From Microbacterium sp. AG238 (lineage in GTDB: Bacteria; Actinomycetota; Actinomycetes; Actinomycetales; Microbacteriaceae): a DNA stretch of 64,000 nucleotides. Shown piece by piece: positions 1-64,000 of this stretch (positions are counted from its first letter, which is position 1; the number at the start of each line of letters is the position of its first letter). The stretch is from positions 2,108,001 to 2,172,000 of the forward strand of contig NZ_RAQC01000001.1 in the NCBI RefSeq assembly GCF_003610405.1. Reading direction: 5' to 3'. The notes beneath the pieces were generated by a model, which saw only the letters and a list, made by a program, of their open reading frames with translations, did not search any database and had not been told where the DNA came from. The position numbers and the translations under genes are program-made.

Positions 1-2
1 AC

Positions 3-1913
3 TGGCTGCCCGCAGCCGGAACGTGGGAGGCGGCGGACGGCGTCGCGAGAGTCGTGCAGCCGGGGTCGTCGCGCGGATCGATCCTCGCGCTGACCGGCCG
101 CGGCCTCGCCGAAGCGGCGACGGCGACGGTGACCTTCGCCTCTGCGGGCGGGGGAGCCAGCGCGTGGGCGGGCTTCACGGTGCGTCGCACCGGAACAGCC
201 GACGACTACACGCAGTCCGGTTACACCGTCTTCGTGCGCAACAGCGGAGAGCTGGCGGTCATCCGCGCAGCCGGTGACGGGCAGGTCGCCGTGCTCGGCA
301 CCGCGCAGACCGACGCCCGCCCCGGTGCCGGCCCGGTGACAGTCACGGCGTCGCTCGACGGTGAGCGGATGCGGGTGGGTCTCGGTGGCGCCGGGGAGGT
401 GACGACGCTGATCGAGGTCACAGACGCCACCTTCTCGGGCAGTGGGTTCGCGCTCGCGGCGCACCGCGACGTCCGGATGTCGGTCGACGCCGTGCAGCTG
501 TCGGGCGTCATCGATCGCGCCGAGCCGGTGCCGACCGACTGCGTCGGATGGTCGGGTTCACCGGCGACGGATGCGGGTCGCGGCGAGGTGCTCGTCAGCG
601 ACGCGCGCATCGACGCGGTGTCGGCGCGCATCGCGGCGGGTGAGCAGCCGCAGACGTCTGCGTACGCGCGTCTGCTCACGGCCGCCGACGCGGGTCTCGA
701 GCGAACACCTGCTCCTCCCACGACTTTCTTCGTGCCGTTCTTCTACAACGATCCGACCGCGCACCGTGCGGCGCGGGACGGGCTGCAGAACGACGCGAAC
801 ACCGCCTACGAGCTCGCATTGGCGTATCGCCTGTCGGGTGATGCCCGCTACGGCGCGCACGCCGCGCAGTTCATCGATGCCTGGACCACGACGGTCGAAT
901 GCGTGCGTACCCGGGAGGACTCCGCGCTCGCCTTCAGCTACCACTTCCCGGCCTTCGTCCACGCCGCGGAGCTGCTGCGCGGCACTTCCGTGTGGAGTGC
1001 GGCATCCGAGGCCGTGTTCGCCGGCTTCCTGCGTGAGACGGCGACACCGGTCGCTGCGTCGATCCTGCATCGCACGAACAACTGGGGCAGCTGGGCCCTC
1101 GAGACGACGACCGCCGTCGCGGCCTACCTCGACGACGAGGCGGGGCTCGACGCTGCGAGCGCGCGCGCCGTCGAGCTGCTCGATCACCAGATCGACGAGA
1201 ACGGGCACCTTCCGGAAGAGGTCGACCGGAACAACGGCGTCGGCGATTACGGCATCTGGTACACGCACTTCTCTCTGCTGCCGCTCTTCCTCGTCGCCGA
1301 GACGCTGTCGGCGCACGCTTACGACGTGCACGATCACGTGAACGCTAACGGGCGCGGGCTCGCGGATGCCGCAGATGCCGCGACGAGATGGGTCGCCGAC
1401 CCGGCATCCTTCTCCTACTACACGGGCGACCCGGCGAAGCTCGCGAACGTGCGCACGATCGATTACCTGCGTGACGCGGGGATCACGGCGCACAGCATGA
1501 GCTACTTCGAGCTGGCGCAGAACCACTTCCCGACCGACGAGCGCGCAGCGCTGCTGGCCGAGGAAGGGCCCATGACGACGATCCATTCGGCGCCGTACCT
1601 GAGCCTCACCCACGGTGGACTCGCCGACATCACGGCGGCTCCCGGCGAAGGTGAGCCCGGCGGGGGCGAGCCAGGCGCGGGAGAACCGGGAGGGGGAACC
1701 CCCGGCGGCACGGATTCGCCGGGAGGCTCGTCGGGCACCGGTCCGGCCGGGGCGCCGGGCGGTAGCTCGGATGCCCGGGCGGTCGGCTCGCTCGCGGCAT
1801 CCGGTGGTGAGGTCTCGCTCGCGCCGCTGGCGCTCGCCGCAGGGCTGAGCCTCGGCGGCCTGCTCCTCATCGTCGCCCGGGTGCGCCGGCGAGCGGTCAC
1901 GGCGCGGGGCTGA
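3..1913 (+). CDS. Alginate lyase-family surface protein, 5' partial
   Basis: The reading frame is open at the left edge, so the true start lies outside the window; the GTG at 54 is internal to a continuing frame. The first ~500 bp encode a beta-rich, LamG-like or concanavalin-like segment. From about 690 to 1500 comes an alpha-helical toroid typical of the alginate lyase (PF05426) and heparinase-like families, with FFVPFFYNDPTAHRA and NNWGSWALETTTAVAAYL as recognisable stretches. This suggests a polysaccharide lyase acting outside the cell. A Gly/Pro/Glu-rich linker follows (about 1640-1780), then LAASG (near 1790-1810), a hydrophobic segment and a basic RVRRR tail. That is the layout of a sortase class E-type sorting signal, so covalent wall attachment is likely. 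The substrate cannot be told from sequence; alginate is only the family name. LAASG differs from the usual LAXTG. Confidence 0.8.
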   Translation, partial: WLPAAGTWEAADGVARVVQPGSSRGSILALTGRGLAEAATATVTFASAGGGASAWAGFTVRRTGTADDYTQSGYTVFVRNSGELAVIRAAGDGQVAVLGTAQTDARPGAGPVTVTASLDGERMRVGLGGAGEVTTLIEVTDATFSGSGFALAAHRDVRMSVDAVQLSGVIDRAEPVPTDCVGWSGSPATDAGRGEVLVSDARIDAVSARIAAGEQPQTSAYARLLTAADAGLERTPAPPTTFFVPFFYNDPTAHRAARDGLQNDANTAYELALAYRLSGDARYGAHAAQFIDAWTTTVECVRTREDSALAFSYHFPAFVHAAELLRGTSVWSAASEAVFAGFLRETATPVAASILHRTNNWGSWALETTTAVAAYLDDEAGLDAASARAVELLDHQIDENGHLPEEVDRNNGVGDYGIWYTHFSLLPLFLVAETLSAHAYDVHDHVNANGRGLADAADAATRWVADPASFSYYTGDPAKLANVRTIDYLRDAGITAHSMSYFELAQNHFPTDERAALLAEEGPMTTIHSAPYLSLTHGGLADITAAPGEGEPGGGEPGAGEPGGGTPGGTDSPGGSSGTGPAGAPGGSSDARAVGSLAASGGEVSLAPLALAAGLSLGGLLLIVARVRRRAVTARG

Positions 1914-1933
1914 GCCGGTCTGCCGCGGTCCCG

Positions 1934-1970
1934 CATGCAAGGGATCGCGGCAGACGCGCCGTGCATCCCG
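1934..1970. repeat. Half copy of the ~80-bp palindromic element
   Basis: The segment contains ATGCAAGGGATCGCGG followed by a GACGC-like inner arm and a TGCATCCCGG end. It matches only the left arm of the element found complete near 15.8, 16.4, 26.3 and 26.9 kb. It sits in the short gap between the convergent ends of the surface-protein gene and the alcohol dehydrogenase gene. It is read here as a decayed or partial copy. Confidence 0.5.
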
Positions 1971-1977
1971 GTACCGG

Positions 1978-3000
1978 TCAGAGGGTGAGCAGCACCTTCG
2001 TCGCGCGGCGCTCGTCCATGGCCCGGTACCCTTCGGCGGCGTCGTCGAGGGGCAGGGTCAGGTCGAACACGGCACCCGGGTCGATCGCCCCCGACATGAT
2101 GAGGTCGATCAGCTCGGGCAGGTACTGCCGCACCGGGGCGGGGCCGCCGTGCAGGTGCACGCCCGATCCGAAGAGCTCGGCGCCGGGCAGCTCGACGTCG
2201 TGCGAGACGCCGACGTAGCCGACGTGACCGCCGGCGCGGGTGGAGCGGATCGCCTGCATCATCGATTCCTGGGTCCCGACCGCCTCGATGACGGAGTGCG
2301 CGCCGAGGCCGTCGGTGAGCTCTTTGATGCGCGCGACGCCGTCGGCGCCCCGCTCTTCGACGATGTCGGTGGCGCCGAAGCGGCGGGCGAGAGCCTGGCG
2401 GTCGGCGTGGCGCGACATCGCGATGATGCGCTCGGCCCCGAGCTGCCTGGACGACAGGATGCCGAGAAGTCCGACGGCGCCATCGCCGACGACCGCGACG
2501 GTCTTGCCAGGGCCGGCCTGAGCGGCGACGGCGGCGAACCAGCCGGTGCCGAGCACGTCGGATGCCGCCAGGAGCCCGCGGATCTGGTCGTCGGTGGGCT
2601 CGCCCGGGACGACGACGAGGGTGCCGTCGGCGAGGGGGACGCGCAGCCGCTCGGCCTGCGAGCCGAGGCGGCCCATGGGAACGCGGTCGACGCAGTGCGA
2701 CTGGTAGCCGTCGCGGCAGATCTCGCACGTGTTGTCCGAGGCGATGAACGAGCCGACGACGAAGTCGCCGACCGAGAGCCCGCTGACGTCGTCACCGATC
2801 TGCTCGACGATGCCGACGTATTCGTGCCCCATCGGGATGGGACGCTTGATGGGGTCTTCGCCGCGATAGGGCCACAGGTCGGAGCCGCAGATGCAGGCCG
2901 CGGCCACCCGGATGACGGCATCCGTGGGCTTCTCGATCGTCGGGTCGTCGCGTTCCTCGACGCGGACGTCGCCGGGGGCGTGCATGATGACTCCGCGCAT
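1978..3000 (-). CDS. Zinc-dependent alcohol dehydrogenase (MDR family)
   Basis: A 340-residue medium-chain dehydrogenase/reductase. The N-terminal GroES-like domain carries the catalytic zinc ligands in CICGSD and the GHE motif (MGHEYVGIV). A structural-zinc-like lobe CEICRDGYQSHC has three cysteines where four are usual; related family members show the same pattern. The Rossmann part has VAVVGDGAVGLLGI for NAD(P) binding. The reaction is oxidation of an alcohol or reduction of an aldehyde, substrate unknown. The start is the ATG at 3000, preceded by a good GGAAGGA ribosome site. The longer frame upstream reads through the divergent transporter gene and was not used. The divergent neighbour starts 87 bp away, so the two may share a control region. 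Confidence 0.88.
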   Translation of the reverse strand: MRGVIMHAPGDVRVEERDDPTIEKPTDAVIRVAAACICGSDLWPYRGEDPIKRPIPMGHEYVGIVEQIGDDVSGLSVGDFVVGSFIASDNTCEICRDGYQSHCVDRVPMGRLGSQAERLRVPLADGTLVVVPGEPTDDQIRGLLAASDVLGTGWFAAVAAQAGPGKTVAVVGDGAVGLLGILSSRQLGAERIIAMSRHADRQALARRFGATDIVEERGADGVARIKELTDGLGAHSVIEAVGTQESMMQAIRSTRAGGHVGYVGVSHDVELPGAELFGSGVHLHGGPAPVRQYLPELIDLIMSGAIDPGAVFDLTLPLDDAAEGYRAMDERRATKVLLTL

Positions 3001-3087
3001 GGTGGCTGTCCTTCCGTAGCGGTCCTCCCATTCCACCTCATGCGACGGCTGCCGGGGTGCTTCTGGCTTCCGGTGCGGCATGCTGGC

Positions 3088-4077
3088 ATGATGCGGGCGC
3101 TCGCGGTGGTGGAACGGCACCAAGCGGCGATGTTCCTGGTGGCGCTGGTCGTGGGCGGGGTCGCGGGACTCGCGATGCCGAGCTTCGGTGAGGCGATCGA
3201 GCCGGCGCTCACCCCCGTGCTGGGCGTCCTGCTGTTCCTCACGTTCCTCTCGATCCCGCTCGCCGGGCTGCGGGAGGCTGTGCGTGACGCGCGGTTCATC
3301 GGCGCGGTGATGGTCGCGAACTTCGTCGCCGTGCCGGTGGCCGTGTGGCTGCTGTCGCGGTTCGTCGCCCATGACGCCGCGCTCCTGCTGGGCGTGCTGC
3401 TGGTGCTGTTGACGCCCTGCGTCGACTACGTCATCGTCTTCGCCGGCCTCGCTGGAGGATCGCGTGAGCGGCTGCTGGCGGCGACGCCGCTGCTCATGAT
3501 CGCGCAGCTGCTGCTTCTGCCCGCGTACGTGTGGGTGATGGCCGGGGGTGAGGCTGTCGCGGTGATCGATCCGCGCCCGTTCGCCGAAGCGTTCGTCCTG
3601 CTCATCGTCGTTCCGCTTGTGCTCGCTACCGTCGCGCAGGCGGCAGCGCGCCGTTCGCCACGCGTCGGGTCGGTGTCGTCCGGGCTGCTGCGTGCCATGG
3701 TGCCGGTGATGATGCTGACGCTGTTCGTCGCGGTCGCCTCGCAGACGGCCGCGGTCGGGGATGCGATGGTGTCGCTGGCGCCCGTGGTGCCGATCTTCGT
3801 CGCGTTCGTGCCGTGCGCAGTGGTGGTGGGAATCGTCGCGAGCCGTCTGGCCGGACTCGACGTCTCGCGCCGGCGAGCGGTGGTCTTCAGCGCTGCGACG
3901 CGCAACTCGCTCGTCGTCCTGCCGCTCGCGCTCGCGCTCCCGGCGCAGTTCGCGCTGACTCCGCTCGTGGTGGTCACGCAGACGCTCGTCGAGCTCGTCG
4001 CGATGGTCGTGCTGGTCGCGGTCGTGCCCCGGCTCATGCCCGACCGCGGCGCGCAAAGGTCAGGGTCGGCGGGGTGA
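3088..4077 (+). CDS. ACR3/bile acid symporter-type transporter
   Basis: A polytopic membrane protein of about 329 residues with roughly ten hydrophobic segments. The stretch LLTPCVDYVIVFAGLAGG resembles the TPC-containing motif around the conserved cysteine of ACR3 arsenite exporters, and the fold is that of the bile acid:sodium symporter superfamily. Export of arsenite or a related anion is therefore plausible, but no ars regulator or reductase lies nearby and the neighbour is an alcohol dehydrogenase. Two ATG codons in tandem (3088, 3091) and a GTG at 3073 are possible starts; 3088 was chosen because the hydrophobic part begins just after it. The 3' end overlaps the convergent dioxygenase gene by 18 bp. 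Confidence 0.75.
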   Translation: MMRALAVVERHQAAMFLVALVVGGVAGLAMPSFGEAIEPALTPVLGVLLFLTFLSIPLAGLREAVRDARFIGAVMVANFVAVPVAVWLLSRFVAHDAALLLGVLLVLLTPCVDYVIVFAGLAGGSRERLLAATPLLMIAQLLLLPAYVWVMAGGEAVAVIDPRPFAEAFVLLIVVPLVLATVAQAAARRSPRVGSVSSGLLRAMVPVMMLTLFVAVASQTAAVGDAMVSLAPVVPIFVAFVPCAVVVGIVASRLAGLDVSRRRAVVFSAATRNSLVVLPLALALPAQFALTPLVVVTQTLVELVAMVVLVAVVPRLMPDRGAQRSGSAG

Positions 4078-5034
4078 GACCCCGCCCGGAGCGGCGCCCG
4101 CCGCCGGTGTCGTCGTCGTGTCCACGCGAGCGGTGAGCGAGACGACGTATCCGGATGTCGTGTCGCCGGTGACGGTGGCCAGCTGGAGGGCGCCTGCATC
4201 GTCGCCGAACACGTTGTCGGAGGCGAGCGACACTTGCGCAAGGTTGCGCGCGGAACCGCTGTAGGCGGGGAGCGCGTAGACGGTGCTGCAGACGTTCTCG
4301 GGAAGGGCGACCTGTGACGTCGCGATGGCATTCGCGGCGTCGGTCATCGCCGCCGCGTCCGGGTAGACCTCGAAGTGGATGTGCGGCCACCGGCCCGGAT
4401 AGCAGGCGGGAATGATCGAGGTGAAGGTGACGACGCCGGACGCGTCGGTGACCTGCACCCCTCGCAGGTAGGTCTCGTTCTCGATCCCGGTCGAGTACAT
4501 CGAGTACCCGCCAGCGGCGTCGCACTGCCATACGTAGACGGCAGCCCCGGCGAACGGCACATCACCTCGGGCGGTGTCGAGGATCGTGAGCCGGAGGGTC
4601 ATCGGCACGCCGTCCGCGGTTGCGCCGCCCTCCAGGGACGATCGGATGTCGCTGCGGACGATGCCGGACCGCTCGAGGACGTCGGGCCCGTTCGAGCCGT
4701 CGCCGGGGTAGGGCCCGGCGGTCTCGTCAGGGATCTCGCCGGCGGGCAGGCCCGCGTTCGCGACGGCTGTCGCGGTGGGTGTCGCGGTGGGTGTCGCGGT
4801 GGGTGTCGCCGTGGGCGATGCGGCGGGCGAGACCGTCGCCGTGGGAGTGCAGGCCGCGAGAGCCGCGGCGCCCAAGCCGATGCCGGCGAGGCTCAGCATG
4901 GAACGCCGGGTCATCAGCGTGCGGATGTCGAACGCGGCGCCCTGATCGACGACTTCGTCGTCGGCGCGGTCGAGCAGGCGGCCCTCGTAGGCCGGCCCCG
5001 CGGGCGTGCGGTCGGGTTCGGGGATGCGGCTCAC
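4060..5034 (-). CDS. Tat-lipoprotein intradiol dioxygenase-like protein
   Basis: About 324 residues starting from GTG at 5034, which has a GAGGAG ribosome site upstream; an in-frame ATG at 5082 lacks one. The N-terminus has a twin-arginine signal with lipobox (TRRSMLSLAGIGLGAAALAAC), so export and lipid anchoring are expected. A PTAT repeat linker follows. The C-terminal domain has the catechol/protocatechuate dioxygenase fold: one Tyr in TAGPYPG and Tyr-His-His in ACYPGRWPHIHFEV give all four non-haem Fe(III) ligands. Ring cleavage of catechol-like compounds outside the membrane is the likely chemistry, but secreted members of this group are poorly characterised and the substrate is unknown. 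Its end overlaps the convergent transporter gene by 18 bp. Confidence 0.82.
   Translation of the reverse strand: MSRIPEPDRTPAGPAYEGRLLDRADDEVVDQGAAFDIRTLMTRRSMLSLAGIGLGAAALAACTPTATVSPAASPTATPTATPTATPTATAVANAGLPAGEIPDETAGPYPGDGSNGPDVLERSGIVRSDIRSSLEGGATADGVPMTLRLTILDTARGDVPFAGAAVYVWQCDAAGGYSMYSTGIENETYLRGVQVTDASGVVTFTSIIPACYPGRWPHIHFEVYPDAAAMTDAANAIATSQVALPENVCSTVYALPAYSGSARNLAQVSLASDNVFGDDAGALQLATVTGDTTSGYVVSLTARVDTTTTPAAGAAPGGVSPRRP
4769..4816. repeat. Four 12-bp tandem repeats in the dioxygenase linker
   Basis: The unit GTCGCGGTGGGT is repeated four times, the last copy with two changes. On the coding strand it encodes the PTAT linker between the lipobox and the catalytic domain. Such in-frame repeats can change length by slippage without breaking the frame. 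Confidence 0.85.
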
Positions 5035-5141
5035 GTCTGACTCCTCGGTTGGTTGTGCACCGAGCATCGCCCGCCAGCCCATCCGTAACGTTGGACGAGC
5101 CTATGCGCCGGATATGAGACCCGCGCGAGACGGGCGCGCCG

Positions 5142-6512
5142 TCAGAAGGGTGGTCTCTCCGGTGGTCCACCCGAGTCGATGGTGAAGCACACCGCGGGTA
5201 TCGGCACGTCTTCGCGGTACACCCGGCCGAGGGGTGAGGTCCATTCGAGGACCCCACCGCCGAGCTGTCTGACCTTCCATTTCGTGAACTGCTTCATCGA
5301 GTGGTGTCGCTGACACAGGTGGGCGAGGTTGAAGATGTGGGTGTGCCCGCCGAGGGCGTAGTCGATGGTGTGATCCAGTTCGCACCGGATCGCGGCCCGC
5401 CGACATCCGGGGAACCGGCAGTGCTGATCCCGCGCCATCAGGAGCTTCTTCATCGACGAGGTCGGCCGGTACGTGTCGATCTCGACCGGGGTGCGGGTGA
5501 CCGGGTCGATGAACAACCGGTCCCACTCGGTGACCTGCCCGGCGAGTTCACGCGCCGTGTCGGCGTCGATCGGTCCGGCACCGACCGCGTCGGCGGGGTG
5601 CTCGTCACGGCCCATCAGGGTCTCCGCCGTGACGGTGACCTGCACGCGCGCCCGGATCGCCCCGAGCCCGCCGGCCCGGTCCGTCCCGTAGGTCGGGTCG
5701 ACCACGGGTGCTCCGCCGAGGACGAGGTCGCCGAGAATGTCAGCACGCAGTTGATCCATCGTCCGGGCGTCAGGTGCAGCATCTGCCCCCGCGCCCGCAG
5801 CACCGGCCGAGGAAGCATCCGCCTCCACCGCATCACCGCAACCACCCGCATCCCGGGCGTCTTTCACGGCTTGTCCCATCTGGGTGAGCCGGTCAAGCAT
5901 CCCTGTGGCGATGACGGTCGGCAGGTTGGCGACGAGGTTCGACATCCCGTCGGCCCCGTGGAAGACCCTCACGCACCGCTCCGCCGCCGCAGCACCATGC
6001 CGCTCCGTGAACGACTGGGGGTGCACCCGCGCCGCCAAAACCTCGAGCGCACCCCGCACCCGGGACGGCACATCCCGCTCGCACACATCGATCGCGGCAT
6101 CCGCGAACGACCCTCGCACCTCATCGGGTACTCCCGTCCCAACCCGCACGATCACATCCACGTGTCCGCGTTCGATCCGCCGTTCCACCCACGCCGCGAA
6201 CACGGCCGGGTAGTCGTCGATGACGGTCATCGCGTGATCGATCTCGCCCTGCAACCGCCGATCCGTCAACCGCGCCATCCCCGCCGCCTCAGCCGCAACC
6301 GACCGCAACTCCATATCGGAGGCCATGCCCCGCACCCCACCGTGCCGGGCCTCACGCAACGCCGACCGTCCCAGATCGGCCAACGCACGCATCCGCGCGA
6401 CCTCGCCGACATGAAAGAGGTCGAGCGCCTCGGCGAATGCGGCGAATGCGGGCGCGTGCGAACCCGAATCCGGATGTCCGAATTCTGGTGCCCGGTCGCC
6501 GCTCGATGTCAT
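5142..6512 (-). CDS. DUF222 / HNH endonuclease domain protein
   Basis: A 456-residue protein of the actinobacterial DUF222-HNH (13E12-like) family. The N-terminal two thirds are the helical DUF222 region. The C-terminus has an HNH nuclease with a zinc-type Cys pair (CRFPGC) and the motif CELDHTIDYALGG followed by NLAHLCQRHH. These genes are usually multi-copy in actinobacterial genomes and their role is not established; mobile-element or DNA-processing functions have been suggested. The ATG at 6512 begins MTSSGDRAPEF; the frame continues to 6734 but the extra residues look non-coding and would overlap the upstream region of the divergent DUF3140 gene. Confidence 0.88.
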   Translation of the reverse strand: MTSSGDRAPEFGHPDSGSHAPAFAAFAEALDLFHVGEVARMRALADLGRSALREARHGGVRGMASDMELRSVAAEAAGMARLTDRRLQGEIDHAMTVIDDYPAVFAAWVERRIERGHVDVIVRVGTGVPDEVRGSFADAAIDVCERDVPSRVRGALEVLAARVHPQSFTERHGAAAAERCVRVFHGADGMSNLVANLPTVIATGMLDRLTQMGQAVKDARDAGGCGDAVEADASSAGAAGAGADAAPDARTMDQLRADILGDLVLGGAPVVDPTYGTDRAGGLGAIRARVQVTVTAETLMGRDEHPADAVGAGPIDADTARELAGQVTEWDRLFIDPVTRTPVEIDTYRPTSSMKKLLMARDQHCRFPGCRRAAIRCELDHTIDYALGGHTHIFNLAHLCQRHHSMKQFTKWKVRQLGGGVLEWTSPLGRVYREDVPIPAVCFTIDSGGPPERPPF

Positions 6513-6681
6513 GTTCCCATAATCGCAGTGACCTCCGACATTTACGTCGAATACACCTGCGAATCTGGACGACTCACGCCGTTGTCGAATTGTGGAGGAA
6601 TCGGCGACCACCAGGAACCGACCGGAACGCCGCGCTGTCAAGAGGATGCATCCCGGCAGCCGCCGCGGGCACGATCGCACC

Positions 6682-7014
6682 ATGAGCGACGACGACGACC
6701 AGACGCGGCACGAGTTCCGCGACGCCGTGAACATGAGCCCCGCAGAACTCGAGAAGTGGCTCGAGACCGACGAGTCGAAGGAGGTCGGGCAGAAGGAGGG
6801 CGGAGGCGAGTCGACGGGTCACCGGTCGGGCCGCCGCATCGTCGACATCCTGCGCACCAACAAAGGCGATCTGACCGAGTCCGACGTCTCTCACATGCGC
6901 AAGGTCGTCGGCTATGTCAGCCGGCACCTCGCGCAGCGCCCCTCCGGTGACATCACCGAGACGGCCTGGCGCTATTCGCTCATGAATTGGGGTCACGACC
7001 CCGCGAAGAAATGA
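6682..7014 (+). CDS. DUF3140 domain protein
   Basis: A 110-residue soluble acidic and basic protein beginning MSDDDDQTRHEFRDAVNMS. The sequence, with LEKWLETDESKEVGQ, HRSGRRIVDILRTNK and YVSRHLAQRP, matches the DUF3140 family, which is widespread in actinobacteria and often annotated as DNA-binding. The family resembles small chromatin-like or stress-linked proteins; the function is unproven. The ATG at 6682 begins the conserved part; an in-frame upstream ATG adds only low-quality sequence. It is followed after 28 bp by an alpha/beta hydrolase gene in the same direction. Confidence 0.78.
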   Translation: MSDDDDQTRHEFRDAVNMSPAELEKWLETDESKEVGQKEGGGESTGHRSGRRIVDILRTNKGDLTESDVSHMRKVVGYVSRHLAQRPSGDITETAWRYSLMNWGHDPAKK

Positions 7015-7042
7015 CGGCCCCGCTGGGCGGGAGAATGGAACA

Positions 7043-7849
7043 GTGAGCATCCCCGCATCCTCCGGTCTGACCGAGCTGTCCGAACCGCGATTCGTCCTCG
7101 TCGGCGAAGACGGCCATCGCATCGCCACCTACTCGTGGGGGGAGGATGAACTTCCGACCGTGGTCGTCGTCCACGGATTCGCGTCGAACACGAAGGACAA
7201 CTGGGTCTCGACCGGCTGGGTGCGAGACCTGCAGCGTGCCGGGTTCCGCGTCCTCGGTCTCGACCAGCGCGGTCACGGGGCGAGCGACAAGCCGCATCGC
7301 GCGTCCGACTACGACCTCCATCAGCTCGCCTCCGACGTCGAGGCGGTGCTCGACACCTACCTCGTCGACACGGCGATGTACGTCGGATACTCGCTGGGTG
7401 CGCGCGTGGGCTGGGAGGTGCTGAAGGACTTCTCGGCGCGCATCACCCGCGGTGTGCTGGGTGGCGTGCCCGACGGCATCCCGCTCGCCCGCCTCGACAT
7501 CGACCAGGTGCGGGCGCTCGTCGAGAACGGCACCGAGGTGACCGATCCGGTCACGCAGAACTACGTTCGACTGACCGAACGGGTTCCGGGCAACGACCTG
7601 CGGGCGTTGCTGGCGATCGCCGGCGGCATGCGCGCCTCGGGCACCGTCGACCCCGACCCCGCCAACGCGCCGGAGCAGCCTGTGCTGTTCGCGACAGGAT
7701 CGCGCGACGCGATCATCGAGGGATCGAAAGCCCTCGCCGCCGCGACGCCGCAGGGACGATTCGTCGAGATCCCCGACCGGCATCACTTCAATGCGCCGGG
7801 GTCGCGGGTGTTCCGACAGACCGCGATCGAGTTCCTCACCGAAGGATGA
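7043..7849 (+). CDS. Alpha/beta hydrolase
   Basis: A 268-residue single-domain alpha/beta hydrolase. The oxyanion-hole HG motif is VVVHGFASN (about residues 42-50), the nucleophile elbow is GYSLG with Ser117, and a C-terminal His near DRHHFN (about 248) completes the triad. The pattern DQRGHGASDKP is typical of the epoxide-hydrolase/haloperoxidase-like branch. The substrate is unknown. The GTG start is preceded by a purine-rich GGGAGAATGGA. It may be co-transcribed with the DUF3140 gene 28 bp upstream. Confidence 0.85.
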   Translation: MSIPASSGLTELSEPRFVLVGEDGHRIATYSWGEDELPTVVVVHGFASNTKDNWVSTGWVRDLQRAGFRVLGLDQRGHGASDKPHRASDYDLHQLASDVEAVLDTYLVDTAMYVGYSLGARVGWEVLKDFSARITRGVLGGVPDGIPLARLDIDQVRALVENGTEVTDPVTQNYVRLTERVPGNDLRALLAIAGGMRASGTVDPDPANAPEQPVLFATGSRDAIIEGSKALAAATPQGRFVEIPDRHHFNAPGSRVFRQTAIEFLTEG

Positions 7850-7868
7850 CCCGGCGCCGGCCGCGGCG

Positions 7869-8318
7869 TCATGACGATGCGCGCCGGTAGGCGTCGCCGA
7901 GCCAGCGGTCGTAGGCGAGCCACGGGTCGGATGCCGCTGCCCGCAACGTCTCGATGTGCACAGTGAGCGGGTCGGCGAAGGTGAACCACTCACCGCCTTC
8001 GCGGAGCGCCGCGTACTCGCGGTGCCGCTGCTGTTCGAGCGGCCGGCCGCCGCGCTCGAGCGCAAGGAGCTCGTCGTGCCGGATCGCGGCCAGCCGCTGA
8101 CGCGGCCGCTCGCTCGTGCCGATCTTCACGCGTGCGCCGAATCGCAGGTAGTAGACGACGGGGACGACCGGTCGGGGTAGATCGGCGTCGAACGCATCGC
8201 CCAGGCGCCACCCGCAGCGCCGACACAGCCAATGCCCCGTGTCGGCGTCGACCCCGCCCGCCCGCCCGCCGCAGACGCGGCACGGGGACGGCATCTCGGA
8301 TATCGGCGAGGCGGGCAC
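7869..8318 (-). CDS. T5orf172/GIY-YIG-like protein with N-terminal zinc ribbon
   Basis: A 149-residue protein. The N-terminus has two Cys-x2-Cys pairs (CRVC and CRRC) forming a small zinc ribbon. The middle has VYYLRFGARVKIGTS, then RLAAIRHDELLAL and a late GEWF, the order seen in the T5orf172/MUG113 branch of the GIY-YIG nuclease superfamily. The divergent GIY-YIG tyrosines are only partly visible, so nuclease activity is not certain. It stands alone between a convergent hydrolase gene and an oxidoreductase gene on the same strand. Confidence 0.7.
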   Translation of the reverse strand: MPASPISEMPSPCRVCGGRAGGVDADTGHWLCRRCGWRLGDAFDADLPRPVVPVVYYLRFGARVKIGTSERPRQRLAAIRHDELLALERGGRPLEQQRHREYAALREGGEWFTFADPLTVHIETLRAAASDPWLAYDRWLGDAYRRASS

Positions 8319-8356
8319 GACTCCAGGATCGCGCCCGCCTCCGACATCCGGTCGGG

Positions 8357-9280
8357 TCAGACCGTGACGACGATCTTGCCGCGCGTGTGTCCCTCTTCGA
8401 GACGGGCATACGCCGCGGCGGCGTCGTCGAGCGGGAAGGTCTCGGCGAGCTCGACCCGCAGCGAACCGTCGGCGGCGAGACGCGCGAGCTCGGCGAGCTG
8501 CGCGGCGTCCGGGCGCACCCAGATGTAGTTGCCGCCGAACTCGGATGCCGCCCTCGGGTCGGCGATCGATGTCACGACCCCGCCGTCGCGCAGCAGGTCG
8601 TTCGTGGAGTCGAGCGAGCTTCCGCCGGCGAAGTCGAGCACGACGTCGACGCCCTCGGGGGCGAGCTCGCGCACCCGGTCGGCGAGGCCGTCGCCGTAGA
8701 CGACGGGCTCGGCGCCGAGCCCTCGGAGGTAGTCGTAGTTGCGCTCCGACGCGGTGCCGATGACGCGCGCGCCGCGCAGGCGGGCGAGCTGAACACCGAA
8801 CGATCCCACTCCGCCGGCCGCGCCGTGGATGAGGACGGTCGATCCCTCGCCGACGGCCGACCGCTCGATCGCCTGCAGCGCGGTCAGGCCGGTGAGGGGG
8901 ATGGCGGCGGCGGCGGCGAAGTCGAGACCGTCCGGCTTGCGCGTGGCCGTGCGCACGGGAACCGCCATGTATTCGGCGACCGAGCCGCCGCTGACGACGT
9001 CGGCGCGGGCGTAGGCGAGCACCGGGTCGCCGACCTGGAACTCGGGGGTGTCGAGACCGACCTTCTCGACGACGCCGGCGACATCCCAGCCGGGAACGGC
9101 GGGCAGCTGAACGTCGAGGAGCCCCTGCAAGTAGCCCTCGCGCACCTTGTAGTCGACGGGGTTCAGGCCCGCGGCCACCACGCGCACCACGAGGGTGTCG
9201 GGTCCGATGTGGGGCATCTCCCGCTCGGTGATCTCGAAGCGGTCGTTGCCGCCGAACTCGTTGTACGTCAGTGCCTTCAT
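8357..9280 (-). CDS. NADP-dependent quinone oxidoreductase-like protein
   Basis: A 307-residue zinc-independent medium-chain reductase of the quinone oxidoreductase (QOR/zeta-crystallin) type. It begins MKALTYNEFGGNDRFEI, has the family motif GLNPVDYKVREG, and a cofactor loop VLIHGAAGGVGSFGVQLA. No catalytic zinc cysteine or structural zinc lobe is present. The likely chemistry is NADPH-dependent reduction of quinones or enones. The start is the ATG at 9280; the frame runs on upstream but the homology begins here. Divergent from the membrane protein gene at 9410. Confidence 0.87.
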   Translation of the reverse strand: MKALTYNEFGGNDRFEITEREMPHIGPDTLVVRVVAAGLNPVDYKVREGYLQGLLDVQLPAVPGWDVAGVVEKVGLDTPEFQVGDPVLAYARADVVSGGSVAEYMAVPVRTATRKPDGLDFAAAAAIPLTGLTALQAIERSAVGEGSTVLIHGAAGGVGSFGVQLARLRGARVIGTASERNYDYLRGLGAEPVVYGDGLADRVRELAPEGVDVVLDFAGGSSLDSTNDLLRDGGVVTSIADPRAASEFGGNYIWVRPDAAQLAELARLAADGSLRVELAETFPLDDAAAAYARLEEGHTRGKIVVTV

Positions 9281-9409
9281 GTGTCGCTCCAACGTCGGCG
9301 CGTGCGGCGGGATTCCCGACAGGATGCGGTGGGGATGCCGCCGACGGGCGGCCTCCCGGGTCGGACGCGTAGAATCAGGGGATCCCGTTCTGAATCGCGA
9401 GAGTCCGCC

Positions 9410-10060
9410 GTGTCTGCTGCATCCGCCGCCCGCACCTTCGAGGTGCGGCATGTCCAGCTCGCGCGCGCCCTTTTCGCGGCCGTCGCGGCGGTGATGATCA
9501 CCTTCTCGCCCGATCACTCGGCGACCGTCGGGATGTCGGTCTTCAGCGGTTTCGCGACGGCGACCGCGATCGTGTTCTTCGTCGGAGCCTGGTTGACGAG
9601 TCCCGCGGGCCGCCGCGCGCTGCCGATCGTCCTCGGCGTCATCACCCTGATCGCCGCGATCCTCGCCGGCGTGCCGCCTTTGCGGACGACGGTCGGTTTC
9701 TTCGTCGTCGTCATCTCGTGGGCTGCGCTCACGGGGGTGATCGAGCTGATCGGCGGCATCCGCGGTCGCCGTTCCGGTGCCCCGGTCGCGCGCGACGAGG
9801 TGCTCATCGGCGCGGTCACGCTCCTGCTGGTCGTCGGCCTGCTGCTGGTCAACCCGGCCTACCGGCTCGACTACGTCATCGAGGAGGCCGGAGCCTTCAC
9901 GCTCACCGGCATCACGATCGGGGTCGGGCTGTTCGGCGGCTACGCCGCGGTCGTGGCCGTCTTCCTCGGAATCGCCGGCTTCTCGCCGCGGCGCGAGGAG
10001 CTCGCGCCGGCGGCATCCGTTCCGTCATCCCCCTCGTCCGATCCGGAGGTCGCATCGTGA
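9410..10060 (+). CDS. DUF308-like membrane protein
   Basis: A 216-residue integral membrane protein with about six hydrophobic segments and a Ser/Pro-rich C-terminal tail. Segment pairs such as FVVVISWAALTGVIELIGGI resemble the HdeD/DUF308 family repeat. Function unknown. Start GTG at 9410 with no strong ribosome site; a leaderless or weakly led message is possible. The 3' end overlaps the next gene by 4 bp (GTGA), so the two are probably translated together. Confidence 0.72.
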   Translation: MSAASAARTFEVRHVQLARALFAAVAAVMITFSPDHSATVGMSVFSGFATATAIVFFVGAWLTSPAGRRALPIVLGVITLIAAILAGVPPLRTTVGFFVVVISWAALTGVIELIGGIRGRRSGAPVARDEVLIGAVTLLLVVGLLLVNPAYRLDYVIEEAGAFTLTGITIGVGLFGGYAAVVAVFLGIAGFSPRREELAPAASVPSSPSSDPEVAS

Positions 10061-10395
10061 GCGGCGAACACCCCACCCGCCGCGAGATCATGCGTCCGGT
10101 CCAGCTGCTGGGCCTCGCGTTCGTCGCGGCGATCTTCTCGGGTGTCATCACCCTGGTCTCGATGGGGGCGTTCCAGTCGATCCCGCGCGAAGACGTCGAA
10201 CGCGCCGTCGTGGTGGCCCTGGTCGTCGCGGGCATCGCCTTCATCGCGACGCTCGTGATCATCGCGCTACTGATGCTCGCCGTCGACCCCGCGCAGGTGA
10301 GCAAGCGCGTCGACCGGCCCGTGCTGTACCCCGACGAGTCCGAGACGCCCGACGACCCGGCATCCGGCTCGTCACCCTCGTCGCCCCAGCGCTGA
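10057..10395 (+). CDS. Small two-segment membrane protein
   Basis: A 112-residue protein with two hydrophobic helices (about residues 16-38 and 48-74) and a Pro/Ser/Asp-rich C-terminal tail. It begins VSGEHPTRREIMRPVQL from a GTG overlapping the upstream stop codon. Not recognised as a named family. Coupling to the DUF308-like gene suggests the two work in one membrane complex, which is inference only. A strong terminator follows 50 bp downstream. Confidence 0.7.
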   Translation: MSGEHPTRREIMRPVQLLGLAFVAAIFSGVITLVSMGAFQSIPREDVERAVVVALVVAGIAFIATLVIIALLMLAVDPAQVSKRVDRPVLYPDESETPDDPASGSSPSSPQR

Positions 10396-10444
10396 GATAC
10401 CGCCCAGCGCTGAGGTATCGCCCAGCGCGTACCGTTCACGCGAG

Positions 10445-10487
10445 AACGCACCGCCCCGCGAGCTTTCTCGACGGGGCGGTGCGTTTT
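10445..10487. terminator. Rho-independent terminator
   Basis: A 13-bp perfect stem AACGCACCGCCCC / GGGGCGGTGCGTT with a 15-nt loop that can itself pair (CGAG/CTCG), followed on the plus strand by a short T run. It ends the two-gene membrane operon. Mirrored pairing could also serve convergent purB, although purB's minus-strand side has no T run. Confidence 0.8.
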
Positions 10488-10513
10488 CGGTGCGGCGCGT
10501 TGACGACGAGGCC

Positions 10514-11896
10514 TCAGGGCAGGCGTGACACCAGGTCGTCGGCGAGGCCGGCGTAGGTCGCGGGCGTCAGTGCCAGCAGGCGCTCCTTGGCGGCATCACC
10601 GATGTCGAGCCCACGGACGAACTCGGCGAGCTCGGATCCGCCGACGCGGCGGCCACGGGTGAGGTCCTTCAGGAGCGCGTACGGATCGGTGATCTGCGAG
10701 CGACCGGCGGCGATCTCGGCGCGGACGACGGTCTGGATCGCCTCGGCGAGCACCTCCCAGTTCGCGTCGAGATCTTTCAGGAGCACGTCGCGCGACAACG
10801 AGATCTCGGTCAGCCCGCGCTGCAGGTTGTCGAGGGCGAGCAGCGAGTGACCGAAGGCGACGCCGATGTTGCGCTGCGTCGTCGAGTCGGTCAGGTCGCG
10901 CTGCATCCGGCTCGTGACGAGCGTCTGCGCGAGGGTCGAGAACAGGCCGCCCGAGATCTCGAGGTTCGCCTCGGCGTTCTCGAAGCGGATCGGATTGATC
11001 TTGTGCGGCATCGTCGACGACCCGGTCGCGCCGGCGACGGGGATCTGCGCGAAGAAGCCGAGCGAGATGTAGGTCCAGACATCCGTGGCGAGGTTGTGCA
11101 GGATGCCGCCGGCGTGCCGGACGCGGTCGTAGAGCTCGACCTGCCAGTCGTGCGACTCGATCTGGGTGGTCAGGATGTTGAAGTCGATGCCGAGGCCCTC
11201 GATGAACGAGCGCGAGAGCTCGGGCCAGTCGACGTCGGGCTCCGCCGCGAGGTGCGCGGACCAGGTGCCGGTGGCGCCCGAGAACTTCGCGAGGTACTCG
11301 CCGCCCTCGATCTGCTTGGCGACGCGGGCGAGACGCCAGGCGAACACGGCGATCTCCTTGCCCATCGTCGAAGGGGTCGCGGGCTGACCGTGCGTGCGCG
11401 AGAGCATCGTGGCGTCGCGGTGCTCGCGGGCGAGGTCGCCGAGCGCGTCGATCACTGCCTGCAGCTTCGGCAGCCAGACGTTCTCGACGGCACGCTTGAC
11501 CGTGAGGGCGTAGGAGGCGGAGTTGATGTCCTCGCTCGTGCAGGCGAAGTGGGTCAGTTCGGCGATCGCGTCGAGGCCGAGGGCCGACAGGCGATCGCGA
11601 ACGAGATACTCGACGGCCTTCACATCGTGGCGGGTGACCGCCTCCTTCGCCGCGAGCCAGTCGATCTCGGTCTGTCCGAAGTCGCGGTACAGCCCGCGCA
11701 GCTGCGTCTTGTGCTCATCCGAGAGAGGCGAGCTGCCGAACAGGCTCCGGTCGGTGAGGGCGATGATCCACTCGACCTCCACCTCGACCCGCGCGCGGTT
11801 CAGACCGGCTTCGGAGAGGTAGTCGGCGAGGGAGCCGACGGCGGCGGCGTAGCGACCGTCGAGGGGGCTCAGGGGCTGCGGGGGCAGAGAGGTCAC
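10514..11896 (-). CDS. purB: Adenylosuccinate lyase
   Basis: 460 residues of the fumarase/aspartase superfamily. PurB splits adenylosuccinate to AMP and fumarate, and SAICAR to AICAR and fumarate, in purine synthesis in the cytoplasm. The superfamily signature is GSSTMPHKINPIRFENAE with the mobile catalytic Ser in the SSTMPHK loop. The HTHGQPAT-type motif appears as SRTHGQPATPSTMGKE, and TSEDIN is also present. Length is normal for the family. The ATG start begins MTSLPPQPLSPLDGRY, as in other actinobacterial PurB. The phosphatase gene ends 27 bp upstream on the same strand. Confidence 0.96.
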   Translation of the reverse strand: MTSLPPQPLSPLDGRYAAAVGSLADYLSEAGLNRARVEVEVEWIIALTDRSLFGSSPLSDEHKTQLRGLYRDFGQTEIDWLAAKEAVTRHDVKAVEYLVRDRLSALGLDAIAELTHFACTSEDINSASYALTVKRAVENVWLPKLQAVIDALGDLAREHRDATMLSRTHGQPATPSTMGKEIAVFAWRLARVAKQIEGGEYLAKFSGATGTWSAHLAAEPDVDWPELSRSFIEGLGIDFNILTTQIESHDWQVELYDRVRHAGGILHNLATDVWTYISLGFFAQIPVAGATGSSTMPHKINPIRFENAEANLEISGGLFSTLAQTLVTSRMQRDLTDSTTQRNIGVAFGHSLLALDNLQRGLTEISLSRDVLLKDLDANWEVLAEAIQTVVRAEIAAGRSQITDPYALLKDLTRGRRVGGSELAEFVRGLDIGDAAKERLLALTPATYAGLADDLVSRLP

Positions 11897-11923
11897 GAGG
11901 CTCCATTCAGTGTGAACGGGCGC

Positions 11924-12430
11924 TCAGGACGTGGTGCGGATCGCGGGTTCGAGCTGCCGGAAGAGCGCCCGGCTCGCGCTCTCGATCATACCGAGCACCT
12001 CGTCGAACATTCCGGCGTCTCCGTAGTACGGGTCGGGAACGTCGAGGTCGCCACCCGCGTGCGCGTCGAACGACATCAGCAGGCCGAGCTTGTCGGTGTC
12101 GGCCGTCGTGCGCGCCCAGTTCGACAGGACGCGTTCGTGCGAGCGGTCGAGCGCGACGATGAGGTCGGAACGATCGAAGTCGGACAGGGTGAAGCGGCGC
12201 GCCCGGTGCCCCCGTCCGTCGTATCCGCGACGCTCGAGCGCCTCGAGTGTTCGTCCGTCGGCGGGCTCGCCGACGTGCCAGTCGCCGGTTCCCGAGCTCG
12301 CTGACACCACGCGGTCGCCGAGTCCCGCCTGGTCGACGAACCAGCGGAAGACCACGTCGGCCATGGGGGAGCGGCAGATGTTCCCCGTGCAGACGAACAT
12401 GACGCGGAAGGGGTCGGCGCGTCGGGTCAC
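11924..12430 (-). CDS. Low-molecular-weight protein-tyrosine phosphatase
   Basis: 168 residues from a GTG at 12430 (VTRRADPFRVMFVCTGN). The P-loop CTGNICRS gives nucleophile Cys14 and Arg20, and the late DPYYGD carries the general-acid Asp, so the active site is complete. Members remove phosphate from tyrosine in proteins, and some act as low-molecular-weight arsenate reductases or in polysaccharide export control. No exopolysaccharide genes lie beside it. The frame extends upstream to 12547, but those residues are not family-like. Confidence 0.9.
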   Translation of the reverse strand: MTRRADPFRVMFVCTGNICRSPMADVVFRWFVDQAGLGDRVVSASSGTGDWHVGEPADGRTLEALERRGYDGRGHRARRFTLSDFDRSDLIVALDRSHERVLSNWARTTADTDKLGLLMSFDAHAGGDLDVPDPYYGDAGMFDEVLGMIESASRALFRQLEPAIRTTS

Positions 12431-12545
12431 CGTCCCATTGTGGAGGATGCGGCCTTTCCTGCACAGACGTATCGGCGCACGACCTCCTCCCCGGCGGCGG
12501 ACGAGGGCGGTCTCTGCGGCTTCCCGCAGCGGCATCGTGGCAGGC

Positions 12546-12848
12546 ATGACCTCTCCTCACCTGCTCGTTCCGGACGCCGCGCGGCTCGATGCTGCCGCGG
12601 TGCGGACGCTCGAGATGATCGCGGTGCTGCGCTCGCGCCTGCCCTCCCTGCGCGACGAGCTCGACGCGGTCCGGCGCCGCGCCGCCGAGCTCCAGCACGA
12701 GACGGCCTGGCGCGCACGGGCGGCGAGCGACTACCGCTCGCGCCTCGACGCATGGCGCGCGTGGGCGGATGGGGTCGCGGCTCGCGTCGATCAGCTCGAC
12801 GACGAGCTGCGCCGGGTTCAGGTCCGGCTCGTGGCGGGCGGCCCGTGA
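12546..12848 (+). CDS. Small helical, WXG100-like protein
   Basis: A 100-residue protein beginning MTSPHLLVPDAARLD, almost wholly predicted helix, in two long segments around a short turn near TAWRARAASDYRSRLDAWR. Size, helical hairpin pattern and spacing of Trp and small residues resemble ESX/WXG100-type secretion partners, but the exact W-x-G is absent (TAWRA). Its stop codon overlaps the GTG of the following hydrolase gene, so the two are translationally coupled. No type VII ATPase or membrane gene is in the window. The assignment is structural guesswork. Confidence 0.6.
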   Translation: MTSPHLLVPDAARLDAAAVRTLEMIAVLRSRLPSLRDELDAVRRRAAELQHETAWRARAASDYRSRLDAWRAWADGVAARVDQLDDELRRVQVRLVAGGP

Positions 12849-14179
12849 GGTCCGTGAGCGACGACTCCCTCGACATCCGCGACGGTGGGGTCATCGCCGT
12901 CGATACGGGGCAGCTCCGGGCCGCGGCATCCGTGCTCGTCGGGCTGTCGACGCGATGCGACGCACTTCGGTCGACGTTCGAGACGGGCACGCGCGAGCTC
13001 GCCGCGCACGATGCGACCGCGTGGCCTGCCGCGGCCGTCGCCGTTGATCTCGCCCGCGTTCTCCATGAGCTCGCGGTCGAGGCCTCGGCTCTCGCCGGAG
13101 GATTGCGGGATGCCGCCGACGTCTACGACATCGTCGAGCTCGAGGTGTCGCGACGGGCCGCCGCGGACGGCGATCGCCGGGTGACGGCGCTCCTCGATCA
13201 CCGCATCGCCGAGGCGCGCGAGCGCTCACCGAGCGCCGGCGGCCGCGCCGACCTGCTGCTGATGACGTGGCCGTTACTGCGGCACGGTGAGCTTCAGCGC
13301 CAGATCGGCGGCGCCACCGTCCCGCTGGGTCTGCTCGGCGGCGCGGCAGTCGCGGCCGGCGGCCTCGCCCTGACGGCTCTCGGAGCGCTCGGGCTGGGGC
13401 GTACGCCGCCCGCGCGGGGCGGGCCCGGGTCGGTCGGAGGTGCTGGGCCGGCGCCGCTCGTCGAGGTCGCCCGGTCGGCGGCGCCACCGGGATCGGCCTC
13501 GCCGCCGCTCACCCTCGCGACGCTCGCCGAGCGCATCCCGCGCGAGGGTGATCAGCTGCGCGTCGAGCGGTACACCGTCGCCGGAGGCGAGAGGCGCTTC
13601 GCCGTCTACGTCGCCGGAACCCGATCGCCGCTCGGCTTCGGCGGCCGCGAACCGTTCGACATGTCGTCGAACGTTCAGCTGTACGCCGGCCGCACCTCGG
13701 CGTCGTACGAATCGGTGGTCACCGCTCTCCGAGCGGCCGGTGCTCGCTCGGGTGACGCCGTACTCGCCGTCGGGTACTCCCAGGGCGGCGCGATCACGTC
13801 ACGGCTCGCGTTGGACGGACCCTTCCGCGTCGTCGGCAACGTGACCTTCGGCTCGCCGGTGCAGGCGGATCCCGGTGTCTCCACGGTCCAGGTCACGCTG
13901 CGGCACACCGACGACCTCGTCCCTGCCCTGCAGTCCGGCGGCCACCTCGATCGTGCCGGGGCGCCGGGCAGCATCGTCGTCGAGCGGATCGCCGATCCAC
14001 CGCCCGGCATCGCGGACATCACGCTCGGCGCTCACTCCATGGACGCGTACGGAGACACCGCCTCGCTCGCCGACGCGTCGGGCGATCCCCGCGTCGGAGA
14101 CGTCCACGAGCGTCTCGCGCAGTTCGTGGGCGATGAGCCCGCGGAAGTCACGACCTACCGTGTGCAGCGGCCCGAGTGA
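12845..14179 (+). CDS. Helical-domain, membrane-anchored alpha/beta hydrolase
   Basis: About 444 residues. The N-terminal ~130 residues are helical and WXG-like in composition. A long hydrophobic Gly/Ala-rich segment lies at about 158-184 and is followed by a Pro/Gly-rich linker. The C-terminal third (from about 235) is an alpha/beta hydrolase: nucleophile elbow GYSQGG with Ser312, candidate Asp in RHTDDLVPAL (356/357) and His397 in TLGAHSMDAY. This fits a lipase, esterase or PE-PPE-like hydrolase tethered at the membrane. The GTG at 12845 overlaps the upstream stop (GTGA); the GTG at 12854 is the alternative. Coupling with the preceding small helical protein suggests an export-partner relation, unproven. 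Confidence 0.7.
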   Translation: MRSVSDDSLDIRDGGVIAVDTGQLRAAASVLVGLSTRCDALRSTFETGTRELAAHDATAWPAAAVAVDLARVLHELAVEASALAGGLRDAADVYDIVELEVSRRAAADGDRRVTALLDHRIAEARERSPSAGGRADLLLMTWPLLRHGELQRQIGGATVPLGLLGGAAVAAGGLALTALGALGLGRTPPARGGPGSVGGAGPAPLVEVARSAAPPGSASPPLTLATLAERIPREGDQLRVERYTVAGGERRFAVYVAGTRSPLGFGGREPFDMSSNVQLYAGRTSASYESVVTALRAAGARSGDAVLAVGYSQGGAITSRLALDGPFRVVGNVTFGSPVQADPGVSTVQVTLRHTDDLVPALQSGGHLDRAGAPGSIVVERIADPPPGIADITLGAHSMDAYGDTASLADASGDPRVGDVHERLAQFVGDEPAEVTTYRVQRPE

Positions 14180-14230
14180 TCCTCCGATCTCGGCTGCGCC
14201 GGTGCCGGTGGGCGTCAGCGGCGGTCGGTG

Positions 14231-14632
14231 TCAGCGGCGGTCGGCGTCGCGACGAGGGCGGAACAGGATGCCGGCGACCCAGTTGATCAATGCGATGACG
14301 ATGGCCGCGAGCACAGCGACCCAGAAGCCGCCGATGCGCAGGCCCCAGTCCCAGCCCGAGGTCACCCATCCGGTCAGCCACAGCAGGAAGCCGTTGATGA
14401 TGAACGAGATCAGGCCGAGGGTCAGGATGTACAGCGGGAACGCGAGCACCTTCAGCACAGTGCCGACGACCGCGTTGACCAGCCCGAAGATGAGGGCGAT
14501 CAGAAGCAGTGTGAGCACGAGCTGCAGGTCACCGCCCGGCGGGAACGCCACGACCGACACCTCCAGCGCCGGGATCAGCGTCACGATCCAGACCGCGAAG
14601 GCGTTGACGATCAGTCGGATGATGAGGCTCAT
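14231..14632 (-). CDS. Phage holin family 4-like membrane protein
   Basis: 133 residues with four hydrophobic segments. It begins MSLIIRLIVNAFAVWIVTLI and contains FGLVNAVVGTVLKVLAFPLYILTLG-type sequence, matching the PF04020 phage_holin_4_2 / YvlD-like family. Despite the name these are ordinary chromosomal membrane proteins; no phage genes are near. The start ATG at 14632 begins the first membrane helix; the longer frame adds charged residues of no known match. Confidence 0.82.
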   Translation of the reverse strand: MSLIIRLIVNAFAVWIVTLIPALEVSVVAFPPGGDLQLVLTLLLIALIFGLVNAVVGTVLKVLAFPLYILTLGLISFIINGFLLWLTGWVTSGWDWGLRIGGFWVAVLAAIVIALINWVAGILFRPRRDADRR

Positions 14633-14704
14633 AGTGCCGTCAGTCTCCCACGGCCGCCCCCGTGCGTCATCCGATCGGCGTGACGGCATCCGTAGACTCG
14701 CATC

Positions 14705-15769
14705 GTGACCGACCTGCCCGTGCGCATCCGACCCGAGATCGCGGCCCTGCCCGCATACCGCCAGGGCCGTCAGGCCTCAGCCGACGCTTTCAAGCTGTCG
14801 AGCAACGAGAACCCCTTCGACCCGCTGCCCGGCGTCGTCGAGGCCGTGCGCGCGGCGACCACGTTCAACCGGTACCCCGACGCCTCGGCGGGCCGCCTGC
14901 GCTCGCGGCTCGCAGACCGTTACGCGGTCGCGCCCGATGGTGTGCACGTGGCCGCCGGATCGGTGTCGATCCTGTACCAGCTCGCGTCGGCCACGAGCGG
15001 CCCGGGAGACGAGATCATGTTCGCCTGGCGGTCGTTCGAGGCGTACCCGGGGCTCGCGACCGTCGCCGGAGCGACCGCCGTCGCCGTGCCGCTGGCCGCT
15101 GACGCCGGACACGATCTCGACGCGATGGCGGATGCCGTCACCGACCGCACGCGGATGATCATCGTCTGCAGCCCCAACAACCCGACCGGGCCCGTCGTCA
15201 GCCAGGCGGCCTTCGACGCGTTCGTCGCGCGCGTCCGCTCCGACGTCCTCATCGTCCTCGACGAGGCCTACGCCGAGTTCGTCACCGATCCGGATGCCGT
15301 CACCGGCGCCGCCGTGCTCGCCGCCGGCCACGCCAACGTGGTGGTGCTGCGCACCTTCTCGAAGGCGTACGGACTCGCCGGACTTCGCGTCGGATACGCC
15401 ATCGGCGACCACCGCATCCTCGACGCGGCCCGCAGCACCGGCATCCCGCTCTCGGTCACGGCCCAGGCCGAGGAAGCCGCGCTCGCGAGCCTCGACGCCG
15501 AGGACGAGCTGCTCGAACGGGTGCGTCACATCGCCGTGCGCCGCGACGCGCTCGCCGACCGGTTGCGCGAGGCCGGCTGGGACGTCCCGGTCGCGCAGGG
15601 CAACTTCGTCTGGCTGCCCGCGGGCGAGCGGGCGCTCGAGATCGCGGAGGCCTTCGACGCGGCGGGCCTGATCGTCCGGGCGTTCGCCGGCGACGGAGTG
15701 CGCATCTCGGTGGGCGAGGAGGAGTCGATCGAGCGGATCGTCGCGGCCGCGGCATCCGTCGTCGGCTGA
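14705..15769 (+). CDS. Histidinol-phosphate/aromatic aminotransferase
   Basis: 354 residues, PLP-dependent fold type I. The N-terminal KLSSNENPF motif, the Asn of SPNNPTGP (about 158), the Asp of VLDEAYAEF (186) and Lys220 in [16 protein letters not shown], which carries the Schiff base, are all present. The family covers HisC and the actinobacterial Pat (phenylalanine aminotransferase). No other histidine genes adjoin it, so Pat-like or dual function is as likely as HisC. GTG start at 14705, just downstream of a TAGACT-like sequence, so the message may be leaderless. Confidence 0.88.
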
Positions 15770-15800
15770 CCCGGCACGTCGCGGGGGAGCCACGTGCCGG

Positions 15801-15878
15801 GATGCAACAGTTCTGGCTCGACACGCCGCGACGGATGCCGTCCACGCGGGGTGTCGGCCACGATCCCTTGCGTCGCGG
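15801..15878. repeat. Palindromic ~80-bp intergenic element, copy B
   Basis: The left arm GATGCAA is degenerate, but the right half is well kept: CGGATGCCG centre, GCGGGGTGTCGGCCACG, then GATCCCTTGCGTCGCGG. The inner arms GACACGCCGCG and CGCGGGGTGTC pair with one mismatch. It lies between the convergent aminotransferase and DUF1990 genes, downstream of both. With copy C it brackets the DUF1990 gene. Confidence 0.75.
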
Positions 15879-15887
15879 CTCAGTGAC

Positions 15888-16394
15888 TCAGCGGCTCAGC
15901 GGGCCGGCGGAGCGGTCGCCGCGCCGGAGCGCGCTGAGGTAGCGCGTGCGCACGATCGCCTGCGCCACGCGGACGGCGGGATAGGCCAGCCGCCAGAACC
16001 ACGTCGGCGCCGGTCGCGAGAGTGACCGCAGGGTGAAGAGCACCTCGTCGCCGCGTCGCGTGATGAGGAACGTCTCCTCTCCCTCGAGGGGATGGCCGGG
16101 CAGCGCGAGGTAGACGTACCCCACGCGGTCGGGCTCGTCGACGAACGCGACCACCTCGACCGGCTCGCGGAGGGTGAGCGGCCCGAATCCGATCTCGAGC
16201 CAGTGTCGCCCGTTCACAGTGGGGGGAACATCGGGGACCACCCGGAATCCGCTGCGCGTCTTGACCCGCCAGGCGAGCAGGTCGGTGCGGGCTCGTCGCC
16301 AGGCGGCATCGCCCGTACCCACGCGCACGGTCCGCTCGAACCGGCGGAAGCCTTGCCCATCGGCGTTCCACTCATCGCGGTGCGGCAGGCTCAT
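15888..16394 (-). CDS. DUF1990 family protein
   Basis: A 168-residue soluble protein beginning MSLPHRDEWNADGQGFRRFE. The stretches WLEIGFGPLTLREPVEVV and VYLALPGHPLEGEETFLI are typical of the DUF1990 (UPF0548) family, whose function is not known. It stands alone, on the minus strand, with a palindromic repeat element on each side (15801-15878 and 16427-16510). A second small gene, the SRPBCC gene at 26447-26893, has the same arrangement. Confidence 0.82.
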   Translation of the reverse strand: MSLPHRDEWNADGQGFRRFERTVRVGTGDAAWRRARTDLLAWRVKTRSGFRVVPDVPPTVNGRHWLEIGFGPLTLREPVEVVAFVDEPDRVGYVYLALPGHPLEGEETFLITRRGDEVLFTLRSLSRPAPTWFWRLAYPAVRVAQAIVRTRYLSALRRGDRSAGPLSR

Positions 16395-16426
16395 GCGTCC
16401 AGCATCCCACCCGCCTCTCCGGCTGT

Positions 16427-16510
16427 GCGCGGATACAAGGGAATCGACGAGACACCCCGCACGGATGCCGCTGCCGCAGGGTGTCGGTCATCATCACTTG
16501 CGTCGCGGCG
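16427..16510. repeat. Palindromic ~80-bp intergenic element, copy C
   Basis: GCGCGGATACAAGGGAATCG, then GACACCCCG, the centre CGGATGCCG, then GGGTGTCGGTC and a diverged right arm ending CACTTGCGTCGCGG. It lies upstream of the DUF1990 gene start, directly before the 84-bp repeat pair at 16542-16690. Together they fill most of the 320-bp gap between two minus-strand genes. Confidence 0.75.
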
Positions 16511-16541
16511 CGAGGGCCTGGTTCGCGAGGCGCCCGCGGCT

Positions 16542-16690
16542 GGGTGGGGTTCGCTTGGCGGGTAGTGCCCGTATCGGGGGGCGGTGTGGGCGGGAAGTGC
16601 CAGGTCAGAAAGACCCCCCGTCGCTCGGCGGCGTTCGCTTGGCAGTTCGCGCCCTTGGCCGCGGCCCGTGGGGGCGCGAGGTGTCAGCTC
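16542..16690. repeat. Two 84-bp units related to the motB-fliM repeat array
   Basis: The words GTTCGCTTGGC recur at 16549 and 16633, a period of 84 bp. Unit 2 contains TTGGCAGTTCGCGCCC followed by GGCCCG and GGCGCGAGGTG, closely matching the unit of the array at 58681-59178. Each unit starts with TGGCAG/TGGCGG and ends near a TGCCA or TGTCAG, so a long weak hairpin can form. It ends 25 bp before the stop of the glucanase gene. No gene was found in this gap. Confidence 0.65.
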
Positions 16691-16714
16691 ACGCGAGTCG
16701 CGACGACCAGCGAC

Positions 16715-18037
16715 CTAGGCCGGGGTGAAGCCCAGCTTGTCAGCGCCTCGTGCGATCCAGGGATGCCGTGAGAATGCGTCCCACACGAGCGTCGAGCCGA
16801 GTGCCGCGGCGCCGAGCAGCGCGGTTGCCCCCTTGTTGAGCCCGTATCGGGGCTCGGCGTACCAGGGTTCGTCGCCGTCGAGGTTGACTCCGTCGGTTGC
16901 GCCCCAATCGTTCCACGCGCCCGGGTGCTCATCGCGCAGCACCCGCAGTGCGGGCGCCACCTCATCGGGCGCGAGGGCGAGCGCCCCGAAGAGCGAGACG
17001 GGCGGCACCGTGCCGTCGGCGTGCGGCTCGCGCAGCGCGGGGCGCGCCCCGTTGACGACGTACCCGCCCGGGCCGAGGCCCGCCGCCGGACCCCAGAGTC
17101 CAGCGTCGAAGGTCTTCCATCGTCCCGCCTGGTCTGCGCACCACGCGCGCGAGGCCAACGACGCCTCACGAGCGTTCGCCCACCAGTCACGCCCGTCGAG
17201 GTCGCGCACCCGCTGGAACGGGTAGAACGCGAGGGGAAAGTGGTACGTGAACAGGGTTCCGGCCGGCTCGTGCACGCACTCGTGCCCGCCGTACGATCCC
17301 ACGGGCTTGTCGAACCCCCGCCACAGCGCGCGCGCGAGTTCGGGCGACACCGACTCGTGGCCGGCAGCGAGGAGGTACATGGGCAGCTGCTCGGCGGTCA
17401 TCGACCAGGCGCTCACGAATCCGGCCTCATCGGCGCCGTCGGCGTAATCGTCCTCGCGGTCGGCGACCCACGCCATCCGCACGACGGTCCGGTCGCCCGA
17501 GTCGTCGATGATCCACGGCCAGTCGATGCGCTGCAGCAGGCGCTCGGTGCGCTCGCCGATCTCCCGTCCGGCGTCGCCGTCGCCGGCGAAGAAGGATGCC
17601 GCCACCGCGGCGCCGCAGAGCGCGAGCGTCGTGTCGATCGTGGAGTACTCCGATCGGCCTTGGCGCTCGCCGGTGGCCGCGTCGACGAAATGCGCGAGGA
17701 ACCCGCCGCGTTGCGGCACCGACTGTTCCAGGGTGCGCAGTGTCGCGGCGGCCCGGTCGCGGACGTCGCCGCGGTCGAGGATGCCGCGCTCGACGCCGAC
17801 GCACCAGGCCGCCAGGGCGAAGCCGGTCGCCGCGACGGTCGCGACCCCCGGCAGGTCGTCGCGGTCGAGCACGAGTCCGCAACCGGGGCTGTCGAGACCA
17901 GCGGTCGCGTGCGCCCACAGCCACCGGATCGATGCGTCGACCTCGCGCTCGGTGAGCTCGCGGATGTCCGCGGGAAGCTCACCAACAGGAAGCCCAGTGC
18001 CAGGAAGCCCAATGCCAGGAAGCTCAGTGTCGGTCAC
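16715..18037 (-). CDS. Glycoamylase-domain (PF10091/GH144-like) glucanase
   Basis: About 440 residues. The sequence matches the glycoamylase-like (alpha/alpha)6 toroid: TVAATGFALAAW, NAREASLASRAWC, a block GLWGPAAGLGPGGYVVNGARP, and YGLNKGATALLGAAALG. Characterised members (GH144) are endo-beta-1,2-glucanases. No signal peptide is seen, so it probably acts in the cytoplasm on imported oligosaccharides, consistent with its place as the last gene of the importer operon. It starts from GTG overlapping the ATPase stop by 4 bp (GTGA). The N-terminus has a short Gly-Leu-Pro-Gly-rich stretch (GIGLPGTGLPVGELP) that may be a linker or tail. Confidence 0.78.
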   Translation of the reverse strand: MTDTELPGIGLPGTGLPVGELPADIRELTEREVDASIRWLWAHATAGLDSPGCGLVLDRDDLPGVATVAATGFALAAWCVGVERGILDRGDVRDRAAATLRTLEQSVPQRGGFLAHFVDAATGERQGRSEYSTIDTTLALCGAAVAASFFAGDGDAGREIGERTERLLQRIDWPWIIDDSGDRTVVRMAWVADREDDYADGADEAGFVSAWSMTAEQLPMYLLAAGHESVSPELARALWRGFDKPVGSYGGHECVHEPAGTLFTYHFPLAFYPFQRVRDLDGRDWWANAREASLASRAWCADQAGRWKTFDAGLWGPAAGLGPGGYVVNGARPALREPHADGTVPPVSLFGALALAPDEVAPALRVLRDEHPGAWNDWGATDGVNLDGDEPWYAEPRYGLNKGATALLGAAALGSTLVWDAFSRHPWIARGADKLGFTPA

Positions 18038-19740
18038 GCGGCGGTCCTTCTCTCGAACGGGTTGGGGATGGCATCGAGCAGCTGTCGGGTGTACTCGGCC
18101 TGCGGGTTGTCGATGACCTGGTCGGCCGGCCCCGCCTCGATGAGCTCGCCGCCTCGGAGCACGAGCGCGTGGTTGGCGAGGCTCTTGGCCGAGAGCAGGT
18201 CATGGGTGATGTACAGCATCCCGACGCCGTGGTCGGCGACGAGCGACTGCAGCACCTCGAGGATCTCGGCACGGATCGACACGTCGAGGCTCGCGATCGG
18301 TTCGTCGGCGACGACGAGTCGCGGCTCGGCGGCGAGGGCGCGGGCGATGACGACGCGCTGACGTTGGCCGCCCGAGAGCTCGTGCGGGAGACGCCCGAGG
18401 TACCGGCCCGCCGGGGTCAGGCCGACCTGTTCGAGCAGGCTCGCCGACCGCTCCACGGCCTCGCGACGCCCGACGTGCAGGAAGTTCGCGAGCGGTCGCG
18501 ACAGCGAGTACCCCACGGTGAGCGTCGGGTTGAGTGCGGCGTACGGATCCTGGAACACGTACTGCACGTTGCGCCGATACTCGCGCGCTATCCGGCCGTG
18601 GAGCGTCGTGATGTCGTGCGCCTCGCCGTCTTTCTGTCCGTAGTAGCGCACCGAGCCCGAAGTCGGATCGTCGATGCGGGTGAGGATGCGCGCGATCGTC
18701 GACTTTCCCGAGCCCGACTGGCCCACCAGCGCCGTCACCTCGCCCTCGCGCAGCGTGAATGAGACGTCCTTCACGGCATCCACATGCTCCGTCCGCAGCC
18801 CCTGCCGCTTCGAGAACCGGCGGTGGAGGTTCTCGACGTCGATGACGGGGGCGTGCTCGACCGGAGCCTCCTGCGACACCTCGACGGGCGCTTCGAGCTC
18901 GGCTCCGGTGTACCCGGCGACGTCCTCGCCGAGCAGCTCGGCGTACGACCCGACGAGGTGGATGGAATACGGATGCCGCGGGCCCGTGGTCACGGCATCC
19001 TGCGCGCTCATGTCTTCGACGATCTCGCCCTCGTACATGACGGCGACGCGGTCGGCGAAGTCGAGGAGCGTGCCCATGTCGTGGGTGATGAGGATCGCAC
19101 CGAATCGCTCGCGTTCCTGCAGCTCACGGATCTTGTCGAGGATCGACTTCTGAACCACGACGTCGAGCCCCGTGGTGGGCTCGTCGAACAGCACCAGTTT
19201 CGGCTTGAGCGCGAGCGCGAGGGCGAGGTTCACCCGCTGCTTCATGCCGCCCGACAGCTCGTGCGGGTACATGTCGAGAAACCGGGCGTCGACGCTGACG
19301 AGGTCGAACAGCTCCTCCGCGCGTGCCCGCGCAGCCGCTGTGCCCGCCCCGGTGTGCTCGGCGAGGATGTCCTCGAACATCTTCCGGACGCGCACGACCG
19401 GGTTGAGCGAGTTCATGCTCGACTGGAACACCGTCGACACGTACGACCAGCGCAACGGGCGCAGCTCGTCGTCGGCGAGTGCCGTGACGTCGCGATCGCC
19501 CCATCGGATCGAGCCGCCGGTGATGTGCCCCGGGCTCCGCAGCAGGCGCAGCACGGCCTGTGCGAACGTCGTCTTGCCCGAGCCCGATTCGCCGGCGAGT
19601 CCCACGAACTCGCCGGGTGCGACGCGCAGCGACACCCGCTTGACCGCGTCGAGCGTGGCGCCGAGCTTCGGCCGGTACTGCACCGACAGGTCGGACACAT
19701 CGAGCACGGGCGCCGCGCTCGGATCGGATGTCGGGCTCAT
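18034..19740 (-). CDS. Double-ATPase of a dipeptide/oligosaccharide ABC importer
   Basis: 568 residues with two nucleotide-binding domains fused in one chain, replacing the usual DppD and DppF pair. Domain 1 has Walker A GESGSGKTT (about 50-58), signature LSGGMKQR and Walker B LVLFDEP. Domain 2 has GQSGSGKST, LSGGQRQR and LVVADEP; each is followed by the switch His (ITHD). Both sites look functional. It energises the importer encoded by the next three genes upstream. ATG at 19740 overlaps the permease stop by 4 bp; the frame continues upstream through the permease in another frame and is not coding there. Confidence 0.93.
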   Translation of the reverse strand: MSPTSDPSAAPVLDVSDLSVQYRPKLGATLDAVKRVSLRVAPGEFVGLAGESGSGKTTFAQAVLRLLRSPGHITGGSIRWGDRDVTALADDELRPLRWSYVSTVFQSSMNSLNPVVRVRKMFEDILAEHTGAGTAAARARAEELFDLVSVDARFLDMYPHELSGGMKQRVNLALALALKPKLVLFDEPTTGLDVVVQKSILDKIRELQERERFGAILITHDMGTLLDFADRVAVMYEGEIVEDMSAQDAVTTGPRHPYSIHLVGSYAELLGEDVAGYTGAELEAPVEVSQEAPVEHAPVIDVENLHRRFSKRQGLRTEHVDAVKDVSFTLREGEVTALVGQSGSGKSTIARILTRIDDPTSGSVRYYGQKDGEAHDITTLHGRIAREYRRNVQYVFQDPYAALNPTLTVGYSLSRPLANFLHVGRREAVERSASLLEQVGLTPAGRYLGRLPHELSGGQRQRVVIARALAAEPRLVVADEPIASLDVSIRAEILEVLQSLVADHGVGMLYITHDLLSAKSLANHALVLRGGELIEAGPADQVIDNPQAEYTRQLLDAIPNPFERRTAA

Positions 19741-20735
19741 GACTTCTCCTCTTCGCGAAGGTGCGGGTTGCTGAGCATGTCGACGCCGAAGTTCACGAAC
19801 GTCAGCGACGTCATGAGGAGCGCGAGCATGACGCCGGGCGCGACCAGCCAGACCCAGAGGCCCTGAACGAGCGCGCCGTTGGCGTTGGCCTGAGCGAGCA
19901 TCTGACCCCAGCTGACGGTGTTGGGATCGCCGAAGCCCATGAACGACAGGCCGGCCTCGGCGGCGATCGCGGCGGTCGCGGCCCCGATGAAGCCCGAGAC
20001 GATCAGCGATGACATGTTCGGCATGATCTCCCGGAACACGATGCGCAGCATCCCGTCGCCGCCGAACCGCGCGGCGGTGACGTAATCGCGGTTGCGCATC
20101 GAGATGATGAGCGATCGCATCTCGCGCGATGCGCCCGCCCAGCTGGTGATCGCGATCACGAAGACGAGGAGACCGAGCCCGCGCGTCTCGCTGTACGCGA
20201 CGATGACCATCATCAGCGGGAGCACCGGGATCACCAGGGCCAGGTTCGTCAGGAACGACAGGATGTCGTCGAGCAGCCCGCCCTCGCGGTAGCCGGCGAG
20301 CAGCCCGACCACGATCGCGATGACGATCGTGGCGAGTCCTCCGAGCACCCCGATCGCGAACGAGAGGCGGGTGCCGTGGACGAGCTGCGTCCAGATGTCG
20401 TAGCCGAGCGTGTTCGTGCCCATCCAGTGGGTCCAGCTCGGATCCTGCGACGGCGCGAAGGTCGCGTCGTTCGGTCGGTACGGCGAGAGGAGATCGGCGA
20501 ACACCGCGACGAGCAGGAACACCACGAGCATCACGATGCCCACGCGCGCCTTCCTGCTCGACCAGATGACGGCGTACCACCGGGCGGGTCGGACGACCGC
20601 CACGATCTCTTTGGTCGATGCATCCTCGTCGGTCACGCGCCGCCGGAAGGTGCGGACGGGCTCGGTGCGCATCGGTTCGGTTCGCGCCGGTTGCGGCATC
20701 GAGGCCGGCTGGGGGATGGGGGTCTCATCGGACAT
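19737..20735 (-). CDS. ABC importer permease, DppC/OppC type
   Basis: 332 residues: a ~50-residue charged cytoplasmic N-terminus with PEPVRT-like repeats (RTEPMRTEPVRT), then six membrane segments. Contains the extended N-terminal OppC domain (GIVMLVVFLLVAVFADLL, HWMGTNTLGYDIWTQLVHG) and the EAA-type loop REMRSLIISMRNRDYVTAAR. It pairs with the permease at 20753-21739. Substrate is set by the binding protein. Confidence 0.92.
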   Translation of the reverse strand: MSDETPIPQPASMPQPARTEPMRTEPVRTFRRRVTDEDASTKEIVAVVRPARWYAVIWSSRKARVGIVMLVVFLLVAVFADLLSPYRPNDATFAPSQDPSWTHWMGTNTLGYDIWTQLVHGTRLSFAIGVLGGLATIVIAIVVGLLAGYREGGLLDDILSFLTNLALVIPVLPLMMVIVAYSETRGLGLLVFVIAITSWAGASREMRSLIISMRNRDYVTAARFGGDGMLRIVFREIMPNMSSLIVSGFIGAATAAIAAEAGLSFMGFGDPNTVSWGQMLAQANANGALVQGLWVWLVAPGVMLALLMTSLTFVNFGVDMLSNPHLREEEKS

Positions 20736-20752
20736 CGTTCGTCACCTGCCTT

Positions 20753-21739
20753 TCACGCCTTGGCCCGGCGGGCCCGGGGGTCGATGAGGGGGTAGAGGAG
20801 GTCGACGATGAAGTTCGCCGTCAGCACGATGACGATCGTCGCCAGCAGGATGGCCTGCATGAGGGGGAAGTCGCGGTTCGAGGTCGCCTCGCCCATGAGG
20901 CGCCCCATGCCGGGGTAGTCGAAGACCGTCTCGATGAGGATCGAGCCGCCCATGAGCACACCCAGCGACAACGCGAACCCCGTGATGACCGGGAGCAGCG
21001 CGTTCCGAGCCGCATAGCCGAGGGCGAGGGTGCGCTCCTTCAGTCCGGCGGCTGCGCCGAGGCGGATGTAGTCCTCGCCGAGCACCTGCACCATGGTGTT
21101 CCGCATCGACAGGATGAAGCCGATCGGAGCCGTGACCATCAGCGTCAGCGCCGGGAGGAACCCATGCGAGACGACGTCGGCGATGTGGATCGGGGAGAGC
21201 CCCGGGGTCGTGTAGCCGTAGCCGCCGGATGCCGGGAACCAACCGAGCGTGTACGCGAAGACGAACAGGACGATGAGACCGATCCACACGGACTGCAGGT
21301 TGCCGACGAAGGTCGAGCCGACCGAGATCGTCGCGTCGAAACGGCTGTTGCGCCGCCACGCGGCGATCGCCCCGAGCAGCGTGCCCAGCACGAACGAGAG
21401 GATCTGGGTGATGCCGACGAGAACGAGCGTCCACGGCAGCGCCTGGCCGATGACGTCGGCGACGGGGTACGGGAAGTATGTGAACGACGTGCCGAGGTCG
21501 AACGACGCGAGCTGTCGCAGATAGTCGCCGTACGCGATGAAGACGTTGTCGTTCGAGTAGCCGAGCATCGCCTTCACGGCGGCCACCTGGGCCGGATCGA
21601 TCTCGCCCTGGCCGTTGAGCTGACGGACCATGATCTCGGCCGGATCGCCGGGCTGGAGCCGGGGGATGATGAAGTTCAGCGTGATCGCGGCCCAGAGAGT
21701 GAGCAGGAAGTAGCCGGTCTTGCGGGCGTAGTAGGCCAT
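20753..21739 (-). CDS. ABC importer permease, DppB/OppB type
   Basis: 328 residues, six membrane segments, beginning MAYYARKTGYFLLTLWAAIT. The large external loop after helix 1 and the coupling motif MRNTMVQVLGEDYIRLGAAAG are characteristic of DppB/OppB. It lies 3 bp downstream of the binding-protein gene and 17 bp before the second permease, so one transcript is near certain. Confidence 0.92.
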   Translation of the reverse strand: MAYYARKTGYFLLTLWAAITLNFIIPRLQPGDPAEIMVRQLNGQGEIDPAQVAAVKAMLGYSNDNVFIAYGDYLRQLASFDLGTSFTYFPYPVADVIGQALPWTLVLVGITQILSFVLGTLLGAIAAWRRNSRFDATISVGSTFVGNLQSVWIGLIVLFVFAYTLGWFPASGGYGYTTPGLSPIHIADVVSHGFLPALTLMVTAPIGFILSMRNTMVQVLGEDYIRLGAAAGLKERTLALGYAARNALLPVITGFALSLGVLMGGSILIETVFDYPGMGRLMGEATSNRDFPLMQAILLATIVIVLTANFIVDLLYPLIDPRARRAKA

Positions 21740-21742
21740 GGC

Positions 21743-23449
21743 TCAGTCCTCCCCGCCGGCATCCGCCCCGCCGGCATCCGCCTCTCCCGGCGGGCGCAGG
21801 TTCGGGAGGACGCGGATGAGCTGGTCGACCGGATACGGGTTGTCTTCGCTCGGCCATCCGACGGCGTTGTTCGTGCGGTAGATGAGCCGGTTCGGCGCGT
21901 ACTGCAGCGCGATGTAGGGGAACTCGGTCATGAAGATGTCGATGATCCGGGCTTCGATCTCGGCGGTGCGGCTCTCGTCGGTGGTGTTGGTCCACTCGGC
22001 GATGAGAGCGTCGATCTCCGGGTTGACGTAGCGGGCGCGGTTCAGCAGAAGCTCCTGCTCGGTCGAGATCTGCGAGGCCTGCAGCTTCGCGCCGAGGTCG
22101 CGCGCCCGCTGGCATCCGCCGCTGATGAAGTCGACCGTCATGTCGAAGTCGCCGGCCTTCTGCATCCCCTCGATCGCGTTGGGATCGGTCGTGACCATGC
22201 GCACCGAGATGCCGACGTCGGCGGCGTTGCGGGCGACGACATCCGCCATGGCGATGACGTCCATCCACCCGGCCTGCACGCTGAAGACGAACGACAGCGG
22301 CTCGCCGTTCTCGTCGACGCGGAGCCCGTCGGGCCCGCGCTCGTAGCCGGCGGCATCCAGCATCTCGTTCGCCCGCGCGGGGTCGTAGGGGATGAACTCC
22401 TTGCCCCGCCACTGCTCGGGCACCGCCTGCTCCTGGAAGGGGAGGAGCAGCATCGTCTGGCTCGCCGGCTCCATGATGCCGAAGCTCGCGCGCTGGCTGA
22501 GCGCCTCGCGATCGAGCGCGTAGGCGAAGGCCTCGCGGAATCTCGGGTCGTTGAGCACCGGGCGCTCGTTGTTGAGCACGAGGGCGGTGATGGCGTCGGG
22601 CGGGTAGAAGAAATGCGCGTTCTCGGGGTCGGGCGCCACCACCGAGCGGTTGGGGTTGGGGATGTCGCCGCGGTAGAGGTCGAGCGCGCCGCTGCGGAGC
22701 TTCAGTGCCCCGGAGTTCGCGTCGTACTGGCCCTCGAGCGAGAGGCGCTGGACGCGGACCTCGTCGGCGTTCCAGTAGTTCTCGTTGCGCTCGAGCACGA
22801 GGCGGCGCCCGTTGTAGGACTCGGGGGTGAACGGGCCGGTGCCCACGCCCTGCTCGTCGACGAACAGGGTCGGATCGCCCTGCGCGGCGTAGATGTGCTC
22901 GGGCAGGATCTTGGTGTTCTGCAGGATGGCGTCGGTCTTCGGCACCGCGGCACCCGCGAAGTCGAAGACGACGGTGTGGTCGTCGGCCGCGGTGACGCTC
23001 TCGGCGGGAGCGCCGAAGAAGTCGCCCCACAGGCCCGACTTGTCGGCGGCGGGGAACTCCTTGCCCGCCATGAAGGTGTACACGACGTCGTCAGCGGTGA
23101 AGGGCTCGCCATCGCTCCACTCCACGCCCTCGCGCAGGGTCAGCACGAGGCGGTCGGGGCGTTCCCACTCGTAGTCGGTGGCGAGCCAGGGCACGGCCTC
23201 GCAGGTGAATCGGTCTCGGATCATGAGCGGCTCGAAGAGCCAGGTCTGAACCGTCGCGTTGGGGGAGAGCCAGTTGTAGTTGAGCAGTCCCTGCACCGAC
23301 CCGCCGGCCTCGGACGGCATCCGCAGCTCGTCGATGAAGCCCGGCGGGGCTTCGGGTGCGGGCTCGAGGCCGACATTCGCGCACGCGGATGTCGCGAGCA
23401 GCGCGGTCAGGGCGATCGCTCCCGCCGCCAGTCCTCTGCGTCTTCTCAT
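21743..23449 (-). CDS. Family 5 extracellular solute-binding lipoprotein
   Basis: 568 residues. Lipobox LLATSACAN gives an N-terminal lipid anchor. The body is the family 5 (DppA/OppA) fold: VLTLREGVEWSDGEPFTADDVVYTF-type motif, GTGPFTPESYN and NNERPVLNDPRFREAFAYALDR-type stretches are recognisable. Family 5 proteins bind peptides, nickel, or, in several organisms, cello- and other oligosaccharides. The adjoining glucanase, GH13 enzyme and LacI regulator argue for a sugar here. ATG at 23449 with GAGGAGGTTCC upstream as ribosome site; an upstream in-frame GTG region was rejected because the signal peptide starts here. Confidence 0.9.
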   Translation of the reverse strand: MRRRRGLAAGAIALTALLATSACANVGLEPAPEAPPGFIDELRMPSEAGGSVQGLLNYNWLSPNATVQTWLFEPLMIRDRFTCEAVPWLATDYEWERPDRLVLTLREGVEWSDGEPFTADDVVYTFMAGKEFPAADKSGLWGDFFGAPAESVTAADDHTVVFDFAGAAVPKTDAILQNTKILPEHIYAAQGDPTLFVDEQGVGTGPFTPESYNGRRLVLERNENYWNADEVRVQRLSLEGQYDANSGALKLRSGALDLYRGDIPNPNRSVVAPDPENAHFFYPPDAITALVLNNERPVLNDPRFREAFAYALDREALSQRASFGIMEPASQTMLLLPFQEQAVPEQWRGKEFIPYDPARANEMLDAAGYERGPDGLRVDENGEPLSFVFSVQAGWMDVIAMADVVARNAADVGISVRMVTTDPNAIEGMQKAGDFDMTVDFISGGCQRARDLGAKLQASQISTEQELLLNRARYVNPEIDALIAEWTNTTDESRTAEIEARIIDIFMTEFPYIALQYAPNRLIYRTNNAVGWPSEDNPYPVDQLIRVLPNLRPPGEADAGGADAGGED

Positions 23450-23502
23450 CGGAACCTCCTCGTTCCTCTGTGAGGCCGGTCGCTCCTCGACCGGTCGCGT
23501 TC

Positions 23503-24525
23503 TCAGTCGGGCATCGCCTCCGGCGTCGATTCCGGCGCGCAGCCGCACGACTCCCGCACGACCAGTCGGGTCGGCAGGACGGTGTGCGATCGGATGTCGT
23601 CGCCCAGCGCACCGGCCGCTGCGCGAGCGCCGAGCTCGGCGATCGGCTGGTGCACCGTCGTCAGGCGCGGCGAGGCGATGCCGGCGAGAGCCTGGTCGTC
23701 GAAGCCCGTGACCGCGACATCCGCCGGGATGCGGTGGCCGAGGCCCGGCAGTGTGGCCAGCATGCCGATCGCGAGCTCGTCGTTGGCGCAGACGAGAGCA
23801 TCGGGCAGATCCGCGTCATCGTGCAGCATCCGGGCGGCGACCGCGCCGCTGCGCACGTCGAGGCCGAGCCGGACGGGCTCACCCGCCTCGGCGAGACCGC
23901 GCTGCTCGAGAGCGTCGCGGAAGCCCTCGTAACGCCACGCCGTGTCGGGTGACCCCGAGGGCTCACCGACGAAGCGCATGCGGCGGTACCCGTGCACGTC
24001 GGCGAGGTGGCCGGTGAGCTCGGCGGCGGCCGCGCGGCCGTCGGTCACCACGGTCGCTGCCTCGTCGGCCTCGCCGGCGACGACGATCACTCGGCCCGAG
24101 CGTGCGAGCGCGGCGACCTCGTCGGACGGCAGCGTGCCGCCGGCGATGATGAGTCCGTCGGTGCGTTCGGCGAGTTGGCGCACGGCCCCGGCGGCGTCGG
24201 GCCGCAGGTGGGTTCCGACGACGTTGATGACGACGCCGCGCTCGACCGCCACCGACTCGGCGCCCTCGATGAGCTGGGCGAAGTAGGGGCCGCCGAGTCC
24301 GGGCAGCACGATGCCGAGAGTGTTCGTGCGCTGATACGACAGGGCGCGGCCGAGAGCCGAGGGGCGGTATCCCAACCGGTCGATCGCGGCCTGGACGCGT
24401 TGTTTCGTTTCGGCGACGACGCGCGGATCGTCGTGCGTGACGCGCGAGACGGTCGCGACCGACACCCCGGCCTCGCGGGCGATGTCGCGGATGGTCGGGC
24501 GAACGGCGGGGGAATCGGAAGCCAC
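23503..24525 (-). CDS. LacI-family transcriptional regulator
   Basis: About 340 residues. The N-terminal helix-turn-helix is TIRDIAREAGVSVATVSRVT, followed by the hinge SALGRALSYQRTNTLG and a periplasmic-binding-protein-like effector domain ending VVRESCGC. It most likely represses the downstream importer/glucanase genes and the divergent GH13 gene, releasing DNA on binding a sugar. GTG at 24525 was chosen because AGGTGGG lies five bases upstream; the GTG at 24540 is the alternative. Two matching operators lie in the 160-bp gap to the GH13 gene. The importer genes follow after 53 bp, possibly on the same transcript. Confidence 0.9.
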   Translation of the reverse strand: MASDSPAVRPTIRDIAREAGVSVATVSRVTHDDPRVVAETKQRVQAAIDRLGYRPSALGRALSYQRTNTLGIVLPGLGGPYFAQLIEGAESVAVERGVVINVVGTHLRPDAAGAVRQLAERTDGLIIAGGTLPSDEVAALARSGRVIVVAGEADEAATVVTDGRAAAAELTGHLADVHGYRRMRFVGEPSGSPDTAWRYEGFRDALEQRGLAEAGEPVRLGLDVRSGAVAARMLHDDADLPDALVCANDELAIGMLATLPGLGHRIPADVAVTGFDDQALAGIASPRLTTVHQPIAELGARAAAGALGDDIRSHTVLPTRLVVRESCGCAPESTPEAMPD

Positions 24526-24599
24526 GCGGGCCCACCTCACTTCGTCGTGTCGGGTGCGGGTGCTGGTGTCTGGTGCCGGGTTGCTCTGTGATCCGGCGA

Positions 24600-24613
24600 T
24601 GTAACCGGATACA
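24600..24613. promoter_or_regulatory. LacI-type operator, distal
   Basis: TGTAACCGGATACA, a near-perfect inverted repeat that differs by one base from the perfect copy 32 bp away. The central C-C-G-G and flanking TGTAA are typical of LacI-family sites in actinobacteria. Located between the regulator and the GH13 gene. Confidence 0.8.
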
Positions 24614-24631
24614 TTGGGGACTGTACCTCCG

Positions 24632-24645
24632 TGTAACCGGTTACA
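24632..24645. promoter_or_regulatory. LacI-type operator, proximal
   Basis: TGTAACCGGTTACA, a perfect 14-bp palindrome. Its centre is 32 bp, about three helical turns, from the distal copy, so one tetramer or two dimers could bind the same face of the helix. It lies 40 bp before the GH13 start codon. Confidence 0.88.
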
Positions 24646-24685
24646 TCAAGCCTTGCATCGAGAAAACCTGCGAAGGAGCAGCGTC

Positions 24686-26281
24686 ATGACCCTCGTTCCC
24701 CTGGCCGATCGCCTCGACCGCCTCGTCCTGTATCAGGCGTATCCGCAGAGCTTCGCCGACGCTGACGGCAACGGCATCGGCGATCTCGACGGTGTCGCGG
24801 CGCGACTGGATTACCTCGCCTGGCTCGGCGTCGATGCCGTGTGGCTCAACCCCGTCTTCGTCTCGCCCTTCCGCGACGCCGGGTACGACGTCGCCGACTT
24901 CGACCGTGTGGCCGACCGGTACGGCGGCGACGCGGCGATGGACCGGCTCCTCGCCGAGGCCGAGCGGCGGGGCATCGGGATCGTGCTCGACCTCGTGGCG
25001 GGTCACACCTCGGACGAGCACGTGTGGTTCGGCGACGCGCTGGCCGCGCCCGTCGACGGTGACCCGGAGGGTGACCGGTACGTCTTCAGCCCCGTGGCCG
25101 CAGACGGATTCGTGCCGGTGCCGCGCGGGGACCGCGGGTTCTACAAGCCGAACTTCTTCCACTTCCAGCCCGCGCTGAACTTCGGCTACGCCCGGCCTCA
25201 TCCGGACGAGCCGTGGCGTCAGGCCGTCGATGCACCCGGGCCATCGCGCAACCGAGATGCCCTCGTCGACATCATCCGGCGGTGGTACGACCGCGGTGTC
25301 GCGGGATTCCGCGTCGACATGGCCGCGTCGCTCGTGAAGGACGATCCCGGACACGTCGAGACCGCGAAGCTCTGGCACGACGTGCACCGTCGTCTCGACC
25401 GCACGCACCCGGGCCGCATCCTCATCTCCGAGTGGGGCGACCCGGCACGAGCGGTGCCCGCGGGATTCGACGTCGACTTCTTCCTGCAGTTCGGCGGCGA
25501 CTTCGACGGGATGCCGCTGAAGTCGCTGTTCGAGAACGGCTCGGGCACCGTCCACGAGGCATGGCCCGCCCGCGACGCGTGGGCCGACGCCGCCGGTCGA
25601 GGCGACGCGGCAGACTTCGTCGAGGCGTGGTCCGAGGCGCGCGATGCCATCCGTGAGGCCGGCAGCCGGGGGATCGTCGGGCTGCCGACGGCGAACCACG
25701 ACTTCACGCGCATGGTCAGCGGCGACCGCGATGCGCGGCAGGCCCGCGCGGCGCTGCTGCTCGTGCTGACCTGGCCGGCGATGCCCTCGATCTACTACGG
25801 CGACGAGATCGGCATGCGCTACCTGCCGGGCGTCGGCCCTCTCGAGGGGTCGTCGCTCGGGCCGACGTACGAGCGAGCGGGATCGCGCACGCCGATGGCC
25901 TGGGGAACGGTGGAGATTCTCGGGCAGCGCGCCCACGAGTCGAGGTACCTGCCCGCCGACCCGGCCCCGGACGCCCCGACCGTGGCGCGGCAGCTGCATG
26001 ACCCGGCATCCCTCCTGCACTTCCTACGTGAAGCGATCGCGCTGCGGCGGGGCGATCCCCGACTGTCGGCGCGGGCCGACGTGACGGTCGAATCGACCGG
26101 CTACCCCTTCGTGTACCGGCGGGGAGGGTCGCTTCTGGTCGCGCTCAATCCGGCCGACCGGCCCTGCGACGTGGCGCTCGGTGGCCGCGGCATCCCTCTC
26201 CTGTCGTTCGGGGCGCGTGTCGAGGGCACGACCCTGCGCCTCGAGCCCTTCGGCGCGGCCGTGATCGACCTCGGCCGCTGA
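24686..26281 (+). CDS. GH13 alpha-glucosidase-type hydrolase
   Basis: 531 residues, complete GH13 barrel. Region I is DLVAGHTSDEH, region II GFRVDMAAS with nucleophile Asp211, region III ILISEWGDP with acid/base Glu249, region IV TANHDF with Asp339. The N-terminal YQAYPQSFADADGNGIGDL motif is that of oligo-1,6-glucosidase, trehalulose-type and related exo-acting enzymes. It should split an alpha-glucosidic bond of a small sugar in the cytoplasm; linkage is not readable from sequence. No signal peptide. ATG at 24686 has GAAGGAG eight bases upstream. Divergent from lacI and behind both operators, so probably induced with the importer operon. Confidence 0.9.
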   Translation: MTLVPLADRLDRLVLYQAYPQSFADADGNGIGDLDGVAARLDYLAWLGVDAVWLNPVFVSPFRDAGYDVADFDRVADRYGGDAAMDRLLAEAERRGIGIVLDLVAGHTSDEHVWFGDALAAPVDGDPEGDRYVFSPVAADGFVPVPRGDRGFYKPNFFHFQPALNFGYARPHPDEPWRQAVDAPGPSRNRDALVDIIRRWYDRGVAGFRVDMAASLVKDDPGHVETAKLWHDVHRRLDRTHPGRILISEWGDPARAVPAGFDVDFFLQFGGDFDGMPLKSLFENGSGTVHEAWPARDAWADAAGRGDAADFVEAWSEARDAIREAGSRGIVGLPTANHDFTRMVSGDRDARQARAALLLVLTWPAMPSIYYGDEIGMRYLPGVGPLEGSSLGPTYERAGSRTPMAWGTVEILGQRAHESRYLPADPAPDAPTVARQLHDPASLLHFLREAIALRRGDPRLSARADVTVESTGYPFVYRRGGSLLVALNPADRPCDVALGGRGIPLLSFGARVEGTTLRLEPFGAAVIDLGR

Positions 26282-26315
26282 CCGGCCCGGCGTGGTGGGG
26301 GGTGTGGGTGCCCGT

Positions 26316-26400
26316 GCGCGGATGCAAGGAATCGACGGCAACACCCCGGTGCGGATGCCGCCGGCCCGGGGTGTCGGTCGTGATCCCTTGTATCGCGGTG
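26316..26400. repeat. Palindromic ~80-bp intergenic element, copy D
   Basis: GCGCGGATGCAAGGAATCG, ACACCCCGG, centre CGGATGCCG, CCCGGGGTGTCGG, then TGATCCCTTGTATCGCGG. Inner arms pair over nine or more bases and outer arms over about ten, giving a two-stem structure. It sits between the convergent ends of the GH13 gene and the SRPBCC gene; with copy E it brackets the SRPBCC gene. Confidence 0.8.
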
Positions 26401-26446
26401 TGCGCGCGGCGCGGGCGGCACCGGGTGGCCGGACGCGGCGCGGCGA

Positions 26447-26893
26447 TCAGCCCGAGACGGATGTCACCAGATGCTCGGCCCGGCGGGTGAGCAGGCGGCG
26501 CAGATAGGGCACGAGCACGAGGCGTTCGGCGAGTCGGCCGAGAACGGGCGAGGCGAGGGTCACGCGGTCGGTCATGATCGTCATCCCGTCGCGCTCGACA
26601 TAGAGGTGCTCGTGCCGGAACACGCGGAACGGCCCGGAGACCTGCTCGTCGACGAAGCGGAGCGGGCGGTCGAGTGCCGTGACCCGCGACGTCATCCGGA
26701 ACGGGATGCCGAAATGCCATGCCCGCCAGGTCACCGTTTCGTCGAGCCCGATCAGGCCGCTCGTCACACCATCGATCGCGCGCTCGCCGGTGCCGCGCAT
26801 CGAGGCGACGTGCGCCCCGATGTCACGCGACGCGTCGAACAGCGCCTCCGCCGATACCGCGGCGCGCGTCACGATCTCGAATGACGACGTCAT
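26447..26893 (-). CDS. SRPBCC-family protein
   Basis: 148 residues beginning MTSSFEIVTRAAVSAEALFD. Predicted helix-grip fold with the usual start (EIVTRAAVSAEALFDASRD), GIPFRMTSRVTALDRP and FRHEHLYVERDG strands, matching the START/SRPBCC polyketide-cyclase-like superfamily. Such small proteins bind hydrophobic ligands; no specific role can be assigned. The ATG at 26893 is preceded by GGAGGATCGGCGG, itself fused to a run of twelve G. Palindromic elements D and E lie on either side. Confidence 0.78.
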   Translation of the reverse strand: MTSSFEIVTRAAVSAEALFDASRDIGAHVASMRGTGERAIDGVTSGLIGLDETVTWRAWHFGIPFRMTSRVTALDRPLRFVDEQVSGPFRVFRHEHLYVERDGMTIMTDRVTLASPVLGRLAERLVLVPYLRRLLTRRAEHLVTSVSG

Positions 26894-26904
26894 CCGCCGA
26901 TCCT

Positions 26905-26916
26905 CCCCCCCCCCCC
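26905..26916. repeat. C12/G12 homopolymer at the SRPBCC ribosome site
   Basis: Twelve consecutive C on the plus strand, read as G12 immediately 5' of AGGA on the coding strand of the SRPBCC gene, 11 bases from its ATG. No other run near this length was noticed in the window. Slippage would alter the leader, not the protein. Confidence 0.9.
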
Positions 26917-26937
26917 GCCCGCTCGCGCCCGTCGCAC

Positions 26938-27017
26938 CGCGATGCAAGGGATCCAGTGCGACACCCCGACTCGGATGCCGTCGCCCCGGGGTGTCGGCCA
27001 CGATCCCTTGCATCCGC
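26938..27017. repeat. Palindromic ~80-bp intergenic element, copy E
   Basis: The best-kept copy: CGCGATGCAAGGGATC, GACACCCCG, centre CGGATGCCG, CGGGGTGTCGG, then CACGATCCCTTGCATCCGCG. The outer arms TGCAAGGGATC and GATCCCTTGCA are exact complements. It lies in the gap between the divergent SRPBCC and E1 alpha genes. Confidence 0.85.
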
Positions 27018-27141
27018 GCCACGCCCACCCCACCCCACCCCCACCAACCCACCCCGGGTTGTGCCGTGTCGACCGCGAATCGCGGCATCCGTTGTCGACC
27101 GCATGCAGATCGGGTCATACCGGGGGCGTTAGCGTGGGAGG

Positions 27142-28278
27142 GTGACCGACGAAGCTGAACTCGATCCCGCTCTCGTCCGCGTCCTCGCGGCCGACGGCTC
27201 ACTCGACCCGTCGCCCGAAGCCGAACGCTACCTGCCGGTGATCGAGGCGCTCGCCGACACGGAGCTCGAGACGTTCTACCGCGACATGGTGACGGTGCGG
27301 GCTTTCGACCGCCAGGCCACGAACCTGCAGCGTCAGGGGCAGCTCGCGCTCTGGCCTCCGTCGTTCGGCCAGGAGGCCGCTCAGGTCGGTTCCGCGCGGG
27401 CGACCCGGCCCCAGGACCACCTCTTCCCGTCGTACCGCGAGCATGTGGTCTGCACGATCCGCGGCGTCGACCCGATCGACATCATCCGGCTCATGCGCGG
27501 CCTCACCCACGGCGGGTGGGACCCGACCGACCCCCGCAACGGCAACACCCACATCTACACGCTCGTGCTCGGCTCGCAGACGCTGCACGCCTCGGGCTAC
27601 GGCATGGGGATGGTCTTCGACGGGCGCACCGGCACGGGCGACCCCGAGCGCGACGAAGCGGTCATCGTCTACTACGGCGACGGCGCCTCGAGCCAGGGCG
27701 ACGTGCACGAGGCGATGGTCTTCGCCACGAGCTACAACACCCCGCAGGTCTTCTTCCTGCAGAACAACCACTGGGCGATCTCGGTGCCGGTCTCGACGCA
27801 GTCCAAGGTCCCGCTCGTGCGCCGCGGCGCCGGCTACGGGATGCCGTCGATCCGTGTCGACGGCAACGATGTGCTCGCCAGCTATGCCGTCACCAAGCTC
27901 GCCCTCGACGAGGCCCGCTCCGGTGAGGGGCCCCGTGCGATCGAGGCGCTGACCTACCGCATGGGTGCGCACACGACGAGCGACGACCCGACGAAGTACC
28001 GCACGAGCGACGAAGAGGCCTTCTGGGCGCGGCGCGACCCGATCGCCCGGATGCGCGCCTATCTCGAGAGCCGCGGCGCCGCCGCATCCTTCTTCGACGA
28101 CGTGGATGCTGCGGCTGCGGCCTATGCCGACGACGTCCGGGTCCGCACGAACCAGCTCACCGCTCCCGAGGCCGACAGCATGTTCGCTCACGTCTACAGC
28201 GAGCAGCACCCCCTCGTCGATCGGCAGCGGAAGTGGCTCGCCGACTACGAGGCATCCTTCGAGGAGGGACGCGCATGA
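27142..28278 (+). CDS. 2-oxoacid dehydrogenase E1 alpha subunit
   Basis: 378 residues. The thiamine-diphosphate motif runs from GDG (179-181) to NN (208-209): YYGDGASSQGDVHEA and FFLQNNHWAISVP. E1 alpha with E1 beta decarboxylates a 2-oxoacid and passes the acyl group to lipoyl-E2. Branched-chain 2-oxoacids or pyruvate are the usual substrates; the LWPPSFGQEAAQVGS and THGGWDP features are common in actinobacterial complexes of this type annotated either way. GTG start at 27142; a TTAGCGT sequence seven bases before it suggests a possible leaderless promoter. Stop overlaps the E1 beta start (ATGA). Confidence 0.92.
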   Translation: MTDEAELDPALVRVLAADGSLDPSPEAERYLPVIEALADTELETFYRDMVTVRAFDRQATNLQRQGQLALWPPSFGQEAAQVGSARATRPQDHLFPSYREHVVCTIRGVDPIDIIRLMRGLTHGGWDPTDPRNGNTHIYTLVLGSQTLHASGYGMGMVFDGRTGTGDPERDEAVIVYYGDGASSQGDVHEAMVFATSYNTPQVFFLQNNHWAISVPVSTQSKVPLVRRGAGYGMPSIRVDGNDVLASYAVTKLALDEARSGEGPRAIEALTYRMGAHTTSDDPTKYRTSDEEAFWARRDPIARMRAYLESRGAAASFFDDVDAAAAAYADDVRVRTNQLTAPEADSMFAHVYSEQHPLVDRQRKWLADYEASFEEGRA

Positions 28279-29255
28279 GCGTCGAGACGCTGCCGTTCAG
28301 CAAGGCGCTCAACGCGGGCATGCGCGCCGCGATGCAGGGCGATGACCACGTGCTGATGATGGGTGAGGACATCGGCCGCCTCGGGGGCGTGTTCCGCGTC
28401 ACCGAGGGTCTGCAGGCCGAGTTCGGCGACCGGCGCGTGCTCGACACGCCCCTCGCCGAGTCGGGCATCGTCGGAACCGCGATCGGACTCGCGATGGCCG
28501 GCTTCCGACCGGTGTGCGAGATCCAGTTCGACGGATTCGTCTTCCCCGCCTTCGACCAGATCACGACGCAGCTCGCGAAGCTCACGAACCGGCACGATGG
28601 ACGGATGTCGTTCCCCGTCGTCATCCGGATTCCCTACGGCGGGCACATCGGCGCCGTCGAGCACCACCAGGAGAGCCCGGAGGCGTACTTCACGCACACC
28701 CCGGGTCTGCGGGTCGTGTCGCCCTCGACGCCGAACGACGCGTACTGGATGATCCAGGACGCCATCTCCTCGAACGACCCGATCGTCTTCCTCGAGCCGA
28801 AGTCGCGCTACTGGACCAAGGGCGAGGTCGATCTCGCCGCGCGGGCACTGCCGCTGCACGCCTCGCGCGTGGTCCGCCGCGGAACCGACGTCACGCTCGT
28901 GGGTCACGGTGCGATGGTGACGGTGCTGTTGCAGGCTGCCGCGCTCGCCGAGAGCGAGGGCGTGTCGTGCGAGGTCGTCGACCTGCGCTCGCTGTCGCCC
29001 GTCGATTACGGCCCGATCCTCGACTCGGTGCGGCGCACCGGACGCATGGTCTACGGGCAGGAGGCACCCGGGTTCACGTCGCTGGGATCCGAGATCGCCG
29101 CGACCGTGACCGAGCAGGCGTTCTTCTCGCTCGAGGCTCCCGTGCTGCGGGTGTCGGGCTTCGACGTCCCGTTCCCGGCCGCGAAGCTCGAGGGCGCGTA
29201 CCTCCCCGACGCCGACCGCATCCTCGAGGCCGTCGACCGCGCCCTCGCCTACTGA
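28275..29255 (+). CDS. 2-oxoacid dehydrogenase E1 beta subunit
   Basis: 326 residues of the transketolase-like E1 beta family. [38 protein letters not shown], the central [20 protein letters not shown] and the C-terminal [16 protein letters not shown] are family marks. It forms the alpha2beta2 E1 enzyme with the gene before it. It overlaps E1 alpha by 4 bp and the E2 gene begins 31 bp after it. Confidence 0.94.
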
Positions 29256-29286
29256 CCACCCGACGCGCCTGCGAGAGGATTCCCTC

Positions 29287-30633
29287 ATGAGCACCCAGAC
29301 CTTCCATCTGCCGGACGTCGGCGAAGGCCTCACCGAGGCCGAGATCGTGCAGTGGCGCGTGGCCGCCGGCGACGAGGTCGCGGTCAACGACGTCCTCGTC
29401 GAGATCGAGACCGCCAAATCGCTCGTCGAACTGCCGTCGCCGTTCTCGGGCACGGTCGGCGAGCTGCTCGTCGACGAAGGCACCACTGTCGAGGTGGGTG
29501 CTGCGATCATCACGATCGCGGGCGCGGCCGGGGGCGCGGATGCCGCGAGCGGCAACTCCGAGCACGGCGAGACCCCTGCTGAGAAGCCGGCCGCCGCAGG
29601 CGACGCATCGGAGGAGAACGGATCGGTCCTCGTCGGGTACGGCGGGGCCGGTCAGGTGCAGTCGCGTCGCCGCAAGCCGGCCGAGCCACCGGCCCGCGCA
29701 GCCGTGGGCGTCGTGGCGAAGCCCCCGATCCGCAAACTCGCGCGCGACCTCGGCGTCGACCTGGCGTCGGTCACGCCGACGGGGGCTGCGGGTGAGGTGA
29801 CGCGTGAGGACGTCGTCAACCACGCGTCGCAGGCATCCGTCTTCCGCAACCTCCAGACGCCTGCCCGACCCGAGGTGCGCGAGCAGACCATCCCGGTTCC
29901 GCCGGCGGTCGTCTCGGCCGGGCCGACCGACGACCGCGAGGAGACGATCCCGGTCAAGGGCGTGCGCAAGGTCACGGCCAAGCACATGGTCGACTCCGCG
30001 CACACCGCACCGCACGTGTCGGTGTGGACCGACGTCGACGCGACACGCACCATGGAACTCGTCAAGCGGATGAAGGCGTCGCCCGACTTCGCCGACATCA
30101 AGGTCTCACCGCTGCTGATCATGGCGCGTGCCGTCGTGTGGGCGGTGCGCCGCACGCCCATGGTGAACGCGGCGTGGGTCGAGACCGAGAACGGCGCTGA
30201 GATCCGGGTGCGTCATTACGTCAACCTCGGCATCGCGGCGGCGACTCCGCGCGGCCTGCTCGTGCCGAACATCAAGGACGCCCAAGACCTGAACATGCGC
30301 GGTCTCGCCCGCGCACTCGAGAAGCTGACGCTCACCGCGCGTGAGGGCAAGACCTCGCCCGCCGAGCAGCAGGGCGGCACGATCACGATCACGAACATCG
30401 GCGTGTTCGGCATGGATGCCGGCACCCCGATCATCAACCCGGGCGAGTCGGGCATCGTCGCGATGGGCACCATCCGGCAGAAGCCGTGGGTCGTCGACGG
30501 CGAGGTGCGTCCTCGCTTCGTCACCACAGTGTCGGGCTCGTTCGATCACCGCGTCGTGGACGGCGACGGCATGAGCCGGTTCATCGCCGACGTGGCATCC
30601 GTCTTGGAGGAACCCGCACTGCTGCTGGACTGA
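29287..30633 (+). CDS. Dihydrolipoamide acyltransferase E2
   Basis: 448 residues. One N-terminal lipoyl domain with Lys44 in [11 protein letters not shown]; an acidic Ala/Pro-rich linker; a peripheral-subunit-binding domain (about 147-183, [27 protein letters not shown]); and the catalytic acyltransferase core with DHRVVDGDG near residues 420-428. The enzyme moves the acyl group from E1-bound intermediate to coenzyme A. Ribosome site GAGAGGA lies upstream. No E3 (lipoamide dehydrogenase) gene follows, so a shared E3 elsewhere is needed. A strong palindrome ends the operon. Confidence 0.95.
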
Positions 30634-30660
30634 TTCCGCCGGTACGTCGTCGGAGACCTG

Positions 30661-30694
30661 CGAAGGGGGGAGCGTGATCACGCTCCCCCCTTCG
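30661..30694. terminator. Perfect 34-bp palindrome after E2
   Basis: Two 17-base arms, CGAAGGGGGGAGCGTGA and its exact complement, without a loop in the DNA; in RNA it gives a very stable GC-rich hairpin. No T run follows, as is common for actinobacterial terminators. The remaining stretch of the 305-bp gap to the next gene shows nothing else except the ribosome site GGGGAGAGAA just before 30939. Confidence 0.75.
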
Positions 30695-30938
30695 GCGTGG
30701 GAGGGAATCCCCGCGGGGTGAGGTCCGGTACCGCTCGTCGATGACGAAGCGGTAGCTGTCGACCCATGGGGGGCACGTCGTCGCGCCCGGATCGTGACGC
30801 CGAAACCGCGATCACGGATGCCCCGCGCCGTGCTGACGAAAAACTTCCCGCATTCCGCGTCACGATCCGTCGTCGCAGCGGTCTCGAAGTCAGGGCGCAT
30901 TCACGGACGCCCCCGAGACCACGTACACGGGGAGAGAA

Positions 30939-31763
30939 ATGACCAGGACAATGCCATCGGCGCGGTGGAGGCCGACGCCCGCGAGAAACGACGGAGACGC
31001 CAAGGCGTCGACACGATGGACGGTGCGCATCGTCTCGACGGCACTGGTGCTGTTGACGGCGTGGCACGTCTTCGCCTCGTTCTTGTGGATCTATCCGCCC
31101 TCGGCGCTGCGCCAGCTCCCTCCCGAGAACGCGCTCAGCTCGTACATGCTGCCGCTGTTCGGTCAGTCGTGGAGTGTGTTCGCGCCCGAGCCGATCAACG
31201 GCGACTATCACTTCAACGTTCGCGCCCTCGTGACCGATGACGCGGGTAACGAGTCCGAGACCGGCTGGGTGAGCGCGACCGATGTCGAGCTCTCCATGGT
31301 GAAGAACAACCTGTTCCCGCCGCGGGCCGGCATCCAGGCCGAGGAACTCGCGAGCACCTTCAAGAAGTCGTGGGACGGGCTGTCCGAGAGCCAGCGCGCG
31401 CTGACCCTCGAGAACCACATGGGTGACGAGTGGCTGTCGACGCTGTCGGCCGAGCTCGAGAGTGCTGACGACGAGGTCGATCCCGACGCCTACGTCGGCG
31501 ACGACCGCATGGCGACCGCTTATGCGACCCAGGTCGCCCACGCGATCTGGGGAGACGACGTCACCGCGGTTCAGTTCCGCGTGAGCCGCCAGAACGTCGT
31601 GCCGTTCGCCGAGCGCAACAACCCGAACGCTCAGCGCCCCGACCCGACCGTCATCCGCCCGGGCTGGCGCGAGGTGTTCACCGAGCCGGGACAGAACGAA
31701 GACCGCTTCGCCGAGGTGTTCCGGTCGCAGTACGAGACCTACCTGAAGGGCCTGAACCGATGA
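30939..31763 (+). CDS. DUF5819 family membrane-anchored protein
   Basis: 274 residues. One hydrophobic segment near the N-terminus (about 29-50, IVSTALVLLTAWHVFASFLW) anchors a mostly hydrophilic, probably external domain, with LPLFGQSWSVFAPEPIN as the family's conserved start. This matches DUF5819. Its function is not known. The ATG at 30939 has GGGGAGAGAA directly before it. It overlaps the HTTM gene by 4 bp (ATGA), and the two families often occur as a pair in actinobacteria, so the proteins probably act together in the membrane. Confidence 0.8.
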   Translation: MTRTMPSARWRPTPARNDGDAKASTRWTVRIVSTALVLLTAWHVFASFLWIYPPSALRQLPPENALSSYMLPLFGQSWSVFAPEPINGDYHFNVRALVTDDAGNESETGWVSATDVELSMVKNNLFPPRAGIQAEELASTFKKSWDGLSESQRALTLENHMGDEWLSTLSAELESADDEVDPDAYVGDDRMATAYATQVAHAIWGDDVTAVQFRVSRQNVVPFAERNNPNAQRPDPTVIRPGWREVFTEPGQNEDRFAEVFRSQYETYLKGLNR

Positions 31764-32932
31764 GCACCACCGACTCGAACGCTACGGCGACGCCCCGCAT
31801 CCTCACCTTCGTCGGCTCGCTCATCGCGCAGTTCGCACAGACCACGACTGTCGCCGCGACCCGCACGTTCTCGGCCGCGAACCACTGGCTTCATGACTCG
31901 AAGAAGGCGCTCTACGGCCTGGCCGTGACCCGCATCCTGTTCGGCCTCACCGGACTCGGACTGCTGCTGACGAACTTCAACACCCGCTACTACTCGTTCG
32001 GCTCGGGCTCCGCCTGGAACCGCGAGATGGCGGACCCGCTCAGCGACTTTCCGAAGATCTGGCTCTTCTCGTCATTCCACAACGCCATGGGCAACGACCT
32101 GGCCTACTCCACGCTCTACGTCGCGCTGATCGGCCTGAGCATCCTGTTCATCCTCGGCTGGCGATTCCGCGTCGTGCTTCCGGTGTTCTTCTGCCTCTGG
32201 GTCGGTTTCATCGAGGCCAACGACATGGTCGGCGACCAGGGCGACAACATGTTCCGCATCGCGATGATCCTGCTCTTCTTCGCTGACCCTGCCGCGCGGT
32301 GGTCGCTCGACGCTCGCCGTCGGGCACGCAAGGGCGAGTGGTTCCGCGATGGATCCGCGCCGCGTCAGATCGGCATCGTCGCGCACAACCTCACGCTCGT
32401 CGCTCTGGCCGCACAGGTCATCTTCGTGTACACCTCGGGCGCCCTGTTCAAGGCCGGCGGCGCACCCTGGCGTGAGGGCTGGGCGATCTATCACCCGCTC
32501 GAGACGGCGCGTTTCGGCACCTGGCCCGCGTTGTCGGACTTCTTCATGGCCTGGGGGCCGGCTGTCGCCTTCCTGACACTCGGCACGCTGTTCCTGCAAG
32601 CGGGGTTCCCGTTCATGCTGCTGACGCGCCCGACCCGACTGATCGCGCTGTTCGGAATGCTCGGCTTCCACATCGGAATCGCCGTGCTCATGGGCCTGCC
32701 CTGGTTCTCGCTGACGATGGTCGCGATCGATGCGATCTTCATCCGCGACCGGTCTTGGGCGGGAATCGCTCAGACATTCACGGAGAAGTGGCGTGCGGCC
32801 GCATCGAGTCCCGGAGGGGGAGAACTCCAGGTTCAGCGCATGCCTGCCACGACCGAGGACGTCGATCCCTCCGCGGCCGAAGCCCAGGACCACACAGACT
32901 CCGCGCAGCTCGTGGGAGCGGGCTCGCGGTGA
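31760..32932 (+). CDS. HTTM-domain protein (vitamin K carboxylase-like)
   Basis: 390 residues, about seven or eight membrane segments. The TRILFGLTGLGLLLTN start, the NTRYYSFGSGSAWNREM loop and RWSLDARRRARKGEWF match the horizontally transferred transmembrane (HTTM) domain shared with vitamin K-dependent gamma-carboxylase. Bacterial HTTM proteins mostly have no proven reaction. The C-terminal ~50 residues are a Pro/Ala/Glu-rich tail. It overlaps the DUF5819 gene and is followed after 84 bp by the LARTG surface protein. Confidence 0.82.
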   Translation: MSTTDSNATATPRILTFVGSLIAQFAQTTTVAATRTFSAANHWLHDSKKALYGLAVTRILFGLTGLGLLLTNFNTRYYSFGSGSAWNREMADPLSDFPKIWLFSSFHNAMGNDLAYSTLYVALIGLSILFILGWRFRVVLPVFFCLWVGFIEANDMVGDQGDNMFRIAMILLFFADPAARWSLDARRRARKGEWFRDGSAPRQIGIVAHNLTLVALAAQVIFVYTSGALFKAGGAPWREGWAIYHPLETARFGTWPALSDFFMAWGPAVAFLTLGTLFLQAGFPFMLLTRPTRLIALFGMLGFHIGIAVLMGLPWFSLTMVAIDAIFIRDRSWAGIAQTFTEKWRAAASSPGGGELQVQRMPATTEDVDPSAAEAQDHTDSAQLVGAGSR

Positions 32933-33016
32933 CCGCCGTCCGGCTCGGCCGGTCGGCGTATTGGGGGAAGAGCACCGGGACACCGGTACTTCCGATAACA
33001 AAGGAGAACGCTCAGA

Positions 33017-35737
33017 ATGACGAATGAGCAACATGCACGCCCGCCGGGGCGTTGGAAGCGCAGAGCGCTGACGGTCGGCGCGGGGGCGGCTGTCATCAGC
33101 CTCGCCGTGATGGGTGCGGCGACCGCGGCCAATGCGGCTGCGGGTGACCCGTGGCCCACCGACAAGAGTCAGGTATGGCTCCTGCAATCGAACCGGACAT
33201 CCGCCGGTTCGCTCTTTGACGTCAAATACTCGCCGACATCGGGACAGTACAGCTTCGACCGATTGGGTTCCGTCCAGCCGGGCGACCTGTCGACGATGGC
33301 TTTCAACCCGGATGACGGCTTCATCTATGCGACGCTCTACCCGGGCACCGCGGTGCGCGACCCGCTCTATCGCATCGGTCAGGGTGGTGTGGCGACCCGA
33401 GTGGCCGGGCTGACCGGACCCGTCGCACCGAATGTGACGGGCTGGTCGGGCATGGAATACCACGACGGGAAGTTGTGGTTCTACTCGACCGGTGGAACGG
33501 TCATCGCCTCGATCGACCTCGCAACGGGTGCGCAGGAGACCCACACCTTCTCGGGGACTGTGCGAAACGACAGCCCGAACGATCTTGTCTACGCGGACGG
33601 CTACTTCTGGTCGGCGAGTTCGGGTGGGTACCTGCTGCGCTATGACGTATCCAGCAACACTGTGACGAGGATCGACGCGCCGGGACTCCGGACGGGCGGG
33701 ACGAGTAACTACGGTGCTGCCTGGGTGACGGGATCCGGGTTGCTCGGGTTTGTCGACAACGCCTCCGGCAGGGTCGTGCATGTACGTGTCGCCGGCTCAC
33801 AGGTCGCTGAAGTGATAGGCGTGGGGACGGCGAACTCCACTATCGACAACGATGGGGCCTACAACTTCGGTGACCCGGCTGACATCGCGCTGAAGAAGAC
33901 CGGCCCGGTGGAGTTCATGCCCGGTGAGTCGTTCGAGTACTCGTTCACGGTGAGCAACGTCGGCAGTTCCCCGTCGGGAGGCTGGTTCCTCAAGGACGTG
34001 CTCCCCGCGGGGCTGAGCAACGCGATCCTGGTCGACAGCCCGGGTGTCACGCTGACCACCCAGACGGGCGCAGACGGCCGGGAGACTCTGCTCATCAACG
34101 GCGGTGAGGTCGGAGCCGGCGAGAAGATCGATTTCCGCGTCCGCGTCACGGCCGCGAACGACATCAGCGGCTGTGTGACGAACACGGCCGAGCTGGTGGG
34201 CATGGAGGATGACCCCGACTACGGGAACAACACGTCCTCCACCGACTGTGCGCGGGTTGTGACCGCACGTCTGAACCTCGACAAGGAGGTCTCGAAGGTC
34301 GTCGACACGAATAACAACGGCATCACCGACCCGGGCGACCAGATCTTCTGGCGGTTCAAGGTCACCAACACCGGAATCGCGAACATCGAGAACATTGCGA
34401 TCCGCGACGAGTTCCTGCAGAACGCCGGCGTCGGCGTCAGCTGCGACCCGATCGCTCTCGCGCCCGGCCAGTCGGCTGAGTGCGAGTCGACCGAGCCGTA
34501 CGTGATCACTGCCGACGACGCTAAGAAGGGTTCGGTCGAGAACACCGCCCTCGCGACGGGCAACGTGCCCCCGGGACAGCCCGGCGAGCCCGGCAACGTC
34601 GAGTCGCCCGAGGACTCGACGAAGACCCCGGTCGAGGAGCCCCAGAGCAACGTGAACGCTTCGGCGTCTGCGTCGGCTTCGGCGAAGGCTGATGACAACA
34701 GCAACCCGTCCGCTCAGGCGGCGGCTCAGGCTGCAGCGACCCCGGATGCTGAGTCGGCTGCGTCGGCTGCGGCAACCCCGAACGCGGAGGCTGCAGCGAA
34801 GGCTGCTGCTAACCCGGATGCGTCGAGTGCGGCGTCGGCTGATGTGTCTTCGGACCCGTCTGCTGCCGCTCAGGTCTCGGCTAGCCCGGCCGCGCAGGCT
34901 GATAACTCTGACAAGACCAACGCTGACGCGTCGGTCGCGGCAGAGTCTGACGCCTCGTCGGCGGCGAAGGCGGCGGCAACGTCGAACTCGTCGACGGATG
35001 CTTCGGTGCAGTTCCAGGCTGATGCTGACTCCTCGGCTGACCCGAACACCAACGTGAACGCTTCGGCGTCTGCGTCGGCGTCGGCGAAGGCTGATGACAA
35101 CAGCAACCCGTCCGCTCAGGCGGCGGCTCAGGCTGCAGCGACCCCGGATGCTGAGTCGGCTGCGTCGGCTGCGGCAACCCCGAACGCGGAGGCTGCAGCG
35201 AAGGCTGCTGCTAACCCGGATGCGTCGAGTGCGGCGTCGGCTGATGTGTCTTCGGACCCGTCTGCTGCCGCTCAGGTCTCGGCGAGCCCGGCCGCGCAGG
35301 CTGATAACTCTGACAAGACCAACGCTGACGCGTCGGTCGCGGCAGAGTCTGACGCCTCGTCGGCGGCGAAGGCGGCGGCAACGTCGAGCTCGTCGACGGA
35401 TGCTTCGGTGCAGTTCCAGGCTGATGCTGACTCCTCGGCTGACCCGAACACCAACGTGAACGCTTCGGCGTCTGCGTCGGTCGATCCGGGCGCTGAGAAC
35501 TCGGCTTCGGTTGACCCCGGCGCTGAGACGTCGGCCTCGGCCGACAACGGCACCGACCCCGGCGCTCAGGCGTCGAGCAACAGCGCGTCGAGCAAGTCCG
35601 ACGGCTCGCTCGCGCGTACTGGAGGCGACACGGCGGCTGCCATGGGTATCGGCATCGGTGCAACGATGCTGACTCTCCTGGGCGTGCTCGCTGCCGTCTT
35701 CGGACGCCGCAAGAACCGGGAGGTCGAGGCGGAGTAA
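33017..35737 (+). CDS. LARTG-anchored surface protein with DUF11 domains and repeats
   Basis: 906 residues. Signal peptide (about 1-42, ending ANAAAG). An N-terminal beta-propeller-like DUF6923-type domain (about 45-280) is followed by two DUF11/conserved-repeat domains (about 285-400 and 412-520). A long Ala/Ser/Asp-rich stalk contains two tandem 134-residue copies differing by one residue (NSS to SSS). The end has SLARTGGD, a hydrophobic segment and FGRRKNREVEAE, a sortase class E-type sorting signal. It is probably wall-anchored and projects from the surface as an adhesin or structural protein. Stalk codons are richer in GCT and TCT than neighbours. Ribosome site AAAGGAGAA lies before the ATG. 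Confidence 0.85.
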   Translation: MTNEQHARPPGRWKRRALTVGAGAAVISLAVMGAATAANAAAGDPWPTDKSQVWLLQSNRTSAGSLFDVKYSPTSGQYSFDRLGSVQPGDLSTMAFNPDDGFIYATLYPGTAVRDPLYRIGQGGVATRVAGLTGPVAPNVTGWSGMEYHDGKLWFYSTGGTVIASIDLATGAQETHTFSGTVRNDSPNDLVYADGYFWSASSGGYLLRYDVSSNTVTRIDAPGLRTGGTSNYGAAWVTGSGLLGFVDNASGRVVHVRVAGSQVAEVIGVGTANSTIDNDGAYNFGDPADIALKKTGPVEFMPGESFEYSFTVSNVGSSPSGGWFLKDVLPAGLSNAILVDSPGVTLTTQTGADGRETLLINGGEVGAGEKIDFRVRVTAANDISGCVTNTAELVGMEDDPDYGNNTSSTDCARVVTARLNLDKEVSKVVDTNNNGITDPGDQIFWRFKVTNTGIANIENIAIRDEFLQNAGVGVSCDPIALAPGQSAECESTEPYVITADDAKKGSVENTALATGNVPPGQPGEPGNVESPEDSTKTPVEEPQSNVNASASASASAKADDNSNPSAQAAAQAAATPDAESAASAAATPNAEAAAKAAANPDASSAASADVSSDPSAAAQVSASPAAQADNSDKTNADASVAAESDASSAAKAAATSNSSTDASVQFQADADSSADPNTNVNASASASASAKADDNSNPSAQAAAQAAATPDAESAASAAATPNAEAAAKAAANPDASSAASADVSSDPSAAAQVSASPAAQADNSDKTNADASVAAESDASSAAKAAATSSSSTDASVQFQADADSSADPNTNVNASASASVDPGAENSASVDPGAETSASADNGTDPGAQASSNSASSKSDGSLARTGGDTAAAMGIGIGATMLTLLGVLAAVFGRRKNREVEAE
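34649..35452 (+). repeat. Tandem 402-bp repeat, two near-identical copies
   Basis: Unit 1 is 34649-35050 and unit 2 is 35051-35452. A third copy starts at 35453 and breaks off after about 28 bases. By eye the copies differ at only three bases, giving one amino-acid change. The length is a multiple of three, so copy number can change in frame. It encodes the Ala/Ser/Asp stalk of the surface protein. Confidence 0.92.
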
Positions 35738-35757
35738 TCCCCTCGTACCATTCCAAG

Positions 35758-35790
35758 GGTGGGGCGGGAGCCTTCGGGCCCCGCCCCACC
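35758..35790. terminator. Terminator hairpin after the surface protein
   Basis: An 11-bp perfect stem GGTGGGGCGGG / CCCGCCCCACC with an 11-base loop, followed by TTCCCTACTTT on the plus strand. It lies 20 bp after the stop of the surface protein gene and 29 bp before the next ATG. Confidence 0.75.
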
Positions 35791-35819
35791 TTCCCTACTT
35801 TCCAGAGAGGTGCACAGCC

Positions 35820-37256
35820 ATGGCCGCTGTCGCGCAAGGCACCGCCGTCGTCGTCGGCAGCGGCCCCAACGGGCTCGCCGCCGCCCACGTCCTCAACCGG
35901 GCCGGCTACGCCGTGACGGTCTACGAGGCGAACGATGTGCTGGGCGGCGGCGCCCGCGCGGCCGAGCCGCTGATCCCGGGGATCGTCCAAGACCACTGCG
36001 CCGCTGTGCATCCGCTCGCGCTCATCTCGCCCTACATCGCCGAGCTTGCGCCGGATGTGCAGTGGGGCAAAGCGTCGATCGAGGTCGCTCATCCGCTCGA
36101 GGGCGGCCGCACCGCACTGCTGCACCGATCGGTGGAGATGACCGTGCACGGCCTCGGCGCACCCGCGTGGGGTCGCCTCTTCGGCGCCCCGGCACGCCGC
36201 TTCGATGCCCTCGCCCCGGAACTCTTCGAACCGCCGCTCCATATTCCGCGGCATCCCCTTCTCTTCGCCCGGTTCGGAATGGTCGCAGCTCCGCCGCCGA
36301 GTCTGATCGCGCGGCTGCTGACCTCTGAACCCGCCGCAGCGCTGTACGCCGGGATCGCCGCTCACTCGTTCCAGCCCTTCTCACGCCCCTTCGCGGGGGC
36401 GGTGGCGGCCGCGCTTCTCACCGCCGCTCACGGTGTCGGGTGGCCCGTGGTGGTCGGGGGTACCTCGAAGCTCACCGATGCCATCGTCGCCTCGCTGCGG
36501 GAACGCGGCGTCACCTTCGTCACCGGGCATCGGGTTCGCAGCCGGGCGGAGCTGCCACCCCACGACATCCTGATGCTCGATGTACATCCCACGCAGGTCG
36601 AGGGCATCGTCGGCGATGCTCTTCCGCGCTGGAGTAAAACCCGTCTTCGGCGGTTCACGAGCGGACCTGGCGCGTTCAAGGTCGACTTCGTCGTCGAAGA
36701 CGGGGTGCCCTGGACCAACCCGGACGTGTCGCGCGCCGGAACGGTGCACGTCGGCGGAACGGCCGCCGAGATCGCACGGGCCGAGGCCGAGACCTCGCGC
36801 GGCCGCATGCCCGAGCGGCCATTCGTGCTCGTCGGACAGCAGGATGTCGCCGACCCGACACGCCGCGTCGGCCGCCTGGCGCCCGTGTACGCCTACGCCC
36901 ATGTCCCGCAGGGATACACGGGTGACGCGACGGCGGCCATCATCCGCCAGATCGAGCGTTACGCCCCCGGTTTCCGTTCCCGAATCGTGGCGCAACGCAG
37001 CTACTCGACAGGCGATCTCGCACGCGACAACGCGAATTTCGTCGGCGGCGACATCCTCACCGGGGCGAAGACGCTCGGCCAGCTGCTCCTCGGCCCGGCA
37101 GCGGCGGCATCGCCCTACGACGTCCGGGTTCCCGGCGTCTACCTGTGCTCGGCGGCCACTCCGCCGGGGCCGGGTGTGCACGGGATGTGCGGCTACAACG
37201 CGGCCCATCGCGCGCTGGCGGACGCGAGGCCTCGAGCGCGTTCCGCGTCGGCGTGA
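35820..37256 (+). CDS. FAD-dependent oxidoreductase, phytoene desaturase-like
   Basis: 478 residues. The N-terminal dinucleotide fold is AVVVGSGPNGLAAAHVLN with the acid at the second strand (VYEAND). The last ~40 residues have GVYLCSAATPPGPGVHGMCGY, the typical phytoene-desaturase/NAD(P)-binding Rossmann-like end. No carotenoid genes adjoin it, so this is likely one of the COG1233 enzymes of unknown substrate. ATG at 35820 follows AGAGAGG about ten bases upstream. A hairpin follows the stop. Confidence 0.85.
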   Translation: MAAVAQGTAVVVGSGPNGLAAAHVLNRAGYAVTVYEANDVLGGGARAAEPLIPGIVQDHCAAVHPLALISPYIAELAPDVQWGKASIEVAHPLEGGRTALLHRSVEMTVHGLGAPAWGRLFGAPARRFDALAPELFEPPLHIPRHPLLFARFGMVAAPPPSLIARLLTSEPAAALYAGIAAHSFQPFSRPFAGAVAAALLTAAHGVGWPVVVGGTSKLTDAIVASLRERGVTFVTGHRVRSRAELPPHDILMLDVHPTQVEGIVGDALPRWSKTRLRRFTSGPGAFKVDFVVEDGVPWTNPDVSRAGTVHVGGTAAEIARAEAETSRGRMPERPFVLVGQQDVADPTRRVGRLAPVYAYAHVPQGYTGDATAAIIRQIERYAPGFRSRIVAQRSYSTGDLARDNANFVGGDILTGAKTLGQLLLGPAAAASPYDVRVPGVYLCSAATPPGPGVHGMCGYNAAHRALADARPRARSASA

Positions 37257-37261
37257 CGTCA

Positions 37262-37297
37262 CGAGAGGGGGATCGGCCGAAGTCGCTCCCCCTCTCG
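37262..37297. terminator. Hairpin after the FAD oxidoreductase
   Basis: Eleven-base arms CGAGAGGGGGA and TCCCCCTCTCG with a 14-base loop. No T run. It begins five bases after the stop codon, so it is a likely GC-rich terminator. Confidence 0.65.
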
Positions 37298-37457
37298 CTA
37301 CACGGTTCCCCACCGGTTGGGGGCCGGCAGGGGCCCGACGGGGAGTGCCGGACAGGTCTCGCGACCTACCGAAGAGATGCCCGCCCACCCGTTTCGTGAC
37401 GAGACTTCGCAAAAACTCCTCGCCCGCGGCAGCGCGGGTCGGCGGTAGCCTCGGCGC

Positions 37458-37709
37458 ATGAGTGCGTCGCGCGTCCCCGCTCCGGACATCGATCCCGCGA
37501 ACAAGCCGAAGGGGCCGGCGTCGTACTTCCCGAGCATCGAGAAGACGTACGGGCTGCCGATCCAGCACTGGCTCGACATCGCAGCCGATCAGCTCTCGAC
37601 CGGGATGTCGCACATGCAGGTGGTCGAGTCGCTCAAGACCGAGCACGGACTCGGCCACGGTCACGCGAACGCCGTGGTCGCGTACGTGAAGGCGAAGCTC
37701 GCGGGCTGA
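37458..37709 (+). CDS. DUF4287 domain protein
   Basis: 83 residues. The stretches KGPASYFPSIEKTYGLPIQHW and GMSHMQVVESLKTEHGLGHGHANAVVAY match the small DUF4287 family, also seen as a domain next to DUF5655. No function is established. ATG start; stands alone between an oxidoreductase and the convergent manganese exporter. Confidence 0.82.
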   Translation: MSASRVPAPDIDPANKPKGPASYFPSIEKTYGLPIQHWLDIAADQLSTGMSHMQVVESLKTEHGLGHGHANAVVAYVKAKLAG

Positions 37710-37841
37710 CCCGCCTCGCTCCGGCGCTCACGCGCCCCGGCATCCGTGCTTCGGAGGATGTCGCGAACCTCGGACTGTTCGCGCGCAAAGATCCGAGGTT
37801 CGCGTGATTCTCCGAGGCTCGCGACCGCGACCCGCGCGGAG

Positions 37842-38408
37842 TCAGCCGGCGACCAGGTGCTCGATGAGGATCTGCGTGCCGATGCCGATGAGCACGATGC
37901 CCCCGATGATCTCGGCGGGCTTGCGCCAGCGCGTGCCGATGCGGTGGCCGATCAGCACCGCGACGAACGACAGCGCGAACGTGACGAGGCCGATCGAGAC
38001 GACCGCGATCCACAGCGGCACGTCGAGGAATGCGAACGACAGGCCGACGGCGAGGGCGTCGATGCTCGTCGCGAGGGCGAGCAGCACGATCTCGCGAGCG
38101 GAGAGGCCGGATGCGGCATCCGCGTCGTCCTCGTCGGGACGGAACGCCTCCCACAGCATCTTGGCGCCGATAGCGGCGAGGAGGCCGAAGGCGATCCAGT
38201 GGTCGAACGGGGCGATCGCCTCGGCGAACGTGCTGCCCAGCAGCCAGCCGATCAGCGGCATCACCGCCTGCGCGAGGCCGAAGGCGCCGGCGATGAGCAG
38301 GGCGCCCCGCACCACGTGGGCACGCAACTGCAGTCCCTTTCCGAGAGCCACGGCGAACGCATCAGCGGAGACGCCGACGGCCAGGATGAACAGCGCCCAG
38401 GGCGACAT
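37842..38408 (-). CDS. mntP: Manganese efflux pump MntP
   Basis: 188 residues, six membrane segments in two repeated halves. The conserved acidic motifs are SADAFAVALGKG in helix 1 and SIDALAVGLSFAF in helix 4; the Asp residues bind the exported ion. MntP expels Mn(II) from the cytoplasm and guards against manganese stress. ATG at 38408 has GAGGAGG upstream. The 175-bp leader could carry a control element, but no yybP-ykoY riboswitch core was recognisable. Confidence 0.9.
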   Translation of the reverse strand: MSPWALFILAVGVSADAFAVALGKGLQLRAHVVRGALLIAGAFGLAQAVMPLIGWLLGSTFAEAIAPFDHWIAFGLLAAIGAKMLWEAFRPDEDDADAASGLSAREIVLLALATSIDALAVGLSFAFLDVPLWIAVVSIGLVTFALSFVAVLIGHRIGTRWRKPAEIIGGIVLIGIGTQILIEHLVAG

Positions 38409-38583
38409 GGCTCCTCCTCGAAGCGGGGATGACGGGATGGCCGGCGATCGTCCCGGGCACCGTCGAACGGAGATCGGCCGCTCTCGAGCTTGCCAGTCGC
38501 GGGCCGTCGAAAATGACGAAAAGCCCTGATTGACAGCATTTCGGGCGGGCGAATCGTTCGGTCCCCCGAAAATCGGCGCCGCC

Positions 38584-40536
38584 TCAGATCACCCGGTCGT
38601 TGCCCCCGTCGACGCTCAGATGAGCGCCGGTCGTCGCCGGCAGCTGCTCACAGAAGACGGCGACCGCCTCGGCGACCATCGCGCTCGTGACCTCGACGCG
38701 CAGCAGATTGCGTGTGCGGTACTCCTCGACGCTGAGGCCGTAGCTGGCCGCGCGCTCCGCGAGCAGCTCGGGTGTCCAGATCGCCGTGTCGAAGACCGCG
38801 TCGGGCTCGACCTGGTTCACCCGGATGCCGTCAGCGGCCCACTCGATCGCTGCGACCCGCGCGAGCTGAGCCGCTGCGGTCTTGCTCGCCGAATACGACG
38901 CGACGCCGGGGCCCGGTGCCGCGACGTTCTTCGTCGACACGAGCACCACGCGCCCGCCCCGGGGCGCCAGCGCGAGGTGCGCGTGCGCCGCCCGCATCAG
39001 GCGCAGGGGCGCGGTGGCGTTGACGCGAACGGCGCGCTCCCACGCGGCATCGTCGAGGTCGGCGATCGGCTGACTGCGGGGGAAGATCCCGGCAGCGACG
39101 ACGAGCATGTCGACGCCGCCGTAGGAGCGGACCGCCTCGTCGAGGGCGCGCTCGACGACGGCAGCGTCGGCGACGTCACCGACCACCCCGCGCCAGGCGT
39201 CACCCGAGAATGCGTGCGGCACGCTCGGATCGAGGTCGACCCCGACCACGGCGGCGCCATCGGCGAGCAGTCGCTCCGCGGCGGCCCGCCCGATTCCGGA
39301 GGCGGCGCCCGTCACGATGGCGACTTCCCCCGCGAGCGGCGCGCGGCGGCGGCCGGCGAGCTTGGCCTGCTCGAGCGACCAGTACTCGATGTCGAAGCTC
39401 TGCGCTTCGTCGAGCGACCGGTAGCCGCCCAGCGCGTCCGCCGCCTCGATGACGGCGATGGTGTGCTCCGCGATGTCGGCCGCGACCCTGACGTCCCGCA
39501 CGGTGTCGCCGGCGGTCAGCATCCCGAGCTCCGGGTCGAACACGACGCGCGGCGCGGGGTCCAGCGGCGTCATCGGGCCCGGCTGGCGGTGCCGGTGGCG
39601 CTCGACGTAGGCCCGGTACGCGCTCGCGTAGGCCGCGACATCGCGCCCGACGAGCGGATGCCGCTTGGTGTAGATGACGTGTTCGGGGGTCGCGGTTCCG
39701 CGGGTCGTGGCCGCGTCGAGATCGGTGCGGCCGGCGAACGCGGCGGCACGGCGCGACCGGCTCTGCCGCAGCAGCATCGGCCGTCCGGCGGCGCGCGCGA
39801 TGTCGGCGCGCAGGCCCGCGATTGTCTCGAGCGTGCCGCGCGGGGGGATATCGTGACCACCGGCATCCGTCTGACCGGCATCCGTCTCGTCGGGCGCGAC
39901 GATCCCCGAGAGCTCGGCCGCCCGGGCGACGATCTCGCGGTGGCGGGCGAGCACGGCGTCGGGGTCGTCGCCGAAGGTGAACAGGCCGTGATTGCGGAGG
40001 ACGAGCGCATCCACGCCGCTGAGGTCGGTGTCGGCCACGAGGCGTGCCAACGGGAAGCCGGGCATCACGTACGGCAGAACGGCGACCCGCGGGCCCAGTG
40101 CCGCGGCGATCTCGTCGTCGGGCACGTCGCGATCGGTCACGGCGACGATCGCGTCGGCATGCGAGTGGAGCGCGACCCGGCCGGGGAGATGCGCGTGCAG
40201 CAGCGCCTCGATCGAGGCCGTCGGCGCCGTTGCTTCGAGCGAGGCCTGGCGCAGCTCGTTCACCATCGTCGGGTCGTCGAGGTGCGGCAGGCGCAGCAGG
40301 CGCTCGAGGCGGTCGCGACGCAGCGGCGCGAATCCTGCCGGCTCGATCGTGGCGAGATCCCATCCGCTCCCCTTGACCAGGACGAGGTCGACGGGCTCGC
40401 CCGTGACGTCCTCGCCTCGCGCGGTGATCGACGTGTTCCCGCCCCCATGGAGGACGAACGAGGGATCGCCGCCGAGGGCCCGACTGACGCGCACGATCTC
40501 GTCGAGGGCGTCGGACACGCCCGACGAGGGCGTCAT
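38584..40536 (-). CDS. Class II aldolase / short-chain dehydrogenase fusion
   Basis: 650 residues. The N-terminal half is a class II (RhaD/AraD-like) zinc aldolase: HGGGNTSITARGED, the metal His pair in HSHADAIVAVTD and a further His in LRNHGLFTF. The C-terminal third is an SDR: VTGAASGIGRAAAE for NAD(P), catalytic Ser in VLVSTKN and YSASK. Proteins of this plan cleave a ketose- or deoxyketose-1-phosphate and reduce or oxidise the product. In the rhamnose pathway, for example, they give DHAP and lactaldehyde/lactate. Last gene of the catabolic operon; ATG overlaps the kinase stop by 4 bp. Confidence 0.88.
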   Translation of the reverse strand: MTPSSGVSDALDEIVRVSRALGGDPSFVLHGGGNTSITARGEDVTGEPVDLVLVKGSGWDLATIEPAGFAPLRRDRLERLLRLPHLDDPTMVNELRQASLEATAPTASIEALLHAHLPGRVALHSHADAIVAVTDRDVPDDEIAAALGPRVAVLPYVMPGFPLARLVADTDLSGVDALVLRNHGLFTFGDDPDAVLARHREIVARAAELSGIVAPDETDAGQTDAGGHDIPPRGTLETIAGLRADIARAAGRPMLLRQSRSRRAAAFAGRTDLDAATTRGTATPEHVIYTKRHPLVGRDVAAYASAYRAYVERHRHRQPGPMTPLDPAPRVVFDPELGMLTAGDTVRDVRVAADIAEHTIAVIEAADALGGYRSLDEAQSFDIEYWSLEQAKLAGRRRAPLAGEVAIVTGAASGIGRAAAERLLADGAAVVGVDLDPSVPHAFSGDAWRGVVGDVADAAVVERALDEAVRSYGGVDMLVVAAGIFPRSQPIADLDDAAWERAVRVNATAPLRLMRAAHAHLALAPRGGRVVLVSTKNVAAPGPGVASYSASKTAAAQLARVAAIEWAADGIRVNQVEPDAVFDTAIWTPELLAERAASYGLSVEEYRTRNLLRVEVTSAMVAEAVAVFCEQLPATTGAHLSVDGGNDRVI

Positions 40537-42023
40537 GCGTAGGCCTCCCAGACGCTCGTCATCGACGACACGACGCGGTCGAAGCGGGCCGCCTGCTGCT
40601 GATACGCGGTGCGGCAGATGCCCGGTGGCACGACGAGCGCGGGGTCGGGCTCGACGCCCCACGGCGTCATGTCGACCCCGACGCCCCGTGCCGCGAGCGA
40701 GGCGACGCCGCGCGCGCCCAGCTCGGTGCCGAGCTGCCGGCGCATCGCGTGACCGATGACGTCGGCGAACATCTGCGCCCACTGGGGGTTCTTCGCCCCG
40801 CCGCCGGCGAGGGTCCACGGAGCGTCGGTGACGACGGCGCCCGTCGCGACGACCTTCTCGATCTGCACGCGGTGGTACTGCGTGATGCCTTCGGCGACGG
40901 CGCGGGCGACGTGCGGGTAGCCGTGGCTGCCCTTGATTCCGACGAAGGTGCCGGAGGCGCCGAGATGCTCGGGCGCGCCGTGGATGAAGGGCAGGAAGAG
41001 CAGCCCGTCCGCCAGCGGGGGTGCGCCGTGCGCGGCTTCGAGGAGGTCGCGCGGAGTCAACGGGAGAGTCGCGCGGGCGCCGAGCAGCCCGGACGCCCAC
41101 TCGATGCTCGCGGCGGACGTGGGCGCGACCTCCATGGCCAGCATGAGGCGGGGATCGGGGAGCAGCGCGTTGATCGTGACGCGCGGGGGAACGGCATTCG
41201 TCGGCACCACGACCGCGTTGATCGCCCACGTGCCCACGATCACCGTGACATCGCCGAGGTCGGTCGACCCGGCGCCGAGCGGGCTCGCGACGCAGTCCAT
41301 GCAGCCGGCGACGACGGGTGTACCCGCGGTCAGGCCCGAGCGTGCGGCCGCGTCGGCGCTGATCGTCCCGACGACCTCGTCGCTCGCGTGCAGGGGCGGC
41401 AGGATGCGCTGGAGTTCGCGGGGCAGACCGAGCATGTCGAAGACCTCGGGCTCGTACTCCCGCTCGCGGAGGTTGACCAGGCCGCATCCCGACGAGTCGG
41501 ACGTGTCGGCGCTCGCGACGCCGGTCAGGCACGCGGTGATCCAGTCCTTGCAGGTCAGTGCCCAGCGTGCTCGTTCGAGCGACTCCGGCTCGTTGTCGAG
41601 CAGCCACCGCAGCAGCACGCCCGGTTGCGCCGCCCACGGGAGCGAGCCGGTGAGCAGCCGCATCCGCTCGACCGCCGCGGGGTCGAGGGCGGCGACGACG
41701 TGCTCGGCCCTGCTGTCGGTCGAGGCGATGGCGGGCCGCACCGGCCGCAGCTGCTCGTCGACCAGGTAGAGACCGTTGCCGTGGCCGGTCGCGCCGACCG
41801 CCGACACCGTCCACCCGTCGGCGGCGAGCCATGACGTCAGGTCGCGGAGGACGTCGGCGACGACATCCCACAGCGTGTCCATCGCGATCTCCTGCCGCTC
41901 GCGCGAGACGGCGACGCGGGGGTTCGGCGCCGAGACCGTGCGGATCTCCCGCCCGGCGTCGTCGAACGCCGCTGCTTTGGCAGACGTGAGTCCCACGTCG
42001 ATGCCGATGACGCAGATCTTCAT
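40533..42023 (-). CDS. FGGY-family polyol/ketose kinase
   Basis: 496 residues, two actin-like domains. Phosphate-1 motif VIGIDVGLTSAKAAAFD; the substrate Asp lies in ASTDSRAEH; ATP-side motif VVATGAVVTDAPWTLAGGGAKNP region. Similarity is closest by eye to erythritol kinase (EryA) and L-xylulose/3-keto-L-gulonate kinase (LyxK) types, with GATGHGNGLYLVDEQLRPV as the mark. It phosphorylates the imported polyol or sugar. It begins at ATG 42023, 17 bp after the dehydrogenase gene. The exact substrate is unknown. Confidence 0.85.
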   Translation of the reverse strand: MKICVIGIDVGLTSAKAAAFDDAGREIRTVSAPNPRVAVSRERQEIAMDTLWDVVADVLRDLTSWLAADGWTVSAVGATGHGNGLYLVDEQLRPVRPAIASTDSRAEHVVAALDPAAVERMRLLTGSLPWAAQPGVLLRWLLDNEPESLERARWALTCKDWITACLTGVASADTSDSSGCGLVNLREREYEPEVFDMLGLPRELQRILPPLHASDEVVGTISADAAARSGLTAGTPVVAGCMDCVASPLGAGSTDLGDVTVIVGTWAINAVVVPTNAVPPRVTINALLPDPRLMLAMEVAPTSAASIEWASGLLGARATLPLTPRDLLEAAHGAPPLADGLLFLPFIHGAPEHLGASGTFVGIKGSHGYPHVARAVAEGITQYHRVQIEKVVATGAVVTDAPWTLAGGGAKNPQWAQMFADVIGHAMRRQLGTELGARGVASLAARGVGVDMTPWGVEPDPALVVPPGICRTAYQQQAARFDRVVSSMTSVWEAYA

Positions 42024-42040
42024 CGATCCTCGTTTCTCGC

Positions 42041-43693
42041 TCAGGCGGCCGTCGGCTGAGCGGATGCCGGGCGCAGGGTTCGGGGTGCGAAGCGCCGAGC
42101 GGCTTCACGGTATCGCGCCAGCTCGGCTTCCGCGCGCTCGGCACTCCAGCCGCCGTGCGCGACGAGGACGTCGGCGGCACGTGCCGCACAGCCGAGGCCG
42201 ACGTCGCTGTTCAGCGCGATCGCGGTGCGGCGGATGAGCACGTCTTCGAGCGTGTGGGCGCCCTCCTCGCGGACGGCGTAGACGACCTCCGCGGCGATCG
42301 CGCCGCTCTCGTCGTCGATGACCTCGGCGAGAGATGGGTCGGATGCCGCCAGCATCTCGATCGGGCGGCTGAGGGTTCCGTACAGGTCGGCGAGTCGACG
42401 GGCGCTGCGCTCGGGCAGGGCGCTGCGGGCGACGCTGTCAGCGATGAAGCTCTCGTGATCGCCCGCGGGCGCGCCCGGGAACCGGGAGGTGCGGGTCGCT
42501 GAGCGCCGCCGGCCGAGGCCCAGCGCCGCCTCGATGCGTCGCAGCGCCTGCTCGCCCAGGGCCCGGTGGGTCGTGTACTTCCCGCCGATGACGGTGAGCA
42601 GCCCCGAGGCGTCGCCGGTGTGCACGACGATCTCGCTGTCGCGGCTGACCGACGCCGGGTCGCTCAGGTCTGCCACGTAAGGAAGCGGGCGCACTCCCGA
42701 GAACGACCACAGCACGGCGTCGCGTCGCAGACCGGCCCCCGGGATGAGGCCGTTTACCGCGCGGAGCAGATAGTCGACCTCGTCGTCGTCGACGACGATC
42801 TCGTCGATCGACCCGTCGTAGGGCAGGTCGGTGGTGCCGATCATGTACTTGCCGTCCCACCACGGCAGCACGAACATGGGGCGGCCGTCATCGGGCGACT
42901 CGAAGAAGATGCAGGTGTCGGGCGCGCCGGGGAACGCGTCGACGACGAGGTGGCTCCCCTTCGTCGGGCCGATGCGGCGGGGGTGCGTGCCCTGCAGGTC
43001 GAGGATCGCGTCGACCCAGGGGCCGGCGCAGTTGACGACGACCGGGGCGTGCAGCGTCCGCTCGCGACCGTCCTCGCGGTCGAGGTAGCGTACGCCGGCG
43101 ATGCGTCCCCTCTCCCGGATCAGATCGATGACGGGGGTGTGGGTGAGCACCGTCGCGCCGTGGTTGGCCGCGTCGATGGCGAGCTCGATGCCGAAGCGCT
43201 CGGTCACCGGCACGTGCGCGTCCTGGAAGAGCCCGCCCCACTTCACGCCGCCCGCGGCCACCGACGGCCACTCGCGGGCCAGGCGCTTGGAGAAGACGAT
43301 GCGGTTGCGCGGCAGCTTCTTGCCGAACGACAGGATGTCGTGCAGCAGCAGGCCGCACGAGAGCAGCCATCCCGGCCGCGAGGCACCCCGCGAGAACGGG
43401 ATGAGCATGGGGTAGGGGCGCACGAGATGCGGTGCGGTGCGCAGCAGGATGTTGCGCTCGCGGATCGATTCGAGGACGAGCGGGATCTCCACCCGCTCGA
43501 GGTACTTCAGGCCGCCGTGGATGAGACGGGTCGAGATCGCCGAGGTGCGGGCGGCGATGTCGTCACGGTCGATGACGACGACGTGGAGGCCGCGGCCGGC
43601 GGCCTCACGGGCGATGGCGAGACCGTTGATCCCGGCGCCGATGACGACGACGTCGGCCGAGGTGGGCTCGGCATGGGTACGAAGCGAGGGCAT
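42041..43693 (-). CDS. GlpD/EryB-like FAD-dependent polyol-phosphate dehydrogenase
   Basis: 550 residues of the aerobic glycerol-3-phosphate dehydrogenase family. FAD-binding VVIGAGINGLAIAREAAGRG (about 14-33), then TSAISTRLIHGGLKYLE, GPTKGSHLVVDAFPG and the C-terminal domain with DVGLGCAARAADVL. Beside an EryA-like kinase this is most like erythritol-phosphate dehydrogenase EryB, which feeds electrons to the quinone pool while oxidising the polyol phosphate. Ribosome site GAAGGAT precedes the ATG at 43693. A 30-bp perfect palindrome lies in the short gap to the aldolase gene. Confidence 0.87.
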   Translation of the reverse strand: MPSLRTHAEPTSADVVVIGAGINGLAIAREAAGRGLHVVVIDRDDIAARTSAISTRLIHGGLKYLERVEIPLVLESIRERNILLRTAPHLVRPYPMLIPFSRGASRPGWLLSCGLLLHDILSFGKKLPRNRIVFSKRLAREWPSVAAGGVKWGGLFQDAHVPVTERFGIELAIDAANHGATVLTHTPVIDLIRERGRIAGVRYLDREDGRERTLHAPVVVNCAGPWVDAILDLQGTHPRRIGPTKGSHLVVDAFPGAPDTCIFFESPDDGRPMFVLPWWDGKYMIGTTDLPYDGSIDEIVVDDDEVDYLLRAVNGLIPGAGLRRDAVLWSFSGVRPLPYVADLSDPASVSRDSEIVVHTGDASGLLTVIGGKYTTHRALGEQALRRIEAALGLGRRRSATRTSRFPGAPAGDHESFIADSVARSALPERSARRLADLYGTLSRPIEMLAASDPSLAEVIDDESGAIAAEVVYAVREEGAHTLEDVLIRRTAIALNSDVGLGCAARAADVLVAHGGWSAERAEAELARYREAARRFAPRTLRPASAQPTAA

Positions 43694-43707
43694 GCTGCAT
43701 CCTTCGG

Positions 43708-43737
43708 GTCTCGGGGCGCCCGCGGGCGCCCCGAGAC
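43708..43737. promoter_or_regulatory. 30-bp perfect palindrome between lsrF-like and dehydrogenase genes
   Basis: Two 15-base arms, GTCTCGGGGCGCCCG and its exact complement, with no spacer. In the operon mRNA it forms a very stable hairpin in the 47-base gap. It could protect the upstream mRNA end, partly terminate, or set differential expression. It lies 14 bp before the dehydrogenase ATG. No T run. Confidence 0.7.
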
Positions 43738-43740
43738 GGT

Positions 43741-44613
43741 TCAGTGGGAGAGGGTCTGGAACAGGTCGAAGGCGTCGTCGGCGCTGAGGCCGTCGTGGAC
43801 GACCCCGCGGACGGCCGCGAGCATGGCGGCCGGGTGCGCCGACTGGAAGACGTTGCGTCCCATGTCGACGCCCGCCGCGCCTTCCGCCATCGCCCGCGAC
43901 GCCACACGCAGGGCCTCGCGCTCCTCGACCTTCTTGCCGCCGGCGATGACGATCGGGACGGGGCACGCGCTGGTGATCGTCTCGAAGCCCTCCTCGACGT
44001 AGTAGGTCTTCACGAACGCCGCGCCGAGCTCGGCGCTGATGCGGGTGGCGAGGCGGAAGTAGCGGGCATCGCGCACCATGTCGCGACCGACCGCGGTGAC
44101 GGCCAGCACCGGGATGCCGGTGGCCTGGCCCGCGTCGACGAGGGTGGTCATGTTGCGCACCGACTTCGTCTCGTTGTCTCCGCCGATGAAGACCTGCACG
44201 GCCAGGGCCGCGGCATCCAGTCGCACGGCGTCGTCGATCGAGACGGCGATCTCTTCGTCGGAGAGCTCCTTGAGCACGCTGGGACCGCCGGAGGCGCGCA
44301 GCACGATGCCCTTCGACGAGTGCGGCGGGATGGTCGTGCGCAGGGCTCCGCGCGTGCACATCAGAGCGTCCGCCTGGGGAACCAGCGGCAGGATCGAGCG
44401 GTCGAGCCGCTCGAGGCCGGAGGTCGGGCCCTGGAAGTAGCCGTGATCGAACGCGAGCATCACGGTCTTGCCGTCGCGGGGGTCGAACACGCGCGACATC
44501 CGCGCGCGCAGCCCCCAGTCCTGGCCCGCTTGGCCCTTGATGGGGTAGCCGGTTCCGGCCACGGCGGGGCCGGAGTAGTCGGTTCCCTCACGCAGGTCGT
44601 CGAGGTCAGCCAT
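43741..44613 (-). CDS. LsrF-like class I aldolase/thiolase
   Basis: 290 residues, strongly like E. coli LsrF by recalled sequence: MADLDD start, [52 protein letters not shown]. Lys202 in VKTYY corresponds to the LsrF catalytic Lys203, so the Schiff-base or acyl-transfer site is kept. LsrF splits 3-hydroxy-2,4-pentadione-5-phosphate with coenzyme A to DHAP and acetyl-CoA in AI-2 breakdown. DhnA-type relatives act as aldolases on other phospho-sugars. The start overlaps the permease end by 8 bp. Whether AI-2 or another sugar is the substrate is open. Confidence 0.86.
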
Positions 44614-45676
44614 GGATGTTCTCCTTGTTCTTCGGGATGGGGTCGGTGTCGGCGCGTCGGGCCGAGGGAACGGAGGCGGGGCGATGCAGGCTCGCCCGCA
44701 GCCGGTGCAGAGAGCTGCGGCCGGTTCCGGTGGCGGCCGAGGCGATCACGACGACGAGGACGACGAGCACGCCCTTGAGCACGTTCTGAGCGCCGATCGA
44801 CCACCCCACGAGATTGAGCAGCCCCGACAGCAGCACGAAGAAGAGAGCGCCGGTCCAGGCGCCGGCCGGTACGGGGCGACCGCCGGAGATGAGGGTGCCG
44901 CCGATCACCACGACCGCGATCGAGTCGAGCATGTACGAGCTGCCGAGCACCGTGCTGGGGGAGATGAACGCGGCGAGCAGGCCGCCGACCAGTCCCGCCA
45001 GGCCCGCCGAGACGAGGTAGGCGGTGACCGTCACCCCCGCCACCGGCAGACCGGCGCGTTCGGCAGCGCGAACGCTCTGGCCGACGGCGATGACGGCGAC
45101 ACCGACACGGGTCCGGGTGAGGGCGAGCCAGACGATCACCGTCATTGCCGCGACGACGAGCGCGATGACCGGGATGCCGAAGGCCTTCGCGGTGACGAAG
45201 GCCCGCAGGCTCGCGTCAGCGCCGGCGCGTGCGGCATCCGCCAGGAGGAGCGTCGCAGAGGTGACGACGAGGCTCGTCGCGAGGGTCGCGATGATCGGCG
45301 GCACCCGCAGGAGCAGGATCGCGGCGGCGCTGACCGCGCCCGCGGCGAGCCCCGAGCCGACCCCGGCGGCGAGCCCGATCGCCGGCCCCGCCGTGGCGCC
45401 CACGCCGACCGAGACGTAGGAGGCCATCGAGATGACGGTGCCGACGGAGACGTCGATGTTGCCCGGGCCGAGGGTGATCACCAGCATCTGTCCGAGGGCG
45501 ACGAGCACGAGGAACGGCGCAAGCGAGAGAGCTTGGGCCATGGGGTCGATGGGCGACCCGGGGCGCACGGCGATGATCACTGCCCACACGGCGAGCACAC
45601 CGAGGAGCGACCACCCCCAGGCGGGCCAGACGGGGCCGCGGCGGAGCGCCGGGAGCGGGATGGAGGCGGAGGTCAT
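44606..45676 (-). CDS. Ribose/AI-2-type ABC permease 1
   Basis: 356 residues, about ten membrane segments. [22 protein letters not shown] is the conserved IDLSVG-type motif, [10 protein letters not shown] and GGTLISGG are other family marks. A ~35-residue basic tail ends the protein. It forms the membrane channel with the next permease. ATG at 45676 overlaps the partner's stop (ATGA). Confidence 0.9.
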
Positions 45677-46644
45677 CGCGCGATCCTCTCGGTGATCATG
45701 CGGCCCGCGAGCACGGCGATGACGATGACGCCTTGTGCGGCCGACTGCAGGGCGGACGGGAGGTTGATGAGGCTGAGCAGCACGGTGATGAGGCCGAGGG
45801 TGATCGCGCCGAGCGTCGTGCCGATCGGCAGGGCGCGGCCGCCCGAGAAGGTGCCCCCGCCGAGGATCACCGCGGCGATCGTCATGAGGGTGTACTCGCC
45901 GGCGGCGTTGATGTCGCCCGACCAGGTCTGCGAGGCGAGGAGCAGGCCCGAGACGACGAGGAGCGCGGCCGCGGCGACGTACGCCGTCGCGCGGGTCGCG
46001 ACGAGCGAGGTGCCCGTCTTCTCGAGCGTCGCGGCCTGCGAGCCGAGCGCGCGCATGCGTGCCCCGGCGAGGGAGCGTCGCGTGATCCACCATCCCAGGA
46101 CCGTGGCCGCGGCGATGAAGATGAGCGGTGCCGGGAACCAGGTCGGCCGCCAGGTCGACAGCGCCGAGAGCCAGTCGGGGGTCTGACCGCCGGGCGTCGG
46201 CCGGATCTGCAGTCCGATCCCCAGCCACACGAACGACATGCCCAGCGTCAGGATGATCGAGGGCACCCCGCGGCGCTGCACCACCCAGGCGAGCAGTGCG
46301 TACACGACGAGGATGCCGGCGATCATGGCGATCGCGAGGGCGGGGGTCTCCCGCAGAAGCGTCGCCGCGATGACCGTGATGAGGCCGACGAGATAGCCGA
46401 CGCTCAGGTCGATGTCGCCGACGGCCATCATGATCATCTGCGCTTGGGCGGCGAGCACGAGCGGCACCGACGACATCAGCATCAGGGTCAGGCCGGGCAC
46501 GCTGAGGATCCCGGGCTGCAGGACGGCGGTCACGGCGAAGATCGCGATGAGCGCGACGAGTGCGAGGAGAGCGGGCGATCCGTTGACGGCGGAGGCGCGC
46601 AGGCGCTGCGGCGCGGTGGGCGGGGAGAGCACGTCGGTGGTCAT
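45673..46644 (-). CDS. Ribose/AI-2-type ABC permease 2
   Basis: 323 residues, about nine membrane segments. The signature is MMAVGDIDLSVGYLVGL; ILGGGTFSGGRALPIGTTLGA is also typical. RbsC/LsrC/LsrD-type. 4-bp overlap with the ATPase gene on one side and with permease 1 on the other, so stoichiometric expression is expected. Confidence 0.9.
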   Translation of the reverse strand: MTTDVLSPPTAPQRLRASAVNGSPALLALVALIAIFAVTAVLQPGILSVPGLTLMLMSSVPLVLAAQAQMIMMAVGDIDLSVGYLVGLITVIAATLLRETPALAIAMIAGILVVYALLAWVVQRRGVPSIILTLGMSFVWLGIGLQIRPTPGGQTPDWLSALSTWRPTWFPAPLIFIAAATVLGWWITRRSLAGARMRALGSQAATLEKTGTSLVATRATAYVAAAALLVVSGLLLASQTWSGDINAAGEYTLMTIAAVILGGGTFSGGRALPIGTTLGAITLGLITVLLSLINLPSALQSAAQGVIVIAVLAGRMITERIAR

Positions 46645-48134
46645 CGGTCCTCCTGGACTGTCTCGGCGTCGATTCCGAACGAGTCCGCGATGATGCGCTC
46701 GTCGGTGATGTCGTCGCCCGCGAGCTCGCTGACGACGCGCCCGGCACGGAAGACGTAGACACGGTCGCAGTGCGCCATCTCGCCGTTCTCGGTGGAGTAC
46801 CAGACGATCGAGCGGCCGCGTGCGGCCTCGACGCGCATGAGGGCGTAGAGCTCGTTCTTCGTGGTGACGTCGACGCCGCGGAAGGGGTCGTCGAGCAGCA
46901 CCAGGGGAGCATCGGTCGCGAACGCCCGCGCCACGATGACCTTCTGCTGGTTCCCGCCCGACAGTGACGTGATCGGTGCGCGTGCGCCGCCTTTCACGTT
47001 CAGGCGTTGCACCCATTCCTCCGCGAGCCGCCGGCGCCGGGCGGGCGGGACGATACCGGCCCTCGCGAGATGACGCGTGGCCGAGACGGTGAGGTTGTCG
47101 GCGACGTTCCAGAGCGAGAAGATCCCGCTGGTCTGGCGGTCGCCGGGAACGTAGGCGCGCCCGCGTACGACACGGACGCCGCGCGCGTTGGCCCAGAGCC
47201 GGTGCAGCAGCTCGTCCTGACCGTGGCCGGCGAGGCCGGCGAGGCCCACGATCTCGCCCGGTGAGACCGAGAACGGCACCTCGCCTCCGTCGATCCGGGC
47301 GACGGTGCCCGTCGCGTCGATCTCGGGCCGAGCGCTCGCCGCGCTCACCCGGCGCACCGTGGCGGTGTCGGCGTGCACCTCGCCGCCCATGGCCGCCAGC
47401 AGTGCGTCCTCGTCGGTCTCTCGCGCCGAGACCACGTCGACCACGCGTCCGTCTTTCATGACGGCGATCCGGTCGGCATGGGCCAGCACCTCCTGCATCC
47501 GGTGGGAGATGAGGACCATGCCGACGCCCTCGGCCGCGAGGCCGCGGAGGGCGTCGTAGAGCTGGCGGGTCGCGTTGATGCTGAGCGATTCGGTCGGCTC
47601 GTCGAGGATGAGCAGCGACAGCGACGGCGTGCACAGTGCGCGCCCGATCTCGACCATCTGCCGCTGCGCCATCGTGAGGTCGCCGGCCCGGCGCAGCGCC
47701 GAGACGCCGTGTCCGGGGAAGACCTCGTCGAGCTTGCGCGACACCCGCCGCTCGGCGCGGCGGTTCCAGCCCGCACCTCGGGTGCCGGCATCCGAGAGCG
47801 CGATGTTCTCGGCGACCGTGAGGTCGGGGCAGAGGGCGAGCTCCTGGTAGATCATCCGCACACCGGGCTGCTCGGTGCCGGGCTTCGCGGTCGCGGCGCC
47901 GGTCTGCCAGCGGATGCTGCCGGCGTCGGGCTGCTCGCGCCCGGCGAGCACCCGCATGAGGGTGCTCTTGCCGGCGCCGTTGTGGCCGACCAGGCCGAGG
48001 ATCTCGCCGGCCGACACCGAGATGTCGATCCCGGCCAGGGCCGTCGTGTTTCCATACCGTTTGGCGACGGCCTCGGCCGTGACGAGCGCCACGTCCGAGG
48101 GTGCGGTCGCGGGGGTGTGCGACAGGGTTGTCAT
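46641..48134 (-). CDS. Ribose/AI-2-type ABC ATPase
   Basis: 497 residues, two ABC domains in one chain as in RbsA/LsrA. Domain 1 has Walker A GHNGAGKST, the RbsA-type variant signature TMAQRQMVEIGRAL and LLILDEPTESLS. Domain 2 has GLAGLAGHGQDELL in place of Walker A (no GKS/T, usual for this family) and an intact LSGGNQQKVIVARAF. So one catalytic and one degenerate site, the normal pattern. ATG at 48134. Confidence 0.92.
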   Translation of the reverse strand: MTTLSHTPATAPSDVALVTAEAVAKRYGNTTALAGIDISVSAGEILGLVGHNGAGKSTLMRVLAGREQPDAGSIRWQTGAATAKPGTEQPGVRMIYQELALCPDLTVAENIALSDAGTRGAGWNRRAERRVSRKLDEVFPGHGVSALRRAGDLTMAQRQMVEIGRALCTPSLSLLILDEPTESLSINATRQLYDALRGLAAEGVGMVLISHRMQEVLAHADRIAVMKDGRVVDVVSARETDEDALLAAMGGEVHADTATVRRVSAASARPEIDATGTVARIDGGEVPFSVSPGEIVGLAGLAGHGQDELLHRLWANARGVRVVRGRAYVPGDRQTSGIFSLWNVADNLTVSATRHLARAGIVPPARRRRLAEEWVQRLNVKGGARAPITSLSGGNQQKVIVARAFATDAPLVLLDDPFRGVDVTTKNELYALMRVEAARGRSIVWYSTENGEMAHCDRVYVFRAGRVVSELAGDDITDERIIADSFGIDAETVQEDR

Positions 48135-48178
48135 CGGGTCTCCTGGTTCGAGCTGGTCGGCCACGGCATCACCGGGTG

Positions 48179-49258
48179 TCAGGGCAGTGCGGGCGTGGCG
48201 ACGTCGTCGCCGGCCAGCAGAGCCGCGATGGCGGCGTCGGTGGTCGCCTCGTCCCAGGCGTTGGCGGCGTACTCGTCGGTGCCGAGGGTCTCGACCCAGT
48301 AGTCGAGGTTCTCCTGCGTGACCTGCACGAGCGGGAGGACCACGTCGTCGGGCACCTCGTCGCCGCGCAGCTTGGCGATGGCGGCGTAGAGGGCGGCGAC
48401 GATCTGTCCGGGATCGGTCAGCGCCGCGAACGACCCGTTGTCGATGCCGCTCTCCTTCCAGAACGACAGCGACTTGCCGTCGGTGTCGAAGACGACGACC
48501 GGGATGTCGCGCCCGGCCGACTGGAAGGCCTGGACGACGCCCATGCCGCCGATGCATCCGGGAACCGCGGCGATCGTCGGCATCGAGCCGAGGATCGCGA
48601 CGATCTCCTTCTGCGCCGTCGCGGCGTCGCAGAAGCCGTTCACTTCGGCGGCGACCTTCACGTCGGGGTAGCCGGCGAGGATCTCCTGCTGGCGGGCGTA
48701 GAACGCCTCGTCGGGCTGCGAGCCGATGACGCCCCGGTTGAGGATGATGTCGCCCTTGCCGTCGATGGCGTCGAGGGCGGGCTGGAGCGAGTCGGCGCCC
48801 CACTGCCCGTAGTCGTTGCGCACGACGACGCCGCAGCTGGTGTCCATGTCGGCGTCGACGATCACGACGGTGATGCCGGCGGCGCACGCCTCCTCGATGA
48901 CGGGGACGAGGGCGGTCGAGGATGCCGGGATGACCATGAGCACGTCGGGGTTCTGAAGCATGAGGCTGCGAATCTGGGACGCCTGCTCGGTCGCGCTGTT
49001 CTCGCCCGGGGCATTGACGACGCTGTAGTCGGAGACGACGCCGCTCTCCTTGAGCTTCGCGGCCTCCGTCTCGAACTTGTCGATGAGGGTCAGGCGCCAG
49101 CCGTTGACGAACCCGTTCGACAGGGCCACCTTCAGGCCCTGGGGTTCGCCGCCGGCGGTGGTGTCGGTCGGGCTGCCGGCGCAGCCCGCGAGGACGAGAG
49201 CGGAGATCGCTGTCGCGGCCGCTGCGGCGAGCATGCGGCGGGTGGTCGGGAACGTCAT
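48179..49258 (-). CDS. Ribose/AI-2-type sugar-binding lipoprotein
   Basis: 359 residues. Lipobox VLAGCAG and an N-terminal TTRRMLAAAAATA signal anchor it outside the membrane. The body is the type I periplasmic-binding-protein fold: SNGFVNGWRLTLIDKFE, DVLMVIPASSTALVP, EEACAAGITVVIVDADM, VVFDTDGKS. It captures the substrate for the importer; in this family ribose, xylose, AI-2 or polyols are typical ligands. ATG at 49258 with AGGAGG eight bases upstream. First gene of the operon, divergent from the GntR regulator. Confidence 0.9.
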   Translation of the reverse strand: MTFPTTRRMLAAAAATAISALVLAGCAGSPTDTTAGGEPQGLKVALSNGFVNGWRLTLIDKFETEAAKLKESGVVSDYSVVNAPGENSATEQASQIRSLMLQNPDVLMVIPASSTALVPVIEEACAAGITVVIVDADMDTSCGVVVRNDYGQWGADSLQPALDAIDGKGDIILNRGVIGSQPDEAFYARQQEILAGYPDVKVAAEVNGFCDAATAQKEIVAILGSMPTIAAVPGCIGGMGVVQAFQSAGRDIPVVVFDTDGKSLSFWKESGIDNGSFAALTDPGQIVAALYAAIAKLRGDEVPDDVVLPLVQVTQENLDYWVETLGTDEYAANAWDEATTDAAIAALLAGDDVATPALP

Positions 49259-49333
49259 CGTTGTGCCTCCTGGTGTCGCATCGTTGCGAGGTGCCGATGT
49301 CACGAGGGCGTGCGGGCTGCCCAACTCGTAACA

Positions 49334-49357
49334 ACCAACCTGTCATGACAAGTTGGT
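49334..49357. promoter_or_regulatory. Probable GntR operator, 24-bp inverted repeat
   Basis: Arms ACCAACCTGTCA and TGACAAGTTGGT, complementary at 11 of 12 positions, with centre TGTCATGACA. It is 76 bp from the sugar-binding protein start and 85 bp from the gntR start, and is the only strong dyad in the gap. The likely target of the UTRA-type regulator encoded next door. A TAAGAT sequence just downstream may be the gntR -10 box. Confidence 0.75.
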
Positions 49358-49441
49358 GATGACTAAGATAGGGAGCGGGCCGCCGGGTGTCAACACGGCG
49401 CCGGATACGCTCGCCGTGACGGCCCGATCGAGGAGGCTCCC

Positions 49442-50182
49442 ATGACCGCAGCGACGACGCTCGACCGCTCGTCCGATCTCCCGCTGTGGCAGCAGCTGTC
49501 GCTCGCCTTGCGTGGCGAGATCGAGTCGGGGCGCCTGCGGCCCGACCAGGCGCTGCCCTCCGAGTCGGAGCTCATCGATCGTTTCGGGGTCTCGCGCACC
49601 GTCGTCCGAGAGGCGCTGGCCGACATGGTGCGCGCCGGGCTGATCTACAAGGTGCGGGCCCGTGGCTCATTCGTCTCGCCGGCGCGACCCGACCTCCGCT
49701 TCGTCGGTTCGATGGCGGGCTCGTCGGACGATCTCGCCGGAACGGGGCGGGTGGTCACGACCCGCGTGCTCGACTTCGCGGTCGGGACCGCGGATGCCGC
49801 CGACGCCGAGGCGCTGCGCATCCCCGTGGGTGCTTCCGTGGTGCGGCTGCGTCGTCTGCGGCGTGTCGACGAGACGCCCTGGCTGCTGGTCGACACGGTG
49901 CTGCCGCACGACCGTTTTCCCACCCTCGCACGCGCCAACCTCGAGAACCGGTCGCTGTACGAGCACCTCCGGCGCAACTTCGGAGTGCAGCCCAGCGGAG
50001 CCGACCGCTGGCTCAGTGCTGTCGTCCCCGAGCCGCCCGACGCCGAGCTCCTCGAGCTGGCGCCGGGCCAGCCTGTGCTCTCGATCGAGTCGATCGCGTG
50101 GGATGCCGACGGGCGGCCCTTCGAGCGATATCTGGCGCTCCACCGGAGCGACGAGTCGCGTTTCTACGTGGGAATCCGCTGA
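49442..50182 (+). CDS. GntR-family (HutC/UTRA) regulator
   Basis: 246 residues. N-terminal winged helix with PLWQQLSLALRGEIESGRL, LPSESELIDRFGVSRTVVREAL; the C-terminal UTRA effector domain has RLRRVDETPWLLVDTVLP and AWDADGRPFERYLALHRSDESRF. It probably represses the divergent importer/catabolic operon and is released by a phosphorylated sugar. Ribosome site GAGGAGG precedes the ATG. Confidence 0.9.
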   Translation: MTAATTLDRSSDLPLWQQLSLALRGEIESGRLRPDQALPSESELIDRFGVSRTVVREALADMVRAGLIYKVRARGSFVSPARPDLRFVGSMAGSSDDLAGTGRVVTTRVLDFAVGTADAADAEALRIPVGASVVRLRRLRRVDETPWLLVDTVLPHDRFPTLARANLENRSLYEHLRRNFGVQPSGADRWLSAVVPEPPDAELLELAPGQPVLSIESIAWDADGRPFERYLALHRSDESRFYVGIR

Positions 50183-50197
50183 TGTCGGGCTGCTGCG

Positions 50198-50228
50198 GTC
50201 AAGAGAACGATTATCAGTAACGTACAAT
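50198..50228 (+). promoter_or_regulatory. Promoter with Zur-like half site
   Basis: TACAAT at 50223-50228 is a good -10 box, placing the start of RNA at about 50235, at or next to the ATG at 50236; the message would be leaderless or nearly so. AACGATTATCA at 50206-50216 reads TGATAATCGTT on the other strand, half of the known Zur box type. Location in the -35 to -10 spacer would allow zinc-dependent repression. The other half of the box is poor. Confidence 0.5.
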
Positions 50229-50235
50229 CGAGGGT

Positions 50236-51258
50236 ATGACCCGTCGACTCCTCCCCGCAGCCGTGCTCGTGGCCGCGGCATCCCTCGCACTCGCCGGCTG
50301 CGCCGGTACCTCCTCGCCGGCCGCGAGCGGCTCGGACGACGGAAAGATCAGCGTCGTCGCCTCGACGAACGTGTACGGCTCGCTGGCTGCCGAGGTGGGC
50401 GGCGACGCCGTCGAGGTGACCTCGATCGTGACCTCGCTCGCGCAGGACCCGCACTCGTACGAAGCGTCGGCGCGCGACCAGCTGACGGTGTCGCAGGCCG
50501 ACCTCGTCATCGAGAACGGCGGGGGCTACGACTCGTTCCTCGACGGGCTCGTCGAGTCGAGCGGCAGCACCGCTCCGGTGCTCACGGCGGTCGAGTTCTC
50601 GCACGATTTCCCCGGGGCCGAGGGGCACGAGGACCACGCCGACGAGCACGCAGCCGACGAGCACGCAGCCGACGACCACGCGTCCGACGACCACGACCAC
50701 GGTCACGACCACGAAGGTCACGACCACATCGAGGGCTTCAACGAGCACGTCTGGTACGACCCGCACACGATCGCCCACCTCGTCGAAGACATCGCGCACG
50801 AGCTCGGCGAGCTCGACGCGGCGAACGCCGACACCTTCGAGGCGAACGCCCAGGCCCTCATCGAACGGATCGACGGTCTCGAGACGTCGCTCGACACCAT
50901 CTCGGCGGCCCATCAGGGCGAGAAGATCTTCGTGACGGAGCCGGTGCCGCTGTACCTGGCCGCCGCGGCGGGCCTCGACAACGCGACTCCGGCCGCGTTC
51001 AGCGAGGCCGTCGAGGAGGGGCAGGACGTGCCTCCCGCGACGCTCCTCGAGGCGCAGCAGATCCTGCGCTCCGGCGACGTGCGGATCGTGATCGTGAACG
51101 CCCAGACGGGCGGCGCCGAGACGACGGAGATCACCAAGCTCGCCGGCGAGCTGAACATCCCCGTGCTGGAGTTCACCGAGCTCATGCCCGACGGCGTCGA
51201 CTACGTGGGCTGGATGCAGCAGAACATCGACGAGATCTCCGGGGCGCTCGCGGGCTGA
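50236..51258 (+). CDS. Zinc ABC transporter substrate-binding lipoprotein (ZnuA-like)
   Basis: 340 residues. Lipobox LALAGCAG. The fold is the cluster A-I metal-binding type: VASTNVYGSLAAEV, the metal His in AQDPHSYEAS, and a His in NEHVWYDPHTIAHLVEDIAH. A long His/Asp/Glu loop (about residues 130-170, HEDHADEHAADEHAADDH and so on) is the zinc-sensing loop of ZnuA proteins. It brings Zn(II) to an importer, but no permease or ATPase gene follows; csrA lies next on the opposite strand. The partner genes must lie elsewhere, or it works as a zinc scavenger. Confidence 0.9.
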   Translation: MTRRLLPAAVLVAAASLALAGCAGTSSPAASGSDDGKISVVASTNVYGSLAAEVGGDAVEVTSIVTSLAQDPHSYEASARDQLTVSQADLVIENGGGYDSFLDGLVESSGSTAPVLTAVEFSHDFPGAEGHEDHADEHAADEHAADDHASDDHDHGHDHEGHDHIEGFNEHVWYDPHTIAHLVEDIAHELGELDAANADTFEANAQALIERIDGLETSLDTISAAHQGEKIFVTEPVPLYLAAAAGLDNATPAAFSEAVEEGQDVPPATLLEAQQILRSGDVRIVIVNAQTGGAETTEITKLAGELNIPVLEFTELMPDGVDYVGWMQQNIDEISGALAG

Positions 51259-51277
51259 CCTGCCGCCCGAAGCTCTC

Positions 51278-51532
51278 TCAGTCCGCCGTCGGGGCCGCGC
51301 CCTGGCGGCGGACGAGTGCGTTCAGGAGGGCCTGCTGCTCGTCCGCGGACGAGCGGGCGGCCGAGACGTTCTCGGTCTCGACGGCAGCGACGATCTCGGC
51401 GCGCTGGATACGGGTCGACCGCGGGGCTTCGATGCCGAGCCGGATGCTGTCGCCCTTGACCTCGAGCACCGTGAGCTCGATGTCGTCGCCGATGAGCACC
51501 TTCTCACCGACTCGTCTCGTCAACACCAGCAC
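51278..51532 (-). CDS. csrA: Carbon storage regulator CsrA
   Basis: 84 residues: core MLVLTRRVGEKVLIGDDIEL and VKGDSIRLGIEAPRSTRIQRAE are conserved; a ~20-residue Ala/Gln-rich tail extends beyond the usual ~61-70 residues. CsrA binds GGA motifs in mRNA leaders and controls flagellin synthesis in flagellated bacteria, usually countered by FliW. It is the last gene of the flagellar cluster, 54 bp after flhA on the same strand. No fliW is in the window. Confidence 0.94.
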   Translation of the reverse strand: MLVLTRRVGEKVLIGDDIELTVLEVKGDSIRLGIEAPRSTRIQRAEIVAAVETENVSAARSSADEQQALLNALVRRQGAAPTAD

Positions 51533-51586
51533 TCGATCACCCTACTTTCCGTACGCGCTGCGCGCGCTCCGCGGCCGACGCGAGTC

Positions 51587-53638
51587 TCATGCGGTCGTGA
51601 TGGCCTGCGCGTCGCCGACGGTGTCTCGGACCACGCCCACGGTGTCGATCGCCAGGCCACCCGCCGTCGCCTCGGTGTACGACAGCACAGGCAGACCGTC
51701 CGTCTGCGACGAGATGAGGCGCCGGACGGCGGAACGCAGCGACGGGGCGCACACGAGCACAGGCTCCGGCCCCGGGCCGGCCGCCTCCAGAGCGGCGCGT
51801 GTCGAGGCCACGACCGCCTCGAGCCGATGCGGGTCGAGCGCGATGTGCGGGCCGTCCTCGCTCGGCCGCATGGCCTCGAGCATCGACTGCTCGAGCAGCG
51901 GGTCGATCATGACGATGCGCAGCCGCCCCTGCTCGGCGAACCGCGTCGCAACGGCGGGACCGAGGGCGAGGCGCGCGGTCTCGATCAGGGCGTCGGGGTC
52001 CGCCGTCGTCTTGGCGCGCAACGCGAGTGCCTCGTAGATCCGGGTCAGGTCGTTGATCGGGATGCGCTCGGCGAGAAGGCCTTGCAGCACGCGCTGCACC
52101 TCGGCGAGCGACAGCAGCGCCGGCGTGAGCTCTTCGACGGCCGCGGGGCTGGACTGACGCAGCGTCTCGGTGAGCTGGCGGACGTCTTCGCGGCTGAGCA
52201 GTCGGGCGGCGTGGGCCTGGATGACGGACGAGAGGTGCGTGATGATGACGCTCGCGCGGTCGACGACCGTCGCGCCCGCGAGCTCGGCGCTGTGCCGCAT
52301 CTCGAGGGGCACCCACTTGCCGTCGATCCCGAAGACCGGGTCGGGCGACGACCGGCCGGGCAGGGTCTCGAGCCCCGAGCCGAGGGCGAGGAGCGAGGCC
52401 CGAGGCGCGACGCCGCGACCCGCCTCGATCCCGGCGACCCGGATGACGTAGGTCGACGGCGGCAGTTCGATGCTGTCGCGCGTGCGGACGGGCGGAACGA
52501 TGAGTCCGAGCTCGAGAGCGGTCTTGCGTCGCAGCGCCCGCACGCGTCCGAGCAGGTCGTCGGGGCCGCCGGTGACGAGGTCGACGATGTCGGGAGCGAG
52601 CAGGATCTCGAGCGCGTGCACCCGCATCCGCTCGGCCAGCTCCTCGGGGGTGTCGACGGCGCCGCGAGGATCGACGGCAGGGGCGTCCTCGGCAGCCTGG
52701 GTCTGCTCGCGGCGCCCGACCCGCTGCGCGATGAGCAGCAGGGTCGCGCCGATGACGAGGAAGGGCAGCATCGGCATCCCGGGGATGAACGACATCACGA
52801 TCGCCGCGCCGCCCGCGATCGACAGGGCGTTGCGCGACTGCGTCAGCTGCGCCGCCGCGGCCGAGCCCATGTCGGACTCCGCCCCCGACCGGGTGACGAT
52901 CATGCCCGTCGCGACCGCCATCAGCAGCGCGGGGATCTGCGTGACGAGGCCGTCGCCGATCGTGAGGAGGGCGTAGGTGTTGAGGGCCTCGCCCGCCTCC
53001 ATGCCCTTCGAGAGCATGCCGATCGCGACCCCGCCGACGAGGTTGATGATGATGATGACGAGTCCGGCGATCGCGTCGCCCTTGACGAACTTCGAGGCGC
53101 CGTCCATCGCGCCGTAGAAGTCGGCCTCGGCAGCGATCTCGGCGCGCCGGCGCCGCGCTTCGGCGTCGCTGATGAGACCGGCGTTGAGGTCGGCGTCGAT
53201 CGCCATCTGCTTGCCGGGCATCGCGTCGAGGGTGAACCGGGCGCCCACCTCGGCGACGCGCTCGGCGCCCTTCGTCACGACGACGAACTGGATGACGATG
53301 AGGATCAGGAACACCACGATGCCGATGACGAGCGATCCGCCCACGGCGATCGCGGCGAACGCGTCGATGACCTGTCCCGCGTGCGCCTCGCCCAGCACGA
53401 GCTTCGTCGAGGCGACGTTCAGGCCGAGCCGGAACAGCGTCGCCACCAGCAGCAGTGAGGGGAAGACCGCGAAATCGAGCGGCCGCTTCACGAACATCGC
53501 CGTCAGCAGGATCAGCAGGGCGAACAGGATGTTGGTGATGATGAGGACGTCGAGGATCGGCGGCGGCACCGGCACGATCAGCAGCATGATGATGCCGACG
53601 ACCCCGATCGGCACGAGCGACCTTCTCAGGATGTTCAT
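51587..53638 (-). CDS. flhA: Flagellar export component FlhA
   Basis: 683 residues: about eight membrane segments in the first half, the conserved cytoplasmic FHIPEP loop (VGARFTLDAMPGKQMAIDADLNAG, GAMDGASKFVKGDAIAG), then the large cytoplasmic C-terminal domain that docks export chaperones. FlhA forms the nonameric ring of the flagellar type III export gate. ATG at 53638 overlaps the flhB stop by 4 bp. Length is normal. Confidence 0.96.
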   Translation of the reverse strand: MNILRRSLVPIGVVGIIMLLIVPVPPPILDVLIITNILFALLILLTAMFVKRPLDFAVFPSLLLVATLFRLGLNVASTKLVLGEAHAGQVIDAFAAIAVGGSLVIGIVVFLILIVIQFVVVTKGAERVAEVGARFTLDAMPGKQMAIDADLNAGLISDAEARRRRAEIAAEADFYGAMDGASKFVKGDAIAGLVIIIINLVGGVAIGMLSKGMEAGEALNTYALLTIGDGLVTQIPALLMAVATGMIVTRSGAESDMGSAAAAQLTQSRNALSIAGGAAIVMSFIPGMPMLPFLVIGATLLLIAQRVGRREQTQAAEDAPAVDPRGAVDTPEELAERMRVHALEILLAPDIVDLVTGGPDDLLGRVRALRRKTALELGLIVPPVRTRDSIELPPSTYVIRVAGIEAGRGVAPRASLLALGSGLETLPGRSSPDPVFGIDGKWVPLEMRHSAELAGATVVDRASVIITHLSSVIQAHAARLLSREDVRQLTETLRQSSPAAVEELTPALLSLAEVQRVLQGLLAERIPINDLTRIYEALALRAKTTADPDALIETARLALGPAVATRFAEQGRLRIVMIDPLLEQSMLEAMRPSEDGPHIALDPHRLEAVVASTRAALEAAGPGPEPVLVCAPSLRSAVRRLISSQTDGLPVLSYTEATAGGLAIDTVGVVRDTVGDAQAITTA

Positions 53639-54726
53639 CGGGGTGCCTTCCTCTCGGGAACGGTGTGGACGCCGCGTGCCGCGCCGCGGCGCTTGAGCCC
53701 GTCGACGAAGACGAGCACGCGGGCGACGGCGGTGTAGAGATCGCCGGGGATCTCCTGGCCGAGCTCGCACGCGCCGTGCAGGGCACGGGCGAGCGGGATG
53801 TCGCGGACGAGCGGGACGCCGGCCTCGTGTGCCCGCTCGCGGATGCGTTCGGCGATGAGGCCCTGCCCCTTCGCGACGACCCGCGGCGCCGACTTGCCGG
53901 GCTCGTAGCGCAGCGCGACGGCGATGTGCGTGGGGTTCACGAGCACGACATCCGCATCTCCGACGGCGGCGATCATGCGGTTTCGGCTCATCGCCATCTG
54001 CCGGGCGCGGCGCTGGCTGCGGATGAGCGGGTCGCCCTCGGAGTTCTTGTGCTCGTCGCGCGCTTCCTTCTTCGTCACGCGGGTGTGCTTGCGATTGCGG
54101 CGCATGACGACGAGGACGTCGATCGCGGCCAGCAGGATGCCGACGGCGACGGCGGTGATGAGCAGCGCGGTCACGACGTTCGAGGCGATCTCGAGCAGCC
54201 GGGTGATCGGGTGGGCGCCGCTCATCGTGAGCACGGGCATGAGACCGGCGACGACGAACCACAGGGCGAGGCCGATGGCGGCGGTCTTGAGGAGCGCCTT
54301 CGCGCCTTCCCAGAGGGCCTGCAGGCCGAAGAGCCGCTTGACGCCGTTCAGCACGTTGAACTGCTCGAAGCGCGCCGGCACCCCGCGCAGATGGACGCCG
54401 CCCTGGGCGACCGACCCGACGATCGCGACGATCGCGACGGCGAGCAGCGCCGTGCCGACGACGGCCGGGATGCTGCCGAGCGCCGACGACAGGACGGCGA
54501 CGGCGTGCTCGGGGTCGGGGTGGCGGATGACGGCGGCGATCTCGACGAACTGCGCGGCCCCGGCATCCGCGCCCGCCCCGATCATGGCGGGGAGGACCAG
54601 CGCGACGGTGCCGATCGCGAGCCAGGCGGACAGGTCCTGGCTGCGCGAGAGCTTGCCCTTGCGATGAGCCTCGCGCAGCTGCCGGCGGCTCGCCTGCTCG
54701 GTGCGTTCCCCGCTGTCGCTGCTCAT
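53635..54726 (-). CDS. flhB: Flagellar export switch FlhB
   Basis: 363 residues, four membrane segments and a C-terminal cytoplasmic domain with the self-cleaving NPTH motif (Asn264-Pro265). FlhB changes export specificity from rod/hook to filament proteins when the hook reaches length. ERTEQASRRQLREAHRKGK at the N-terminus is typical. 13 bp after fliR. Confidence 0.95.
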   Translation of the reverse strand: MSSDSGERTEQASRRQLREAHRKGKLSRSQDLSAWLAIGTVALVLPAMIGAGADAGAAQFVEIAAVIRHPDPEHAVAVLSSALGSIPAVVGTALLAVAIVAIVGSVAQGGVHLRGVPARFEQFNVLNGVKRLFGLQALWEGAKALLKTAAIGLALWFVVAGLMPVLTMSGAHPITRLLEIASNVVTALLITAVAVGILLAAIDVLVVMRRNRKHTRVTKKEARDEHKNSEGDPLIRSQRRARQMAMSRNRMIAAVGDADVVLVNPTHIAVALRYEPGKSAPRVVAKGQGLIAERIRERAHEAGVPLVRDIPLARALHGACELGQEIPGDLYTAVARVLVFVDGLKRRGAARGVHTVPERKAPR

Positions 54727-54739
54727 GAGGCGCCGCCGT

Positions 54740-55501
54740 TCATCGGGTTCCGCCGATCAGCAGGCCGGTCGCCTGGTCGGTGAGCGCCCCGACGACGGCG
54801 GGCAGGGCGAGGATGACGCTGCCGGCGAGGAGGAACGTCAGGATGATCTTCAGCGGGAATCCGAGCGCGAACGCGTTGAGCGCCGGGGCGACGCGGCTGA
54901 CGAGCCCGAGCGCGATGTCGGCGAGGAAGAGCACGAGCAGCAGGGGACCGGCGATCTGCAACGCGGCCACGAGCAGCTGCGACGCCGTGTCGACCAGCAG
55001 CTCGACCGGGCGGGCGAGGTCGAGCATCCCGTCGACGGGGACGGCCGTGAAACTCCGGGCCAGCCCCGCGAGGATGAGCTGGTAGCCGTTGCTCGCGAAG
55101 AGCAGGGCGAGGGCGATCATCTGGAACAGGCGCGTGAACTGGGCGCCGTTGACGTTCATCTGCGGATCGAAGCCCTGCGCGAGCTGGAATCCGCCGAAGA
55201 CGTCGATCAGGCCGCCGGCCGACTGCACGACGGCGAAGCACGTCATCACGAGGAAGCCGAGCAGCGCCCCCGTGACGACCTGAGCGGTCAGGGCGAGGAA
55301 GAAGGCGCCGGTGTCGAGGCTCTGGTAGCCCGGCGCCACCGTGCCGCTGAGGGCGAGGGCGACGCCGATCGCGACCATCGCCTTGATGCGGGCCGGGAAA
55401 GCGCCGTACGAGAAGGGCGGGGCCGTGAAGACGAAGGCGGTCGTGCGGACCGCGGCGAGTCCCGTGGCCTCGATCCAGGCGAAGTCGAGCAGCAGCTGCA
55501 T
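54740..55501 (-). CDS. fliR: Flagellar export component FliR
   Basis: 253 residues with about six membrane segments, beginning MQLLLDFAWIEATGLAAVRT, with PARIKAMVAIGVALAL and GFDPQMNVNGAQFTRLFQMIA family stretches. With FliP and FliQ it makes the export channel at the membrane. ATG at 55501, one base after the fliQ stop. Confidence 0.93.
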   Translation of the reverse strand: MQLLLDFAWIEATGLAAVRTTAFVFTAPPFSYGAFPARIKAMVAIGVALALSGTVAPGYQSLDTGAFFLALTAQVVTGALLGFLVMTCFAVVQSAGGLIDVFGGFQLAQGFDPQMNVNGAQFTRLFQMIALALLFASNGYQLILAGLARSFTAVPVDGMLDLARPVELLVDTASQLLVAALQIAGPLLLVLFLADIALGLVSRVAPALNAFALGFPLKIILTFLLAGSVILALPAVVGALTDQATGLLIGGTR

Positions 55502-55502
55502 C

Positions 55503-55778
55503 TCAGCCGCCCGAGAGCAGGTGCGGGATGCGGTCGAACATGGTGTGCGTGAAGGCGATCGCCTCGGCGATCATCCAGTGCCCGCACACGACGAGTGCGA
55601 TCGCGACGGCGACGGCCTTCGGCACGAACGAGAGCGTGACCTCCTGGATCTGCGTGATCGACTGCAGGAGCGAGATGGCGAAGCCGACCACGAGTGCCGT
55701 GATCAGCAGCGGGGCGGCCAGCTTCGCGGCGAGCACGACGCCCTCCATGCCGATGTCGAGGACGGCCTCAGGGTTCAC
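55503..55778 (-). CDS. fliQ: Flagellar export component FliQ
   Basis: 91 residues with two membrane helices, beginning MNPEAVLDIGMEGVVLAAK, with LLQSITQIQEVTLSFVPKAVAV as the family signature. GTG start at 55778. Packed between fliP and fliR. Confidence 0.95.
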   Translation of the reverse strand: MNPEAVLDIGMEGVVLAAKLAAPLLITALVVGFAISLLQSITQIQEVTLSFVPKAVAVAIALVVCGHWMIAEAIAFTHTMFDRIPHLLSGG

Positions 55779-55790
55779 GCGTGCCCCCGG

Positions 55791-56525
55791 TCATCCGCCC
55801 GCTCCGTAGCTCTCCATGAGCGTGCGGAGGATGAGCCCCCACCCGTCGACGAGCACGAAGAGGAGGATCTTGAAGGGCAGCGAGATCATCACCGGCGGGA
55901 GCATCATCATGCCCATCGACATCAGCGCCGCCGCGACGACGAGGTCGATGACGAGGAACGGGACGAAGATGACGAAGCCGATGATGAAGGCCGCGCGCAG
56001 CTCCGAGATCATGAACGCGGGGATGAGGGTGATCATCGGGACGCTCGCCGGGTCCTGGGGGTTGTCGGCCCCCGCGAACCGGGTCATGAGCGCGAGGTCC
56101 TCCTCACGCGTGAACGACAGCATCCACGTGCGCAGCGGGTCGGAGCCGACGCCCACGGCGTCGGTGAACGTCATCGAGCCGTCGACGTAGGGCTGCACCG
56201 CGACCGTGTTGATCTCGGTGAGCACCGGCCACATCACGAAGAGGGTGAGGAACAGGGCGAGGCCCGCGAGCACCTGGTTGGGCGGGATCGTGGGCAGCGA
56301 GAGGGCGTTCCGGGTCATCGCCAGCACGACGAAGATCTTCGTGAACGACGACATCATGAGCAGCAGCGCGGGGGCGACCGACAGCAGCGTGATGCCGATG
56401 AGCGTGAGCACCGACGACGAGGGCGTTCCGTCGATGCCGTTGATGTCGACCGATACCCCGCCGTTCGGCGGCGGCGCCGAGGCGGCGACGAGCACGAGCG
56501 CGCCGAGCGCGCCGCCCGAGATCAC
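55791..56525 (-). CDS. fliP: Flagellar export component FliP
   Basis: 244 residues with four membrane helices. An N-terminal signal-like hydrophobic stretch is expected for FliP. SSFTKIFVVLAMTRNALSLPTIPPNQVLAGLALFLT-type sequence, split here as SFTKIFVVLAMTRNAL and IPPNQVLAGLALFLT, and MGMMMLPPVMISLPFKILLF are signatures. GTG start at 56525 overlaps the fliO stop by 4 bp. Confidence 0.95.
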   Translation of the reverse strand: MISGGALGALVLVAASAPPPNGGVSVDINGIDGTPSSSVLTLIGITLLSVAPALLLMMSSFTKIFVVLAMTRNALSLPTIPPNQVLAGLALFLTLFVMWPVLTEINTVAVQPYVDGSMTFTDAVGVGSDPLRTWMLSFTREEDLALMTRFAGADNPQDPASVPMITLIPAFMISELRAAFIIGFVIFVPFLVIDLVVAAALMSMGMMMLPPVMISLPFKILLFVLVDGWGLILRTLMESYGAGG

Positions 56526-56986
56526 GCGCCCAGGGCCCGGCGCAGCACCTGTGCGGCATCACGCGCGGTCATGATCGCCGGGCGGGCGGTGCGTTCGGCG
56601 CGGGCCTGCGATCGCAGGAGGGGCACCGGCGGGCTCAGGGGCGCGCCGCCCGCGACATCCCGCAGAGCCGGACGGCTCGTGCCGAGCTCGTCGTGCTCGG
56701 CATCCCGTGACGGGGCATCGGAGGCAGGGTCGATCCGATCGAGCATCGACACGCCGCCCTCGGTGATGCCGAGCACGTAGCGGGCGCCGTCGATCTCGAC
56801 CACGGCGACCTGCGCCTTCGGCCCGATGCCGCGCTTGGCGACGACGGTGATGTCGGTGACGGCATCCGAGCGTGCCGACCTGCGGCTCCGCGCGCCTCTC
56901 GCCCGGGCGCCCGCCGCACCGCCGAGGCCGCCGATGCCGCCGCCGCGCGAGAAGCGGCGCTGCAGCACCCACACGATCGCGAGCAC
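56522..56986 (-). CDS. fliO: Flagellar biosynthetic protein FliO, start uncertain
   Basis: At least 154 residues: an N-terminal membrane segment, a basic region, a small beta domain (VVAKRGIGPKAQVAVVEIDG, YVLGITEGGVSML) typical of FliO, and a disordered tail. FliO helps FliP assemble. The GTG at 56986 is the first standard start in this frame, but it falls in the middle of a hydrophobic run: the codons upstream read DDLLLALRVVVSLGVVLAIV, open back past the fliN stop. A CTG at 57025 or 57022, with GGAGG 13-16 bases upstream, or an ATC at 57034, would give the full helix. Coordinates here follow the conservative GTG. Confidence 0.78.
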   Translation of the reverse strand: MLAIVWVLQRRFSRGGGIGGLGGAAGARARGARSRRSARSDAVTDITVVAKRGIGPKAQVAVVEIDGARYVLGITEGGVSMLDRIDPASDAPSRDAEHDELGTSRPALRDVAGGAPLSPPVPLLRSQARAERTARPAIMTARDAAQVLRRALGA

Positions 56987-57035
56987 GACGCCGAGGGAGA
57001 CGACGACGCGCAGTGCAAGCAGCAGATCGTCGATG

Positions 57036-57686
57036 TCAGGCCTCCGCGTTCTCGATGATCCGCGTGATGCGCACCGCGTAGTCCTGGTCGACGACGACGA
57101 TCTCGCCGTGCGCGATGAGGCGGCCGTTGAGCTTGACGTCGGCGGGGGCGCCGGCCGAACGGTCGAGCTCGATGATGCGGCCGGGCTCGAGGTCGAGCAC
57201 GTCGCGCACGGTCATGCGCGTGCGGCCGACCTCGACCGTCAGCTCCATCTCGACGCCTGCGATGCGCTGCAGGCGACGAGGCGAGGCCGCGGCGGGGTGC
57301 GATACGCGAACCGCGAGGCGCCCGATCACGCGGGCATCCTCGTCGACGAGGTCGAACACCTGCGCGGCGGGGTGCGCGAAGAGCGCCGAGGCGTCTCCGA
57401 TCGTCGCCTCGCCGAGCACGCTCGGGCCGAAGGCCGTCGCGGCGGCGTCGAGGGCGTCGCGCAACCGCTCGTGCAACGGCAGTCCGGCGTCAGCGCCGAC
57501 GAGCGCCGACTCGTCGAACACGACGACCGCGAGCGCCGCGCTCGTGTCGCCGACCGACGAGACGATGACCGCATCGCCGGTCTCGCCCGCGTTCGTGCCG
57601 GGTCGGGCCGTGATGCGCGACGCCGTGGGCAGCCGGTCGGCGAATGCGGCCGCGGCCGCGGCCTCGTGGGTGGTGGTGCTGGTCAT
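57036..57686 (-). CDS. fliN: Flagellar motor switch protein FliN
   Basis: 216 residues. The C-terminal SpoA/FliMN_C domain (about 140-216) has RIAGVEMELTVEVGRTRMTVRDVL, in parts, then LEPGRIIELDRSAGAPADVKLNGRLI. An N-terminal extension of ~130 residues resembles a CheC/FliY-like part (VLGEATIGDASALFAHPAA), so this may be the longer FliN/FliY type. It forms the lower part of the C-ring. ATG at 57686 overlaps the fliM stop by 4 bp. Confidence 0.9.
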   Translation of the reverse strand: MTSTTTHEAAAAAAFADRLPTASRITARPGTNAGETGDAVIVSSVGDTSAALAVVVFDESALVGADAGLPLHERLRDALDAAATAFGPSVLGEATIGDASALFAHPAAQVFDLVDEDARVIGRLAVRVSHPAAASPRRLQRIAGVEMELTVEVGRTRMTVRDVLDLEPGRIIELDRSAGAPADVKLNGRLIAHGEIVVVDQDYAVRITRIIENAEA

Positions 57687-58612
57687 GACGACTCCTCGGA
57701 CAGCGCGGGGGAGAGATCGGATGCCGTCACGACGCACGCGAGGCGCGCGCCGTGCGACCCGATGGCAGCGGATGCGACGACGTGTTCGTCGACGGCGAGA
57801 TCGAGGGGACGCTCGGCCGCGTGTGCGAGCGAGATGACGTCGCCGACCGCGAGGTCGAGGACCTCGGCGGGCCGCACGGCGCGCGGCGCGAGCCGCAGCG
57901 TCACCTCGACGGGGGTCTGCTCGATGTGCCGGCGGACGAGGCCGGGGTCGTTCGTCGCACGCGGCGCCGAAGCGCTGTCGGACAGGCGTTCGAGCAACGT
58001 CGCGGCGGGGAGGGCGATCGTCGCGGTCTCGGTGCGGTCGGCCAGGCGCATCGAGAACCGGGCGACGACCACGAGGTCCTGACCGCCGACGACCTGGGCG
58101 AAGGCGGCGTTGTACTGCACCGCGCCGACGCTCAGCTCGCGGGGCAGCAGCGAGCCGAGGGCCGTGCGGAGATGCCCGAGGGTCTCGTCCATGAGCGACC
58201 GGATCAGCGCCTGCTCGATCGCCGTGAGAGCGCGGGCCTCCGGGCGCTGCGAGCCGTCGCCACCGAGCATCTTCACGATCCACGACAGGGCCGACGGCAG
58301 GGGGAACTCGATGACGGCGCGGTCGTCGGAAGCGGCATCCGAGCACAGCACGAGCGTCGTCGTGGGCGGGACCGTCGCGACGTACTCGTCGTATGTCTCC
58401 AGGCTCACCCGTTCGAGGGCGATGTGCGCGCGCACGCGGGCCTTCGCAGCGAGGAGCATCGCCCACTGACGTGCAAAGGCGTCGAAGGCTCCCGCCAGGG
58501 CGCGCGTGTGCTCTCGGGACAGCGCCGCGGGTCGGCCGAAGTCGTAGCGTTCCGGGGCCGCGGTCGCGGCATCCTCGGTTCGCGCGCTCGGGGCGATCGG
58601 CACGGTCTGCAC
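57683..58612 (-). CDS. fliM: Flagellar motor switch protein FliM
   Basis: 309 residues. YDFGRPAALSREHTRALAGAFDAFA marks the start of the FliM middle domain (split: YDFGRPAALSREHTRAL); ALTAIEQALIRSLMDETLGHL and the C-terminal SpoA domain (VEVTLRLAPRAVRPAEVLDL) follow. FliM passes the CheY-P signal to the rotor. Only 22 residues precede YDF, and the EIDALL-type CheY-binding peptide found in many FliM proteins is not visible. GTG at 58612. A 590-bp gap with repeats separates it from motB. Confidence 0.9.
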   Translation of the reverse strand: MQTVPIAPSARTEDAATAAPERYDFGRPAALSREHTRALAGAFDAFARQWAMLLAAKARVRAHIALERVSLETYDEYVATVPPTTTLVLCSDAASDDRAVIEFPLPSALSWIVKMLGGDGSQRPEARALTAIEQALIRSLMDETLGHLRTALGSLLPRELSVGAVQYNAAFAQVVGGQDLVVVARFSMRLADRTETATIALPAATLLERLSDSASAPRATNDPGLVRRHIEQTPVEVTLRLAPRAVRPAEVLDLAVGDVISLAHAAERPLDLAVDEHVVASAAIGSHGARLACVVTASDLSPALSEESS

Positions 58613-58680
58613 GGCGGGGACTATCGGTCACGCGTGCGGCTCCGTTAGGCGCGGGCCGCGCACGCTCGGCGTCGCGGGCT

Positions 58681-59178
58681 TGGGTTGGGGTGGCAGTTCG
58701 CGCCCGTTCGGGGCCCGGGTTGGGGCGGGAGGTGCCAGCTGGGTGCTGGGGGTGGTGTGGGCTTGGGTTGGGGTGGCAGTTCGCGCCCGTTCGGGGCTCG
58801 GGTTGGGGTGGGAGCTGCCAGGTGGGTGCTGGGGGTGGTGTGGGCTCGGGTTGGGGTGGCAGTTCGCGCCCGCTCGGAGCCTGGGTTGGGGTGGGGGCTG
58901 CCAGGTGAGTGCTGGCCGCGGGCGCGCGCCAGGGTTGGGTTGGCATGTGCTGCACTCAGTGCCCGGTTGGGGCGGGAGCTGGCGGGCAGATGCTGGCTAG
59001 GGCTCTGGTTCGGGCGCGGGCTGGACCAGGGTTGGCAGTGGCTGCCCACTCAGAGCCCGGTTTGGGGCGGGAGTTGCCATCTGGATGCTGGGTGTGGGCG
59101 CGCGTCGGCTTTGGGTTGGCAGTTGCTGCCCGCTCGGGGCCTGGGATGAGGTGGGAGCTGCCAGGTGAGCGCTGGCCA
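58681..59178. repeat. Tandem array of six ~83-bp repeats between motB and fliM
   Basis: Units begin at about 58681, 58764, 58847, 58931, 59027 and 59110; the first three spacings are 83, 83 and 84 bp, the fourth 96, the fifth 83. Each begins TGGGTTGGGGTGGCAGTT or a variant, continues CGCGCCCG and ends with GGAGCTGCCAGGTG or similar, so TGGCAG and CTGCCA can pair as a long weak hairpin. The first three units are most alike and the last three more degenerate. The rest of the motB-fliM gap shows no gene. Low-complexity frames run through it on all strands and are not coding. A related pair lies at 16542-16690. Confidence 0.85.
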
Positions 59179-59199
59179 GCGCGACGGCGCGGCGCGGGG

Positions 59200-60009
59200 T
59201 CAGCCGTCGGCGGCGGCGAGGCCGGCGAGCTCGCCGCGCACCTGGGCGTCGGCATCCGAGAGCACGACGATGTCGACGCGACGGTTCTGGGCGAGGGCCT
59301 CCGCGCTCGACCCCTCCGCGAGGGGCCGCGACGATCCGAAGCCCACCGAGCTGATGCGCTCGCGGGCCACGCCGCGCGCGTCGACGAGGTAGCCGAGCAC
59401 GCCGTTGGCCCGCGCGGTCGAGAGCTCCCAGTTGTCGACGAAGGGCGCGATGGCGGGTCGGGCGTCGGCGTGACCCTCGACCGAGATGAGGTGCGTGTCG
59501 GCGGCGAGAACGGCTCCCGCGGCGTCGAGCACGGCCCGGGCGCGATCGCTCAGGTCGGTGCTGTTGGTGTCGAAGAACGTCTCGGCGCTCACGAGACCGA
59601 TCGTGAGACCCCGGTCGTCGATCGTGAAGGTCGCGGCGTCGCCCAGGCCCTGCTCGGCGAGAGCACCCTCGAGTCGTGAGCGCAGGTCGTCGAGCGAGCT
59701 GTACTCCTGCTCGGCCGGCGTCGGCCCGGTCGGCGTCTCGACGAACCCCTCGCCCTCTTCGTCGATGAGCTCGGGCGGCACGACGACACCCTCCGAGACG
59801 TCACGGGTCTCGGAGATCTCCGAACCGAACCCCGTCGCGAGCGAGGCGCGCAGCTGCTCGAACTTCTCCTGGTCGACGTTGGACATCGCGAACATGACGA
59901 TGAACATGCACATCATCACGGTGATCATGTCGAGGTACGACGCCATCCAGCGCTCGTCGGGGCCCTCGTGCGAGGACTCCATGACGCGGCGGCGACGCGG
60001 CGCGCTCAT
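59200..60009 (-). CDS. motB: Flagellar stator protein MotB
   Basis: 269 residues. N-terminal membrane segment with the ion-carrying Asp27 (WMASYLDMITVMMCMFIVMF), a plug/linker region, and an OmpA-like peptidoglycan-binding domain: VEGHADARPA and NWELSTARANGVLGYLV. With MotA it forms the torque-generating stator. ATG at 60009 overlaps the motA stop (ATGA); ATG at residue 10 is possible too. Confidence 0.95.
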   Translation of the reverse strand: MSAPRRRRVMESSHEGPDERWMASYLDMITVMMCMFIVMFAMSNVDQEKFEQLRASLATGFGSEISETRDVSEGVVVPPELIDEEGEGFVETPTGPTPAEQEYSSLDDLRSRLEGALAEQGLGDAATFTIDDRGLTIGLVSAETFFDTNSTDLSDRARAVLDAAGAVLAADTHLISVEGHADARPAIAPFVDNWELSTARANGVLGYLVDARGVARERISSVGFGSSRPLAEGSSAEALAQNRRVDIVVLSDADAQVRGELAGLAAADG

Positions 60010-60809
60010 ACCCCGGCGTCCGCGGGCTCGTCGGCCGTCGCCTTCGCGCGACCGCGGCCCGGCTTGGTCTCGGGGGCGAGGGCGCGCAAGCGCTCGGCGA
60101 CGAGCATCGGGGGATTGCCCGCTTGGACGGCGAGCATGCCCTCGGTCACGAGCGTCATGCGGTCGACCTCGATCTCGGCGAGGCGCTGCAGGCGGGTGCC
60201 GATCGGCAGCCAGATGAAGTTCGCTGACAGCAGGCCCCACAGGGTGGCGACGAAGGCCGCCGCGATGAGGGGGCCGAGCTGGTCGGGCTTGTCGAGGTAC
60301 TCGAGCACGTGGGTGAGCGAGACGACCGTTCCCACGATGCCGACCGTCGGGGCGTACCCGCCCAGAGCGGAGTAGAACCGCGAGGCCGTGCGGCGCTCCG
60401 CGGCGACGGTGGCGACGCGGTCTTCGAGGACGACGCGGAGGTCTTCGGCATCCGTGCCGTCCGCGATGCTCTGGAGGGCGTGGCGCAGCAGCGGGTCCTT
60501 CTCGTCCGCCACCGCGCTCTCGAGCGCGAGCAGGCCCTCGGCGCGCGCCTTCTCGGCATAACCGACGACGGTGTCGATGAGCGCCTCGGTGGAGCCCTTG
60601 ATGCCGACGAACGCTCGCGGCAGCGCGCGCACGGCGCCCGCGGCATCGCGCAGCGTGCCTCCGGCGATCCCGATCGCGATCGTCGCTCCGAACACCAGCA
60701 CCATCGGCGCCGGCAGCAGCAGGGCGTTGAGGCTCGCCCCCTCGAGCTGGATCATCGCCCACAGGCCGCCGAAGGCCAGCAGGATGCCGATGAGCAGTGA
60801 CGGATCCAT
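60006..60809 (-). CDS. motA: Flagellar stator protein MotA
   Basis: 267 residues, four membrane segments with the large cytoplasmic loop between 2 and 3 (AEKARAEGLLALESAVADEKDPLL in part). GGYAPTVGIVGTVVSLTHVLE and GLLSANFIWLPIGTRL are the conserved channel-lining stretches. ATG at 60809; stop/start overlap with flbD is TGATG. Confidence 0.95.
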   Translation of the reverse strand: MDPSLLIGILLAFGGLWAMIQLEGASLNALLLPAPMVLVFGATIAIGIAGGTLRDAAGAVRALPRAFVGIKGSTEALIDTVVGYAEKARAEGLLALESAVADEKDPLLRHALQSIADGTDAEDLRVVLEDRVATVAAERRTASRFYSALGGYAPTVGIVGTVVSLTHVLEYLDKPDQLGPLIAAAFVATLWGLLSANFIWLPIGTRLQRLAEIEVDRMTLVTEGMLAVQAGNPPMLVAERLRALAPETKPGRGRAKATADEPADAGV

Positions 60810-61075
60810 CAGCGCTCGCCCCCCGTGACCGGGGAGGCCGACCCGGAGGCCGAACCGGATGCCGACCCGGAGGCCGCGGCATGGCCGAGCGCCGTCGCGA
60901 GCACGCGGGCGCGGAAATCGACGATGCTCTGGATGACGGCATCCATCGTCTCGGCGACGACGAACGTCGCCCCGTCGACCAGTGTCAGCGTCGTATCCGG
61001 GCTCGCCTGGATGCGTTCGACGAGGTCGGGGTTCACGGCGAACCGGTGGCGGTTCAGTCGTGTCAGAACGATCAT
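60809..61075 (-). CDS. flbD: Flagellar FlbD family protein
   Basis: 88 residues: MIVLTRLNRHRFAVNPDLVE, VDGATFVVAETMDAVIQSI match the small FlbD family found just before motA in many flagellar operons; role unclear. The tail is a GSAS repeat made by a 12-bp tandem DNA repeat (about 60831-60875), which may be prone to slippage. Confidence 0.9.
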   Translation of the reverse strand: MIVLTRLNRHRFAVNPDLVERIQASPDTTLTLVDGATFVVAETMDAVIQSIVDFRARVLATALGHAAASGSASGSASGSASPVTGGER

Positions 61076-61180
61076 GTCGCCCTTCTCGTCGGTCGGCGCG
61101 TGGGGGATCGGGGTCGTCGCGGGTACGGCGGCTCCGAGAGGACTGTCGGCAGGACGCGGCGGTCGGTTAGCGTTGCGCTC

Positions 61181-61810
61181 GTGTCAGCGTCGTCACCGCA
61201 GCCCTCGTTCTTCCGACCCGTCGCACCGCGGGACATCCCCGACGACGATCATCCGGCGCTCGACATGCCGCCATGGATGGGCCCGCCGTGGCACGTCGCG
61301 CCCGCGATCGTGGCGCTCGACCGGGAGGTGGGTCGCTCGTCCGACACGGTGGTGTCGCTCGTCCTCGCGCGGGTGTACCGAGAGGGCGTGGCACTGCGGC
61401 TGGCGGTGCGTGTCGCCGAGACAGGTCGGCTCGCGCGGCAGCGGATCTGGGGATACCTCGACCGCGCCCACGGCCGGGGTCAGCTCGACGAGCGGTTCGA
61501 TCCGACGGGCCTGCGCTGGGGCGTCCGCTTCGCCGACGGGCGCACCGTCACGACGCAGGACGATTCGCCGTGGGCGCGGGGCGACGTGACCGATACGCAG
61601 GTCGAGGGGCCGGTGCTCGAGGGACTCGCCCGCCCGCAGGGCTACGCCGACAGCTGGGAGCGCGAGTTCTGGGTCTGGCCGACGCCCCCCGGCGCGACGT
61701 TCGAGGTCGGAGTCGAGTGGACCGCCCGGGGCATACCCGAGACGGTCACCGAGCTCGATGCGGAGGCGCTCGACGCGGCATCAGCGCGAGCGCGCCCGCT
61801 GTGGCTTTGA
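61181..61810 (+). CDS. Conserved protein of unknown function inside the flagellar cluster
   Basis: 209 residues from GTG 61181 (VSASSPQPSFFRPVAPRDIPDD). No known domain was recognised; it is soluble, Arg/Trp-rich, with DTVVSLVLARVYREGVALRLAVRVAE and EREFWVWPTPPGATFEVGVEW suggesting a beta-rich fold. A TTAGCGT sequence just before the start may be a leaderless promoter. It is the only plus-strand gene in the flagellar region, divergent from flbD and convergent with flgE; it splits the cluster into two transcripts. Confidence 0.75.
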   Translation: MSASSPQPSFFRPVAPRDIPDDDHPALDMPPWMGPPWHVAPAIVALDREVGRSSDTVVSLVLARVYREGVALRLAVRVAETGRLARQRIWGYLDRAHGRGQLDERFDPTGLRWGVRFADGRTVTTQDDSPWARGDVTDTQVEGPVLEGLARPQGYADSWEREFWVWPTPPGATFEVGVEWTARGIPETVTELDAEALDAASARARPLWL

Positions 61811-61820
61811 CCGGCCGCGC

Positions 61821-61902
61821 GCGCAACTCCTCAGAAACCGTCGCAGCCGGCGCCGCCTGCGGGTCATGCGGGCGAACCCACGGGGATTCTGAGGAGTTGC
61901 GC
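61821..61902. repeat. 16-bp inverted repeat with a 50-bp loop
   Basis: Arms GCGCAACTCCTCAGAA (61821-61836) and its exact complement TTCTGAGGAGTTGCGC (61887-61902). It lies between the convergent unknown gene and flgE. Possible bidirectional terminator or a small repetitive element; no other copy was seen in the window. Confidence 0.8.
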
Positions 61903-61912
61903 TCCGCGGCGA

Positions 61913-63073
61913 TCAGCGCTTGAGGTTGGTCAGCTCCTGCAGCACCTCGTCGCTCGTGGTGATGATGCGGGCGTTAGCCTGGAATCCGCGCTGCGCGACG
62001 ATCAGGTTCGTGAACTCCTGCGAGAGGTCGACGTTCGACATCTCCAGCGCCCCGCTGACGAGCCCGCCGCGATCATCGGTGCCCGCGGTGCCGACCGCGG
62101 CCGCGCCCGAGTTCGCTCCGGCGCGATACTGCGACGAGCCGGCCTTCTCGAGCCCCTCGGGGTTGTCGAACGATGCGAGCGCGATCTGCGCGAGCACCGA
62201 GGTCGCCCCGTTGCTGAACGCGCCGACGAGGCTGCCGTCGGCCGACAGGGTGTACGAGACGAGGCTGCCGGGCGCGCGACCGTCCTGCCCGCCGAGCTTG
62301 ACGGTGCTGAGGTCGGCGTAACCGGTGATGGCCGAGAGGTCTACGGCGACACCCCCCGAGGTGATGGTGGCGGGCGTCGTGGTCAGGCGTCCGTCGGTGA
62401 AGGCGAGCTGCGTCGTCGCGGCGCCGTCGGTGACATCCCAGCCGCCCGCGGTGCGCGTGAAGGTCAGCGCGAGCTGCCGCGATTCGCCCTGCGCGTCGTA
62501 CACGGTCACATCGCGCACGAGCTTCTCGCCGACGGCGGCGCCGGAGGGCAGGTTGCCGGTGACGCTGGCGTTCTCGGTGCGCCGCCCGGGCGAGGTCGCG
62601 CCGACGGGGAGGGCGATGTTGCCGACCGGCCCGCCCGTCGGCACGACGCCGTCGACGGCGGTCCAGCCCTGGACCAGCGCGCCGTCCTTGGTGGTCAGGC
62701 GACCCGCGGAGTCGAAGCCGAACGAGCCGTTGCGCGTGTACAGCGTCTCGGCCCCGTTGCGTACGACGAAGAAGCCGTCACCGGCGATCATGAGGTCGGT
62801 GGGCACGCCGGTGGCCTGCTGCGACCCCTGCGTGAAGTTGGTGCGGACGGCGGCGACCTGGGTGCCCAGGCCCACCTGAGCGGCGTTCGTGCCGCCGGCG
62901 CCGGCCTGCGCCGCGCGGGAGTTCTGCACGATCTGCGAGAGCGTGTCCTGGAACTGGACCGATCCCGCCTTGAACCCCACGGTGTTGACGTTGGCGATGT
63001 TGTTGCCCGTCACATCGAGCATGGTCTGGTGCGAGCGGAGGCCGGAGATGCCGGCGTAGAGCGAGCGGAGCAT
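61913..63073 (-). CDS. flgE: Flagellar hook protein FlgE
   Basis: 386 residues. MLRSLYAGISGLRSHQTMLDVTGNNIANVNTVGFK (in parts) is the N-terminal rod/hook motif; GDGFFVVRNGAETLYTRNGSF and the C-terminal EMSNVDLSQEFTNLIVAQRGFQANARIITT are the other family signatures. FlgE polymerises into the hook. Length is in the usual 380-420 range. ATG start. Confidence 0.95.
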   Translation of the reverse strand: MLRSLYAGISGLRSHQTMLDVTGNNIANVNTVGFKAGSVQFQDTLSQIVQNSRAAQAGAGGTNAAQVGLGTQVAAVRTNFTQGSQQATGVPTDLMIAGDGFFVVRNGAETLYTRNGSFGFDSAGRLTTKDGALVQGWTAVDGVVPTGGPVGNIALPVGATSPGRRTENASVTGNLPSGAAVGEKLVRDVTVYDAQGESRQLALTFTRTAGGWDVTDGAATTQLAFTDGRLTTTPATITSGGVAVDLSAITGYADLSTVKLGGQDGRAPGSLVSYTLSADGSLVGAFSNGATSVLAQIALASFDNPEGLEKAGSSQYRAGANSGAAAVGTAGTDDRGGLVSGALEMSNVDLSQEFTNLIVAQRGFQANARIITTSDEVLQELTNLKR

Positions 63074-63159
63074 GGTGTGTCCTTCGGTGAGGGGGCTGAC
63101 GTTTTCGGTGGGACTGGCGGGATGCGCGGGGGCGAGGGGCGGGGCGTCGGCGAGGTGAT

Positions 63160-63606
63160 TCAGGATGCGGATGCCGCGGGCGCCGCAGCATCCGTCACGG
63201 AGATCCCCGACACGACGTCGAGGGGCACGGCGGTGCCGCCGATCGTGACGAGCGGGACGCCCTTCTCGAACGACACCTGGGTCACGCGACCGCCGCGGGT
63301 CGTGCCGTCCGCGTCGACGTACGAGGCCTGCTGACCGACGAGCGCGGCGGCGGTCTGGCGCATGGTGAGGGCGAAGTGCTCTGACGAGGTGGTGGTGAGC
63401 GCGACGAGCTGCTCCATCATCGCGAGCTGCGTCGTCTGCGCCATCATCTCGTTGGTGTCGAGCGGCGAGCTCGGGTCCTGGTTCTTCATCTGCGCGACGA
63501 GCAGTTGCAGGAAGACCTCCGAGTCGAGCGTCTGCTTCGGGGCGGCGGGGGGAGGGGATGCCGTGGGCGTGGCGCCCACGACGCCGACGGGCGGAATGCT
63601 GCTCAT
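63160..63606 (-). CDS. flgD: Flagellar hook assembly protein FlgD
   Basis: 148 residues. FLQLLVAQMKNQDPSSPLDTNEM is the conserved N-terminal stretch (in part FLQLLVAQMKNQDPSSPLD). FlgD caps the growing hook and scaffolds FlgE addition. The protein is shorter than the ~220 residues of enterics, lacking most of the Ig-like part, as in many actinobacteria. ATG at 63606 chosen; the frame runs back into fliK but the family begins here. Confidence 0.92.
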   Translation of the reverse strand: MSSIPPVGVVGATPTASPPPAAPKQTLDSEVFLQLLVAQMKNQDPSSPLDTNEMMAQTTQLAMMEQLVALTTTSSEHFALTMRQTAAALVGQQASYVDADGTTRGGRVTQVSFEKGVPLVTIGGTAVPLDVVSGISVTDAAAPAASAS

Positions 63607-63619
63607 GGGATTCTCCGAT

Positions 63620-64000
63620 TCAGGCGTAGAGGTCGATGCGGCCGGCCTCGAGAGGCGCGGGGCGGTGGGGCCCGGCGATGCCGGTGTCGTCGGGGTCGGA
63701 CGCACGACCGGTGTGCTCGTTGCCGTGCACGCCGGGGCTCTGCGGGGATGCTCCGCCGGACGAGCCGCCTCCGGATGTCTGCGCGCCGAAACCGCCCGGA
63801 CCGCTCGGCGTCGCCTGGTGGCCGACGGTCGGCAGCGACGACGGTGTCGGCGACGGATCGTCGCCCGCGGCGAGGCTGACGGACGAGAAGGGTGCGAGCG
63901 CGGCGAGATCGCGCCGCAGCTCGCCCAGGAGCGCGCGGATCGCATCGTGCGCCGCCGGCGTGCCGGTGGCGAGCTCGACGGTGACGGCAGATCCGGAGAT
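63620..64000 (-). CDS. fliK: Flagellar hook-length control protein FliK, 3' part
   Basis: Only the C-terminal 126 residues are inside the window; the frame is open at the right edge. ISGSAVTVELATGTPAAHDA and IRALLGELRRDLAAL are the end of the FliK C-terminal (Flg_hook) domain, followed by a Gly/Ser/Pro-rich tail ending EAGRIDLYA and a TGA. FliK measures hook length and triggers the FlhB switch. It lies 13 bp before flgD in the same direction. Confidence 0.75.
   Translation of the reverse strand: MSGSAVTVELATGTPAAHDAIRALLGELRRDLAALAPFSSVSLAAGDDPSPTPSSLPTVGHQATPSGPGGFGAQTSGGGSSGGASPQSPGVHGNEHTGRASDPDDTGIAGPHRPAPLEAGRIDLYA

What the first reader, a model, noticed from the sequence alone, without database searches (positions are those of the whole stretch)
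12546..14179. Coupled helical WXG-like protein and membrane-anchored hydrolase
Seen: a 100-residue helical protein whose stop overlaps the start of a 444-residue protein with a helical N-terminus, a membrane segment and a GYSQGG hydrolase with a full triad. Known: type VII substrates often come as small helical partners next to a large one with a WXG-type N-terminus and C-terminal enzyme. Inference: an exported or surface esterase with its partner, possibly secreted by a machine elsewhere.
Basis: partly seen in the sequence, partly recalled or inferred. Interest (0 to 1): 0.5.

Follow-up and report, generated by a model that had tools for sequence, protein, structure and literature searches.

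The report
Hydrolase with a type VII-style partner
Two overlapping bacterial genes make a small helical protein and an enzyme that together look like cargo for a type VII-like protein exporter, and their presence in related bacteria tracks an unusually short, separately located export motor rather than the better-known one.

Summary
In this Microbacterium genome a 100-aa gene overlaps a 444-aa hydrolase gene by 4 nt. The small protein is predicted as a hairpin with W55 in its turn; distant relatives carry true WxG, and one passes Pfam's WXG100 and T7SS_signal cut-offs. The large protein has a hairpin ending in YxxxE (Y with D/E in 41 of 44 sequences), a hydrophobic segment and a Ser-Asp-His triad (44 of 44). 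purB lies beside the pair in 20 of 20 chosen family loci.

Across 299 Microbacteriaceae the pair does not track the canonical EssC ATPase (94 of 218 genomes with the pair, 66 of 81 without). It tracks a short, unlinked EccC-like "orphan" ATPase: 197 of 218 versus 5 of 81 (213 of 218 after a looser search of the exceptions). The pair was lost several times; 17 of 19 pair-less sites keep purB and a holin-like gene together. The orphan is a distinct group, shrunk to about 320 aa in some reduced genomes.

Best reading: a dispersed T7SS-like system exporting a partner-bound hydrolase; a new variant of a known kind.

The parts
12546..12848 (+). small partner, 100 aa, WXG100-like helical hairpin
   Evidence: AF2 hairpin 16-52/58-96; PF06013 18 bits, below the 27.3 cut-off
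12708..12710 (+). codon of W55, in the predicted turn of the small protein (WRA here; WxG/WxS/WxA in relatives)
   Evidence: 12 of 12; 42 of 42, but pairs there were picked with a score that rewards the W, and three candidates (L114, L118, L122) were left out, of which L122 seems to have F there and L114 no clear motif
12845..14179 (+). large protein, 444 aa (or 441 from GTG 12854): helical hairpin, hydrophobic segment, alpha/beta hydrolase
12905..13162 (+). N-terminal helical hairpin (residues 21-106)
   Evidence: overlays EsxA 3zbh Z 8.8, 1.8 A over 90 residues (helical bundles reach such Z easily)
13124..13138 (+). YxxxE motif Y94-D-I-V-E98
   Evidence: 12 of 12; Y with D/E in 41 of 44, D/E in 44 of 44
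13325..13381 (+). hydrophobic segment, residues 161-179, possible anchor
13463..14176 (+). alpha/beta hydrolase domain, residues 207-444
13778..13780 (+). codon of S312 (GYSQGG nucleophile)
   Evidence: 44 of 44
13913..13915 (+). codon of D357, proposed triad acid
   Evidence: 44 of 44
14033..14035 (+). codon of H397, proposed triad base
   Evidence: 44 of 44
10514..11896 (-). purB, syntenic landmark
   Evidence: label recalled; beside the pair in 20 of 20 chosen Microbacteriaceae loci L222-L241
11924..12430 (-). low-molecular-weight tyrosine phosphatase-like gene, divergent neighbour
   Evidence: label from motif CTGNICRSP, recalled
14231..14632 (-). small membrane (holin-family-like) protein, syntenic landmark
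   Evidence: label recalled
14705..15769 (+). hisC-like aminotransferase, syntenic landmark
   Evidence: label recalled

Best explanation
The two genes encode a type VII-style substrate heterodimer. The small WXG100-like protein pairs in the cytoplasm with the N-terminal hairpin of the hydrolase (inferred), so that W55 of one and Y94xxxE98 of the other form the composite export signal known from PE/PPE and Esx pairs (motifs shown, contact inferred). A short, unlinked EccC-like membrane ATPase (G000:C2:372700-375453, 918 aa, next to a gene that looks like a PP2C phosphatase) recognises the pair and drives it across the membrane (inferred from phylogenetic profile). The hydrolase, often with a hydrophobic segment behind the hairpin that could hold it, then acts on a lipid or ester at the cell surface or envelope (inferred; the triad is shown as conserved, the substrate is unknown). 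The canonical EssC locus at C2:90-110 kb probably serves other substrates encoded beside it.
For: Pair coupled and conserved (wider set, motif-scored). W in 12 of 12, predicted in the turn. YxxxD/E in 41 of 44. In L171 (another family) the small protein, one gene away from the hydrolase, passes the Pfam cut-offs for WXG100 (29.2 vs 27.3 bits) and T7SS_signal (31.8 vs 27). The hydrolase profile weakly hits PE25 (E 0.017-0.026) and EsxA (0.054) by sequence. Profile of 299 genomes: orphan ATPase in 197 of 218 with a strong pair vs 5 of 81 without; 16 of the 21 exceptions carry it on a looser search, and 11 of 11 rechecked pair-less genomes do not. Within genus g46, G045/G116/G171 have both and G221/G263 neither; G221/G263 keep purB-LMWPTP-holin with no called gene between the last two. 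PurB tree: several losses, at least 3 changes forced by starred branches. The orphan is EccC-type: best solved-structure hits are 4nh0 at 7e-91 (listed as FtsK/SpoIIIE; I recall it as Thermomonospora EccC), YukB 8e-69, EccC5 4e-60, FtsK 8e-35; the orphans fall on one side of one branch, 99/95. Composite WxG/YxxxD-E signal: PMC10765036 and PMC7028111, passages.
Against: No physical linkage of pair and orphan was seen where I compared coordinates by eye in the capped match lists. P0001 itself is below the WXG100 cut-off and has WxA, not WxG; only 4 of 42 partners reach E 0.01 with PF06013. Hairpin overlays are not specific, and coiled-coil designs score as well as or better than PE25. Three genomes have the orphan without a detected pair (G061, G172, G249) and 5 the pair without a detected orphan. 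Co-loss could reflect loss of a larger envelope module. Of the other T7SS components only YukD/EccD (PF08817) was searched in this genome, without a hit. Export, pairing and activity are untested.
Confidence: 0.6

Rival explanations
1. The pair is a T7SS substrate pair, but its machine is the canonical EssC-type system at G000:C2:90-110 kb.
For: That locus looks functional: FHA-containing EssC of 1525 aa, a WXG100 protein and a coupled pair with an Abhydrolase_8 domain. Hydrolases matched weakly by the pair's profile lie within about 10 kb of EssC in G018, G043 and G174. In G164 and five genomes of genus g78 the pair itself lies about 6-12 kb from EssC (listed rows only).
Against: Association over 299 genomes is negative: EssC in 94 of 218 with the pair, 66 of 81 without. 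124 genomes have the pair with no clear EssC by my thresholds. Two separate near-linkages among some 85 genera are close to chance expectation (inference).
Confidence: 0.15
2. The two proteins form a helical complex that is not exported: a membrane-attached cytoplasmic hydrolase with a helical cofactor, and the orphan ATPase was lost together with it as part of a general envelope module.
For: No export data; the hydrophobic segment could face either way. In five other genera the orphan lies in a kinase-FN3-MoxR-DUF58-transglutaminase-FHA cluster, which could be a module of its own.
Against: Two T7SS motifs at fitting places in two proteins, and WXG100/T7SS_signal hits in a remote partner. Several reduced genomes of 1.2-1.7 Mb keep both the pair and a mini ATPase.
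Confidence: 0.2
3. An ordinary esterase downstream of an unrelated small helical gene; the resemblance to T7SS substrates is chance among helical hairpins.
For: Fold overlays of two-helix hairpins are unspecific; PF06013 is below cut-off for P0001.
Against: Coupling kept across genera; W in 12 of 12 and YxxxE in 12 of 12 in alignments made without motif selection; 41 of 44 in the wider set; profile association.
Confidence: 0.05

Closest known systems
PE/PPE pairs with PE- or PPE-linked hydrolases (LipY, PF08237) of mycobacterial ESX-5
   Same: adjacent genes; W motif on one partner, YxxxD/E at the end of the hairpin of the other; C-terminal hydrolase on one partner (PMC7028111, passages)
   Different: no PE or PPE match over cut-off and no PF08237 match; mostly one copy per genome and syntenic with purB in the loci examined rather than an expanded family
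WXG100 proteins (EsxA/EsxB, PF06013)
   Same: about 100 aa, predicted hairpin, W in the turn; remote partners have WxG and one passes the cut-off
   Different: here WxA; P0001 scores 18 bits against 27.3; the partner is fused to an enzyme
LXG toxins with Lap partners and TslA lipase (T7SSb; PMC10765036, passages)
   Same: small helical partner plus large protein with an enzyme domain (part recalled)
   Different: here a conserved enzyme kept at one syntenic site, hairpin with YxxxE at the N-terminus; no LXG match in the Pfam scan at E 10
EccC/EssC ATPases, T7SSa-T7SSj (Garrett et al. 2024, PMC11217815; abstract and passages)
   Same: the orphan ATPase is closest to EccC/EssC
   Different: that paper describes four C-terminal NTPase domains in the ATPases of T7SSc-j; the orphan has 918 aa here and about 320-410-aa forms in some reduced genomes; no WXG100 gene was called beside it in the loci (small genes may have been missed)
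PFNA operon of bifidobacteria (PMC8430577, passages)
   Same: kinase, FN3 protein, MoxR AAA-ATPase, DUF58, transglutaminase, phosphatase and FHA genes in a cluster, as beside the orphan in five Microbacteriaceae genera
   Different: an EccC-like ATPase gene closes the cluster here and is not named in the PFNA passages read; in this Microbacterium only the phosphatase-like gene is adjacent

Membership tests
WXG100 (PF06013 / TIGR03930) | about 100 aa helical hairpin | tested here: met
   100 aa; AF2 helices 16-52 and 58-96, mean pLDDT 82
WXG100 (PF06013 / TIGR03930) | W-x-G in the turn | tested here: not met
   W55 is in the turn but the motif is WRA; WxG in relatives such as L040, L049, L111 and L167
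WXG100 (PF06013 / TIGR03930) | profile score over the curated cut-off | tested here: not met
   18 bits vs 27.3 and 17.3 vs 44.85; the L171 partner meets the Pfam one at 29.2 but not TIGR03930 (23.8 vs 44.85)
T7SS substrate pair | W motif on one partner and YxxxD/E on the other | tested here: met
   W55 12 of 12, YxxxE 12 of 12; Y with D/E 41 of 44; the G of WxG is not kept here
T7SS substrate pair | heterodimer | not testable with these tools
   only single proteins can be folded here; two single-chain models were made
T7SS substrate pair | secretion dependent on EccC/EssC | not testable with these tools
   only the phylogenetic profile
PE / PPE families | PF00934 / PF00823 match | tested here: not met
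   PPE 8.6 bits vs 26, E 2.4; no PE row up to E 10
alpha/beta hydrolase superfamily | G-x-S-x-G nucleophile with Asp and His | tested here: met
   S312, D357, H397 in 44 of 44; fold matches to lipases and esterases, weak
alpha/beta hydrolase superfamily | a named Pfam family over cut-off for P0002 | tested here: not met
   Hydrolase_4 13.8 vs 27, Cutinase 12.6 vs 25.9; relatives hit PGAP1 (18 of 44) and Abhydrolase_8 (10 of 44) at E 0.01
EccC/EssC ATPase (orphan at G000:C2:372700) | closest to EccC/EssC rather than FtsK | tested here: met
   223.6 and 217.1 bits vs 75.6 for FtsK
EccC/EssC ATPase (orphan at G000:C2:372700) | NCBIfam equivalog cut-off | tested here: not met
   223.6 vs 778.4 and 217.1 vs 509.15; the genome's EssC misses them too (530 vs 778.4)
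T7SSa or T7SSb | YukD/EccD-type component (PF08817) | tested here: not met
   no hit at E 0.001 in the own genome
T7SSa or T7SSb | EccB, EccE, mycosin, or EssA/EssB/EsaA | not tested

The most novel reading that the evidence does not exclude
A dispersed, minimal type VII-like export system of Microbacteriaceae: one short EccC-like ATPase (two NTPase domains by eye, in some streamlined genomes a single-domain protein of about 320 aa) and one ancient syntenic substrate pair (W-partner plus YxxxE hydrolase), without the usual membrane partner proteins, tied in a number of genera to a kinase-FN3-MoxR-DUF58-transglutaminase-FHA cluster of the bifidobacterial PFNA type.
Probability: 0.35. Interest if true: 0.85.

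Novelty: new variant of a known kind. Interest (0 to 1): 0.6.

Why it matters
Type VII secretion is mostly known from mycobacteria and Bacillota. A hydrolase-partner pair whose hydrolase is found across the order (259 of 297 genomes) and whose presence in one family follows a short orphan EccC-like ATPase would give a core T7SS-like system with a defined enzyme cargo, and in reduced genomes perhaps one of the smallest EccC-type motors. It would also give the PFNA-type kinase/FN3/transglutaminase cluster an export motor. It makes the question 'how little machinery does type VII export need?' testable in a soil bacterium.

Tried and rejected
Canonical EssC as the machine: first candidate, found beside a WXG100 gene, then set back because its presence is negatively associated with the pair.

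Chance linkage: pair and EssC lie about 6-12 kb apart in G164 and in five g78 genomes (listed rows only); by shared ancestry that is two events in some 85 genera, near chance, so not used as support.

EspG-like chaperone: an extra gene lies beside the hydrolase in L166, L171, L182 and L183, between it and the small gene in L166 and L171. Four such proteins gave no Pfam match and two gave no NCBIfam match, so that idea is dropped. EccC-type ATPases of other families as orthologues of the orphan: the tree puts the 8 sampled outside the orphan group and the neighbourhoods seen differ. Order-level profile: among 21 genomes with no EccC-type match under 1e-40, 15 lack the pair; among 276 with one, 23 lack it. 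This is supportive but does not name the ATPase, and only 3 candidates per genome were scored there.

Fold overlays: hairpins match ESCRT-III, LSD1 and designed bundles as well as EsxA/EsxEF; treated as inconclusive. The full-length Foldseek search gave no match under E 0.001; the best rows were lipases, with PPE4 at E 0.5-0.9.

Selection in the numbers: the pair picks used a score that rewards W and YxxxD/E. Of the 58 loci tried there, 6 gave no candidate and 14 more were set aside by eye, leaving 38 for the tally (YxxxD/E in 35 of 38); 2 more had no acceptable start codon. From alignment A3 I further left out L114, L118 and L122 (L122 seems to have F in place of the W, L114 no clear motif), and L007 and L012 as near-copies; from A4 I left out L118, L007 and L012. 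The counts free of motif selection are those. The 'strong pair' line (E 1e-28) and the orphan/EssC thresholds were set by eye after seeing the E-values. All 21 exceptions on the pair side were rechecked, but only 11 of the 76 genomes with neither strong pair nor orphan; among these 11, G263 also has two adjoining frames of 834 and 736 aa that I take for a broken long EssC-type gene. Of the 16 exceptions counted as having the orphan, 8 are placed by the tree, five are weak single-domain ORFs (E 8e-12 to 5e-8) and G254 shows only a 280-aa fragment. The three genomes with orphan and no pair were searched again and stayed without a pair.

Literature: searches on T7SS in this group (listings only) and on WXG100 with Abhydrolase_8/DUF1023 (listing) showed no title or abstract describing this pair or the orphan. 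Two papers in the library hold both 'Microbacteriaceae' and 'type VII secretion'; a passage of one states that Pontimonas has no type VII systems. Subscription journals are mostly not in the library.

Full report
WHAT IS THERE. The window lies in a 3.38-Mb genome; the nearest named relatives of the large protein are Microbacterium (82% best-segment identity to Microbacterium sp. Yaish 1). The small gene (12546-12848, +, 100 aa) and the large gene (12845-14179, +, 444 aa) overlap by 4 nt. The nearest relatives begin at what is GTG 12854 here. In 11 relatives with both genes readable, 10 have a 4-nt overlap and one an 11-nt overlap.

THE SMALL PROTEIN. Pfam WXG100 is its best match but below cut-off (18 vs 27.3 bits). 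In an alignment of 12, W55 is the only invariant residue. AlphaFold2 predicts two helices, 16-52 and 58-96, with W55 in the turn (mean pLDDT 82), the place of WxG in WXG100 proteins (recalled). Here the motif is WRA; relatives show WxS, WxA and true WxG (motif-scored picks). In other families of the order a small gene near the hydrolase reads, for example, YWEGAAAEAF (L167), and the one in L171, separated from the hydrolase by one gene, passes the cut-offs of WXG100 (29.2 vs 27.3) and of the putative T7SS secretion signal domain PF21725 (31.8 vs 27). Of 42 partners scanned, 4 match PF06013 at E 0.01. So it is a diverged relative rather than a clear member.

THE LARGE PROTEIN. It has a helical hairpin (21-53, 60-106), more helices, a hydrophobic segment and an alpha/beta hydrolase domain (mean pLDDT 66, weak in places). 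In 12 sequences Y94 and E98 are invariant. In 44, D/E is present in 44 and Y with D/E in 41; S312, D357 and H397 in 44 of 44. YxxxD/E on one partner next to WxG on the other is described as a composite T7SS signal (PMC10765036 and PMC7028111, passages). A profile of the 44 weakly matches PE25 (E 0.017-0.026) and S. aureus EsxA (0.054) over the hairpin, among coiled-coil designs with equal or better scores, and lipases over the hydrolase. Hairpin overlays with EsxA, EsxEF and PPE4 exist, but such Z-scores are common for helical bundles. A hydrophobic linker segment occurs in 35 of 44.

ANCESTRY. The profile finds the large protein in 233 of 299 Microbacteriaceae genomes (71 of 85 genera, E 1e-3) and in 259 of 297 genomes of the order (77 of 94 genera, E 1e-6). 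purB lies beside it in 20 of 20 Microbacteriaceae loci that I chose, in 11 of 12 loci of named relatives (the 12th is a 3.2-kb contig) and in 12 of 18 loci from other families. It looks like an old, vertically kept locus, not a mobile cassette.

THE MACHINES IN THIS GENOME. PF01580 finds, besides FtsK and a weak 655-aa match, a 1525-aa FHA-containing EssC-type ATPase at C2:92 kb with a WXG100 gene, helical proteins, an RDD-FHA protein and another coupled pair whose large member has an Abhydrolase_8 domain, and a second, 918-aa EccC-type ATPase at C2:373 kb beside a gene that looks like a PP2C phosphatase. The second one's best NCBIfam models are EssC and EccCa (224 and 217 bits, below their cut-offs) with FtsK at 76, and its family profile hits 4nh0, YukB and EccC5 far better than FtsK. 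PF08817 (YukD) has no hit in the genome.

WHICH MACHINE. I scored pair, EssC and orphan in the same 299 genomes and tabulated them. Orphan: 197 of 218 with a strong pair, 5 of 81 without (Fisher 7e-45, which ignores ancestry). EssC: 94 of 218 and 66 of 81, the opposite direction. On a looser search 16 of the 21 exceptions carry an orphan-type ORF (280-1114 aa; 8 of them are placed in the orphan group by the tree; five reduced-genome ones are weak, E 8e-12 to 5e-8; G254 shows a fragment), 5 drafts do not, and 11 of 11 rechecked pair-less genomes show only FtsK with or without EssC-type genes. Corrected on the pair side only: 213 of 218 vs 5 of 81. Two of those five, G174 and G265, have the pair just below my line; G061, G172 and G249 have no detected pair.

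ANCESTRY CONTROL. On a PurB tree of 62 rows the paired label needs 8 changes and the pair-less label 10, 3 of them forced by well-supported branches (quick method, one gene; G249 was put with the outgroup label), so the loss very likely happened several times. In genus g46, G045, G116 and G171 have pair and orphan while G221 and G263 lack both, and G221 and G263 keep purB-LMWPTP-holin with no called gene between the last two. Of 19 pair-less loci inspected (some with a weak hit elsewhere in the genome), 17 keep purB and the holin-like gene near each other without the pair. The 28 orphan ATPase domains lie on one side of one branch against 8 EssC and 8 order-level EccC domains (99/95); some mini forms are long branches.

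NEIGHBOURHOOD OF THE ORPHAN. In five other genera (G006, G021, G023, G058, G079) two stretches together show a cluster: phosphatase, kinase, a 1942-1986-aa protein I label FN3 from its place, MoxR-type ATPase, DUF58, transglutaminase-like protein, FHA protein, orphan (labels by resemblance to the bifidobacterial PFNA operon, and recalled motifs, not by a family scan). In three further Microbacterium genomes and this one the phosphatase-like gene is adjacent. In some reduced genomes the orphan is an ORF of about 320-410 aa with a hydrophobic N-terminus by eye and one ATPase domain (two of them scanned).

READING. Shown: a coupled, ancient gene pair with the two halves of a T7SS signal, a conserved triad, and co-occurrence with a distinct EccC-like ATPase. 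Inferred: pairing, recognition, export, surface action. The hydrolase's substrate is unknown; lipids or esters of the envelope are a guess by fold.

AGAINST IT. Partner below the WXG100 cut-off here; no linkage of pair and orphan seen; profile thresholds chosen by eye; co-loss might concern a larger module; most other T7SS components untested; one-gene tree.

NOVELTY. T7SS variants c-j were described in PMC11217815 (abstract and passages), where words beginning Microbacteri-, MoxR and transglutaminase do not occur in the main text and the ATPases are said to have four NTPase domains. I found no title or abstract on this pair or the orphan in the listings. I call it a new variant of a known kind.

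Noticed in passing
L026:15512-15805 and L026:15802-17493 (G000:C2): Beside EssC another 4-nt-coupled pair has the motifs the other way round: the small protein carries YSDLD and the large Abhydrolase_8 protein carries WWSG near its N-terminus.
   Followed up: partly
L026:8357-8644, L027:7028-7315, L027:11111-11398: Three copies of one WXG100 protein with the same 95-aa sequence, two on contig C1 and one on C2, next to different helical proteins.
   Followed up: no
L024:12844-13131: A WXG100 gene directly beside a groEL-like gene (label recalled), the best PF06013 hit of the genome.
   Followed up: no
L095, L098, L099, L100, L102: EccC-like ATPase ORFs of about 320-410 aa in reduced Microbacteriaceae genomes.
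   Followed up: partly
L160-L164 with L064, L066, L073, L074, L076: PFNA-like cluster (kinase, giant FN3-like protein, MoxR, DUF58, transglutaminase, FHA; labels not scanned) ending in the EccC-like orphan ATPase.
   Followed up: partly
L166, L171, L182, L183: An extra gene of 184-298 aa without Pfam match sits beside the large gene, between it and the small one in L166 and L171.
   Followed up: partly
G018:C6, G043:C3, G174:C12: Weak relatives of the hydrolase lie within about 10 kb of the EssC gene.
   Followed up: no
window 51587-63606: Run of genes that look like flagellar export and motor genes (gene calls; labels recalled).
   Followed up: no
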